A stretch of 64,000 bases of DNA from contig NW_026570224.1 in the NCBI RefSeq assembly GCF_019649055.1, positions 1,798,001 to 1,862,000 on the forward strand, given 5' to 3'. A model generated the notes under the pieces. That model saw only the letters and a list, made by a program, of their open reading frames with translations, was not told the origin of the DNA and did not search any database. A program made the position numbers and the translations under genes. This DNA comes from Paramacrobiotus metropolitanus. Its lineage: Eukaryota; Tardigrada; Eutardigrada; Parachela; Macrobiotidae. Numbering within the stretch: position 1 is the stretch's first letter; every line of letters begins with the position of its first letter. This document shows positions 1 through 64,000 of the stretch, in pieces.

Positions 1-1250
1 TTGCTGACGACTTGTTGTCTCTTCTTTTTGGATTGTTCACATTACCTGTTCATTTGTGCTGCAGCTACATCTACTGCGCTTGTCATTAAAATTTTTGTGT
101 TTGTATTCCAGTGATGTGCATTTTACGCTTTTCTAGTTTCTTCCTCATTCCGAAGATTTGATTTAAAAACAGTATTGTGATTTATAATTCTTGAGGATGT
201 GGCTTTATAGCATGGTGATTCGTCACTTTTCATCTTATCTGTCGGTTGAATTATCCGGTCGTAGACTTGCTCTTGCTGCTTCAACACAATAAAATAATCT
301 TTTTTAGCGGCCAGCACCATGCAGTTAAAAGTTTTTATATGACTAATTTGCTTGATGCATTTGACTAGTCGACATAAATAACAAATTCGCCGCTAAAAAT
401 CAAAATTTATTGGTTACTTGTTAATAACCTGATATTTTCAATTTTGTGAATGCACGTTTAACATTCTAGCCTAGTGAAACATAAGATTCATTACGAAAAA
501 TACAAACTACGATTTCCAACAACTCAGAGTTTACGAAAAAACTAAGAACTACACTATCGGTAAAAATTGAGTTTTAAACATTGTATTAGCAGCACAGTGG
601 TATTTCAGCTGTTCTGAAAATTAGAAAAAATTCGTACACGATTTGTTCTTACTTCCTCATCTCTTTTGTGCATATCATATCTCACTACAATGGAAGATAG
701 TGTTCAAGATCCAGTGCTGCAATGCAGTTAAGTCTTAGAACGACCTTAACAATTACATGACGGCGTATATATAAGCAGATGCATGAAATGTTTCAAAACG
801 AGCGTACCGTCGTTGTTTTCTTTGAAAGCCACATAAGTTTAAAAAAGGCACAAATGTTACTTCATCCAGTACGGCTGCATTTACCGCCCAAGGGAAGTGC
901 CGAATTCCCCCCAAGAAACCTCTTTTAAGCTGCGCTGCCCTGTTACAGGAGTGGCAAAGCTGGTAAATTATGGAGGCAGCAGATGTGTATTTACTACCAA
1001 TAATACCTGCGCTTAGCCAAAAGAACACGTTCTTTTGTTACCAGGTACACGGCGGGGACGTGGCAGGCAGTGTACCCAAACCTGGATACCTTTGTACGCG
1101 GGCACCGTACCTCACTAGGTATCCAGGCCGGCCGTAAGGTCCTTAGTGCCCGATATGATATATCATGGAAAAGGACTTTATGCTTAAAATTTGCAAAACG
1201 ATTAAAACCAATAATTTAAACTTTATTAATGTCATATTCCACTGCATGGT
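1..1250. other. left edge, no supported gene
   Basis: AT-rich sequence downstream of the DUF3987-type gene. Open frames on the minus strand at 123-320 and 753-1028 have no splice context or family resemblance that I can support. A perfect 11-bp inverted repeat at 1081-1091 / 1117-1127 is listed separately. Confidence 0.5.
1081..1127. repeat. short perfect hairpin
   Basis: Arms CCTGGATACCT (1081-1091) and AGGTATCCAGG (1117-1127) are exact reverse complements around a 25-nt loop. The surrounding 100 bases are more GC-rich than the flanks. It lies just beyond the 3' end of the DUF3987-type gene and could be a transcript 3' structure or part of a small foldback element. Confidence 0.6.
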
Positions 1251-3134
1251 TTATTTCTTTTTCGCCAAGTAAGGCGAGTTTTGCTTGTTAGCTAAAAACT
1301 GTTGCATATTCTTAACATACGGTTTCAAATTGCATTCTTTCATCTTAAAGTTCAATTCGTACTCATGTCTTGTGAGACAAGCGTATTCGAGTAGCTCATT
1401 ACCGATCTGATTTGGCACGTTTCTAAAAAAAAATATCACTTGGTTGCCCCTGTTTTGGAACGTCTTCCACTTTCCTAACCCGTCCTTTCGTTTGCATTTT
1501 TTCACAAATTCCGTATCGAAATTTTCAGCGCCAACTCCGTATTTTCGTTTTTTAAAAAATGCGGCAGGGTAGGCTGTTCCAGGTAAGCGCAGAATCTTAA
1601 CCCACGGACACGTAGTCATCCTTACCAAAGCCGCTTCGTCACTCGGATAAGAAAGTTCCTATTAATAACGCGTACATTACCACTATATATGTTTACCAAC
1701 ATATATTATTTATACGTTGAGCATGCCAACTTTCCGAGACAACGTTAACTTATCTGCTGTGGATTTGTCAAGATAAAAAAATAACAAATGAATAAGCAAT
1801 AAAATAACCAATTTTTAAGCAATAAAAATGAAATAAACGAACATTACCGTTAGGTAAGCTCCCTTAGCTTTTTCTGTAAGGTCGTAGAACGGGGCCACAG
1901 ATTCGCAGATACCAAGTTGTATGAGTACTTCTGGAAAACGCAATGCTAATCCAAATGTATCAATCATATAATACCGAAGGATCTTGTACAAACCGTTTGT
2001 CATTTCCAAGATTTCAATCCCTCTGTTCTCAAATGCAATCTGATATGTCGTTACGAAACATTCAACCATAACATGGGCCACGAACGCCAGCCTTGACATT
2101 TTTATGCCGTGTTTACTGCCGCGAGTGCAGAAAATGTTAGCGGCGGTCGTCAAAGTCGGCGCCAAGCGCTCACGTTCTTCTGATTCTAAACTGTAAAAAT
2201 ATTTTTCACGATAGTGTAACCAATAATTTATCTGAACACATACATGTATTGATCATTCAATTTGATCAAAAATGCTTCCGCTTCTTTGGACATCCGAAAT
2301 TTCTTCCCATTAAACACGCTCTTGGCCATTCTTAAAGCCGACTTCATTATAATTTCCATATCAATATTTCCATTTTTCAATTGCTTTGCAGAACTGGTAA
2401 CGAGTTTTGCAGGAACTTGAGACTTAGCGCCACCAACAACCAACTGTCTACTCACAAGCCCGTCCATAACCCCCAGTTTCGAATTAAGCAATTTCAAAAA
2501 ACCCATCCGGATGCAGCACTAAGAGGCTGTTAAAGTATATGTCATCAGTTTCCTATTACAGAAAAAAGGTTAAATAGCGCTCGCTTGGTAAGACGCGTAT
2601 TTCCAAATTTAACGTACTAGAAAACCATTTTTGCCATCTAAAGACGACCATTTACATCCGTTATGCATCTGTAGCATAAAATCTTTTATGCCACTCTCTT
2701 TATTGCTGAATAGTTTGTGCGCGGCCTGCTCAAAGTCATCACAGTAGAGCAATATGTTTTTTCGACTTTCCCCTGTGGTATCTGAACCAAAAACCAAATT
2801 TTGCAGACCGGCTTTTGTTGGTGCCCGTATCCTGAAGAAATCATCTCGGCATGATTAGCACCATATTACACACTTATGCATTATGCGAGGCGTTTATTGC
2901 GTTATGTTATATAACGGGTTAAATACCCATTTCGATATACCTTGCGTAATTTTCGTCTTCGCGCATGACCTCGTCAACCCAATCAAGAATCTCCATTGGG
3001 CCTGTTTTTCCGCACCCATTCGGCCCGACCACAAGCAGACTTAAATTCAGCTTTGTCTTCTTTAGTCCAAATGGTATCTTGACAAAAATTACATTATTAT
3101 TCTCACCTACAACGCCACTGCTTTTTCTATCCAA
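1251..3134 (-). CDS. DUF3987-type P-loop NTPase (primase/helicase-like), five exons, 5' end unresolved
   Basis: Minus-strand gene with exons 3134(or less)-2941, 2831-2618, 2518-2244, 2190-1848 and 1658-1251. Each junction is GT-AG and the phases (2,0,2,0) keep one frame for about 478 codons. The first exon carries a Walker A motif, VVGPNGCGKTG. Exon 2 has LLYCDDFEQ, which matches the acidic Walker B-like 'LLYRDE' motif of DUF3987 proteins, then a conserved NG.KWSSLDGKNG stretch. Exon 3 has DGLVSRQLVV, matching the family's 'DGL..R.LV' motif, and the C-terminal part (RMSKEAEAFL... MSRLAFVAHV) fits the helical tail. DUF3987 proteins are mostly bacterial, plasmid and phage replication-type NTPases. 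No role in animals is established that I know of. Upstream in-frame sequence runs into a stop, so a further 5' exon is expected; an acceptor at about 3115 is possible. The next gene upstream on the same strand is an SGNH hydrolase. Family assignment is by motif memory, not a search. Confidence 0.68.
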
Positions 3135-3985
3135 TTCAAAGAGAGTCGTCGTACGTCAAAATCAACAAAGTACAAAGATTGGAACTATTTATTCAAAATG
3201 TATTTTATTCCTCCCTTATTCCAAATATAATTGATCCATTTTTCAAACATAAAAATTCAAACTGCATCGCATAAAAAGTTTCCTGCATCGAGGAACATAA
3301 AATATGTGATTTTGGTTAGTTTAATTCACAATTAACTGAAATCTCAGAAACAGCTTGAGTATTCTGTTACGGTCTACTAAACTCTGCAGTTAAAAATGTT
3401 TGTATAACCATTTATACATTTATGTATTTATTTCATTTTATGACCACAAAATGTAAACAACATAGAACACAAATCTGAATTTTTTGGACATAACGTGTGC
3501 CTACTAATATAATATTATGCCTCATACTACCTCAGCGCTGCATTTGTCAAGCACAACAGCGAACGCGGAAGCCATCACTGCGAAGAGTATTTCAGGCGTG
3601 CTCCCTACTGCCTTCGCATACCATTGCAATATATTCCCTGTTAACGATTAACTTTAATAATTTGATTATCTGTTTCATTTTGTGGAATCTGGTTACCATA
3701 CGTCCTCCCAAAAATTTTTCGAAGGTCGATCGTCGAATTAGCACACTTGGTGGCGGCCGTGTAGCAAGAGACTTTAAAAGCACTATTGCGAGTGTTCGGC
3801 ATTCTACTATTTCCACACGTTTTCTTCCTTCACTTTTACGTTGTCTGCCGAAACATCGTCTAATTAAGTGTTTTGTTGAGCCACGCTACGAAAAGGTCTA
3901 CACCAAAATATATTTCTTTGATCATCGTTAGCATAAAAATATGGTGCCGCGGAGAACCTGCGCTGCAAAGTGATTGAAATCTCTA

Positions 3986-4700
3986 TAATCTCTTACAAGA
4001 TGATAGTACAGTAAGTATTAAGGAAGTGGGCCGCAGTTTACAAGCAATGAAAGCCCTAAGTCTGTACATAGACCTAATGCAATACATGCCAATCATTATA
4101 CCTAATACCATGCCGCGAAGAAGCTGCGCACAATTAGGTATCAGATTGGCATTACGTCTACAAGATACAGCATTCATTTACTAATATATGTCTATCAATT
4201 TACTACTATATATCTATGTCCTACAAGTTGATAGTACAGCACTACGCAAGCCCACTGCAGTTTGCTAAGACTGAAACACCTAGGTCAACACATGGACCTA
4301 ATCGTAAATGCCAACTACTATACCTAATACCGTGCCGCGAAGAAGCTGCGCACAATTAGCTATTACATTGGCATTACGTCTACAAGAGGCAGCATTAATT
4401 TACTAATATAAGTCTATCTCCTACAAGCTGATAGTACAGTACTAGGGAAGTGCAGCGCGGTTTCCTAAGACTGAAAGACCCAAGTTTGTACACGCACCTA
4501 ATCATGAATGCCACTTATTCTACCTAATACCCTGCCGCGAAGAAGCTGCGCACAATTAGGTATTACAATGGCATTACATCTACAAGATATAGCATCGATT
4601 AACTAGTATATGTCTATCTCCAACAACATAACAGTACACTACTAGGGAGCTGCACCGGAGTTCGCTAGCACTGAAAGACAGACGATGATAGTAGAGTAAT
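3986..4700. repeat. tandem array of three ~200-220 bp hairpin-bearing units plus a partial fourth
   Basis: A unit of 200-222 bp recurs three times, with a degenerate partial copy to about 4690. Each unit contains a hairpin at 4087-4151, 4309-4373 and 4509-4573. The outer arms begin TGCC and end GGCA, and an inner pair is ACCTAAT / ATTAGGT. The central block GCCGCGAAGAAGCTGCGCAC is identical in all three copies, while outer arms and spacers have diverged. It sits between the SGNH hydrolase stop codon (4787) and the DUF3987-type gene. It could be a satellite, an array of structured RNAs, or a repeated regulatory site. Confidence 0.8.
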
Positions 4701-4786
4701 ACTATTATATATCGTATATGATCTGAAATATGTAACGAATCTCTAACTCACAACTCGTGGTATTTATTCTATGCGAACGAAGACAA

Positions 4787-5473
4787 TCAAACATGCTTAG
4801 TAATAGACAACAACTTATGACGCAAAGCAGTTGCAAATGCACGACGAGGCGATCCAACAGAAGAGTACTCTGCATACCTAAGATGAATACCATCTTCTGT
4901 AAGATTATCATCTTTAAACAAACCCGAAGGAATCAAGACTGATATATTTCGTGCACTGCAACATTCCCGGAGACACTGATTGTACACCTTAATCACAGTA
5001 TCAGCAAAGTTTTGCATATACTCCCCCTTATGCATGTGCCGATTAAACAAGCCTAACACAAGAAATTTGTCGCTTCTTTCGGAATTGTCCTCACAAAACT
5101 TCACGAATCTTGTTACAAGATTGGCAACAAATGTACAGACTTCATCCTCCGAAGCACCCCCTGTATGCTTTTTCAGAAATGCAGTGAGGTCATTCGCGCC
5201 TGCTTCAATTACGACGACTTTTTTCCGCCACGAATTATTTAAGTTCCACTGGGCAGCATCTAATACACCCGATGCGAGAGCACCAGATTTGCTTTCGATG
5301 TATACAAACATGTCGCGAATTTTCACAATCTTTCTTATCCAGTAGCGAGCGAAACTGTCTCCGTAAATCACTATGGGGAACGAAGGTATGCCTTCTCGAG
5401 TAGCATCTTTCATGACACGTTTTGCTTCGTACTGGTCACCGTAAAACGATTTTGTACGGTAGAAACATTCCAT
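4787..5473 (-). CDS. SGNH (GDSL-like) hydrolase domain protein, intronless
   Basis: A single 228-codon open frame starts with ATG at 5473. It carries the hallmarks of the SGNH hydrolase fold: block I VIYGDSF near residue 37 (nucleophile Ser in GDS), a block III-like EAGANDL near residue 90 (GxND, oxyanion Asn), and block V EDGIHL near residue 195 (Asp and His of the triad). All catalytic residues are therefore present. There is no clear signal peptide or membrane segment, so the product is probably intracellular. Such esterase-like domains occur as host enzymes and also inside some mobile elements. The substrate cannot be read from sequence. The lack of introns contrasts with the five-exon gene downstream on the same strand. 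Confidence 0.72.
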   Translation of the reverse strand: MECFYRTKSFYGDQYEAKRVMKDATREGIPSFPIVIYGDSFARYWIRKIVKIRDMFVYIESKSGALASGVLDAAQWNLNNSWRKKVVVIEAGANDLTAFLKKHTGGASEDEVCTFVANLVTRFVKFCEDNSERSDKFLVLGLFNRHMHKGEYMQNFADTVIKVYNQCLRECCSARNISVLIPSGLFKDDNLTEDGIHLRYAEYSSVGSPRRAFATALRHKLLSITKHV

Positions 5474-6043
5474 TTGTTACCTACAAGTACCTATTTTTAT
5501 GAAATTGGAACCCTTTTTATATCAAACTGAAAATTTACTGCAAAACTTAGAACTGACCATTAATATCGTGTAAATACAATGATTTTATACTGTACATACT
5601 TGCAATATGCAAAATCACTAAACAAATTCAGATCACGCATTAAGCAAACAAATTACAGAAACCCTGATAACAGAAAACTCAATCCACCCAAACAATTTAT
5701 CACTGTAAAAAATAGCCATACGCAATAATATCATAGAAATTTAATAATATTATAGAATTCCAATAATATTATAGAAATGTTTCTATATTATAGAAATTAG
5801 CCGTACCATTTGATAAACGCCGTACGATAAGTTAAACTCCTGCCGTCCTGCCTGCCATAGACAGCCTCCCTAAACATTTAACACTGTGCTATGCAGAGTT
5901 CCGCTACAGTCTGCAATCGTTTTTCTGCTCGTAACCCTTACACTTTTGTGTTCAATTTAAAATTACTAAACTGATTTCAATTACATTAAAATAAATTTTT
6001 ACTAAGAACGATGGAGAATTGTGTGTTCCATATGAGGATAATC

Positions 6044-6577
6044 CTTCTTTGTTTCGTTTGTTAAGCTGTACAGCGCCCGTGTGTCGCTAAGGACTAACGA
6101 CATACAATACTGCAGCCTGTAGCCTCTAACTCTACGGCCTATCCATGGTGACTTTTGCTGACTTTACTTACTGTCATAACATTCTGAACCCAGAATGCCA
6201 AATAATCCAGCAACAAAACAGCAAATCACCCAGGAACAGTTAGTCCGTAAGTCATCACACTACAAGCTACAGCGCAAAAAGAGCAGTTTTACTACTAGAG
6301 TAGTATTTTGCCCAACTCCGCAACTTCCCCCTCTTAATAGATTGATGTTCTGTTCCTGGATTATCTGCTGTTCTGTTGCTGGATGATTCGGCATTCCGGG
6401 CTCCGAATCTAAAGACACTAAGTAAAGTCAGCAAAATCTGCTAACAAGTTGGCAATAGATAGACCGTAGAAGCTACAGGCTACAGTACCATAGAAAAGCA
6501 CTATGTACTGTATTGTACATCGTTGGTCCATAACGACACACAGCCGCTGCTCAGTTTAACAAACGAAACAAAGAAGG
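6044..6577. mobile_element. foldback (long inverted repeat) element
   Basis: The left arm (about 6044-6241) and right arm (about 6349-6577) are imperfect reverse complements over roughly 190 bp. They share the outer end CCTTCTTTGTTTCGTTTGTT, then GTGTGTCG, TTTTGCTGACTTTACTTA, GAATGCC, and the inner end CAGCAA.ACAGCA. About 110 bp of unrelated loop separates them. There is no transposase frame, so it is a non-autonomous foldback/MITE-like element of unknown superfamily. I could not define a target-site duplication with confidence. Transcribed RNA would form a long imperfect duplex. Confidence 0.8.
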
Positions 6578-6590
6578 GCTGAAATATGTA

Positions 6591-6767
6591 CAGTAAAACC
6601 TCCCTGATACGCACACTCTTATGTACGTACACCCTCTGTATTAAGTACACCAAAACGCTAACCAAAATTACTTTTCACTGCAAAAAACACCTCTCAGTTC
6701 CGTACACCCTCTACATTACGTACGAAATTTTCTTAACGGAGGTGTACGTATAAAAGAGGTTTCACTG
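6591..6767. mobile_element. 177-bp MITE with pogo/Tc1-mariner-type ends
   Basis: The element begins CAGTAAAACCTC and ends GAGGTTTCACTG, an inverted pair with one mismatch in 12. It is flanked on both sides by TA (6589-6590 and 6768-6769), the duplication typical of Tc1/mariner-superfamily insertion. Further imperfect inversion runs inward (GTACACCCTC-type blocks), so most of the element folds back. The CAGT.AAACCTC end resembles pogo/Tigger-like termini. It has no coding capacity. Confidence 0.8.
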
Positions 6768-8559
6768 TACTCCTAAGTTCCAAAGATTGCTCTTTTGAAA
6801 AAAGTTATGCCAACTCAATCGAACATTGCGCGCCGCCAGTACCCAATATAAACTTGAAAACCTTTTTTTCGCCCACCCACTACTGTACAGTGACGAAAAA
6901 AGAATATTATTTTGCACATTACAGCTGTAACAACACCGAATTCACTGCGGTACCTGAGTGTGACCTATACCCTACGTGCTGCTCACTCCAGTCCGTGCCA
7001 AAATCCTGTCGGGAACCGTTTCGCACAACTTTCCCCGTCGTGGATAACGTCGCTATGAAATGGCAATCGGCCTAACTGAATTGTTCTCCACGTGTGGTAC
7101 TGATCTTCAGGGATGTTATGAAATCCAGTAGTGATGCGGTACACAAATCAATACTAGACCGTCAGTCGTACTGACGCCTACATAAACTTGCTTAAATTAC
7201 CAACTTTGGTTGAAAATTGTTCTCATTCTGTGTGCGAACCTGGCGTTTACTTAAATATATCGTTGCCCAGCAATTACTTGCCGCCTTGTGATAAATGGTC
7301 TTCAAGTTAACTGTCGCAACTCGTAACGTTTATTCCTGTGCGCATAAATGTGCAATACTGTCGCATTCTTTCGCTAACTAAAACTCAAGCAAAAAATTTA
7401 AAAATAATAAAACCACGGAAAATAATGACTTATGTTTGGAGTTGTCTTAATAACAAATTAATATAAGAGCTTAAAAATTAGAATGTACGATTCAGTACGA
7501 ATGAAAGATGTTATGATTACAATTTACGTAAAGGTACGTTTTTTCGTCTGTTAATGTTAACCGACATGAGCTACATGGATTATTTTGAATTTTTTTATTC
7601 GTGCTTTGTTCATACGCATATCCGTGGTAAAGCTGGAAAATTACTCATGTCACTTAATAATACATATTAAGTATCATAAAGAACCGCCTAAAAAAACATG
7701 GATAGTATAACGATTTAAGTAACGTTCGATCGGGTGTTATGGACTTCTTAAGTTCTTAGTAACCATTAGCGATGATAGTGGTTAAGGGTGCTCAGTAAGT
7801 CGAACGTAAAAAAATCACCGCCTCTCTCGAGTGATTGCCGACCCTTCACTGGCGCTGCCTGCTGCTAACCAGCCAGCGATCCCCGTCCCGGAACTGCATC
7901 CACACTCACACAACTCTACGTATGCTGTACACACCGACAACTTGATCCCAGCATATAATTCCAAATAAAATTATCAGCAAATGTCATTAACTGAGTCAAT
8001 ACCATCACGTATTACTCGATATGCCGGTTGGTGCTCTCTTGGCACAGCGCATCACGCTGCACTGCGGGATTAATCTCTGGATGATGCCCTTCAAGCATTG
8101 AGTTTCCTCCGGCCTTGTATCCAGCATTACAGCGCCAATTACGTGCCGACGATAACGAATCACTGCCTCGCAGCAATCTTCCCCTCTACGCAAACGTTTC
8201 TACTTTTATAGCGAGTGTACTATTTCGCTGCTTTTCGCACCAGTATATCAGAAATTATTATCTAGCCCAAACTAGCTCTCTTGATATCTATTATTAATTC
8301 TGCACGAAAAAAATGAATATGTCAAATAAACAATGACGGTACGCATTTTAAAACAAATACCCTACGGTAAAGTAAAACCAAAGGAATCAAACAAAGCGGC
8401 ATGCAAACAAAACACCGAGAAACGCTTCAGACGGCGAAAAATTGACCTTTTTAATGCAGACACTGCGGCTCTTTCAACCTATACAAAAATCAATAAGGGC
8501 AATGTGCATGTCTTCCTCAGTTCACTCACCCATATGGATAAACATTATTTCTCCATATT

Positions 8560-9110
8560 CTAACCATTTCTCTACCCAGTTTCTCTACCCTATTTCTCTA
8601 CCCTATTTCTCTACCCAATTTCTCCACCTTATTTCTACACCCTATCCCAGTACCATTTTTCACTCACCATTTTCTCTATCCTTTTTCGCTGCCCAACTTC
8701 TCCATCTTATATCTGTACCCTAATTCACCCTATTCACTACCACTTTTCTCTGACCATTTTCACGACTTTATTTCACTACCATTTACTCTCTAACCATATT
8801 CTCAACCCAAGTTCCTCTACCCTGTTTCTCTGCCCTTTTCTCTACCCAATTTTCCACCTTGTTTCACCCTATCTACTACGTTTTCCACTCACCATTTTTC
8901 AACCAAATTCTCTATCCTATTTCTCTACCCTTTTTCTCTACCCAATTTCTCCACCTTATTTCTACACCCTATCTCACTACCATTTTTCTCTAACCATTTT
9001 CTCAACTTTATTTTTCTCTAACCATTTTTTCTGCCCAATTACTCTACTCCATTTTCTCTCCACTTTTCTCTACTCCTATTCCACTCCGATTTTCCCCACG
9101 CTTTTATACG
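8560..9110. repeat. pyrimidine-rich minisatellite (TTTCTCTACCC units)
   Basis: About 550 bp of + strand is built from variants of an 11-13 bp unit, TTTCTCTACCC(TA), mixed with CTAACCATTTTCTC and TTTCACTACCA relatives. Long stretches are almost entirely C and T, so the two strands are strongly asymmetric. The apparent reading frames inside are consequences of the repeat. Confidence 0.85.
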
Positions 9111-11103
9111 ACGCTATGCACAATTCCACATTACTACATCCAATAAAACAACTCATATTACTACATGCAATAAAACTCTCACACGCATATAAGTGAGTAG
9201 AGTACCATTTGTACTGGTACTGCACAGCCCTCAGTACACTTATCTGATGCTGCACGTTTTGGAGATAGTGGCAGTCGGAGACTCGGAATCAGGTCGAGAC
9301 TAATACACGCATGCCCGTACGCGAGGTGGTTGCACTTGCCGCATACTATTTCGCAACAATAGCCGTCCAGCTTGCACTCAGGCAATCTTCCCGTAAACAA
9401 CTCCACAACAGAAGTTTTTTACAGTTATTATGTAATAAAACCCGTCCTTCGGAACAGTCCCCACGAGGGGACGCCCCGCTAGGGTTTCGAGCAAAAACGT
9501 TCATTAATATTGTCAGTTTGTAACGGGTACTACTGTAATTACCCAGTCTTTTAACACGTAGCTTCACCCTGACAGCAAGTATGCCGCCGTTTCAAACTTT
9601 GTGTATCAGGTAATGGGTCGTGCCTGCTGCAATATATTGAGTGTGGTGATAGACCACCTGCGCAAATTAAGTATGTAATTTTACAGAGATCTCCAAGTTG
9701 AGCAGAATTAAATATAAAACCAGGTCAAGGGAAATTATGTGGTGACAATACCCCGTAAACAGTAATACTCCTACATTTCTGTAATACCCAAATAACATAA
9801 TAATACGATACATACGAAAGCTGAAAAATTATTGTACAGATACTTTATCCTGATCAAGCTACCATAAAGTAGAACTGTTTAGCAGATCTTAAGGTGAACT
9901 TGCTCGCCGTATGCTTAACAACGTATGCCACTGTTACACCGGCTATACCGTAAATTCGTAATTATACATTATTGAATAGTTCACATTTTAAAAAACGTCG
10001 AGATATAATATTACCATGCATTTTGTAAGTCAATAGTGTTAATTGCTTCTGATTATCGATTTTTGCCTGCCGTATGCATATTTTTGATTGCGTTTATCCT
10101 CAACGGTCTAATTTTTGTTCTTTTGCCACAAGATTGTCGGTGAATTTAATTAATTGTAAGTGGAAATCATTCGCAAAGTCGTGGTATACACGAGGCACAA
10201 TGGCCCCGCGATTCCAGCTCCACATGCATTGCGTATTAAATTGTGTATGGGAAGTGCAGGAAACGATCCCTACTCCCAGTTGAATATTTTTTTCTGCGAA
10301 GTTAGTTGTTTGCGAAGCAATTGTTCAATCAGGGATAGCTATTTTAAATGCAGCAAACATGCATTTCCGATTTTTGGTATTTAGATACATCATTTAATAC
10401 CTACAGACTGATTTTGAGCCATTAAGCGGGAAAATTTTTGCATCGATCAATATGGTCACAGTAACTGCGAAAATCAATCTTACAAGTTACAACATACTGT
10501 GTACTGCATGTACTTCAATATGTCCATATATATCGCCTGTGGGTAATATTTTCCCAACGTGACAAAATTAATCCAGGCCATAGCCGCAGCTCGGCATATG
10601 GCAAAAGTAGCATTAAAATAGTCGGATGGAGCGGGAGCGAGTTAAGAGTTTCTGGAGGTTGTTGTGCTTAAGTGCATGATAAGAGCTTTGTACTTTAAGT
10701 GCAACCTGGAACAACAGTTAGTGATGGGGCAGTAAGCGCGGAGCCTAACTGCACCAGTATTACACATGCTGCTGTTGGACACTAGCGTTAATTTTAACTA
10801 ACTTCCAGTTTCTTTTGCAAGATTCCTACCCAAATCATGAACCATGCGTTTTCGTCGAAGACAATAAACTATTTTTAGAAATTCTTCTCTGAAATACAGA
10901 TGTTTAAAAAGGTTAAGTCTTACTGCGATTAAAGCTTGCAATTCTCAAGAACAATTATTACAATTGAAGCAATATTATAATCCTAAACAAGCGAAAATTT
11001 CGTAAATTCTTTGTGAGCAACAATAAAAAATAGAAACAGAGGTTCCATGGCTCATGTATTGTAGTTGTAGTTGTGTTGACTCATGTTTTGTTGTGGATTG
11101 TAG

Positions 11104-11777
11104 GATGGAAAAATCTGGTGTATGCTGAGCGAAATATGGAACTGGTAACCGAGCATAGGCAAATGGGAGACAGCGAAAAGGTCATGGTCTACCTTTCGCG
11201 AAATCCCGGAACAAACTCGTCCTGCATGCAATGGAAATTTGACTTTACTGACACAGGTGAGTTTGTATGATGTTTCATTTATGAAATACTTGTATAATAA
11301 TACTCTGTGAACAGAAAACATTATGATAAAGAACGAAAAAGAAGGCTGTGACATTACTTTTTAAAAAATTAGTTTTACGTTTTATTTTTCAGTTATTATT
11401 ATTAAGTTAAAAGTTAATAACCAGTCAGATCTGATTCGTGTATTGAAGGTTTAAGCATTGACCGGCTCAATATTCGATTTTACTACGTCACGTCCGAAGA
11501 TGGCCATGTAAAAGCGTATCTGAAACCCGATTTTCGAGGAGAGGTGGACCCACCTGAAGATCCGCCCGAAAGGATTGTTTTATGGTCCATTCCCACTATG
11601 CGGTCTATTCCGGAAGCACAAGGTTGGAGAAAATTCAGTCTTATTGTGGAAATGGGATGCAAACGGAGTCCTTGTGTTTTTCACCACACGCAGCTTTTTC
11701 TGCAGCAGCAGTCTGGTGGCTTCTTTGAAAAAGAAGAAAAAAAGTACCCTTTCAAAATTGAAATTGTTTTTGCGTAA
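11104..11777 (+). CDS. PAW domain (C-terminal domain of peptide:N-glycanase), upstream exons not found
   Basis: Two exons, 11104-11256 and 11449-11777, join in frame (G|GT) through a GT-AG intron. Together they encode about 160 residues ending in a stop. The pattern GW.N.VY...NMELVTEHRQ...MVYLSR..G.....QWKFDFTD.GLSIDRL, followed by GWRKFSLIVEM and HTQLFLQQ, and ending KIEIVFA, matches the PAW domain that closes NGLY1/PNG1, where it binds high-mannose glycans. The transglutaminase-like catalytic core that normally precedes it is not visible in the 5 kb upstream. The strong acceptor before GGATGG implies at least one earlier exon. It could be a stand-alone PAW protein (such proteins are known in nematodes), a gene with a distant 5' end, or a truncated copy. 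Confidence 0.72.
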
Positions 11778-13515
11778 TCTTCTCCGGGAAACGTCTTTGG
11801 CGAATTCATTGGATTTATATTCCGAAATTACTAGAATAGTTATTTTGATTTCCGTGCTTTACCTGGCCATTGCTAACAATGCTGAAATTTGTACTTTGAA
11901 TTATTCCAGTCATATTTTCTCCTTTTGCGGAAGCGTGCGTTAGTCTTGTCCGGAATATAAAACAAAAAAGATCTACTCACGTGAAAACGAGCTGTATTGA
12001 GCGTAAATTCTGTCTGCTTTTTACACCATAACCGTAATCACTTCATTTTCACTTTAGCATCGGTACGTCTATATGCTATATATTGTCATTTAATTAACTC
12101 AATCTAGGGAATTTCTTTCCGCTGTCGTTGCATGCGCGGCGGTGTACAAATATAGCAACTATAATAGCAAAAACGCTCAAACCAAGGTAATTGCGTTAGC
12201 GACATCAACAGTTACATGATCGCAAACGTGCTGAAATGGAGATGGATGATGTAGAAAAAGGACTACAGTGACCCCTTGAACTCCTTGAAAGATGCCACCG
12301 AATATGATTACATTATTGATCCAATTTGGATATCGTGCCTAGTTTCCTGAATATATTTCGAAGTGTCAATACAGTCTGCAGATAAAAATTTCATTGAAAC
12401 CGAACTACAAACTTAATGCTCAACTACCAATATTAATAGAGAATGCAACAGATATCATGACCGAAAATTTACTCGATTGTATCGCTGTATAATTAACATA
12501 CATATAGATGTTTACAGGCTAATTCGTACAGGAAAATTTCAATCGATTCAACTGCACTACCAAACTGTAGTGTTACTGTTTCACCTTCTTTAGACTTTAG
12601 GATGCCACGACCATCCGCGTAAAAATTTTGTTTAGCACTGGTTTATTTGAAAAGGATCTGGATTGAAAATTTTTAGAGTTATGATAGAGAAAGGACATCG
12701 AATGGTACAAGAAGTCGATCGTTTCCGAGCACATGACTATGTTAGCTTTTTAATTACGGTAAAATAGTTTAGAACGCTTTGTAACGTAGAAAGCATGTGA
12801 AAATGTCAATATAAAAATAGCCTTGTTTATATGTGTGATTAATTTCTCACTATTTTACGCAGCAGCAGAGTCGGCAGTTTTCTCTCGTAAGTGCTCTATG
12901 CAGCACGACAAAGCAAATGCAGATGTAAAGATGTAAAGTGTATAACAAGCTTGTTGGTAGCAAAGTAGTCTCACTGCGTACTTTATAGACACTAATGTAG
13001 AATTCAGCGCTTCTCGTGATCAACATGCCTCATACAAAGTTTTTTGAAAAGATTAAGAGTATGTATTTGTAACAACATGACACTCCTTTATACAGCTAAT
13101 GCTTATGTTTCGATTATATCACTACTGTCTGCCATGACAAACAAACGCCTCCGCCACCGATGAGCCACATAAAAACCTGTTGTATTCATCGAAAGTTTCC
13201 TAGAGGAAATGAATGCTTAGTAGATTAATTATTACTGGATTTCGGTGGTGCAGTTTAGATTTTTATTACCTTCTGGCACCGGTGTCGCTGTGTAGTGTGT
13301 ATAACAGTTAAGTGTTGCCACAATTACAGATCAGTTATTTATTCTACGGGCACGTACGCGCAAAACGGTGTTATAGAACTAACTAGGACTGTACGTACAC
13401 GGTTTTTTATAATCTTACAGCCGAATATTTAAATAAAAACCATTTGAAAAAAAATTATTCATCTATAAGCACTAACATCTTTCATTTGTTTCAGTAGTAA
13501 TCTGTGATCTCCAAG
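11778..13515. other. intergenic, no supported gene
   Basis: AT-rich DNA between the PAW gene stop and the FABP start codon. I see no long open frame with coding character. The last part should hold the FABP promoter and 5' UTR. Confidence 0.5.
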
Positions 13516-15253
13516 ATGTCCTTGAACTGGAATGGAGTATACAAACACGAATCAGATGAGAATCTGGAAGCCTATGAACGTGCACGAGGTACAAGCACAT
13601 AACTATTTGTACGAGAACGGTAAATGAAATTAATATGGATAAGAATGGTCTATACAGCTATATGCTTTTTTTAATTTGGAGACTATCCACTTGATTGCTT
13701 ATACGTTTATGAATTGTTAATTTACATTACGACTGGAATACACTTCGTGGTGACATAAAGTTTCATTGCGATAATTACTATTACCACGGAATCGGTTATA
13801 CTATTATATGTAGTACTAGAGTAGTAATAGTTTAGTGCTAATTTTCGTCAAAACTAGTATTTAAATCATATAATTTTTATTGTGGTTATTTTTTATGGCA
13901 CATGCGTTCTTCATTATACATTTATTATTTAGACAATCAATAAATCTACGATTATTTACAGGCACTCGCTATAAGCACTGAACTGCCTAAGTTTGCGCAG
14001 TGCCCATAACGTTATTGCTGTTTTTTTATTGTGCTATTAATTAGCCATCTACCGCTAAAAAACAGGTACACTAATTTATTTTCGGAAAGGTTAAACTGTT
14101 TGTTTAGGTGTTACAGACGATCAGCTAAACGTAATCCTTAATCAACATCCCGTTGTGGAAATCCGGCAAGATGGGGATATCTTTTATATGGTGAGAAATG
14201 TGCTTTGAAACGTTTACGTTCATTAATAATTTGTAAGGAGATTTTTGTAACATCTATCCCCGCATTGCTTGTAAATACAATGTCAATGTTCTGGGAAAAA
14301 TTATTCGGTAAAATGCAAAGACGTCATAGTCGCAAAGGCCATGATGGCAGAGCCGCAAGGCACTGCATTTCTGCATAATTACCTGGAAGGGAAAGCACAT
14401 AGCAACATTAGCACTGATGTGCATGGACAATCTTTGAAACAACATTGTCCTCCATTTATTTTGTTCTTCCTTCATATTTATGATAATTATGATATGAGAA
14501 CTTCAGAAAGGTGTGCGCCTTTCTGGTTTACTACATTTTGTAGGTGATTTAAAGAAATTCAGTTATTACGCTTACGCGAAATACATACATTCAGTACGAG
14601 TACGAGTAGTTCTAGTGCCTTATGCGGTACTTGATTTTACGGTGCTGTATTACAGAAAACCACGCTAAATTTTAGACCCGTGCAAGAATTGCGGTTTAGG
14701 CTGGGTCAACAATGGCAGACTAATACCCCGGATGGACGGAAAGTGTCGGTATGCCGGTAAACTTCTGATTAACTGTTTCCAGAACTGAAAAATCTGAATT
14801 ATAGATCCTCCTAGCCTATCCTAGCCTCGTCTAGATCTTGTACTGTTGCAGATAAAGTTCTTCAAATATTCTGAAAAGACTTAGTTACGCGAAGTGGATA
14901 ACAAATCAATACAATTTTTCAGAACGTGTTCCTTGAAGAAGGAAACCGCCTAATACAGAGAATGACTGACGAGGATGGAAACTTCATTGAGTATGTCCGC
15001 GAACTGAAAGGTGACCGCCTTTACTTGGTGAGTTGCTAATAATCAACCCATCATTGTCATCGATTGATAACGGTAAAAAATTCTGCTGAATGGTGTTTAC
15101 GCAGGAGCTTAAGCGTGGGCCAATTCTGGCTAGGAGATGTTTCAAAAAAGTAAGCCAGCACGACATATAAAATGCCGATGAAGCAGCTGCAGCGATGCGC
15201 GGTAATGATGTTTTGATTGTTTTTGTAGGTGCCCGGCTTATAAGGAAACCGGC
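13516..15253 (+). CDS. fatty-acid-binding protein (intracellular lipid-binding family)
   Basis: Six exons: 13516-13588, 14108-14190, 14656-14748, 14923-15027, 15105-15149 and 15239-15253. Phases agree throughout and give 137 residues, close to the usual 130-135 of FABPs. The N-terminus NWNGVYKHESDENLEAYERARGV matches the family opening (F.G.Y....SENFD.YL...GV). Alternating beta-strand pattern follows, ending in ARRCFKK, in the position of the conserved C-terminal C.R.Y.K. The first intron falls in the Gly codon after helix II, a classic FABP intron site. There is no signal peptide, so it is a cytosolic carrier of fatty acids or similar ligands. The final 15-nt exon adds only VPGL; reading through its intron would end the protein eight codons later instead of five. 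Tardigrade SAHS proteins share this fold but are secreted. Confidence 0.85.
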
Positions 15254-16281
15254 AAAATTCATCAAGAAGGGTCGTCTTCCAGAGACTGCCTGCCTGTATG
15301 ACTAGATTCTATTGCTGGAATTTGTTATTGTTTCAATTGATTAAAATTGTTAGCGCTGGATTGTGTCTCACCTTATTTGATAAAATACGACGCTAACTGT
15401 TTTTCACGTCTGTTCCGCAACCATTTAAAGGTAAACTGGCGTTTCGTACTAAAACGTGTCGAGAGGTTTTCCTGACGTGTAGTTTTAATTACTGTAAGCA
15501 TTTTACACGGATAACAGTGAAGTGTTGAACTTAAAATTGCTACGGTAATAATATATTATAATTATTGTGATGCAGGTAACAAGCAAAGAAATAAAAATTA
15601 ATGTTACCCTTACAGCGCAATACCGTAAGACTTCATAATTATTCGTGACGCTGACAGCTGACCTATACGCATTACCTGTAGCATGCAGTCGTCCAAAGCT
15701 AAATAAGTGTACATACCCGAAGGGGGAACGATCGTGAGTCGGTTGCTGCAAGATACGAGTACACAATGCACGAGTAACAGTCACAATTGTGTTATGCTTA
15801 CAGCCGGTATGTTGACATCGCGGGAATTTCGAAATTTTTTTGCTAGCGAGCCGCACGCCGCACCTACACTAAGCACCATTGCCGGAAAACGACAAAGTAA
15901 CAAACCTAACTTCTGTTGCTTAATATTAACGTTTTTTGTACTGCAATTATGATGCAGACAGCATGTGCTCTCAGAATGTGTAAATACTCGTTCAGTATAT
16001 GCTGACTGACTACACGAAAAGTAAAAAACCATTGTGCACATGCGGTAGCACTATAAAAACTTATCTCCCTGAAATTTCGCTGATTACAATGCACATCGAG
16101 CAAAATGTAACAAATTTTAATTAGCTTTACATTGGTAATTAACCAATAACTACGGTAAATCTCTCAGAAATCTTTTGCGCGTATACACTGCATTTGTTTA
16201 TAATTACGAAGTGGTGCATGCTCGCAGTGCCAAAACAATCACTGCACGGAATCGGAATGCAATCGTCTGGGAACTGCTAAA
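15254..16281. other. intergenic, no supported gene
   Basis: Separates the FABP stop from the chromodomain gene start. Overlapping open frames on both strands at 15500-16100 show no family resemblance or splice logic. Confidence 0.5.
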
Positions 16282-18160
16282 ATGTTTCGTCGCCGTCGTC
16301 CCAGTCCGACACCAACTACGATTACTGTTGATGATTCTTTTGCTGACAACGATGCGATACATTCACGAGGGATCACTCATACAGCTCACCAGGAAACACG
16401 CAAAGAGAGACGTTTCGCTTTCATAAACACTGTAAGATTTATATTACAATTAGCATTTTGCACTAACTATGTACATATGTACCACAAAATACTTGGAAGA
16501 ATTTACTGAATTCATTAGAAATATATTGCTAGTAAATTCGTAAAACCGCCTTATTTGCACGAACTAAACATATCTTGCTATAAGATACATCTAACAATGC
16601 CCGGTTTCCCTTATTTTATCGCACAGGGACGTACTGTCTGCGACACCAAATGCGTCTGCAAAATTGCCCACAGACACAAGAACAAGCCCCGTTTAATAGT
16701 CCGAAGAGTTCTATCCCATACGTTTCGCGGCGTAAGCAAAATTGTAACTGTTATGGGTTTCTACTTTCTTTAATGCCACTCTATTGGCATTGAATAGGGC
16801 ATTTGTTTCCTGTTATGCGTGCTGGACAATCCGCGCAGCGCGCCGACGTATCTAAAACAGTGCGTTGTTCAACGCGAACTGCGCGTGGAATATGCTGATT
16901 ACCTCAAGAGCACCGGCGGAATTCCCAGGACAGTCCAAGACTTTTGGTATTCTTCTGCAAAATTACGTATTAATTTCTGTAAATGCTAATTCGGAGAAGG
17001 GTCAGTTTGGGACAAGTTGAAAGTCAAGAAATTACTAACGCCTATTATGGTTACGTGATTTGTCAGAGTTACAGTACGAGTCTGCGAGTATATAACTGTT
17101 AAATCTTTGTTTGTGTGGATAATGTACAGATACGTACAGTTTTTAAATATTTATAGTTCCTAGCTCGTCTTTTCAAAAATGCACTCTTTTTGCAGTCGCA
17201 TTTTGAATACTATCACAGAAACTCTGCTTATATCTGTGCAGGAATGTTGACACTGAAATTGCTATGCGGGACGCATTATTTCCTGAACTTCCGGAATTTG
17301 AGCAGCGACGACAGCGCGAAATCGCGGCTAGCGACGACACCCTGCAATGGTCCAAGCGGACGAATAATGGCCGCTCCACAATACAAATTACCGCAGAAGC
17401 TACGTCTCCTGCATTAAAACTTGTTACCAATTCCATGCAGTCTTCCAAGCCACCCCGCGAGCCTGGCAAATCCGTAAAAAATGTAAATAAAAGACCAAAA
17501 GTCGAGTACAAACGTGCTGAAGATGCACTGTCGAAGAAGGGAACAGAATCTAAGGTCACTCGACCGAAAACAGCACTGACAACGGATACCGGTAATCACG
17601 TCACTGATACGGTCACCGGCGTTAAGAACGCCAACTCTGACAGGCGCACTGGTTCCCCGGAAATTCCACCACCACTGCAAATTAATACAGACCGTTTATG
17701 GGTGGAAGAGCGTATTATTGGCGCTTTTCTTCAGTCACCGCAAAAAAAATCCACACGCGGTCGGCCGCGCAGTGTAAGATGGTTTTTGGTCAAGTGGAAA
17801 GCGCTGAGTGTGGAAGATAGTAGCTGGAAATGCGAAAGTGAGCTACAGTGCACGAAAGATATCCAAGCTTTCCTCAAAAGACACGGGTAGGATGCGTATT
17901 ACTGCCGTTATAGAATCTTTCTTAAGTCTAGCTTCGGTTCATTTAATACCATGTCATTTCTTATGATATTAAATGGTTTTATTTCCGTATCGCGCCAGTA
18001 TATAATCCGTTTATGTTCTATCGGCAGCCGTCCCACACTACAAAAGCGGAAAATCCTCACAAGCGAAGGAGTACAATATGAGGAATTACAGTTAAAGAAA
18101 AAGCGAATTCAGCCCTTATTGGCTGAGGGAGAAGATCTGACTGATGCCATTGTCTGTTAA
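16282..18160 (+). CDS. chromodomain protein, five exons
   Basis: Exons 16282-16431, 16627-16731, 16798-16946, 17242-17886 and 18028-18160 join in consistent phase to give 393 residues. The only domain I recognise is a chromodomain near residues 285-350: VEERIIGAFL, a basic insert of about 15 residues, then WFLVKWKALS, SSWKCESEL and a helix ending QAFLKRHG. Chromodomains bind methylated histone tails through three aromatic residues. Here the Trp of VKW is kept, but the aromatic two residues later (KGYS in HP1) is Leu. The middle is low-complexity, basic and disordered (linker with KRPKVEYKRAED). Domain order differs from HP1/CBX, where the chromodomain is N-terminal. Nuclear chromatin role is inferred; ortholog unknown. 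It converges on FRMD8, whose 3' end is 530 bp away. Confidence 0.72.
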
Positions 18161-18691
18161 TAATAAATATATTAAATGTTCCTGCTTTCGTTAAATTTGT
18201 TGGAGTTGGAGCCTATCTCTCTACACCGTTATCAACACTGCAGCACTGTAGCAGAGACATTTTTTGTAGAATATTTTGTAATTGATGTTTACTTTTTTCG
18301 CGTATAGGTAATATGTACTTTATACTGGCATTAACTAAAACTTGTACGTACTAATCAAGAAGTCAGCGAAATATCGAGCTTCGTCAGCACAAAAACAGTC
18401 TTTTTTTCCCGTTGATGGCTAATTTTTCCGTTCTACACAATTAGTTACGTTTAGGCTTCGTATGTACATAAAGGTGCAACAGTATTGCTGATATAACAAT
18501 TATCACAAACAAGGAACAAAAAGGTGATCTAAGGAACAAAACAAAAACTTAAAAAAAAGATGGTTCAACATATTGCTCTAAATAAATGCATCAAAAGAAT
18601 TGTAACTTGTAATCAAGCTGCCTAGACAATGAGCCGATCGACGCAAGTTATAATACTCTAGGAGATCCCAATGCCTTAATCACAACGCTAT
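18161..18691. other. shared 3' region of convergent genes
   Basis: 530 bp between the chromodomain gene stop (+) and the FRMD8 stop (-). It should hold both 3' UTRs; AATAAA occurs just after the chromodomain stop. Nothing else seen. Confidence 0.5.
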
Positions 18692-21600
18692 TCATACTTT
18701 ATGCAGATAAAACTTTTCAAAATGGTTAACAATAGTGCAATCGCCATGGGAAAATGTGCTTGGCATAGCTTTAATCTCCTTCATTCGGGAAATCACGCTG
18801 GTATTGCTGCCGGAAAACGAAGCATTGTTCCATAACTCCACATCATCCACACCATCGTCTGATAAATCTTCGCCGTCAATCAAATGCTCACGTCGTCGTG
18901 CTAGCGATGCATATCTGTTATGCTTAAAGGTCGAAAGACAAGCTTCTATCAGCTGCGCCTGTAAAACAAAATATACTCGTAGTATGAGTACAGAGTTAGT
19001 ACTGTCACAATTGTACGTTTTCACATTTTAGTAGTGCTACGTAAAGGTGTAAAATACAGGTGTAAATATGTAATCCATATTATTCAATAGTAAGCATAAC
19101 CAGTATTCAGTAATATTCGGATATAACCAATTATCACCGGGCAGTAGCTAAAGACAATATTACTATAAACACCACTTATCCCATCACGAAATAGCAATGA
19201 GTACAAAGCACAAAAATGAATAAATCACTGCATTATTAGCCTTACAATAAAGAAACTGGGGAAATCTGCGAAAGTGGCTCAAATTTAAACACAGAACCGT
19301 TTAAGTACACATCCATAGGATACGAGAAGTTTTTAATTGTCCCAAGCGGCAGACTCTTCTAAACGGCAGAAGTTTTATCGTGCACACAGTCCGTACCTGT
19401 TTAGAGTAAATTCGGAGGGATCGTGTTTCAGCGGCCACTCGACTTCCTTTTTCATTCAGCACTGGGATTTTCATCGTTATCATAAGACAAGCCGTATCGA
19501 CATTTGTCATGGCATCGTGATCAGGTGGTTGACGGCAGCAAAATGTGAATTCATAGTGCCTTAACGCCAATAAATACTCCTGAAAGACTCAACGAGTAAA
19601 ATGGAAATACTATAACAAGCAACAAATGTCTATGTGCAAAGTACAAAGGTTTTAGAGACAACTTAATGAAGGGATTTACAGAAAAAGCGTACCGGGTACA
19701 TCTTCAATTTTTCTACTGAAGGCAGAATTAGCATGCCTTGTTCATTCACAGCAATCCGTACGGCAATCGCTGACCGTCCAAACAATGTCTCTGTCAGCCG
19801 TGAAGATGGTCGAGCCTCCATAACGCCGTTAAAAAAGGCCGCTCTGTAAAAGTCATTTTAACAGATATTACTTACTAAAACTATAGTAATGCATAAGCGT
19901 GCATAAACAACGAGTGTATCTGTACTCTGTGTATCATCGAAAAAGAACGATTGGAAAAGATCGCAAATGTAGCACAAGTCAAGTTAGTCAAAACAACACT
20001 GTAGTATCAATATGCGTGCTCGATTTCATTCAACACCACTAAAGTGACGGGCCGGCCAAACGTACCCATAAGCAGGATTTGCCTGGCAAATCAACAGAAA
20101 CCTCAAATGAATTTCCTCTGCTGAACTAGCGTACGTTTCCTCATAAGTCGCTTTAATTAGATCCTTAATGTCACGCTCTCCGTTCATTCTACGGTAACTA
20201 TTATCGTTCAGGAAAAGAGAAGGAAAAAACCGTTCGAATCTGAAAACACGGACACACTAAGACACACTCGCATAAAATTATTTACGATATAAGACATGAA
20301 ATTCACTGCTTACCGCACAGATGATAAGAAATCCGAACCTTCAACAAAGCGCCCGTGCACTTTAAATAACAGTAACACTCCCAAAGATACCACATCATCT
20401 CGGCTAAAGAGATATTTGCAGCCCAAGTATTTGATTTGTGCTTCTTCGAACAAAAGCTGCAGGAGACGAGAATCCATGATCTAATAAAGAACTCCAGATT
20501 GTTATGGTTCCAGCAGAAAAAGCAACACAATAACACAAATGCACAGAAATGCGTACCTGACGCTCTTTCGCAATGGGAAGAAAAACAGATCGTTTTACAT
20601 ACACCAAAATGCCTGCGATTATACAGTGAGTTGAAGAATAATCCAAGAAAAGCGCGCCATATCCCTGATCAACATATGGCCCAAATTCAACAGTGCAATA
20701 TAGCCTACCTGGGTTTTCCGTCACATGAACATCTGAGAATTTCTTCAAAAAGTACCCCCAATATTTTTGAATAACGAATGGATTATGTCGGGCTTTCAGT
20801 TGTACTTCTGTAAAAATACAGTACGTACTACGTATAAGCAAGAAAATTATGACTATCACCAAACCGCCGGTAACGCAACTTAATTTAAAGTGCTAGATAG
20901 AATACGAATACACTGTATAATCAATCCGCTTATTCTCGGTCGATTAGAAAGTGCATACCAAATTCAAGGTTGTCATCCGTAAACCACACAGCTAAGGCGT
21001 TTTCCGCTTCCAAACGGTCAAGATTCCTGGCGCGGATAACACAGTCCACAAGCTCTGGGCATCTGCATCGATATCCTCCGCTCGGCACGAAATCTACTGG
21101 CGAATTGTCCGCCAAATATGCGGTTATTCTCGGCCCAACTGCAAAACAGTAAAAATGACCAGAGAAAAGATCCACACATTACAACAGCAAATCCTGACGT
21201 CCAGGGAAAAATTACTGAAAGTAGTTTATGTAATTACCAAGTAAACTGCCAATAATTCGGTCTATCGACTGGTTGCTGGTGGCAGTGCGTTGTTGATAGG
21301 GTGCAGCCAGGGTGGGTCGGGATTTTTCCGAGACACTGGAGCCACGGGAGACTATTTGAAAAAATTTGTAACGTATTACAAGTTTAAATACAGAGTTCTT
21401 TGTGAAATTCAGTGGCTAGTACCTTGTAATAGCTTGAAACACACTACTTTTAACATTTTCTAGAAAAATGTTCTTATAAGCAAGCAGAATGCAGGTATAA
21501 TTAAAAATCATCAAAAATTAAGTGGTGTAAGTCTTCAACTTGTCCGTTTCAGACATTTCTGGCATGCCTGAACTGTTGCATGTTTTGTGTGGGCAATAGG

Positions 21601-22016
21601 CATGCTACACCAAAAATAGCTACCCCGACTTTTGCCTTTATCAGATTCAGATAAAGGCAAACGTGCGCGATGTTATCAATGCCAGATGTCAAACAAACGC
21701 AGAACGGCTATCGATAACCGGACAAATGCTAAACAATCCGTATACTCGGTGGAATATTAATTACTGCATGTTAATTATGAAGGTACTAATGGTATGTATC
21801 TACGAATAATTATAGTGCACACATACTTTCCGCATGGTCGACAGACGGCTCGCCAGAGAAACCTGTCTCGATCTCTTGCACGATTTCCACACAGTCTTCG
21901 GCGCTTTCGTCTTGTTCATGAATGGTGAAAGGAATGGACGATGTGGGTCCGCGCGCCGACCCTTGACGAGCACCAGGCCCCGCTGGACTCCATGGAACCG
22001 TGCGCAGCGAAGTCAT
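18692..22016 (-). CDS. FRMD8: FERM domain-containing protein 8 (iTAP)
   Basis: Ten exons on the minus strand: 22016-21827, 21351-21238, 21138-20959, 20807-20709, 20612-20557, 20480-20314, 20239-20066, 19843-19693, 19579-19397 and 18958-18692. Phases agree throughout and give 526 residues. Homology to human FRMD8 runs across the FERM domain: AYLADNS.VDFV (F1 start), EVQLKARHNPF, VKRSVFLPIAKERQ, LLFEEAQIKYL (F2), YGAAFFNG, YLLALRHYEF and RSLRIYSKQ (F3). In mammals FRMD8 binds iRhom proteins and stabilises the iRhom-ADAM17 sheddase complex at the cell surface. The start ATG at 22016 is the first in the open frame after an upstream stop. The N-terminus (about 100 residues) is poorly conserved and disordered. 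The tail after F3 is short compared with human. Exon 5 is only 56 bp. It is divergent from SETD9, 1.2 kb away. Confidence 0.9.
21631..21661. repeat. perfect short hairpin in FRMD8 intron 1
   Basis: TTTGCCTTTATC and GATAAAGGCAAA are exact reverse complements (12 bp) around a 7-nt loop. It lies inside the first intron of FRMD8 on the opposite strand sense. Confidence 0.6.
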
Positions 22017-23216
22017 TTCCACGCGCGCGTATTTTCCTCCGGTGGCTTTCGGCTCCCAGTGGTAACAGTCCAAATCCGCTTATTATAAATTTTAAACACG
22101 ATGTGCTGGTATGATAGCAGCCCCTTTGAAGCAGCGCTGATGGTCCACTCCAGCGATTTACTACAAAAACTTCTCCAAACATCCAATCACCGTCCTTCGG
22201 CTTTATTAATGACTGTTCTCGCAGAAACTATTTGACAACAAGTAAACCATGCAGACTCCCCGTTAAGCAAGCAGTGACTGCTGAGCAGCCAACCTTATCA
22301 CATGCAAACGAGTTACGAAGATCTGCATCAGAAACGGATAACCATGTAGCGGTCTGCGCATTGCATTCACAATCGCGTGTTCGCAGTTTCACACTGAAAC
22401 GGTCAAGTATAACATTTCTAGTTTCCACTCATCAATAAATATCAGTCCAAAAGACCAAAAACAAATCTTTGAAATGGTATCTGCTAAAACATTTTTACTG
22501 TATAAAAATTTAAAATCTTAATCTTGTCTTTCGAACAAAACTGAACAATTAAAAATAAATTAGAAACCTTACCAAGGACGAACGGAGAACGGGAGAAGTG
22601 CAATGACTCTAACTTTAGAGTTTTTACGAGGGGTTGTAAACACAGCTGTCTGTCTTCTGATTGGCGTTCATTCAGAAACCACAACAATCGTCTACAAACT
22701 GCAACCGACACAAAGCACTAGATAGTGCACGACAATTAGTTAGAAAAATTAATTTTGATACGTACTTTTATCTTTTATGTAGTTTGCTGTTTGTGATATT
22801 TATCGCGGACTGTTTTAACTGTTAAACAAGAAAGTTCCCTGCCTGTTTGAACTGATTGCACAGAAGGAATGCGTATTTCACCTTCTTTCCACTTTTATGT
22901 TTTGTTAGCAAAAATTTGTGTGTGTGAAGTGGGAAGAAGTAAAAGCTACAGAATTTGTTAATTGAATCGGGTTTTGATATTTTCCCTGGATTGTTATGTG
23001 GTATTAAATAATTGTTTGGGTATTTTGTGGACCCTTTGTATGTTCCACTTTGGTCGTTCGTGTGAAGTTGCTCAGCGATCTTTGGTCTTGGAGCTTGCAT
23101 CCAACTTTTACGCTAGATCACAAGCATCAGATCATGCGTTAAGATCTTCGCCTTTTGTTTAGATTTCGAAGTCGTATTCCTGTTTTTGTATTAGTGCATT
23201 TTACTTGGGTGATTAA
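22017..23216. other. divergent intergenic region FRMD8 / SETD9
   Basis: 1.2 kb between two divergent start codons, expected to hold both promoters. Small open frames on either strand have no family resemblance. Confidence 0.5.
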
Positions 23217-25443
23217 ATGTGGAGAAACGTCGCGGAATGGTGGAGCTCTTACAAATATCGATTTGTGCCATGGATAGCATTCTATCTGCGGAATAGGTAA
23301 GGCGTAGTTTAAAAAGCAGTGAAGTAAGTATATTTTGAAATATTTTACTGTTAGACTACCATAATATTTACCATCGTGCAGTCAAATACAGTCTTTTGTG
23401 TATTATACATATATTCGTGTTTCAGAGCGATAAAACTCGAGAAAACAGCCGTACCACCGGCGGAATTACAGGCCACGGTAGCTGAACTGGCCAAGTATCT
23501 GGATACGACTGTTCGCACGGAAAGAAGGGATCCGTTTGCACCACTGGCAAAGCGTATAAAAGAAATCAGCTCAACCACCCTTTCCGAGGTGATGGGCTTT
23601 ACCCTCAGAGTTAGAAAAAGCCGAATTCCCAAAGCAGGCAGAGGAGTTTTCGTCGAGGTACACGTTTTTTTATTTTGTTAGTGTAGCTTGCTTCACACAA
23701 ACTTTAAATCTCGGAATACAAAAAAAGGAGTGGTTAAGGTTGAGAGCGATTATGTTCTGGTATCAGTTGCATTTTTGTCGGTAAAATTCCAAACGTAAAA
23801 AATTGAAATAATTATAAGTATTTATTGCTGGGTGCGATATAATGGATGGTGGCACATTCGTTACAAATCAGCTTTGTGTTGACAGGAGAAGTTCAGAAGA
23901 CTTACTGTCTACACTTACAAGTAGCCTTGTCGGGCACTTGCAGCTTCTATAAGGTCCTGTTGCGGTCCTGGCAGACCTGCTGATTTTCGCTATTGGTTTG
24001 CCAACTTCGCATTACTTCATTTAATAGTTACATCATAATATTGTGACTACGTATTTTAAATTCAAGAAACTAGAAACGTTTTCTGCTCCAATAATTATTA
24101 GTTTTGTACTGCTTATTTGTTGCATTAGTTTACAGTACTTGTTGCGTGTGGTGAACTGCATCCCGTTACGTTTTCCATGCCATGCCAAGATTGTAATTTT
24201 GCGATATGCGATTGTACGTTTCATTGACTTATTATACCGCTCAAGCATTGTGGAGTGCTAGCATTGGCTTTCCCACTTTTTCGTATCGATATTTTTTAAG
24301 ATTTTGTTTTTCGCAGAGCGGCGTCGTGCAACCGGATACTCTGGTTGCTCTTTATCCCGGAACGGTGTATGACGCCGGAGAGCCGGTTTTATTGCAGTCT
24401 TTCGGGAATCCTTATATTATACAATGCGGGGACGGATCATTTATCGATGGGAAACCAGGAGGAATCTCTCGTCTTATTTACAGGTATAGATAACAACTAC
24501 ACACCGCTATCGTACATAGGTATCCGCTATCGCATAGTGTGACAATATGGCGTTTGAATATGGATACCTATTTACGGTCATCGTTTTACCTAAGGAACCA
24601 GCAGTACGTTTTACGACCTGGTTGCTAGTGCAGGATTATCGCGCGAGTAATCATTTATGACTTAAAAATACGATATTTTTCCTGAATGCAGATCTTGCGC
24701 CAATCGTGACCAGTTTCATGGGTACCGATTTTGTGACAGCAGCTGGATGGATCGAAAGGATATGATGAATCCATATGCTGTCGGCCAGTACGTTAACAAC
24801 GAACGTCCGCCTGGTAGGTTTCAAAATTTTTTGTACAGTTTTTTCATCGAAGCTGTAAACAAAACGTACTCTACCAGTCTACCCTACCCTAATATAGTAT
24901 TCCGACCATGGGCTGCTGGCTGAACGCTTCCTGGGATTAAGTTATTTTCGGTGCAGTACTAGACCGAGTAGACCCGTGCTTCTGTGTAAATATTCGTCCT
25001 TATGCCATGGTCTTCTCCATAATTTTTTTGCGGAAGTATGTATTTAAATAAATTTGGTGTTTCGTTACAGAATTCGTGGCAAACGTTGCTTACCATGAAT
25101 TTGACTTACCTCCGGAATTTGATTTGGTCTACCGAAAATATATTCCAAATGTTCATTTCTCTCCAGAAAAGGACAGGTGAGGTTAAGAAAGACCAACAAC
25201 TATGCCGCTGGCAGTCTTTTATAAGTAAAGTACTACATAATGATCCCATCATTTAATAATAATTGTAGGCCGCTTCGGATGATTGGCCTTGTCAGTTTGC
25301 GCAGCATTCAAAGTAAGAACTGTGTTTTATAATTTCTATTGATAGCAGATATGTACTTCTTAATTATTGTAATTGATACTCTGTTGTGCGGTGATATAGT
25401 GGGCGAAGAGCTGTATTCGTCATATTTTGCGTCATACCGGTGA
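23217..25443 (+). CDS. SETD9: SET domain-containing protein 9
   Basis: Seven exons: 23217-23296, 23426-23657, 24317-24483, 24692-24813, 25071-25176, 25269-25312 and 25400-25443. Phases agree and give 264 residues, a little shorter than human SETD9 (about 300). The N-terminus WW.SYKYRFVPWIAFYL matches the diagnostic human opening (RYKYRFVPWIALNL). The SET core follows: AGRGVFVE, VALYPGTVYD, SFGNPYIIQC, SCANRD, NPYAVGQYVNN (in place of the canonical NH..xPN cofactor motif) and LVSLRSIQMGEELYSSYF (GEEL.Y motif). It is a predicted protein lysine methyltransferase; I know of no firm substrate. The region between the N-terminal block and SET is about 40 residues shorter than in human. Confidence 0.92.
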
Positions 25444-26942
25444 GCAGCGCTGCGGAGCTTGACTGGTTTGAGTAATTTATTTAGATGTTTTTCTGCGGAG
25501 TTTTGGGTAATTTATTTAGATGTTTTTCTTTGGGAAACACTGCGACATTAGTGCATTTATTGTTTATATTGCAACTGAGGCTGCAACTGTCGCCTGTCGG
25601 TGATATTGGCCTTGTGATGTGTTCTGCTTGGAGTTGATAAAAATTTACGTAATTTTGTCGAGATGTCTCGGGCGTAAAGTTGGGCGCAGAGGATCACAAA
25701 GTATAAAATACTTGGTATATAAAGTACAATAATATAGATATGTACATATAAAAACGGCATTTATTATTCGGGAAAGACTGATACCGTAATTATCGAATTT
25801 GTGGCTCCCCCCGAAATAAGAGCCCCCCCTGTAATAAGCCCCCCTCCCCGACCCTGTTTGAAAAATAAGGCCACCCCCCGAAATTACGCCCCAGGGGGCC
25901 GTTATTAAATGTCAAGCGCTGCAAAATGATAGGTGTACCGCAAATGCTTTATAAAATTGTGAACAAACATTAAACGGACATCAACATAATGCGGTATTTG
26001 TAGGCAAAAAAGTGTATAGGGACCTTAGTATATGGTCGAAAATGATGCCGGGAAGGTTGCGCTGTTGCGTATACCGATAATTACTGCGGTCAATTTCACT
26101 AGAACAGGATGTGCAGTTGTTTGAAATATAATGCCCCCTCCCAAAATATACCGTTCGAAAAATAATGCCACCCCCCGAAATTGCGCCCCCTCCCCGAAAT
26201 AAGCCCCCCTCCGTCATAGCCTTCGAACTATTTGTACCCCAGGGCCACAAATTCGATAATTACGGTACTTGGGAAAGTCGCTCCTGAGAAAGTTCGACCG
26301 CCAAGAAAGGCCGTACAACCTTCAAAATCGTGCTTGTCCCCCTCGTACTAGAATCGCAACGCCACACCACGTTTGCCAAATTGCCATTTTGGTCTCCGAA
26401 TTTTCACAACATTTCGTTCCAGGTGATCTTAAAATTTTTTCGAATTTTATCGTTTTATTTTTGCGTAACCGTAAACCACAGATAAGCTTACGTAGCTGCA
26501 TTTTGTTGTTTTGCAAACACTACAGAATTTGCTTAATTTGAACGCTTTTCATTTGAAAAGATTGGCAGAGCGGATGTTGGAGCGCAAGATGTGTGCTACT
26601 TCGGCGAAGTGCTCTACTTGACGACTGAGCATCACTAAACCGTCTAAACGGCTAATAAACGTAATCGGTTTTCTGGAATTTGCTACCTTTTTGATTCCTG
26701 AAGTCTCCTCTCCCAATTTTTTCTTGAGCAGTAATCTCTGAAGGGTATTGTTTCGATTTGAGCGGTAAGATGTGTTTTGCAGTTCCCATTGAGTTTGAGA
26801 CTTTAAGTTGTTCCTTCTGCTGGTTAGAAGGTGTTTAGATAATTGTTATTTGCTGTTTAATGCGCTTTTCCATTAATGATGGCGTTTTTGATTTCGCATG
26901 TTGTTATCTCAATATGTCGTAATGTTGCAGACACTGTTTCAC
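25444..26942. other. intergenic SETD9 to PABPN1
   Basis: Contains one TA-flanked MITE (25784-26265) and the PABPN1 promoter/5' UTR. A 24-bp direct repeat (AATTTATTTAGATGTTTTTCTT-like) occurs at about 25475-25495 and 25507-25530. Confidence 0.5.
25784..26265. mobile_element. 482-bp MITE with 22-bp terminal inverted repeats
   Basis: It begins CCGTAATTATCGAATTTGTG and ends with the exact reverse complement, flanked by TA on both sides (25782-25783 and 26266-26267). Inside, both halves carry a C-rich block in the same orientation (GCCACCCCCCGAAATT, with CGAAATAAGCCCCCCT relatives). No transposase frame is present. The TA duplication and simple ends fit a non-autonomous Tc1/mariner-type element. 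The terminal repeats are identical over 22 bp, so the insertion may be fairly recent. Confidence 0.85.
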
Positions 26943-28268
26943 ATGATGGATAAGCCGGAGGCGGGTAAAATGGCGGGTGAAGCCTCGCAAAGCGCTGCCA
27001 GTGTACCCGAGCCAGCGCACGCTGACAATGCTTCCAATGGAGGTCCCGCCGCGGCTGCAGGCGAACCAGCGGAATACGCTGATGAGGAATTCCAGGAATA
27101 TGAAGACGAAGACTACGGGGAGGACCTGCAGTATGAGGACGAAGAGTACCCGGGTGGGGACAACTTCGAGATCACCGCCACCGAATCGGCGGACTTTGGT
27201 GAAGGCTTCGAAGGCCAAGTAGGCGACAGCGAGCAAGGTATAGCTACATGTTGGTGTGCGTCGTGTCAATATGTGGGGCGTCCTTTGTAGGAAGAGGATA
27301 TGCTTGAAGATGTGCGCACCAAAATACGCGAGATGGAGGAAGAGGCAGAAAAACTGCGCCAACTCCAGTCTGACAGCGAAAAAACAGGGCGCCCGAGTTT
27401 AGGCCAGCTGGGAAGCAGTATGTTGATTCCCAGCACACGCCGCGAGCAGCCCAAATGAGACTAACGAGCCGGTGTTTTGTTTCTTCCAGCCACCGCCACA
27501 CCGGATACGGACAAACTGGAAGTGGACTCCCGCTCCGTGTATGTCGGCCAGGTGGAGTACAGCTGTACCAATGAAGAGCTGGAGGCGCATTTTCGACCCT
27601 GTGGACAGATTGTGCGCACCACGATCATATGTGATCGCTATTCCGGGCATCCCAAAGGGTAAATTCTTTGTGTAACGATTCGTGAAGCAGTATTTCAAAT
27701 GGTTGTCTATACAGGTATGCCTATATTGAATTCGCTAATAAGGATTCAGTGGATGCAGCTGTCGCGATGACAGATACGATACTTAAGGATCGCCAACTCA
27801 AGGTAAGGCTCTTTCAGCTTTATAACTTTCATCTTTTAGTATGGCTCTTTCTCGCCATCTCAGACTTCTGCACACAATCAGCAGCCTGCTTTCAGTGTGT
27901 GCCGGATCACTTCAGTTTTTTATGCCTTAGTAATTTGAACCTCAATATTTGAATGATTTAGTAGTGGATGGCCGTGTCGCCTACAAAAAATAGCACCGGC
28001 ATGTGTGATTTTGGGATTTATTTTAATGCTTGATTCTGCGACTTTATAATGAAGATTCTGCTTTGTTTTTTAGGTTGTAGCCAAACGGACAAATCAGCCA
28101 GGAATGGGCACTGCTGCCCGCCGTGCGCGACGCCCGTATCGCGGCTATATGCGATCACGCCGACCGTCCTACCGAGGATACAGTCCTTACTACCGTGGAC
28201 GTAGTACGTACCGAGGTGGATATCGGGGAAGCTTCCGTCGATCAAGAACACGTTACGCTCCATACTAA
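26943..28268 (+). CDS. PABPN1: nuclear poly(A)-binding protein 1
   Basis: Five exons: 26943-27237, 27295-27417, 27490-27658, 27715-27802 and 28074-28268; phases agree, about 290 residues. Domain order is that of PABPN1: an acidic N-terminus ([15 protein letters not shown]), the coiled-coil helix [19 protein letters not shown], one RRM (RNP2 SVYVGQV, RNP1 KGYAYIEF) at about residues 145-220, and an Arg/Tyr/Gly-rich tail ending YAPY. The protein stimulates poly(A) polymerase and controls tail length in the nucleus; the Arg-rich tail drives self-association and is methylated. The human poly-alanine tract is absent, though an Ala-rich [12 protein letters not shown] is present. The intron before exon 2 uses the second of two adjacent AGs, since the first would break the frame. 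Start ATG at 26943; a second ATG follows immediately. Confidence 0.96.
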
Positions 28269-29180
28269 TCAAACAGCCAGAGTTCACTTGACACCTCTCC
28301 ATATTCTATGCGCATGAAGCCGAAGTGACGTATTATTGTTGCGAGACTGGACATATGGGACAGTGGATTGTGTAGTCTGCATCGCCCAATTGGAGCCGCT
28401 CGTCGGGCCCACGTTAATTTGCAATTCCACATTGTATGACTTTTTTATGGTTGCTGCTGCTTGCATTTACACCGAATAGTGTTTAGGAAGTTCAAATGGA
28501 CTTACCTAAACTTCAGAATTTAGTAAGGTTCAAAGGGCCATCGAGAAAGCTAATTGTTGAATTATTTGAAAAGTTAACACGAGGAAAACTCGAAAATAAA
28601 TGGCCGGTTATCACATAAAAAAAATGTACTACTTTGACTTTGCCCAAGCGCAGGTACCAAAGCGAAGCCAAGCCATTGGCAGCCACAAGCCATCCGGGTA
28701 GCCGTCCCATTACAGTAATCTTCTCGAGAATTACAAATTACTGTGCAGTAGTTTCTCACTCCTAAGGTTGCTAATTGCTTAATTTTAAAGAGACACGTTG
28801 TACACTAGTAATTGAGTAACAAATACACTGTAGTTTGTGATTGCGTTCTACATATAACATACTATAATATATTATACGAAAAGTCTATAAAAGCAAAATT
28901 GTTCCGTGGTGCCAATTTATTGACGTTTTGAGGATCTGGACAGCAAACATAGAACTGCACTATGAAGCTAAACCCGAATATTACAAATCATTGCTGGCGA
29001 TGTAACCCATAAAATTCTTGCGGAAGCCGAAGTCCATAATCTGAAAAGCGTAAGCGAGAGTAGAGATTAGCGAGAGTAGTGGCGCCAATCTGCTACTGAA
29101 GTGAGATTTTGGAACATTACAATGCAAAAAAAGTGAAGAATCTAGAAGTGCGATAATATACCTATCTGGGGATCCACAGA
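28269..29180. other. shared 3' region PABPN1 / RPS28
   Basis: 910 bp between convergent stop codons. Several small open frames, none with support. Expected to hold both 3' UTRs. Confidence 0.5.
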
Positions 29181-29535
29181 CTACCGCAGCCTGCGGGCTT
29201 CGCGTTCACTTTCCATAAGGGTAAGGACATCGCCTTCGCGAACGGGTCCCTTGACGTTCCTTATGATGTTGCGGTTAGATTCATCGAGGAACTCCACTCG
29301 CACTTGGGTGGCTTGTCCTTGGGAACCAGTCCGACCCAGCACCTTCGTGACCTGTGACAATTCAAAACGTTTGAGGTCTGACCAAATAACACACCCTGCC
29401 ACCACAGTTGACAGACTATAGAAAAACCGAAACTACAGAAACCCCGAGCCAGCTTCGGGGAACTGGCTCTTTCTATAATCCGCGTTCTACAGTATCGGCG
29501 AACCATCTTACCTTGGCTAAACGGATCTTGTCCAT
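29181..29535 (-). CDS. RPS28: 40S ribosomal protein S28 (eS28)
   Basis: Two exons, 29535-29512 (MDKIRLAK) and 29351-29181, 64 residues. The second exon is almost invariant: [37 protein letters not shown] and the terminal [10 protein letters not shown]. It is a small OB-fold protein of the 40S head near the mRNA exit. The start ATG is the only one that completes the N-terminus, which is a few residues shorter than in human. The first intron, right after codon 8, is typical of ribosomal protein genes, where it often separates 5' UTR and start from the body. Confidence 0.97.
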
Positions 29536-31360
29536 GGTACCCACAAAGTTTATAAGAAAATGTTAAAAACCAGGAATTCTCAACAAATTTACAAATTTAT
29601 TCGAATGAAGTGAAACTACAGCAGCCAGACTTCATGCAGTGTAGAGTCCGGATAGGTGCTCAAGGAAACTTTTTTGAAACGACGAAATTCGTACATCCAA
29701 AAATAACAGTTCGTTTCCTGGCACACTATACTAACTCTGTCCACTGTTACCTCCCTCTATGCATGTGCCACGGATTTGCTTATGTAAAAAACTTCGCTTC
29801 GCTCGTCACTGTAAAGTCTATTATTTACAATAGTGACTAGTATTAGTGTAGTACTGTAATACAGCAAGACTGTATCGTACACGGTACAAGGGCGGCACAA
29901 CTTTTACATGGGAACCCTGGCACTTTTCTCGGACTGCAAAAGGTCCAGTTTGCAGCGGCACATGTTTTCAAATTCGCCTTTTCGGTTTCACCAAATTAAT
30001 TAAGTATTAAATTCGATCATTTTTATTAGTGTAAATCGGAGCAGGCATTTTGTTATGTATACTGGCTTTTGTCGAAATAAAACAACATTAAGTATATATT
30101 TCAAATTGCAATCTTATTAATAATTAATTAGACGCAACTCTAAATTAATAAGTATTGGTTTGTGCGGTAGTCTGTAGTCTGTACTCACCATGCATTGTAC
30201 TATTTTTATAGGTAATTAAATTTTAACTAGCCATGATTTAAGTCCTGAATATGTAAGAACTGAATGAACTTAGAACTGGATTTGTAAAATAGTAAGAAAG
30301 CAAGGGCGGCATGCTTTTATTTATTGTCAAATAAGCTTATCGAAGTTGCGAGAGTTGTGATTGGGTTTCGCGGATTTAATTTTATTCACGTACACCTGGC
30401 GAAGCAGAAGCAGTTTACTATAGCGTTTAGCGACTACAATACATAATAGTGACACCAGCCAGCCTGCTGAGCCTGGTGCTCGTTTAGAACGCTTTATTAA
30501 GTAATAATTTTGTGTATGAAATGTATCGGCTACATCTGTTGGGATTTTTAATGGCCCGCTCCTATAGCTATCCGGTGGCCGGCGCGAGCCATACGGGCCT
30601 ACGGCCCACACCATATGCCGCGACGTCGCGGTACAGTGTACCGTTTATAACGCTAATTGTAAGTCGTTATTGAACAGTTTTGTCCATGTGTTGTACTACT
30701 ACAGACATCGTTCCCTATCAGATCGTCTTTGATGTATCGTACTTGGAGACACCGAAAACTGGAAAAGGTGAGAAACGCAACAGTAAGTGCTTTGTGCGTA
30801 CCACAGTAGCGCAGAATTAAATCAATCAGTAAAACTACCACTTTCGTCCTAATTCCGGCACTACACGTCCACGAAACAACGCCGCGCTGATGGGCTCGAA
30901 ATGAGATGCATTTGCGGCACGTTAGTATAAGTAATTTGTAAGTAGCGTTGCAGTCAGCACTCAGCATATGCCGACCATTCGCCCGCTTGTCATGCACTGA
31001 CTGATTTGAGCAAACACGCTGACCAACTCGATCTATATTTATGAGCGATTTTTGTGGCGCTCGACTTCGTGATGTGGGCGTTTACATCATAAATAAAAAA
31101 AAACCATTTCGATAATAACGTTCTTGTTTAAGGCATTAGTCACAACTACAATCTGAATCAAGTCATGTCAGCACACGCGCGTTTGACGCTTCAGTTTCCA
31201 TTTCCGTTTCCCAGTTATCGCTAAATACAAGCGAAATCACTCACAAACTACGGTGCAGCTGTGTTCGAAAGCTCGTTGGTGTTATATGGTACCACTACTG
31301 CCAGTCTGCCACATTTCCTCTCTGAAATTTTGTTTCCCACAAGAATACTTCCGTACAGTT
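29536..31360. other. intergenic RPS28 to CLIC, no supported gene
   Basis: 1.8 kb between divergent genes. A GC-rich patch lies at 30540-30650, with GCCGGCGCGAGCC and CCGCGACGTCGCGG palindrome-like runs. No coding frame supported. Confidence 0.5.
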
Positions 31361-32236
31361 ATGGACTCCGAAAATCCCCAGATTGCCAGTGTAAAACTAT
31401 TCGTCAAAGCCGGCATGGGAGATGGATCAAGCTATGGAGCATGCCCTCTCAGCCAGCGTCTGCACATGATTTTATCTCTCAAGGCAAAAAGCGGCGAACT
31501 GAATTACAGCGTGTACGCCATCAGTTTAGCCAAACCGACGGAAGAATTTAAATCGCTCGGTTTGCGACATGTTCCCGCCATCAGCATCCCTCAGTGCGAT
31601 GTTCACCTGGACAATATGGACGAGATTCTCGAATACATCGACCGGACGTTCTACAAAGTTGACCTTTCGTTTGACAACGTTTTAGCCGAGCGCGCATGTA
31701 AGGATCTGTTCTCCAAATTCTGCTTTTTTATAAAATCCGTGTCGAAGGATGCTTTCGGATTGACCGCGGAACTGGAGAAACTCAATGCGTATTTAACACA
31801 ACGCGGCTCACAGAAAGGACCGTTTCTGTGCGGCAAAGACATGACTTATTTAGATTGCGAGCTCCTTCCAAAACTCCAGCAAATCCGTGTGGCTGGACGA
31901 GAAATTAAGGGTTATGAAATACCGGAGAAGTTTGAGGGAGTGTGGAATTACCTGAAGGCGGCGTATGCAACAGATGTATTTCGCGATTCCTGTCCGAGCG
32001 ATGAAGAGATCATACTGCATTGGATGGACAAGACGGAAATTGGACTGACCGTCAGTAAGCCGCAAAAACGACGCAGCGCACTGATAAACGTTAATGAGAA
32101 GACACATTCATTTAACGTTCCCAGCGAAAATTTGCCCCAGGAGAAATACGAAATTAAAGAAGTGGGAAAAAACATCCAAGAAACACTGAACGTGCCAGAC
32201 ACACCCAAAGAGAACAACAACGTTGTTCATCTATGA
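31361..32236 (+). CDS. chloride intracellular channel (CLIC) family protein, intronless
   Basis: One uninterrupted frame, 291 residues from ATG 31361. It matches CLIC proteins along the whole GST-like fold: LFVKAG...GACPLSQRLHMIL (the C-P-x-S redox site and putative membrane helix, here CPLS), LRHVPAISIP (cis-Pro of the thioredoxin fold), FLCGKDMTYLDCELLPKLQQIRV (the TLADC..LPKL hallmark), KGYEIPEKFEGVWNYLKAAYA and CPSDEEIILHW. CLICs exist as soluble GST-omega-like proteins and as membrane forms; nematode EXC-4 acts in tube formation. About 65 C-terminal residues, charged and disordered, extend beyond the usual end. An in-frame ATG at 31286 would add a short hydrophobic N-terminus, and the AG just before 31361 could be an acceptor for an upstream non-coding exon. 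Absence of coding introns is unusual in this window and could mean retroposition. Confidence 0.92.
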   Translation: MDSENPQIASVKLFVKAGMGDGSSYGACPLSQRLHMILSLKAKSGELNYSVYAISLAKPTEEFKSLGLRHVPAISIPQCDVHLDNMDEILEYIDRTFYKVDLSFDNVLAERACKDLFSKFCFFIKSVSKDAFGLTAELEKLNAYLTQRGSQKGPFLCGKDMTYLDCELLPKLQQIRVAGREIKGYEIPEKFEGVWNYLKAAYATDVFRDSCPSDEEIILHWMDKTEIGLTVSKPQKRRSALINVNEKTHSFNVPSENLPQEKYEIKEVGKNIQETLNVPDTPKENNNVVHL

Positions 32237-33356
32237 CTTCAAGATTTCCCTGCTTTGCATACATGTGTGCTATTCAAGACACTTTTCACTTTCGTAAATT
32301 GTAATAAGTATTTAATTTCCTTATCGATCACGTGTGTGGTCACTCACTGTGGTGCGCAAGATTGTTGACTGCTCGCAAAAGTTCAATGCTCACATAATCT
32401 TAAAATAGCTCAAGATTTAAGTTTTGCTAACTGGCCAAATCGCAAATGAAAATGCTGGTACTGTATCGTGCGAAACGAAGATACTTGTACTTCCGTGAAT
32501 ACACATCAGTGTCACTGTGTCAGCTGTCAGCACAAAATTAAAATGCCATTTCGGTTAATAATAACTTTTGAAATACTTTGTAACTAAACCACCCGTGAAA
32601 ATTGTATTACAGTAACCCTCACGTGGAGATAAGTCGCAAATTACGTCTGCCTCCTGCGCTAATAGTTGCCAGTTTTTCGTTTCAGTTTCCTATAGATTCG
32701 TTACAATCTGTGCGCCACAACAAGTCAGAATAAGCTGTACTTGACCAATCCAAGCTGGAAGCTATATATTCTTTAATAAAATAATGGGCTCAACTAGTGT
32801 TGTAAAAGTTGTTAACATTTCCGTTGAGTAGCGTCTGATGCACTTATAAATGTTTAACTTAAGACCAACCGGTTAGTGTACTGCCATATTATGCGGTCAA
32901 AAGACCCAAGAATTGCATATGGACCATGACCATTTGCTCTTGGTCAAACAGATTACCTATGCATAGACAGCATAGTGCGTAACTTTTCTAAGTAGTCGGG
33001 AAGTTTCATTATATACATCATACATGTATATAAATCTATAATCGTTTATTGGATTGATAACCGTTTTCGTCATTATCTCCCAATACTATAATAAATATCC
33101 CCATCAGACTAGACGTTAAATCTTTGTATTACGTACCATATTGAAAAACGCCAATTTCCAGACGGACATACGAAGTATTCGCTTCAGCCTAGGGAATCTT
33201 AATTAATTCCCACGCACAAAAAAAGACAATGACAGTACTTGTACATGTACAATTACAACAATGCTACTACAGTCTATAACACTTGAGACGAAAGCAAATG
33301 TTTATGACAGGAATGCTGCGAATTATCACCAAACAACACGTACTCTGTACAGATCT
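32237..33356. other. shared 3' region CLIC / GAK
   Basis: 1.1 kb between convergent stop codons, AT-rich. No gene or element recognised. Confidence 0.5.
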
Positions 33357-36300
33357 TTAGGTCAGCGACTGCATGCCGGAATTTTCAAATTCGGACCAGG
33401 CATCGTTCAACTCCATAAAAATCATCTTTGCTCTTGATAAATGTGGCGATTCGGTCAACTAAAAATTAAAAGATCCAGTTTAAAACAGAAAATGCCATCA
33501 CAAAGCTGGACGCTTAACACTTGCAACTTTTAAAAAAAAATTAACAGATTTTGGAACAACTGAGCATTCAATTCTACAGGCTGCTAGTACAGCGACATCT
33601 TGGCGACACGTCTATGCCGTATGACTGAACAATATCGAATACTCACTTTATCTGGGTGTACGACCAGAACTGCTTTCCTGTATACCCTCTTGACTTGATC
33701 GGCTGAAACCAGCTCATGCATACCTACTCCTTTCCAGGCACACCCATCCCATAATACAGTATTTAAACTACACAACAAGGCACGGATATTTCTCCGTTTC
33801 CCCTCCGTCCATTCCCGAATCTACGAGACAATTCGAAAATTCATCGAAATTAAAGGATTTTGAAATAATCCCAACTCACCTTCAAAGTTTCCGGATCAAC
33901 CGTTTCACTAACACTTCCGCTTGTTTTTCTTTCAGTGTTCTCGGGGGCCTGGTGGCGTTATTGAAACCCTGCGGTAACATGTCATCCAGGAAGTTTTGAT
34001 TAACAACCGGCTTCGTACCGGAATATACCGGGACCTCATTGGTCGTGTTCCTAAACTGTGCATAATCCGGACGGTAGTTCGTAGGTTGCTGTGGTTGTTG
34101 AGGGGTTTGATAAGGAAATCTCTGCGGTCCAGCTGCACCTGATGGAAACATTGGCCTTGTATCCCTCATATATGTGGACTCCCCGGCGTTGGGGATCGGA
34201 TGTTGGCATTCATACCCATCACCGGATTACCGGACTGCCCTGTGCTCATGCCCATCATGGGGTTGGCCGGCTGCCCAGGACGCACTGGCGGTGATATTGA
34301 TCCACCCAAATTTCCCAAATCCGCAAACGGATCCCGCTTCATTCCGGCCAAATTCGAATTGGAAGTATTTCGAGGTAATTCCGCAGTCATCGGGGTCAAA
34401 AGCGGTTTACTAGAATCCTTACCGCCAAACAAATCGCCAAACGGATCGGGAGCCGATTGGGAAACGGGTTTCGAAGCGGCCATACTGTTCAGGCTGTTGT
34501 TTGATCCCGGCCGCGACAGATGCGGTGACTGGGGCAAAAGTAGCGGACTAGCACGATTTGTCGGTGTGGCTACACCAGTTACGCTGGGAGCAACCGGTAC
34601 ACTCGTGGGAGAGCTACCGAGCGAATCAAGCCAATTATCCATGCCAGATGTGGGAGCAGCCGCAGCAGTAGGGGATGCTCTGGATGTAGCACTGACAGGC
34701 GGCGGAGGCTGGGATAGCGCACCCAGGCTCATGAATGGATCGATAGGAACATTCGTACCTTAAATTAAAATCCGCATTATCCTACCAAACATCATGTAAA
34801 ACCAAAATGCACATAAGAAGTGATACAAAGTTCATTTCAACAGACTAGGACATTTTTCTCTCAATTATTTTGAAATAGGGTAAATAGTCATTACTGTAAT
34901 TGGCAGCAGGTGGTTCCTTAGTAGTCGAGCTGTCCCATTGATTTCCGCCCAACAGGTCAAAATTCATAGTGGCCGATGATGGACCCTGTTGTTTTACCAC
35001 TGAGGGTCCGCTTGAAGGAGCGCTAGGAAGAGCACTACCCATATCCAGCAGATCCTCGACGTATCCTCCAGTTTCGGAAACTGGCGGAGGCATTGGCGTC
35101 TTGCTTTCTGCTCCAGCGGGCACCTGCGTTGTCGGCTGAACTGAGGGAATTTCGGAACTCCCAAGTCCCAGCAAGTCTTCCTCTGGTGTCAACAGCGGCT
35201 CAGGTGGTGGGTTGACTTCATCCAAACTGGGAGACGCGGAGGGAGGCCTAGGAGGTACCACAGCCTTTTCAGCAGGTTTCGGAGATCGTGGTGGCTGCGG
35301 TCGCGGCGGTTTCGGTGACGGCTGAGGCATCGGCCGGGTAGAAGGCGGGGATACAAAATCGACTTCCTGATTGGGCTGTTGACTAATTTTACGATTCGGT
35401 GTGGATTCAGCTTCCGATTCCGAATATGACACAAACCTGCCGTGTTGTGATCTGGCCGATGGGTTCTCAGCTTAAAACAAAATCATATACTGAGCAAACA
35501 AATTTATCAGCACAGAGGGTACAGAGAAAGTTCCAAGAGCAATTACTAACAGCAACAAGCACATTGCAATGTACATTTCAACTTTACTAGATATTTACCT
35601 GGCCTCGCACTGAAATCTTCTTTGACCAGATTAGCAGCAGCCTGCTGAACGTTTTTGACAATATTTTTTCCACCCTTAACTAAATTTCCCAGAAGACCAC
35701 CGCCAACGCTTCCGAAAAGACTTCCCTGCTGTTGGCTCTGTGTAGGTTGACTAGTCGGGGTGGGTTTGTTTTCTGTCGCTTCGTTTCTTCGTTGAGGTAC
35801 ACCTACATCAAAACCAGATAAATATGCCAAGTTACAACATTTTTATTTGAAAGCATGGTAGCCAGAAAACCAAAAGAAAACAAAGGAACATAACCAAACT
35901 GAAGGAAGTCAACTTCTGACTAACAACGTGCACACCGGTTTATACGAAATTAATTTCATAAACAAGTATGTAAAAAATGCAAAATAAGTCGATTTACAGA
36001 CCGCGAATGCTTGTGAGCCTTTTTATTATAATTAAAACCTGCTACGAAACGCAACAAGTACAACACTGGTTTCGCTGAGGAGGATAGTCCAAGGGTTGCG
36101 TACCCGGATTAGGTGCCTCGACCACTGGAGAGGGAATTTTGACGGTTAATGATTTGTTTGTTTCGACGTTTAAAGTTTCCGCCATAGATGCCAGAATTTC
36201 CAGCACACCATCAATATTTGGTCTAGTGACTGGATCAATTTTGAGTAATCGACCTGAAAAAAATTTTTTGTTCAACATATTAATTATACAAATAAACCGA

Positions 36301-38469
36301 GCTGTACTGCACTGATATAATTATACAGCACCGCATGCTTACTGATGAGATCGTTGAATATTTCATATTTCCGGTTGGGTGGAAAAGAGTATTTGGCATT
36401 TAAAATCCTCAGCTTGGCCGAATCCTCGAAAGGATGGACCATGTAACAAAGAGTATACAAAATGCAGCCCAATGCCTGCAAGGTTCGTAAATTAGGTTAA
36501 TGTCCAAGTGATACAAGCCCAAGTTAACGTTTTCGCTCACCCAAATGTCCAGCTTTTCGTTTATAGGATAATTATTATATAAATCCAGCATTTCTGGGGC
36601 ACGGTACATGGGAGTGGTGTTGCGTGTCATCTAACAATAAACCAGTTCCAAATAATATGAACCAATTGACTTAATGAGAGCACTGGGAACGGGACAGAAA
36701 CAGTTACTTAATATATAATAAAGATACCTCTTCCTCTACCAAATTCCTCCGTAAACTTTCCCAAGACATATCGGGAGCATGGGTTTCCGTTGTAGCACTA
36801 CCGAAATCACAGAGTTTGACTTTGCGATCCTCCCCAATTAACAAATTTTCCACCTTGAAGAACATTTGGGATTAACACAAAGACAAACCAGTAAATATTT
36901 CAGACAAACCGTAAATATTTCAAACCGTAAATATTTCAGTATACAGTAAATATTTCAGACAAACCTTGAGATCACGATGGATTATTGCCGGACTCTGTTT
37001 ATGCATGTGCTGTACCGCTTTACATGTTTGATAAAATATGGTAAGAACATCTGGCACCGATAGAGGAAGTTCCCTGTTTTTGAGAAGGCTGATCACTTGT
37101 CCTCCTGTGATCATACAATAGCACACACTATAGTGATGGTAATAATTGCAAAAAAACGAAAAGGAAACGAGTCATCAGCACAAAATATAATGGTGAAAAA
37201 TACACTAGCGGACAACCGCTATTTAAAATCGAATACTTGATTCTGTATTAATTTAGAAGCATTACCCGAACAAAATTCGGTTAGAATCAAATATTCCTCC
37301 ACATTGGCTTTTTCTGGTCTTTTGCACAGCGCAGCTGCGACGTACCCAATAATATACGGATGACCGGTGAGTTTTTTCTATGTAACAACAATCCACTTAA
37401 AAAAACCAGCAACAGAAACAGTGGGATCGCTTACCAGGAATCGGATCTCTTGTTTAATATTCTTTGCCGCATCTTCATCGTGTGCTAACAATCTCTGCAA
37501 TCATCATGAGAAGTGTTCATGCAACGGGAAAAAACAACACAGATAGGCTAGGCTGAATATCGATTTATAAGTCCAACACCATCTGCGGATCAATAGCGTC
37601 GTTCATATGCCAAGCTACGGCAGCCGCTTTCCGTATAAAACAGAGTGGAGCAGTGATGTGCATGTTGTACAGGTTTTGCGGTTTTCGTGTTGAAAACCGC
37701 AAGGCTAGGGAAACAACACTGATAACGAGCACCAACGTGGGATGTACCTTCAAGGCGTAATCTTTGCCGCCCTCGACATCCTGCACCAGGTATACATAAG
37801 CGTATCCACCTACAACGCAACTTTTTTAGCATAGATAAAATTAATGAAACCGACGAGCAAAACTTAGCAAAAAGGATGAGCGGAAAATCATCAGGAAAAC
37901 ACTCTTTAAGAAATAAACAGCGAAGAGAAAAAACGCATACGAGTCAAATTTTAATGGAATAGTGTTTCGACGTAATAAATCAAAGAATTTTCGAAGTTTC
38001 ACTGGTCAAGCACAAACATTTTTTAGGATGTTCAAAGCGAGAGATCACGATTACTGCTAACAGTTTCTCCATACATTCGCAGCAACGGCAAGACAGTTTT
38101 AAAATATTTTATCGTATCTATTAAGATTTTTGTTGCTGCGCTAATTTGCTCATATTATTGACATCTGAAGGCTCTATTTCAAAGGCAGTTTCTTTACTCG
38201 TAATAAATAAAAACGGTGCTACCCAACAAAAAAGTTTACGATTTTCATTTATTGGTTTATAAATCGTTTTTTAAATTTTAATCGACAAAGGTGGAACTGA
38301 ATTTTCATGGTAAGTAAAACTTGCGCTAACCTTCCGCAATCAGCCTTTTGACACGGAATTTTCTGTTCTCGATTTCTACAATATTTCCCACAAGGTCAGA
38401 ATCGTCTTTCACAGCTGGTGTTTGGCCTCCACCAATGTAATCCAAAGCACTTCGAATCAGATCCCCCAT
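33357..38469 (-). CDS. GAK: cyclin-G-associated kinase / auxilin, without the PTEN-C2 module
   Basis: Fifteen exons from ATG 38469 to stop 33357: 38469-38331, 37809-37748, 37494-37435, 37377-37266, 37104-36965, 36853-36728, 36630-36541, 36475-36343, 36253-36062, 35802-35599, 35470-34895, 34758-34223, 34178-33880, 33820-33647, 33458-33357; about 980 residues. The N-terminal NAK-family kinase is complete in motif: [18 protein letters not shown], catalytic [42 protein letters not shown] and [14 protein letters not shown] long Pro/Ser-rich linker follows with DPF/DLL-type clathrin and AP2 motifs (DPFGDLF, DPFADLG). The C-terminal J domain ([32 protein letters not shown]) recruits Hsc70 for clathrin uncoating. 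Human GAK (about 1310 residues) has a PTEN-like and C2 region between kinase and linker; no sequence for it is present, and only a 260-bp intron separates the relevant exons. Two anomalies lie in the linker: a 44-nt intron (34179-34222) is needed to keep frame, and the frame changes once more near 33900-33960, consistent with one missing base. Confidence 0.9.
36878..36970. repeat. short tandem repeat in GAK intron 5
   Basis: Four copies of GTAAATATTTCA (+ strand) with linking ACAAACC occupy most of the intron 36854-36964. On the gene strand, the sequence at the 5' splice site (GTTTGTCTGAAATATTTACT) is repeated further into the intron. Confidence 0.8.
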
Positions 38470-39733
38470 GTCTGCTTATCCAATCCGCCTCGTTCAGTTA
38501 TGTTAAGAAACAGCTTCTCCCTAAAAATGTCCGCATTTACGATCCATCACATCGCGATAAATTATTCGATTGGAGTTTATAAGCACCGGACATAAAGCAT
38601 GTTGAGACAAGCAAGTTTGAAAATAAAAAAAAAACATACAGATTAAATTTTCCTGCAATCTTAAGACTTACAGCTGCAGTAAGAAGCAACACTTCCCGGA
38701 GAACGGTCACAGTAACTCCGTGAAAGAAAATAAATCCGCAACTCTGAACTGAAAAAAACAGTGAGAAAATAAAAGCAAAACCTGGGCGATCACAAAATTA
38801 AAAAAAATTTAAAATCAAACTAATCCACATTACGTAGATCTAGATTCTAGATCCAAAAAGCGAAGGCCACTTTATTACACTTGCGGATCTTACACTGATA
38901 AAAAGTAAACTCGATAACACCCCCAATATGTTGAAGCACGGCAATATGTACGCTATAGCATTTCAGTGCAGTACCGAGGTACCATATAAATGTAGAATAA
39001 TAATTTACCTTATCTAACAGCTATCGTACTGTGCATACGACATAAGCTAATTAGCCCAGTAACAATAATTGCGCACGAAATAAGCACAGCAAGTAAACAA
39101 ATCCGACAAGCACTTACCAGTTAACACGCAGGCATATAACAAAGCTTCTGGGTAATAATTCTGCTACTCAAGGATAGCCATTTTTTAAAACTCCAACTTA
39201 TTCGAAATCTGAGCGAAACCTAAAAAAACGCATGCATCCACAGGAAGGAAGAACACTCTCCACGCTACTGGCTCACTGCTTGTGCTGTCTGGCAGCCTGG
39301 CACAGTGGGCCAGTGGCACACTAACCACGAGAACGGCAAGAAAAATTTCCATCACATGGCAAGCTGAAGGGGCCTTTGCAGAAAAGGGCTTACGGACTAC
39401 AGCAATGTTTTGCGCCAAACAGAGAAGCAATAAAAGCAGTCCTTTTAACATTCCAAAGGCAACCAGACAGTCAAAGTTAACAAAAGTTTTTAGTTTTAAA
39501 ACACTCACAAACTGATCCTATTCTGATCTTAAAATTTTAATATTTTATTACTAGTAATTATTGCCTTTTAACTCGTACACCAGTTAAGCACATAGCGTTA
39601 TCCGGGTTATATTTTTTATAAAGTTTTTGGAGCTGTGACTTCTATTTTGAAATACTGACTCTCTGGATGCAGAGTTCCTTGTGATTAGGAAGATAAGATA
39701 TAAGGACAACTGAGTCACAACTCATTCTATTAA
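38470..39733. other. divergent intergenic region GAK / GID8
   Basis: 1.26 kb between two divergent start codons. One small minus-strand frame (39451-39185) is listed separately as doubtful. Promoters and non-coding first exons of both genes are expected here. Confidence 0.5.
39185..39451 (-). CDS. doubtful small ORF with signal-peptide-like start
   Basis: An ATG-started frame of 88 residues begins MLKGLLLLLLCLAQ, resembling a signal peptide, with a second hydrophobic stretch MEIFLAVLVVSVPLAHC near residue 34. I recognise no family. It lies in the putative GAK 5' region on the same strand, so it may be chance or an upstream ORF. Confidence 0.18.
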   Translation of the reverse strand: MLKGLLLLLLCLAQNIAVVRKPFSAKAPSACHVMEIFLAVLVVSVPLAHCARLPDSTSSEPVAWRVFFLPVDACVFLGFAQISNKLEF

Positions 39734-40807
39734 ATGGCGAATCAGCCATTAACTCCATTAAGCCCTGTTACTCCAGGAACTTCTGGCAAAGATTTGCCAA
39801 AATGCTCAGTACAGGAGTGGATGGGTGGAATCGAAGGGGAACATATTCCACGAAGCGACCTCAACCAGATCGTCTTGGATTACTTGATATGTGGTTAGTT
39901 TCGCACATCGACTTCGATATTTTTGTTGCTACTCGTAACTTACCTTGTGTTGTATCCAAAATCTGCACTTATTTTCCGTAGCCGGCCATAAAGATGCTGC
40001 TGTTAAATTTTCCCGAGAAGCTTCCATTCCCATGCCAGTTGAACCGTCCACAATGGATGATCGTGTTAAAGTTTTGGATACTGCTCACGAGGGGAAGATG
40101 GCTGAGTGTATGAAGCTTTTGCAAGAGTGTAATCCCGAACTGCTTGAACAAAATCCAGAAATTTATCTCACCATGATGGTTAGTCCAATGACTTAAGTCA
40201 CATGTAAAATGGGATGCTTATGTTACATTTAATTTTTAATTAAGGATGCGATAAAATCTCTGTATTTAAATCATTTTCTGTGATTTATGAAGCATTTGTA
40301 AGACCTTCTTGTGAACCTTGCTTGCTATCTTACAGAAGCAGATGCTAATTGAGCTGATCCGTGAGAGGAAAATCAGTGACGCACTGCAGTTTGCGCAAGA
40401 TGTCCTTGCCGAAAAAGGAGTAGAAAATCCTGCTTTATTGGAAGATTTTGAGAGAGCTTTGGCTCTGCTGGCTTTCGACAAACCAGAAGAATCGCCGTAT
40501 GGTGATCTCCTTGATCTCTCTCGGCGGGAAGAGGTTTGTCGGTTATGCGCACCTTTTGTTAGATTTATCCCTGCTTCCTGGATTTTGGAATTTAACTTTT
40601 TTATAGGTTAAAGCACAGCTCAATGAAGCAATGCTGTCATTTGTGGGCAGGAATGCTGAATCTAGGTTGTCCACCCTCTGTAAAATGTTATTATGGTCTC
40701 AAGATGAACTGAAAAAACGCAATGTGAAGTTCCCTAAAGTTTCAGATTTAACCACTGCTAAAATCGGAGAAGACTCCACGGAAAGCAGCTCAGATATCCC
40801 TATGTAA
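39734..40807 (+). CDS. GID8: GID8 (TWA1), scaffold subunit of the CTLH E3 ligase
   Basis: Four exons: 39734-39893, 39982-40178, 40336-40533, 40607-40807; phases agree, 251 residues (human 228). Domain order is LisH-CTLH-CRA: LISH at DLNQIVLDYLICAGHKDAAVKFSREA (about residues 44-70), CTLH with LLQECNPELLEQNPEIYLTMMKQMLIELIRERKISDALQFAQ (about 85-145), and CRA with LALLAFDKPEESPYGDLLDLSRRE and LLWSQDELKKRNVKFPK near the end. GID8 bridges RANBP9/10 and the MAEA-RMND5 RING pair in the CTLH/GID ubiquitin ligase. The C-terminal tail is Ser/Glu-rich and longer than in human. Confidence 0.96.
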
Positions 40808-41528
40808 AATTTAATCCGTGCTTTCGTATACATAGTTTTGTCTCTTCTGTCTGACTGTCTGCCGCCCATGAAAACGGGTTACAAGAAAAGGAAAGATATG
40901 TCTGTAAAAATGGAGATGTGCGCATTATTTGGTCTGTTGATCCGGCTTCAATCAAGTTCAATGAGTAAAGGTTGCGAACTTCTGCTTTTATCTTGATTAA
41001 GGTAACCAACATAAATAAAACAATTTGACAACCAAGTTGAAAAACAACGGTATTTTAAAAAGATTTAAGCTAAGTCAAAAGCAGAATTGTGCAATCTTGA
41101 ATATGAATGTAACAAAACAAAATTATCAAGACTGGGGAATGCGAAAGCAGTGCTTCCCCATTCAGTCTTGATAATTTTTTCGTTAAGGTTAAGCAGGACT
41201 AATGCTAAGTGTTTCCGAAGTCTTGCTTCGCAGTGGTAATGAACAAAAATACTAACGGTAAGCACTGCTCGCTCGCGAACACTGAAAATCATCAGAGCGA
41301 TTTTAAAACGCCGGAAAACAATATGATCTGATTTTTGATGACCCATTGATAAAGTTGCTGACTTCGGTTTCAAAAGCCTTGATACTGTGGGAGAGAAAGT
41401 CACTCCTCAACTCGGGACCATTTTCTGCAACAAAAAATACTGTACTCACAGCGCTTGTAGTTTAGTGATTGGGGCATAAATGACTGTGTTTTCGGTGTCA
41501 GTAACGCAGGACTTTGTGTAAGTTTGTG
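40808..41528. other. shared 3' region GID8 / SHPK
   Basis: 720 bp between convergent stop codons. It contains a strong hairpin (41119-41178) and no supported gene. Confidence 0.5.
41119..41178. ncRNA. 60-nt hairpin, possible small-RNA precursor
   Basis: AAAATTATCAAGACTG (41119-41134) pairs perfectly with CAGTCTTGATAATTTT (41163-41178). After a 4-nt one-sided bulge, GGGAA pairs with TTCCC, leaving a 14-nt loop. Size and shape suit a pre-miRNA or a small foldback. Strand and function are unknown. Confidence 0.4.
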
Positions 41529-44002
41529 TTACACAATACTTGCAGATCTCCTTACCGCAGTAATGTATGCGGCTCCAAAAGCTGCATCCTTTCCGGTTGT
41601 TTTCTCGGCAGTCGGCAATTCAAAAACACTGCTAACGAATGTTTTCAACTGCGGAAATGTCCGAAATAACGATCCGGTTAGCACGATCCGGTTGATCCCG
41701 CACTGATGTACCACATGTTTTGGAATCATGACTTCCAGATTGCTAATAATGCCACGCAAAATACCGCGCACCACAGCTCCAATATTGCAGTTTCCAGTCC
41801 CAATCTGCGTGACAGAGGCTAGCGTCTTTGTGTCGTAACGTTCACCAAATGGCCTGTTAAAAAAGAAGAAACATGCGCATGCGACGATGAGAAAAAAGCT
41901 GCAATATAAAGAAGATAATTCCACCTGTTACAGTTAGCATACCCAGTACTGTAAACTGAAACTGATGGCTGTAAAAAGCTATATCCTCTGGAAAAACCTA
42001 TTCGATCGTTAATTGGGCAAATAGACCGTCAAGGTTACTAAAGCCTAAAGCGACCTTAAAACGCTGTCCTCCTGCTTAATCAGAGCGTGCTTTAGACTTA
42101 GGTTTACACAGTGTTTTAAGCGCATCCAGTACCCAGAGCAAGCCAAGAAAATCTAATGTGCTTCCGCTAACTATTCGTATTAAACGATTACGATTACAAC
42201 AATAAATAAAGTTGATTACTACGGGGCGCGGGTAGTACAGCATTATTATATTGTACGAACCTTGGGCTGATGTGAGGATCATTTGAGAGTGACCAGTCGA
42301 CGCTGTTGCCTTCCTCTTTGAAAACCTTCCACACATCTTCCATCGTCAGTGTAATACCAAAAGATTTCGCCCAATTTGTCACCATAGAGGCAAACAACTG
42401 CAGAGCATTTCCACCGTTTAATGATGGAGCACACAGAAGATGTCTCTCATAAAAATAGCTGCGAACGTCACATGATGCCGGTGGAGACGCACTGACGGAA
42501 TTATGAATAAAGGTCAACTGCGATGAAGTACTGAAGTTAAGGACTGGAAACAATAAAAAATATTAAACGCTCTAATTTTAAGAAATAATCAGGGTAAACA
42601 AGTCCGTACTAGCATCATTCTCGTTTTCCAACGAGGCCACAAAAGAACACTGCAGATCACCCATCCCAACGGATACTGGAACATCTTTCCGGATACTTTT
42701 CCAAGGCATTCGCAATGTACCGGCGAAAAACTGACTGGAATGTTGAATGTCGGGCAAAAGGAAAACGGGGGCTCCAGCTTCCTTTAAACTGCAATGAAAG
42801 TCAGGTAGGAAAGAGCGTCAAGCAAGACATGCACGATGCAATAACGCAGCGGTATGCATATTGCTTCTTAAGCCAGTTAAGACTACATACATAGCGGTAT
42901 TCCATTCATTTTTCTTACGATTAAAATATCCCCAGGCTTCGGCATTTTGGGGCGACATAACCGGCTTGGTTATATCGCACAGCATCCAAACAAAAAAGTC
43001 CATAACACTTCCTGCTGTATCATATCCTCTCAAGAATTCCGGATCATTTCTGACAAACCATAATAACGAACAGCATCCATAACCTACAACAGCGACAACA
43101 CAATTAAAGAAACGATAGTTGGTTCACAATTTCACATTAATCATTTACGATTTCGGAAATTCGGTACCCAATTTATCATGCAAAAATTCGCATCCGAGTA
43201 GCATCAGCATGCTCATCGTCAGATATCCCAAATTTTTACAGTAAATACTAAATTCCTATGCCTTAAAATTTGACCGCTAAATTAATTAACCACACACAAG
43301 CTGACAGACACAACGCACCGGTGGCCAAGACTTGTTCGGGCTCCGGGACCGGAAGGGATTCCAAAAAACCCGTTGAACACCTTTGATCCTGCCATGTGAT
43401 TAAGTGCGAGATGGCACCGGGCTTCTGCAAATCTGATTCAAGTGACTCTCGTCTACAGGCATCCGAATTCCATAACACGATGCCATGCTGTTGCCCACAG
43501 ATCCCGATGGCCTAAAATAAAAATCATGCAGTGTGTTTCCCGTGTCACAACAAACGTGTATGGTGTTGCAACTCATTTTGTTCACTCACGCACCACACAA
43601 TGTCTACGGCGTCGTGGTGAAGTCAAACTGCAAGTTTCTGTAGTATTGAGACTACTGACTGAGTATTCTCAATATTGTAACAAACAGCAACAACCCATCT
43701 GTTGCGCAGGCACTTACCACAACGAGTTTGAGCCATTCTTCCTTGACGGAATCCAGTAAAGAGTTTACAGTGTGCCAGATTTTTGGGACTGACTGTTCAC
43801 TTAAAAATTGCAGACTGCAGTCTGCACCTTTATCAGCTGCGTCTGTTGTTTCTTTCTGTGGGGTTGGAACAATATCACTGCCAGTTTCTGCTGCCTTCTC
43901 GAACACGACTTCTTGGGAAAACAAATCAACGAGGCAGATTTTCGCAGAGGTGGTGCCGATATCAATTCCTAAAACAAGACTCTGCGCACTGCCAGGTAAC
44001 AT
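41529..44002 (-). CDS. SHPK: sedoheptulokinase (FGGY carbohydrate kinase)
   Basis: Six exons: 44002-43718, 43511-43319, 43083-42891, 42788-42610, 42543-42261, 41853-41529; phases agree, about 485 residues (human 478). Diagnostic stretches: GIDIGTTSAKICLVDL (ATP-binding loop), ICGQQHGIVLW, HLITWQDQRCSTGFL, DTAGSVMDFFVWMLC, NAEAWGYFNRKKNEWNT, VSVGMGDLQCSF (Asp-containing motif of the active site), VLNFSTSSQLTF, CAPSLNGGNALQLF, VLTGSLFRTFP (adenosine motif) and DAAFGAAYI. The enzyme phosphorylates sedoheptulose and feeds the non-oxidative pentose phosphate pathway. The start ATG at 44002 gives the expected N-terminus. A GT within the last exon could be a donor for a further 3' exon, but the present end aligns with the human one. 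Confidence 0.94.
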
Positions 44003-45616
44003 TATGGTCGGAATATCAGAATTTTATCTAAGCACAAAAATCCCAGATTTTTTATGGCAGGTAATCCCAGTATACGGTAACGGTACCACAACAGGATCTG
44101 ATGGCACTTAAGATTAAACTCAGTTGTCAACTTGTCACTGACCATGAGTTGTGTTTTCAGATTTTTTGGCAAAAACATTCTGCAAGGCAGATCTCAATAC
44201 AGGCAACCCCACTGAGGGCGGGATTTGCAATGACGAAAGCGCTAGAGTAGTCCAAATTGCCGAAGAACACCGTAAAAGCCAGAGTTTTTTAAGCTTTTCA
44301 AAGCTTATTTGTGTTTCTTTAGTCGTTTTCACTCTTTTATTGCAGTTGGGATTTTATTTCTAATATAAAATAAGCAATAGGAAGAGGCAACATGATTAAG
44401 TACGGTGCGGCAAGTTGCAAAGCGGCTGTTGGCAACTTGGTTTCTACCGGTATACGGCAAAATTATTACTGCACGAGTTGGTTTTGTTGATTTATTCCAA
44501 CGAAACTTTTCAAAATCTAAGAAAAAAATGAAGCAGATACTGAACTGAACAATTTGCAAAATTAAAGAACTAATTGGGACTAATTTACATGGAGAGTACC
44601 GAGATTGTATAATCACGCATCGGTGATTTAATATGAACAGTTGCACACAGTACCGCACAGTGCACAACTGCACATTGCATTCGTATGGGGAAAATTATTA
44701 AAAAATGGTGGGAAATTGATTTTAAGTCATGCACGTTAAATATTTAAAGGTTTTTTTATTTATAAAAATAGAGGAAGTTAATACGCATATTTTGCAGTTC
44801 GAATCCCATTCAACAGAAACAGAAAAAGGGGAGCAAACCGATTTTTCCCAGCATTTTACTACAGCCGCGCTAATATGCGAGCTACTCTACTGATGACGTA
44901 ACGAGTCAGTGGTATTGCCTGTATTGAGATCTGCCCTGCATTCTGGTACTGTACATGTACATTACCAGCACTGAGATCAACAGTACAGTGTGAACCGCAC
45001 CCCGAAGGAGCGCGGTATTACGGTATGTACTTTTGAAAGACGCGTTCCTAACGAAAGACGTGTGTTTTACAAAAAAGTGAAGTACAAAAGTTTTACAAAG
45101 TGAAGTACAAAAATTTAATGTAAAATTCTATGTATGTGATAAATCACTGAAACTTTATTAATAAATAAATTTATTTGTTTCATAGCCAAACCCGGCAGAG
45201 ATCACTTAAACACCGGAAAAAATAAAATTGTCTTTATTCGCGATGGAAAAAAATATCAGGTAGAACAAAGTTACAAAAGCTCAATGGCTCTTAAGTCTTA
45301 ATTCAGTAATGAAAATAAAGTCGAAAATGGCTTTACATCATGAGTACACATTTTACATGATGGGTAACCAGTACAGTACTTACTACCGAAACCTTACAGT
45401 CAACAAAAACTGAAGTCAATAAAAGTTAAGGACAGCAACAACTTGCGTTAAATAACAAACTTATACACCTGAAATAAAAAAAACAAGCGGAAATGCAGTA
45501 TAGCACGATCTTATCGCTAAAAATCTCGAAATGAAGCAGAATTGTTCCGCTTCATTCACAGTCGAAAAAGAATGCTTACAATTACATCTGACGCAAGTTA
45601 TCAACAACGCCGCATA
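44003..45616. other. intergenic SHPK to LSM4
   Basis: 1.6 kb. One doubtful small ORF at 44151-44363 is listed separately. A short direct repeat (GTGAAGTACAAAA, twice) lies at about 45075-45120. Confidence 0.5.
44151..44363 (+). CDS. doubtful small tail-anchored-like ORF
   Basis: An open frame of about 70 residues follows a good acceptor (TTTTCAG at 44154-44160). It ends in a single hydrophobic segment ICVSLVVFTLLLQLGFYF, as in small tail-anchored membrane proteins. No ATG begins the frame, so an upstream exon would be needed. I recognise no family. Confidence 0.2.
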   Translation: MFSDFLAKTFCKADLNTGNPTEGGICNDESARVVQIAEEHRKSQSFLSFSKLICVSLVVFTLLLQLGFYF

Positions 45617-46246
45617 TCAGTCTTCTCCATTCCTTGGCGCTCCCCTGCCTGGTCCTCCACCCCGAAACGATTTCCCGCCACCCCTTCCTGGTCCCCCTCG
45701 GCCACGATTCTGTCCACCACGCCCACCCCCTCGGCCTCCGCCGCCCCCTTGATAGCCGCCGGCTGGCCTTTTATCAGGTCTGGATTTATTTCTGGCCATG
45801 TCTGCTTTCACCAGCTCAGCGACCTCGTCAGGTACGCGCATGTATTTAACTGAACTCCCACGGACATAACATTCCGCTATCTTCCAGAACCGTTCTCCGT
45901 CTTTGGAAGTACAAATAACATCTTTCAGATTTAAGTTCATCCAATTATCCACATTGGCTAGCTGTCCATTATATGTTTCTCCATTTTTTAACTCCACCAG
46001 CACAGGATGATTCTGCAACCACATCAAAGATAATGATAAGTAAGTGAGTCTGTAAGTCCGTTCATGATAGCAGATAGCTGCATAAGAGATTACAAGTTTA
46101 CAACGTATAGTCGTACACAGCTTGTAACGTCAATAATGCAGAATTAAAATGCAACATTGGTACCAATAAAAACATTCGTTATTTTATAAGAGTTTTTCAA
46201 AAATGTGTATTACCAAAGCGCCACGAAGAAGAGATAAAGGCAGCAT
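45617..46246 (-). CDS. LSM4: U6 snRNA-associated Sm-like protein LSm4
   Basis: Two exons: 46246-46214 ([11 protein letters not shown]) and 46012-45617, 142 residues. The Sm fold is clear: Sm1 [29 protein letters not shown] and Sm2 [14 protein letters not shown]. The C-terminus is a Gly/Arg repeat ([19 protein letters not shown]) of the kind methylated in LSm4. LSm4 belongs to the nuclear LSm2-8 ring on U6 snRNA and the cytoplasmic LSm1-7 decapping ring. The intron follows codon 11, and the usual Gln before NHP is missing. Proline-rich frames on the opposite strand of the RGG tail are shadows. It is divergent from UTP4. Confidence 0.96.
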
Positions 46247-46901
46247 AACGACGGGCACAAGGCGAATGTCTTTATTCGTATGTCAAATCCCAACGAATGG
46301 CGAATGCGAATGGCGAATTCAAATAAATAAGGAGCTTACTGCATTCAAGCCCAACAAGTAAAACTGATTCCACAATGACAAAAACAAAATTATCGACTGC
46401 CTCTACTTGGCCATCAAAAAATCGATGTTTTTTTTGGAAATCGTAGCAATGAGAATTATGAAAGCCGTAAAACGTAAAACCTGAAAACATCCATTTCCGA
46501 CAAAGAATCGCAACATGCTCCATTTCCATCCCCTTGGCCAGTGGAATTGGAGGTGATGCAACCGGTTGTTCGTTTTATTGGTATTGGGTGTTAGCCGGCT
46601 CGAGTTTCATTTATGGTCATTACGAAATCAAAAAATTTTATACGAGTAAGTACAAAAATTCAAGAACTTTTGGACGTGTAGGGATGAATTTTCGGTATTT
46701 CATATCACAGACGTTTCTGCAAGTTGTACCGCCGTTATATTTTTATTTACGTACTTTCAGACCTTTCTGGCTTGTGCTGGTGTAAACTTCGAATGAGATT
46801 GTTTCGTTTATTAACCTGTCTTAATGCTGGACTGACTTGTGTACCTATCGCCAGTTATCCTGTTATCGTGCTGGCAGTTACTACTCCGTACATGAACGAA
46901 A
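46247..46901. other. divergent promoter region LSM4 / UTP4
   Basis: 655 bp between two divergent start codons of RNA-processing genes. A direct repeat GAATGGCGAATGCGAATGGC lies at 46291-46318. No further coding content supported. Confidence 0.5.
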
Positions 46902-49900
46902 ATGCCTCGCGAACTTCATGTTCACGAAGTCAGGTTTTTCGATCCGAAACCAAAAGCGGTCCATTATCTGGCATATGAGCCGAAATCGAGACGCTTAGCA
47001 GCAGTCAGGTAGCTGGACTGGGTTTTGCTTTTCCGCGCATTCTTGTCAACTCTGTCATTGAAGGTGCAACAACGATCTTGACGACCAGCTTTCTTCGACT
47101 GATGGCAATAGGCACGACCGTTCGCTCCCGTCATCTTACTTTATCGAAATATGGAATCTTCGCGATGGGCCTTGCTTGGAACTCCAGATCAATCTGGGTT
47201 CGGAGTGGCGACAAAGCGTGGAAGCAGTATGCTGGCGCAGTTCTCGCAATCTCTTTGTGTCTGGAATTCATGGACATGTGATCCTAGTTTGCGTGGAAAG
47301 TGGGAGAATTCTGGTACTCAGTAACTCAGCTAACAGAACACAAAAGTCACAAATCTTAATAAATAAATAGTTCAACCCCAGCTTGTGCGCGGAATTACTT
47401 TACCCTGGTTGGTTTGCCAAGTGCGTATATCTTGTATTTTTTCTCGTGATAGAAAACTGTGGCTGCCGTTTCGGGAGCAGTGTGGTCTCTGGCCATGAAC
47501 CACACTGCGACTCTTTTAGCAGCCGGGACTGAAGATGGATATATTTCCCTGTTCGACGTTAAAGACAGTGGCAGTTTCGAATACTTAAGAGCACTCGATC
47601 CAAAAGGAAGTGAGTGTTTTGGTGCAAATGTTCTGGTGCCAGTAAATGCCTTGACTTTTTTGTCAGTAGTTTCAACGCAGTGTTTCATTGTGTCCCATTT
47701 AAAAAATTAGACAATTCTGAAATTTACAATACAAAGAGTGACTGTAAATTGTAGGCCGTGTTCTCGCATTATCCTGGCATCCTGATGCCAGCAGTGAATT
47801 GTTAGCAGCATCCGGTCGCGGAAAAATATGTGTGTGGGATACGAAAAAGGGTGTGGTTCGGCAGGAAATGCGCCCGAACAAGCGAGGAAAAGAAGAAACC
47901 ATTGTGTCTAGTGTGCTGTTTTTAAAGTACAGTAGCATATCTCGACCGCTCTGCCTCCAGTACTACCTTCAGCCTGAACACAGCTAATCTTCTTCATTTG
48001 CAGAGATGGTACGCTCGTTTCCGGTGATTCTACGGGAGCAACTGTTTTCTGGGACATCGCTACGGGTACTTCTTTAATGGTGAGGACCCAGAAAGGCTGT
48101 AAGTAACGCTAGATTACTACTGTAACGTGCGCACCGTGTTTTACAGAATTTCACGGGGCATCGCAGTGGCGTTCTCTCTTTGACTTCCTTAATTCTTCCC
48201 GATCAAATAATGGTTTATGCGAGTGGAATGGATCCTACAACATACGAATTCCGTTCTGTTAGGACGGATGTCGGCGTATCGCAATGGGTACAGACATTTG
48301 CCCGCCATTCTCATACCCATGATGTCCGAGCATTATGCTCAGCCAGGCAGCGCATTATTTCCGGTGGACAGGACTCTTATTTGATCATGACAGGAGTTCT
48401 CACAGATAAAATGTTTTTAAAGATTCCATCTAACACGGAGGTATCTCATTGAAAAATGCAGAAATTTTGAGAAAATACGTTACTTCCAGACAGTTCCAGT
48501 TATTTTTTTAGGGTACCGTTGTTCAAGTTGCTAGTAATCCGATACACCCGGAAGCCCCGTTGTTGTGCCTGCAGAATAATAACTGGTTGGAAATATGGTG
48601 TTTGACGTCGGTGTCAAATGGCTGCATTCCAGATTATACGTCGTTGTTAAGGTATACCTTTGCTAAAGGAAAGGAAATAATAACGGCATCCGCGATTGCA
48701 GACAATGGTCGTTGGTTAGCTGTAAGCAGTCCACGTGGAACGATAGTCTACAGGATAATTCTGGTAAAATAAGTGCGGTATTTAATTTTTAAAGTTGCAT
48801 TACGATAACAAAATTTCAATTGTTTAGTCGGGCGATCAAAGTCAAATGGACTTGAACATCATTAAAGCGGTATCTTCCAGTGATATTTTTCTGGGCGCCG
48901 CACATCGACTACACTTCTGTGGGAACAGAGACGAATTGATCGTGGCAGACGAGAAAAGTCTTTACATATGTCGAATGCGCTGGGCACCTGATCAAGGGCA
49001 GTTCGGCGCTACTGTCGAGAAAGTGGAAGATTTGCACTTTTTTGGCGAAGGTACCACTTACCGGTTTAAAAATTGTCAGGAATTAAGTGATAGCAACTAA
49101 GATTGTGAGAATTGTTTCAAAAATGTTTGTTTTGTAAAACAGTTGGAGTTTTGCTCCCCATGTTTTCAGATAGTTTATAGAGTTAATCGACATAAGTTAT
49201 GAAAATTATGTTACGATTAATAATTACTTTTTACTTATCTTGACTGCAGATTTAGACGATAGCAGTATGTTTAGTGGCAGTGTACATATGTGCATGGCAT
49301 CCATACGTTTTAGTCACATAGGAAAATGGAACTGCATACTATGGAATTGCTGTACTTTTTCACTATGCTGTATCGCATAACTTTACTGCATTTAGTGTCA
49401 AATACAGATATAAATATTAAATACATTACGGTGGGTATTGGTTTCCTCGTTCTTAGATGAGAGGCTTCGGTTTTTGACTTCTGGTGCGGAGGGGCGATTT
49501 GTTGCATTTGTCAGTTCACGCGGGGATGTTAAGATTTACGACAGGAATTCGAAAAGACAAGTTCACATGGATGTGGACGAAGATACTGAAAATGAATTCG
49601 TTACTACTCCGTATGAACCGATTTTGCCACCGCAAAGCGGTTCGGTGGTTGTTAGCTGCGCAATAGCGGATTGTGATGCTCCGCTTCTTTTATTATCATA
49701 CGCCAATGGAATTGTTGCTAGTTTTAATATTATTACACTGGAATATTCTAAAATCGAGGGAATTAGTTTGATGGACTGCAACATTCCGCTGACCCACTGC
49801 AGTATTTATCGGCATCTGGTATTACTTCATAACTGGCAAGAAGGCTGTTTGCTGGAAAGGAGCGGAAGCAATTGGATTGTTCGTAAAATGTTGAAGTTCG

Positions 49901-50169
49901 ACGAGGTAAAATTTTAAGTTTGTTATTAAGTATGTACAGGCATGCATTTGCAAATCCTTGAGTGGGACAGGCTTTATCAGAGCGCCTTCACTTTTTAACA
50001 GCTACCTGTTGTGCAAAATTATTACTAAGCCTTGTGTGTTCCTTTGTTGCAGTTTTTGATAAGAAGTTTGTTTTCTCCGAATGGAAATCTTGTGAATGTG
50101 GTACAAACTCCGACCATGATCCACAATCAGTTGCCTCCCATGATAGCAAGGAAGATTTTCGGTATTTAA
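46902..50169 (+). CDS. UTP4: UTP4 / cirhin, WD40 subunit of the small-subunit processome
   Basis: Eleven exons: 46902-47008, 47064-47313, 47453-47609, 47755-47926, 48004-48079, 48147-48440, 48512-48763, 48828-49050, 49250-49264, 49457-49905, 50053-50169. Phases agree, about 720 residues (human 686). WD40 repeats run along the protein, with stretches aligned to human cirhin: ELHVHEVRFFDPKP at the N-terminus, CWRSSRNLFVSGIHGHVI, SRVLALSWHPD, DGTLVSGDSTGATVFWD, WVQTFARHSHTHDVRALC, IISGGQDSYLI, and a C-terminus NQLPPMIARKIFGI matching human AQLPPPIKKKKFGT. UTP4 is part of the t-UTP (UTP-A) subcomplex that binds nascent pre-rRNA in the nucleolus. Exon 9 is only 15 nt, supported by phase and clean flanking splice sites. 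The exon 8-10 region is the least conserved. Confidence 0.93.
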
Positions 50170-50921
50170 TGCATTTGTTTCCTGGTTGTTTATTTCACAC
50201 ATCGAAGTTTTTCGTGGAGACCTTGTTAATGTTTGATTGTTTTTAGTGTGAATGTTTTAAATTAGTTTTGCGAAACGCCACTGAACAATACTTTTAATAG
50301 CGAATCATTAAGGGAGCATAGACTCGTGCAGTGGTAGATCTCTTTTATCAAAACTTAGAGGGATCATTATGCTGGTGAAAACATGCGGTATATTATTATA
50401 CCGGCAGTTAATTTAATGAAGAAAAACTGAAAAATATACGTTGCTTGTTTATAACTCAAGCTATCAGAAGCATATTTTTTAGGCACTGGTATCATATCAA
50501 ATTCTACGAATATTAATTTGCACTTCACAGATTAACAAAAGCTATAAAAACAAGTTTGTCTAATTATCGCCAGTTTTAAAGCCATTGCTCTACACTTTTC
50601 GCAGTACCGTGCGTAACAGCCGCACCATGGGAGGAGAGTATTTAGTCAGATCGAACGAACTTTAGAAAAGTCGAAGTGACAAAAAATGGCTCGAAAATAC
50701 TCGTTCGTAGTCGTAGTAAACTCGGTAACTGCGCGATACTTGTAAGTTGCGGGTTTTGGTTGGTATTTTTGGTTTTTTTGTGGCTGTACAGCTCTGGAAA
50801 TGTGTATGGCTTCCATACTTATATTCCTATTACAATAATTATAGTTTTTCAAAGTCCTTGCTTTGCTTCCCGTGCTCGTACAGGATGTCAGATAACTCTT
50901 GTTTGTTGATTTGATAGTACA
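50170..50921. other. intergenic UTP4 to OXA1L
   Basis: 750 bp, AT-rich; expected UTP4 3' UTR and OXA1L promoter. A small + frame at 50676-50909 has no support. Confidence 0.5.
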
Positions 50922-53900
50922 ATGGCTAGTCAGCGCGCTGTGCGCTTCATTGTTGGTGGTCCGGTGAAGTTTCGCACTTGTCTGCACGTTTGCAAACAAG
51001 GAGCCAATCCATCTGTGTTGGCCGTTCCCTTTGCTTCTCACTTGTTCTCGGACGCCAGGAGAGGCAACACTGAATCTCGTGCGCACAGTTGCTTGAACCC
51101 GCCGTTCCCTTCGCGCACGTCTGCCAGGCAGGTATGTGCCCAAGGAACTCTCCATGCATTTGGACGCAACCGAGTAGCTTCCATCAGCCTAAATGGCATT
51201 GTATCCGGCGTACCTACTTTCCATCTCTCCTCGAACGGTGTGAGATGGTTTTCGACGTCTGTTAGCAGACGACAAGATGCTTCGGCTACTGCCACAGCAG
51301 ATCCAGTTATTGCTCAGAACCCTCCGTCTTCGGTAAGCGTAATGTTTCGAGCTGTCAGTGTGTTAAGTAAATGGGAATGCTAACTTGTGTGATTCTCCGT
51401 CCCTTCAATAAACTGTTCATGCTGCAAAATCATTATATGTATAATGTATTCAACACCACTCTAAACACTTTCTTGTGGGTTCTGAACATTAGAGACCGCG
51501 CATAAATATCAGGCATTAGAATCTTTTCCCCACCGATTGTTTGGATCAATGCGTATCGTGGGAGCTTGATCAATAATTTTAAACGCTTTATGCAACCTGT
51601 CCAGATGTAAAATTTTCACTGGTTAGGAAAGCGGTGCGTTTGTAATTCCGGAACCTCCACCGGTTCCCACACCGCTGCCGGATGGAGGCGAGTTGGTTCT
51701 ACAAGGAGGTACGTCCGATCTGACTGCCTTGGGACTGGGAGGATGGTGGCCGACGGGGATGTTTCAGCAGTTTCTGGATATGCTGCATAGTGCTGGTTTG
51801 CCGTGGTGGGGCGCCATAGCGCTGGGTAAGCGTAAGTAATTAGGTTTCGGGTATTCCTTATAAATTTCTGTCGGCTACTAAGCTTTGACGATTTGATCTC
51901 ATGTTTGGGTGTTTTCTATTTTCGTGATTGTAAATGACCATGAAGTCGAACTCACTTCATGGCTCCATGCGGGGCGTGAGAACTTTCAACGACTGCACGG
52001 GACATTTCACTTTTGCGCACCTTTAACACTTTTTTACATTTTTTTGTACCATTTTGTCAGCCAGATGACAAAATCATGTGCCTGACAATGATTCATGTAC
52101 AATACAGAGTACAAATATGTTCGGGTGAACTTGGGGTGGAAACAGGTTGCGGCGCAAAATCAGGCTGACGAAAGATGGGTTAAAGAAAAATCTAAAAAGA
52201 TTAACCGCAAACCGGTGTACCAAAAGTCTGATAAATTTTCCTAACTTTTTAAAAGTTTGCAAAAAAAGTTCACTTATATAACCAGAAGATCATTCTTCCA
52301 CCGAATCAGAGTTCACCATTTCTTTATTTGAATTTCAAAATGAATAACTGTAAAGGTCGATCTTTCGTCAACTTGAGACTTTTACCATCCTTTAAAAATT
52401 CATTTTGAAATTTGAAAAAATTGATGAAATTATTATTCGATGTTGGGACGATCTAAGCCGATCTTCATAGTTTTTGTTATGTGCATAGTACTAGTATTGT
52501 GCAAAATTCGAAGAAAATCGGTCCATATCTCGACTTTTGTTATAAGTACTTGAAGTTCCTGTTTGTGTTTAGACTTTTTGAAAACTGGAATTTGATTTCA
52601 CGCATAACTCCCCAACCGGATGTTATGCGGATGAATGGTTTTTGCGCCAGTGTGTACAAATCAAACTGACATTGAGATGTCATAGAACACCGCACAAGTA
52701 TTCGGGAGCGCGCGGAAACGAAAGCTCCCACGCAAGCGCATGAATTTGGTAGTTGGTACTGCGTACCACGTACCGTGTCACTAAGTGGGCCATTTAAATT
52801 GACTATAGGCATAGCTGTGTAGGTTTTAGGGTGCTTATGTTATTCATGCACAATTATATCGATAGCAATAAAAATAAATAAATATACTTTTGTCAGGCAC
52901 TGTAAATTGAATCAGTGCACTGGTTGTAGCGACGTTTTGCCTGCGACTACTTGTTTTCCCTCTGGCCGTCAAAGCGCAGCGTAACGCATCTGTTCTGCAA
53001 CAGAAAATGCCAGAAGTACAGAGGGTGCAGGCGAAAATGACCGAAGCCAGACTACAGGGTGATGCCATGGGAGGTCAGAGTCCAACAGTTCAAAAAGCGA
53101 TCCTGGAAGCTTTTTCTTCCAAATTTCCATAACTTATTGTTTACCGGCATTTGCTTTTAAACTTGCAGCTGCAATGGCATCATATGAACTACAAGAATTA
53201 ATGAAGAACGGAGGGTTTAACCCGATCAGCTCCCTCATCCCTATGTTTGCTCAGGTTCGTTTCCGGTACCAAAGCACTGCAAATATGTGCATTGTGCGAC
53301 CTGCGTACAGTACTCGTGCTTGCGTATTGTAGTATGAGCGATTGTTACGTGTTAATTATTGTTCTGTTAGAGCGCGATATTTATATCGGTATTCATTGGA
53401 CTTCGTGGTATGGCCAATGCCCCAGTGGAGTCCATGAAGGATGGCGGATTATTTTGGTTTACCGACTTGACGGTTGCCGATCCGTATTACATTCTCCCAA
53501 TTGTCACCAGTATGACACTGCTAGGTGTAATGGAATTGGCAGCGGAAAGCGGGGGTGTGGGAGGCCCGGTTGGTGAAGGGCAAAAAGTGATGATGAGATG
53601 GGCTATGCGCGTACTTCCCATCATCATGTTTCCTTTCATGGCTCGATTCCCGGCTGCTATGTTGTGTTATTGGTTCACCTCCAATGCATTCTCGTTGGCA
53701 CAAGTGGCTCTCTTCAGAATTCCCGCCGTACGCGAAGCACTTAAACTGCCTGCCATAGTTCGCCACAAACCAAGCGCACTGCCCACCAAGAAAAAAGGTC
53801 TTCGCGAGAGTTTTCGGGAATGTAAGTGGTAATTCAGTTTTTAACAAAATCTTCTATCTGAGCACTTCCGTTGGCGTTACAGCGATGCAGAATTCAAGGA

Positions 53901-54037
53901 TCTCCCGGGAAATTGCGGATCGGTCTCGCATCGACTCTGTACGTTTTCGTGAAGCGGGAATGGGGCCTATTCAGAAGACCTACAAGACCGATCCTACTAA
54001 GCGGCGTAGGGATGCCGCTAAGAAAACTGCTAACTGA
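50922..54037 (+). CDS. OXA1L: mitochondrial inner-membrane insertase OXA1L
   Basis: Six exons: 50922-51332, 51627-51825, 52930-53073, 53169-53254, 53371-53821, 53883-54037; phases agree, 481 residues. The N-terminal 130 residues are Arg/Ser-rich and nearly free of acids, as in a mitochondrial presequence. The YidC/Oxa1 core follows: LPWWGAIALATFCLRLLVFPLAVKAQRN (first membrane segment), SLIPMFAQSAIFISVFIGLRGMA, FWFTDLTVADPYYILPIVTSMTLLGVMEL, RVLPIIMFPFMARFPAAMLCYWFTSNAFSLAQVALFRIP (last segments). The tail is basic, as expected for the mitoribosome-binding region. The protein inserts mtDNA-encoded subunits into the inner membrane. Intron 2 is 1.1 kb, the largest of this gene, and has repeat-like content. 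Confidence 0.95.
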
Positions 54038-56677
54038 TGACCGTCGCTCTTATTTTGCATGCCGGAGTATCTAGACAGATGTTGTGAATATTATAAATAA
54101 ATAATAATTATGATTATTTCATTTCTGTTTTATACTGTTTATGGCATGGTTTTATACTGTTGATAGAGAAAAGGGAATAAAAAATCGTTTTTGACAAGTC
54201 CTGCTGAGTGCTGACATGAGGGCATAAGTTAGTAATCCGAGAATTTTAGTAAATTGCTAGGTTATGGAAGATTCCTTGCTATTTCCTTATTCATTAGGTT
54301 TAATTTCGTGCTGTTTACTCTTACGCTCTAGCAAAACTAGGAAATGTCAAACGATCGCACATAAACGGCAAACGCTCCCATGAGACATATTATTTTGAAT
54401 GCTGTGTTTCTGTGACGACCGCCTTAGGAAGTTGGATTGTACCAGAATGTATTAAATTAAAAATGATGTATTAAATCTCTCTGATGGTACGATCAGTTAG
54501 AACAAGTACGTAAGTTCTATCGGGATTTTTGTACTTCGGTACTACACGAGTAATTAAGAACATACAGTAATTAAATTTTTAACTTTGGCATTAGGTGCGT
54601 ACGATACGATGTAATAATTATCTATAGTTCAAGTACAATTACGCTGGAGTCTGTTGGACGCTTGCGGTCAGGATTCCCAGGTACTGTACCAGGACCCAAA
54701 AATTAATGCTATGGTTCCGGGATGTGGTGCCACTAATGCCACTTTTACGGTATAATTTATGCTTCGATGGAGAATGCCCACTGGACATTGGTCGCTGAAT
54801 TTTGTGTCGTTTGGAGTGACCATTGGCTAGTTAAAATGTCCCATTTTAAAATGGACGATGTGGTCTATGGATGTCAGGTGCGTGCAGTGCACCTCTAGTG
54901 GTACTGCTCTTATATAATTTTTTAAACATTAATAAAAAAATTAGGTGGTTACTAATAATTTTGGACGTCGGTAAGGCTCGGGAGACGCTACCGTACTTCA
55001 GCCTGCACGTCATGTACGTCGTACGATTGTACGATACCCTGCACGGCTGCATTTAATACGTATAGCACAGGCTGCACAGCATACGAGGTCGATACGGGAA
55101 AAGTTTATCACAGTTCTTCCGTGTGACGCTGTGCAACTTCGCGTAGCTGCATCGCCCACTGGAATTTTTCCTGCCAAATCCAAAATTCTTATCTACTGTT
55201 TATTTTTAAAATAGTTTAGCGGGCAGAATCGCGATTGACATTTCGTTTTAAATAGTATTGGCTTACCGTTTGTGTTAATTTAATTCTTTCGATCTATCTT
55301 CTGAATGAGGTTGACTTATGCAGCGTTATAGTGTTTTGCTGCACTTCCAAGGATCTAGCAATATTGAATACTCACTCTCTTGCGTCTTAATTCATCAGTA
55401 AGTACTGGTTCCAACTTCCGAACCGTTAAAATGCCTAGATTATGGCAGTAAATTGACATTATTTTAAAAGATTCGTTAATCAGGTACCTTTGAAGTTTGG
55501 CAGATAACATGTAATTCGGACTGTACAGTACTTAATTCGTAGAATTAATAATAACAGCTGAATAAAATTTTATCGCATGCGTGTTTACCAGAACTAAACA
55601 GCGCATATCGCTGTTGATGATGTACTTTCTGTAGCAGATCTGTTTCCCGTGACAGGGAAATGGCGGAACTTGTAATGTTTCTTCCGCTATTGAAATTTTT
55701 TGCTTAAACTACTTTTCACATCGATACTTGTACTGCTAATCAAACTGAAGTGCTAATTAAGCTGCAGCGTATATGAAACCTAATAATACCAGTTCTTGGG
55801 AAGTGCGAAAAGCCATTAAGTAATTTATTTTGTTACTTATTTGTCATAATAATTTGTGACAGTTGTAATGAAAATAATTGTTGGTTTTATTGTTTTTTTC
55901 AGCAGTTGAGTTAATCCCTTACAGTAATCGTTTTTCGGGCGAACATTTTTATAACTCCTGAATTTATCTTGATTTAAGTCCTGAAAGGTTGAGACATTGA
56001 CAGTTTTTCGCGCCCTTAGTGCCCAAAAATATTATTTAGTACAAATTATAAAAGAAATTTTTGTCGGCTGCTGCGACGAGAATATATTAGGTTTCCTGTG
56101 TTCCCTGTGTTCCCTGTTTAGTAGCTCTTTTGTAGTTCATTTACTTACTACCTTACTTCAGTAAGTACTGGGGCGTAAATTTTAAAAGATTCGTTAATCA
56201 GGTACCTTTGAAGTTTGGCAGATATACGAGTATTTAATTTGAATAAAATTTTATCGCATGGCTTTTTAGTATTTTTTTGTTTGTATTTGCAGTTTGGTAG
56301 TTGCAAACTTGAATAATACATTTCTTGGGAAGTGCGAAAAGCCATTAAGTAATTTATTTTGTTATTGTTTGTAATGAAAATAGTATTGTTTTTTCAGTAA
56401 TCCCTTACAGTACGTAACATTTTTATAACTCCTGAATTTGAATTTTTTCGTGCAGTATTATTCAAATTAGTACTGATGGAAATTAGCTCTTTTGTAGTTC
56501 ATTTACTTACTACCTTACTTTCGGGGCGTATTTCGATACGGAAGGTTTGGTAGTTGCAAACTTGAATCATTGCGCGGCACTCACGTTATTGTTAGTGACT
56601 AGTAGGAGTCACGTAACTGACTTTGAATTGCAGTGTCGAGTACTGATGGAAATTTACCCGAAGGAAGGCTTCAGTCA
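54038..56677. other. intergenic OXA1L to VAP with locally duplicated blocks
   Basis: 2.6 kb without a supported gene. From about 55.4 to 56.6 kb several blocks of 20-45 bp occur twice in the same order (see the repeat entry). The last part holds the VAP promoter and any non-coding first exon. Confidence 0.5.
55396..56570. repeat. mosaic direct duplication upstream of VAP
   Basis: Several blocks recur in direct orientation: GATTCGTTAATCAGGTACCT (near 55491 and 56188), GAATAAAATTTTATCGCATG (55559 and 56240), AAGTGCGAAAAGCCATTAAG (55800 and 56330), AGCTCTTTTGTAGTTCATTT (56122 and 56487) and TTTGGTAGTTGCAAACTTGA (56292 and 56547). Spacing differs between copies, so parts of one copy were lost. 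The two sets suggest a tandem duplication followed by deletions. Confidence 0.75.
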
Positions 56678-58064
56678 ATGCCCCAGGTGTTGGTGATTAA
56701 TCCAAAACACAGTCTGCTGTTCAAAGGTACTAGAACTCGCGTCAGTCGCAAGTTAATTGTGAAATACATTTTGCTGGAGTCTCGGTGATAATTAATGTTG
56801 AGCTTCATCATGACGATACCCAATGAGTGATGATTTGAGTTTATTTTTCTTCAAGCATTTTCCATAGCTTAATTTTAAATACTTTGTAGAGTCATCCCCG
56901 TAATGCCGGTTATTCACTTATGTATGTTGAACCGAATATCATGTTGTAGGTCCTTCGAGTCAGTCCGCTACAGTAACCATTACATTGACGAATCCCTCGT
57001 CAAAGATCGTCGCTTTTAAAGTGAAAACTACCGCACCGAAACGTTATTGTGTGCGACCCAATGGAGGAGTAATAAAAGCCGGCGAGACGGTGTCCGTCAA
57101 CATTGTCTATCAGCCGGGTGACGGAAATGATGCGCAGGAGCGGGCACGTCACAAATTCCTCGTGCAAGGCATATTTGTGGACAATGACCAGGTTCAGTTG
57201 GATCAAGTGGTACGCTTCCTTGTCTGCGGTTCGCGCGTTATGTTTCCAATACTAAGTCTTATTTTTTCAGTTACCATAAATCGTTGCTTTTTGTATTTGG
57301 ATATGATTGCGGTTTATTCGGCTGTTGTTCTGTACTCAAATTGCTTTCTTTACAGTGGCGTGATATCCCCAAGGAACGCGTGATGGAGTCAAAGATACGC
57401 TGTGTTTTCGAAGATACCGACGAAGGGGTGACGGAGCAGAAATTACCTGATGGGCGCAAGACCGATTTGGAAGGCGCCGATATGGATCAGTCGATGCAGA
57501 AAATCACTGCTGCTGCATTGACTGCCACTCATCCAGATGTGCGCTTAATTGTTGCTTTCCTTTGAAAAGTTTTCTTGCTCTATTTTTGCATGTGTTGTGT
57601 AGGCTGCTACCGGAGGTATAGACAGCAAAGAATTGGAACTCCGTCGGATGGCTGAAGATTATCGTCGAGCTCAAGACGAAATTGCTAATTTACGCGATGA
57701 AAACCGTCGGCTTCGGGTAATTTTCATTCTCTATTTCTTCATCTGACCGAGAAGCTGGACAGAATATTTATATAAATAACTGAAATTTTTGAAAACAAAA
57801 ACTCAAATTATTCGGAAATAATTGAAAAATAGATAATTACATTGTACTCATTTTGTTTAATAAATTGCTTCTGTGTAGGAAAATGGCGAGCGATTGCGTA
57901 AAAGTCTGCAGACTGCAGGTTCCGTTAGTGGCTTACCAGGTGGAATAGGATCTCAACAGGACCTGGCGGCAAACTGGAAGAATGATTTGACAAAATTACC
58001 GATTTTGGCTACAATTGTTGGAGCCTTGGTTTTGGGTATCATCATGTCGCAGATTTTATTCTGA
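56678..58064 (+). CDS. VAMP-associated protein (VAP), ER contact-site receptor
   Basis: Five exons: 56678-56726, 56950-57209, 57356-57538, 57603-57716, 57879-58064; phases agree, 263 residues (human VAPB 243). The N-terminal MSP domain has VINPKHSLLFKGP, the VAP signature VAFKVKTTAPKRYCVRPNGGVI (lysines and Thr that hold FFAT motifs) and HKFLVQGIF. A coiled coil follows in exon 4 (ELELRRMAEDYRRAQDEIANLRDENRRLR), then a C-terminal anchor LPILATIVGALVLGIIMSQILF. VAPs sit in the ER membrane and tether lipid-transfer and other proteins through FFAT motifs. The family resemblance is equally good for VAPA and VAPB, as expected of the single invertebrate VAP. Confidence 0.96.
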
Positions 58065-61000
58065 AAATGATATCAGTTTCCCCTGACTGTGTTGTATCCA
58101 GTTATCCCCACCTCGGAACTGCGTTGATGCGCATGCTTTTGTGCTAACGGCAAGCTAGCATCCTTTGACAGATTTTTTGTTAAAGTTCTATTAGATCCTA
58201 AAATTTGTCAGATTCGCTCTGTTTTGATTAACGTCAATGGTCAGCCACCAACTATTTCCGAAGTAACTGTCGTTCTGTTACAGATCCGTTTCTAACAACT
58301 TTCCGTTTTTGTCTTAGCATGTCACTTTCACCACTTGATATGTTTGATTGAGAAATTTTTGGCCTGTAAATGCTATAACTTTCAGATTGATTTTGCGCTG
58401 TAGTTTCCAGACGTCAAAAGAATGGTTTGAAATGTTTTGGATCGATTGACAGTTGAGAATCATCTCTGCACCTCGCCTTATCAACTGTAGCGTTCGTAAC
58501 TTCCTCGTTCGTAGAAATATTGAATTACTTGGTACGATTAACTTCATTTTTTCGGTTCGAAAATTTTTGTGTCCAGTGTTTCTAACTTGCACCTAATGAG
58601 GAAGTGGAAACAAATTACAGCCATGAAAATGCACCGAAAATCTTTCCCACGTTTTATTTGCAGTATATTCTACACTTTTTATCTGCCAACAATAATGTTT
58701 ATATAATTAGTTAATATTTATGCTGGTATCACTAAAATGTAGTGTTTGCTTGTTCCAGAATAACCATTTATTGATAACCTTTGAGCGGCATATTATTACT
58801 ACCATTTGCAAGTTGACACCCGTGCACAGCCATTAAGAGCGGCATTTATTAAAGTGACACGAAGGTGCATGACGTAGAAGAGCCGATAATAGCCCGATAT
58901 CTTGGCTGGCCGTGTCGTGTTGTGGTACGAAAATCAGGAGTTTGGGAAACTCGATCGGCGCATTGTTCGGGATGTTAGCGCAGCAACTGTTATCGATTTG
59001 CTGGGTGGCATTTGTGCTGCGCGCGCGCGGCAACAAAGCGTGCTTAGGCTGGATGATGGTGGCTTTCCTTTTGCACAATGCCTGCCAGTGTGTGTACTGC
59101 CGGTGTCGCACATTCTCAGGCGACGCGCAGTCCCGGCTGGGATCAGTGGGGATATGACAAGGAAAACAAAGTCTTTGATTACTATCATAAACGGTGCAAG
59201 CATGGATTTGGATAGGGCGCGTACAGTCACGATGCACGATCCTGACAACTGACAATCGAAGGATGGACGGTCGACGTTGAGCGACCGATCGCGCGCGGCA
59301 CAATTGCGCCATGACTGCACTACACAACGGTGTGCGCTGCAGCAGCACAAACAACTTACTGATGGCAATCGGCATTCTGTCTCTGCCTCAAGGAATGCGG
59401 CTATGAAAATGAATTTGTCGATGCCTGTTTAATACGTACGATCATATATATGTATCAAAACGGGAACAGTGCTCCAGTACAACAGTGTCCCATTAGAGTT
59501 GCCTTTCTTCCCGTATAGTGGCAGCGTTAAGAGAATGGCACTGTTCTCCCGTCCATTCGGTAGAAGTACACATGACAGTATACACACACAGGCAACACAG
59601 TATATGTATGTATATACACACACATATATGATGCATTGATCTAAAACTTGCATTGTGCTGGCAATGCGCAAGGAAACGGCCAGATCGCCGAACCATTGTG
59701 ATTGTCTCGGATCGGAGCCAGGAAAATCAATATTCTTTTATTATACATCAAGGCTTAGAACAGAACAGGTCATCCCTGCTTTCCATTTGTACTGAGGAAG
59801 AGAAAGCATGTTGTTCAGGAATTCATTCAAATGGGGAATTGACGTTCAATCTATTCTCCTGATAATCTCCACAACTGGGCTACATAACAGTGGCTGGAGA
59901 TATATATGCACTCGTACGTGTTGTCTACTTGTGCGGTGTTACCCAAATCCGGGATATAGCGCCAGTCCCAGCACTGTCATGTCGTATAACAATGGCGTTC
60001 TCCGAATTGTAAGAAACTTCCCCATATAAGGGTCAGAATCAAGCAGTTCCCTTTAATATTTAATGACTTTCTTAGGTACTGTTCCACATGCAATGAAAAT
60101 TTCAACACGTCCCGCATCCAGACGCATTTACCGGTGCTATCAGGCTAAATGTTGTACATTTAAGCGCCAAGTCCTCTAAACGAGACAATTCTCCTATGTA
60201 AGGGTGCCAGTTTGGTGCACGGCTTCCGGTGAAAACAAGTGGTCTTGACCGTTTCCAGATTCTCACCAACTGAATACTTCTGACCAAGCAAACTGCGGAA
60301 AGGAAGTAAGTGTACTAGCGTTCGCACACGGAATGCCAGAAATATGTATAAATTTTTTAAAAAAAACACGCTGGTATTAGTTGTAGAACAGTATTGGTGA
60401 CACTACTCTAGGTAATTAAAACATTTTTTATCTGTACGTCTCTTTGCTGTCTACCTGTCCTATAGCGCACAAGAGTTCCGTTGCATTCCATCAGTGCGCA
60501 TATTGCACATCTACACAACTACAGAATTATGTATCTAATATTTTGGTACTTAGTGGATGGAGTATTGTATTTCAGACAAGTAACGCAGTAGATATGTGAA
60601 CGGTTTTAAATTTTGTACTACATTTAATTTTTTGGATTGTACCATTCGCATGGACATAGCTGACTTTCTGTAACTTAAAGCCTCTCTCACAGAAATTATT
60701 TCAAAATGTTTAGTGCGGTCTAAGTTTTCTAAAAGCGGCACATCGTGTTATGTGCTTGTCAGCATGCTTCTTTTGGAAAATGTCAGCAAAGGTACGATCG
60801 GATAGTGTATCTTGGTATTTGTATTAATTTTAATAACTGTAGGAAATACACAATACGCGCTGCATTTGACTACGAGTACTCATATAATTATTTGCAAATC
60901 TTGATATTTGTGTCATATATATATATACATATACAAATGCTATTAATTTATTTGGATAGAAATAACATAAAATACGAATAGTCCAAATTAAAGATGTGCC

Positions 61001-64000
61001 TCTCTAAAATCCTTCGTTAGATTTTCTTTGACAGTTGGAAAAATGGTATATTTTTGGCAGTATATTATAATTAATCTTTTTAACGTTGTTGGGAGGGAAA
61101 CAAGAAGTCGCTCCGAAATGCTCGTTTTACTGACCGGTGATATTACTGTGATGGTGCTGGTATTTGTTGTATTAATTTCGGCATTCCTTAAAACAATATT
61201 GTCTGCATATGCAGTTGTGTATTGGTGTTATGTGTGATGAAATAACATTACTAACCGGTAAGCAAGCTATAGTGGTAAAGGCTTCCGATAGGACAGGGAA
61301 CTATAAATCAATGTAACGCAGGGAAGATATAACTTTCAAAACAGATCCATTAAGCTACCCTAGGTAAAAGTTGCAGTAGGATGATGATGGGTATCAGTAG
61401 CGCAACCACACAACTGTCTATTCAAAAATTAATACGCACGTAGGCAGCGATATCGTATTATTGAGCAAGGCTACAAAATTAATATACTAACAAGTACCTT
61501 TCTCTAACAGTTCGTAAGTACATGAATGATACTGGTCACAACGAATTTACTTAGCTTGTGTTTCTAGTGCATACCGCTAATGTGCACTATACTACGAAGG
61601 GCATTGTTTATAAACTGTTAAAATTAACTTGTTATTGTTGATAGCGTATGTATTGTCCACTCCGGGAACTTTCTACTGTTTTGAGTGGGTTATTGGTTAA
61701 AACCAAACATGTGAACGCGGAATGCAAATGCTCTATGCTACCATCTTTGACTAAATTGGGCACCTCAAAAATTTCGAGGTGCCCAGTTCAATCAAAGATT
61801 TCGAGTCGAAATCGGGCGTGTCTTGTGTTAAATCGGAGTCATATTTCTGGAGTTTTTTGTATTGCAGAAAATTTCTGCAATTAGTAAGCCGTACTGTGGA
61901 GCATGTGCGGTACCGGTGCGGTTTCTGATGTTGCGATGCGAATGTCATAACAACCATAACAACTGCTTATCGCCAGTACTTCTTACAGTCAACCATAATG
62001 TTGTTAAATTTCCCGGATTATTTGCTGTTTTCGGTGGCGTAATTACCGTGGAGGTAGAACCACGTGTAATGCATCCATGTTTTGATTCAACTCACTGCCG
62101 ATTGTGCAGTATTGCACTAGATGCAACAACAGCGGTCAGTGACCAACGAGCCGGTCAGCGAGAGAAATCAGATAGGCACAATAGAGATTTGGGGCTGGAT
62201 CGATCTGCATCCCGGCGGGGCGGGGTTACAAGGTCACTATAAGCTGCAGCGAATCCGATCCAGACATGTTGGTTATTAAGGCATTGGGTTAATAGGACTT
62301 GTTTAGAAAAGACCGCTGACGGCTGACCTCAAGTGGCCGACTGATTCACTGGAATGCGAACTGAACTGACCGCGCCGCTCGGCGCAATGGATTTCTCACT
62401 AAAACTGCAGCAGTACGTACGCACGCCTCATTGTTCGCACACTATAAAGGCATTTGCTGAGTCCCGGTTTTGTCTCGGCAGCAGTGCTTTCATGATCGTT
62501 TCTCGAGTAGACTCTTCGCTGTTCTCAGAGTTCTAATAAGTAATTTAAAAACCTTGAATTAAAGTACATCGTTATTGAGAACAGTGGAGAAAACCGAGAA
62601 ATACACCGTGTGGCTGCAACCAACACACATTGCGGCTTGCAATGTTTCGAAGCAATGATTATTCTTAACCTGCAGCAATTTGTTGAATGTGTTTATTGTA
62701 GCTTGTATATAGATCTACTTTAGATGGTAACTGTTATACATAAATGTCATTTGTCTGTTAATCTGCATTTCGATTACGATGGAAACCATTTTGAGAACTG
62801 AGTCTATGTTTTGTTTCAACATATTATCCCGCTTCAGGAATAACATTTGCTGAAGGAACTGATCATTGATTTATCAGATTTTAGCATTAATACGAAGATG
62901 CCAACATAATCGGAAAATAAAATTGCTTTTACAAAAATACGAATTGGTCTACCACAGCAGAGACGTGCAGATTAGATTTTATAAACGTAGTCTTTGATGT
63001 TTCAGGCTTTAGCGAGTGTAACTTTTAAATCTCGATGGTCACTTTCCGTTAATATTGTATGTGCACTGAACTAGGTTCTGCACCATGCTGAAAGCGAAGG
63101 GGATCGCTTTGTCAAGATTTAGCTTGAACTGAGTGTTAGCGAAAAGTGCAAGCAATAGAAAAATAGTTGTTAAAAATAGAATCCCATACATACATCCTTC
63201 AGCTCTAAAGCTCGACATGATCATCATAATTATTTAACCCGACTCTCTTTATCTTTCAAACAGTGGATAGATATGTGGCTGCTGTCATATGCGATACTAG
63301 AATGCAGCAGCAAGATGCAAAATAGCAAATTTCATAGCCGTGCAGTAGTACTCTGTGTGTGCAAATCAAGCAACAAGACAAGCAACTCCAAACCGTCGAA
63401 TGGAATGTTATTATTAGCAGACCATACTGTGCATATTATAATGGCCTCCATTTATGGATATCATCTCAAGCTTTTCTTTCATGTTTGTCAAGACAAGATG
63501 CTCTTTTTCGAGAGATCTTCCTCGTAATATGCCGGAGAATGTTCGATTCTTCACAGCAACAAATTATTTTTATATCAGAACACAAGACTGACATGTAACA
63601 TATATGTACAGCAAGTTAAAACCGCACGAGTACTGTAGTGATTAGAGAATATAGATATTCAGATGCTGGCGTTGCTGAGATCTATTTTTCTTTCCCTTGC
63701 AGAAGCGGCAACACACTACCTGTATGCGCAATAGCAACCTAAATTTTAAACAGTTACACAAGTAAAGATCTCACAAATTCAGATTCTAATCTAAATGTAA
63801 CCCCTATACACAGATAAATTTTGTTTTATTATTTAAAACAATGAAACACAGTGCATTTAAATGTATGAATTCTCACATATTTTGTGCGTAGAGTGTTGTA
63901 AAATATTCCCAGTTTAGCCGCACGAGATACAGACTGAACACAATCTGCACATCCTTCAAAGCTTATTGTTTGTGGACGCATATTCTGATGTCAGTGCTGG
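58065..64000. other. right-hand 6 kb, no recognised gene
   Basis: I recognise no conserved protein here. A GC-rich patch at 58840-59380 has overlapping open frames on both strands, but none shows a family pattern. A (TA/CA)-rich microsatellite lies at 59580-59630, and a near-perfect hairpin at 61743-61799 is listed separately. A plus-strand frame at 61862-62242 is open for 126 codons without recognisable domains. Confidence 0.45.
61743..61799. ncRNA. 57-nt near-perfect palindromic hairpin
   Basis: The sequence from ATCTTTGA to TCAAAGAT folds back on itself almost completely. TGGGCACCTC (61758-61767) pairs perfectly with GAGGTGCCCA, and the outer 8 bp ATCTTTGA/TCAAAGAT also pair, with a few mismatches between and a short AT loop. 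It could be a small-RNA precursor, the remnant of a foldback element, or a protein-binding palindrome. Confidence 0.45.

Follow-up and report, generated by a model that had tools for sequence, protein, structure and literature searches.

In bacterial elements, DUF3987 domains (PF13148) are found beside primases in the place of known helicases, and they are predicted to be helicases themselves (PMC5862659). The reports that we found on DUF3987 or PF13148 concern, by title, bacteria, archaea or phages, and among them we found none on this family in an element of an animal. Helitrons, which reach 39 kb in maize, so that size alone is not new, are stated in a review to capture full-length genes exceptionally rarely (PMC6431247). 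Helentrons are defined by an AP endonuclease domain located C-terminal to the helicase (PMC4067079). In fish, the texim SGNH hydrolases are carried by Helitrons, and both a role in transposition and hitchhiking are proposed (PMC4021074).

The window, a stretch of 64,000 nucleotides (C4:1798001-1862000), belongs to a genome of 170 Mb in 533 contigs, which was searched for related sequences. The genome was taken to be that of an animal in the preliminary description, and this is borne out by 34 Wnt-family matches, compared with none in 14 control genomes, those of them that are named being prokaryotes. A spliced coding gene for a putative ATPase spans the 1251-3134 stretch on the minus strand of the window. 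Its Walker A (GPNGCGKT), acidic CDD (LLYCDDFE) and DGL.SR (DGLVSR) motifs are all present, as originally described. The ATPase family is multi-copy: 42 matches, a lower bound obtained at E ≤ 1, are distributed over 11 contigs, on four of which (C4, C62, C155 and C137) the gene is largely preserved. The close copies map to C62:157048-158945, C155:26131-27999 and C137:36067-37715, and the pieces found on C96, C79, C110, C129, C173, C249 and C31 are short or decayed. Decayed pieces occur on one strand of C79 approximately every 20 kb between 278.7 and 344.2 kb. These pieces correspond to different parts of the gene and their register is rough; they perhaps form a tandem array, of the kind that rolling-circle elements can make.

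An eight-exon model was built by aligning the four preserved copies (Table 1), all introns being predictions. The C155 copy is open across the eight predicted exons, which comprise 554 codons. The start codon is located ~670 bp upstream of the start given in the preliminary description, which had proposed five exons joined by four GT-AG introns. All four donors and three of the four acceptors are kept in C155, but three 5' exons (exons 1-3) had been missed, and the true start of the exon formerly considered the first is at 3106. The absence of internal stops over about 478 codons, also claimed, holds only through an acceptor at 2518. This acceptor was rejected, as it lacks a pyrimidine tract and bridges a frame change that is missing from the three other copies. 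If the acceptor that keeps C155 open is used, exon 6 starts at 2552, and the frame of the window copy is then interrupted within the exon. The interruption is absent from C62, C137 and C155; C137 carries a different break in exon 6 and is also truncated, and breaks are found elsewhere in C62. A comparison of the window copy with that on C62 over window positions 1-6200 revealed 2 substitutions and 15 indels, with 12 of the indels in homopolymers. Because differences between C4 and C62 are mostly homopolymer indels, the interruption is as likely to be an assembly error as a mutation.

Table 1 Features of the ATPase locus, in window coordinates.
Feature	Position	Strand	Remarks
ATPase exon 1, start codon (MPNTRN...)	3697..3802	-	In frame and open in C155; omega 0.05, 35 codons
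ATPase exon 2	3531..3637	-	GT-AG conserved in C155
ATPase exon 3, putative 13-nt micro-exon	3371..3383	-	Phase-consistent; acceptor and donor conserved in C155
ATPase exon 4, Walker A GPNGCGKT	2941..3106	-	
ATPase exon 5, acidic motif LLYCDDFE	2618..2831	-	
ATPase exon 6, HPDGF and DGLVSR motifs; frame interruption in window copy	2244..2552	-	
ATPase exon 7	1848..2190	-	
ATPase exon 8, stop codon; C-terminal part common to the DUF3987 proteins of this genome	1251..1658	-	
~200-bp tandem repeats separating the SGNH and ATPase genes; every unit contains an imperfect hairpin	4083..4680	.	
Putative SGNH/GDSL hydrolase, single exon, 228 aa	4787..5473	-	Accompanies preserved ATPase copies
13/26-bp period repeats ahead of 3' terminus	8566..9094	.	
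Helitron/Helentron-type 3' terminus: CGTCCTTCGG, hairpin GTCCCC-ACGA-GGGGAC, end at GGG/TTT	9244..9487	+	

In the old copy on C96, the border between exons 5 and 6 is occupied by an intron-sized gap, so the copying took place from DNA. The transfer of a gene to the host followed by intron gain, one of the two origins initially suggested, is not the best account, because the family is dispersed and mostly decayed, and the C96 copy already features the intron-sized gap.

The putative SGNH hydrolase gene (below, SGNH) matches the Pfam Lipase_GDSL_2 profile with 26.4 bits (1.1e-5), below the curated cut-off of 32.9, and includes GDS, GAND and DGIH blocks, read by eye. It is present on C4, C62, C137 and C155 only (6 matches, E ≤ 0.01).

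Both the ATPase and the SGNH genes are under purifying selection. Over the 554 codons compared, 76 synonymous and 47 non-synonymous changes separate the ATPase genes of the window and C155 (dN 0.037, dS 0.255, omega 0.144), the excess of synonymous change corresponding to a binomial p of 2e-22. Differences at the three codon positions number 28, 18 and 77, and the same columns read in two shifted frames gave control omega values of 1.77 and 2.68. For SGNH, omega is 0.24. Exons are 84-96% and introns 66-93% identical, values that alone are not decisive. The early view of an intact and maintained gene is partly confirmed: coding is shown by the omega value and C155 is open, but the frame of the window copy is interrupted in exon 6.

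The assignment of the protein to DUF3987 could be retained only as a distant kinship. Hmmscan searches carried out with an E limit of 10, in which the filters of the program drop most matches above about 0.1, did not reveal PF13148 matches for either the protein initially translated or the full C155 protein. In the same scan, the spliced DUF3987 protein encoded by this genome at locus L001 scored 58.4 bits. Weak matches of the ATPase to AAA_15 (0.045) and APC1_C (0.14) were the only ones obtained. Profile-profile comparison of the ATPase family with the true DUF3987 proteins of the genome revealed three collinear blocks: one at the N-terminus, which includes Walker A, a second that runs from HPDGF through DGLVSR, and a third in the C-terminal part. 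The chain scores 79.7, whereas no more than 24.8 was reached when the columns were shuffled 150 times. The top-scoring block taken singly (30.6) also beats all 150 shuffles, narrowly (maximum 29.1). Because hhalign probabilities are low (13.9% in one comparison; at most 6.3% per block and 48% globally in another), homology rests on collinearity and motif spacing. Walker A, the acidic motif, HP..F and G(L/F)..R occur in the same order in the ATPase and in DUF3987, and distances from Walker A are 55 versus 52 to the acidic motif, 112 versus 107 to HP..F, and 376 versus 334-336 to the C-terminal GLGK. Judged by these sequence features, the ATPase is a distant relative, not a scored member, of DUF3987, whose predicted helicases belong to phages and to mobile elements of bacteria. 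Unlike DUF3987, it has eight predicted exons and no PF13148 match of its own. The missing match, the weak AAA_15 and APC1_C hits and the low hhalign probabilities would all suit an AAA ATPase of the usual animal kind, which has no relationship to DUF3987 and is grouped with it by P-loop motifs alone. We regard this as highly improbable, as the collinear blocks lie both inside and outside the P-loop, the chain beats 150 of 150 shuffles, and the motif spacing matches that of DUF3987.

No relatives of the ATPase passed in viral contigs or, by tblastn, in phages, and none of 48 pattern matches in prokaryote genomes was confirmed. Three weak tblastn matches in plasmids (E 0.2 to 1) did not include a usable relative. 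PDB sequence, PHROGs (ATPase protein) and Rfam searches gave no useful result, and the AlphaFold models of SGNH (pLDDT 39) and of the L001 DUF3987 frame (pLDDT 34) were unusable.

True DUF3987 genes are represented in the genome by 9 matches on 8 contigs. Loci L001, L002, L005 and L049 correspond to contigs C74, C81, C32 and C154, and other loci are on C94, C59 and C68. On 7 of the 8 contigs, sequences matching an archaeo-eukaryotic primase similar to C962R of ASFV lie 1.0-8.2 kb from the DUF3987 matches; in L049, the PF23162 score is 22.4 bits, just under the cut-off of 23. Where they align, the C94, C59 and C154 copies show 99.1-99.96% identity. A deoxynucleoside kinase frame is found near DUF3987 copies (dNK 2.4e-20 in L049). 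In L001 only, an IS1595/Merlin-type transposase frame (L001 2913-3677; PF12762, 4.7e-12) directly adjoins the DUF3987 gene. The DUF3987-primase set has the appearance of a replication module, prokaryotic-type or virus-like, that resides in the genome of an animal, and the association raises the question of prokaryotic-type replicons in animals. Unlike DUF3987, next to which a primase is common, though not universal, the ATPase has SGNH and a Helitron Rep as neighbours. When the genome was searched with a single primase query, the 15 matches fell on 10 contigs, none of which is among the 11 contigs of the ATPase family, and a primase partner was ruled out on this basis.

The ATPase and SGNH genes lie within a segment of 24-27.5 kb shared by C4 and C62, which starts to the left of the window and ends at position 9487. 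Identity, measured piece by piece from C4 1783197, which is the limit of the C62 sequence compared, ranges from 98.3 to 100%. C62 has no match at collinear places for C4 1778001-1780000, 1760001 and 1700001, and window regions 19000-21500 and 47000-49500 match C4 alone. The possibility that C62 is a contig-long haplotig was rejected, because the collinear positions that lie another 24 and 84 kb to the left have no match; the two contigs could be haplotypes in part.

Frames encoding Rep and PIF1 are located on the plus strand towards the left end of this segment, at about -15.1 to -11.1 kb relative to the window. They include frames of 206 and 1148 aa and a further open frame upstream, reaching C4 1781501. 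The 1148-aa frame matches PIF1 (3.6e-21, 76.2 bits) and, in pieces below the cut-off, Helitron_like_N (PF14214). In the C62 copy, PF14214 is over the cut-off at 174409-174996, and the Rep frames are split. HLH and Y..SY stretches, which we take to be the motifs of the Rep frame, were read by eye. A Rep (HUH) and a PIF1-like helicase within the shared segment are as in the Helitron superfamily. Unlike in Helentrons, no AP endonuclease was seen in a Pfam scan (E ≤ 0.1) of a 968-aa part of the frame.

On C155, a PF14214 match at 41853-42437 lies 13.9 kb beyond the ATPase, the corresponding distance in C4 being 15.5 kb. The Rep match, ATPase and SGNH have the same order, and the Rep match the same relative orientation, as in C4. 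With 79 PF14214 matches in the 170 Mb genome, the chance that one lies within 16 kb of a given locus is about 1.5%. No PF14214 match occurs on C137, although this contig carries both the gene pair and the terminus described below. Of the old ATPase pieces, just one, on C96, lies within about 20 kb (~19 kb) of a PF14214 match, and the relative orientation there is different.

The shared segment ends at a Helitron/Helentron-type 3' terminus (Table 1). Window 9300-9487 has 28 further matches in the genome, 23 of which are strong; 22 of the strong matches stop at the same point and one stops 7 bp short. C4, C62 and C137, as well as small copies of 0.8-0.9 kb on C42, C45 and C100, diverge after the hairpin and GGG/TTT. 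At their start, the C42 and C45 copies carry the 3' subterminal repeat in complementary form, and a short inverted repeat lies nested within it; in this they resemble Helentron-associated elements (PMC4067079). The hairpin terminus with independent flanks, the T-rich flank and the existence of small non-autonomous relatives whose subterminal repeats match are all features of Helitron, Helentron and Helitron2 elements. Helitrons end in CTRR, unlike the present element, the 3' end of which is CTAGGG/TTT. The 5' terminus of the C4 copy was not found from C4 1781501 onward, and only the small relatives on C42 and C45 show one.

On the basis of the dispersed copies, the shared segment, the repeated terminus, the Rep-PIF1 frames, the order of the Rep match on C155, the selection on both genes and the homology to DUF3987, we favour, with moderate confidence, the view that a giant Helitron-like element of about 24-27.5 kb, the ends of which are Helentron-like, carries the ATPase gene as cargo. 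All parts would belong to one element, extending from beyond the left window edge to window 9487 and comprising, from left to right, Rep-PIF1 (+), Sec24- and Tipin-like pieces, ATPase (-), SGNH (-) and the 3' hairpin terminus. Several observations speak against this view: no 5' terminus was found in the part covered, C155 17001-35000 has neither a comparable 3' terminus nor, past its ATPase, more than a single short match to C4, C137 has no PF14214 match and a wide gap between the two genes, the one old piece near a PF14214 match differs in orientation, the Rep frames are split in C62 and number three in C4, and no AP endonuclease was seen. The idea of an element with its own replication protein, put forward in the preliminary description, is partly supported: such a protein is encoded 12-16 kb away by the Helitron Rep/PIF1 frame, but the ATPase itself looks like cargo.

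The Sec24- and Tipin-like pieces, at -3.6 to -2.1 kb relative to the window, are weak Pfam matches, Gelsolin-like (0.0049) and Swi3-like (0.069), in a region that has an 86% copy on C22. Read by eye, they may be fragments resembling the host Sec24 and Tipin genes. Together with the purifying selection on the ATPase and SGNH, these matches would fit a domesticated pair of host genes, which serve an animal function, lie in segmental duplications and neighbour Helitron sequences by chance. This alternative is improbable: many decayed copies are found on separate contigs, the shared segment includes a Rep-PIF1 frame and, in C4, C62 and C137, breaks off at a transposon terminus that recurs in the genome, and selection on element genes is expected anyway while elements are mobile.

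Homology between C4 and C155 17001-35000 is limited to window 986-5503 and 6871-7302 and to one 185-bp match (67%), which is the only match to C4 beyond the C155 ATPase (28271-35000), and the C155 region has no 3' terminus of the type described. These data are consistent with the ATPase-SGNH pair being an older mobile or virus-like unit, which a Helitron picked up later together with flanking DNA and for which it is only the last vehicle. Seven further contigs hold decayed ATPase pieces but no detected SGNH, and the DUF3987 relatives of this genome are located near a primase; both observations point in the same direction. We nevertheless consider such an origin rather unlikely, as the Rep match on C155 is oriented like that on C62/C4 and lies about equally far away, inverted repeats were not seen by eye at the 986-5503 edges, and the 11 contigs of the family have no primase match. 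An element limited to 986-5503 was also considered and discarded, as no edge repeats were seen and homology in C62 and C137 continues to 9487.

If the ATPase is the cargo of a giant Helitron-like element, RepHel would copy the element by rolling circle, and the ATPase, by analogy with its family, might act as a ring-type helicase or DNA-dependent ATPase, aiding the element in replicating its long single-stranded intermediate. That the ATPase helps the element to replicate is a tentative proposal, derived from the relationship to DUF3987. Unlike known Helitrons, the proposed element would hold two complete cargo genes under selection, and the finding of two complete adjacent genes, selected in diverged copies, suggests that the cargo serves the carrier. 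A broader scenario, which we regard as doubtful, is that a lineage of giant Helitrons in animals acquired a DUF3987 helicase of the plasmid/phage type, the donor perhaps being a primase-DUF3987 replicon resident in the same genome, and kept it with SGNH as a selected replication module, letting rolling-circle elements exceed 20 kb.

The locus shares with texim the proximity of an SGNH gene to Helitron coding sequence and the presence of several copies (PMC4021074). Unlike in texim, a DUF3987-related ATPase sits between Rep and SGNH, and the SGNH gene consists of one exon, texim genes having several introns (PMC4021074).

Other features of the intergenic and flanking regions were observed. Units related to the ~200-bp tandem repeats located between SGNH and ATPase are found in C155, and these units could be a replication origin or a promoter. 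On C137, ATPase and SGNH are separated by ~11 kb (38.3-49.5 kb); the examined part of this gap, to 40.0 kb, consists mostly of tandem repeats, and its flanks are 92-99% like the window. Upstream of SGNH, and on the same strand, C155 features a PF25043 frame (DUF7788, 8.1e-18) at 22206-22712 (L063 5206-5712), which has no tblastn match in the window. Past the ATPase gene, a non-coding segment (window 1005-1104) is identical in C4 and C155 at 99 of 100 bases and is adjoined by a strong hairpin, unlike the neighbouring last ATPase intron, which is 66% identical.
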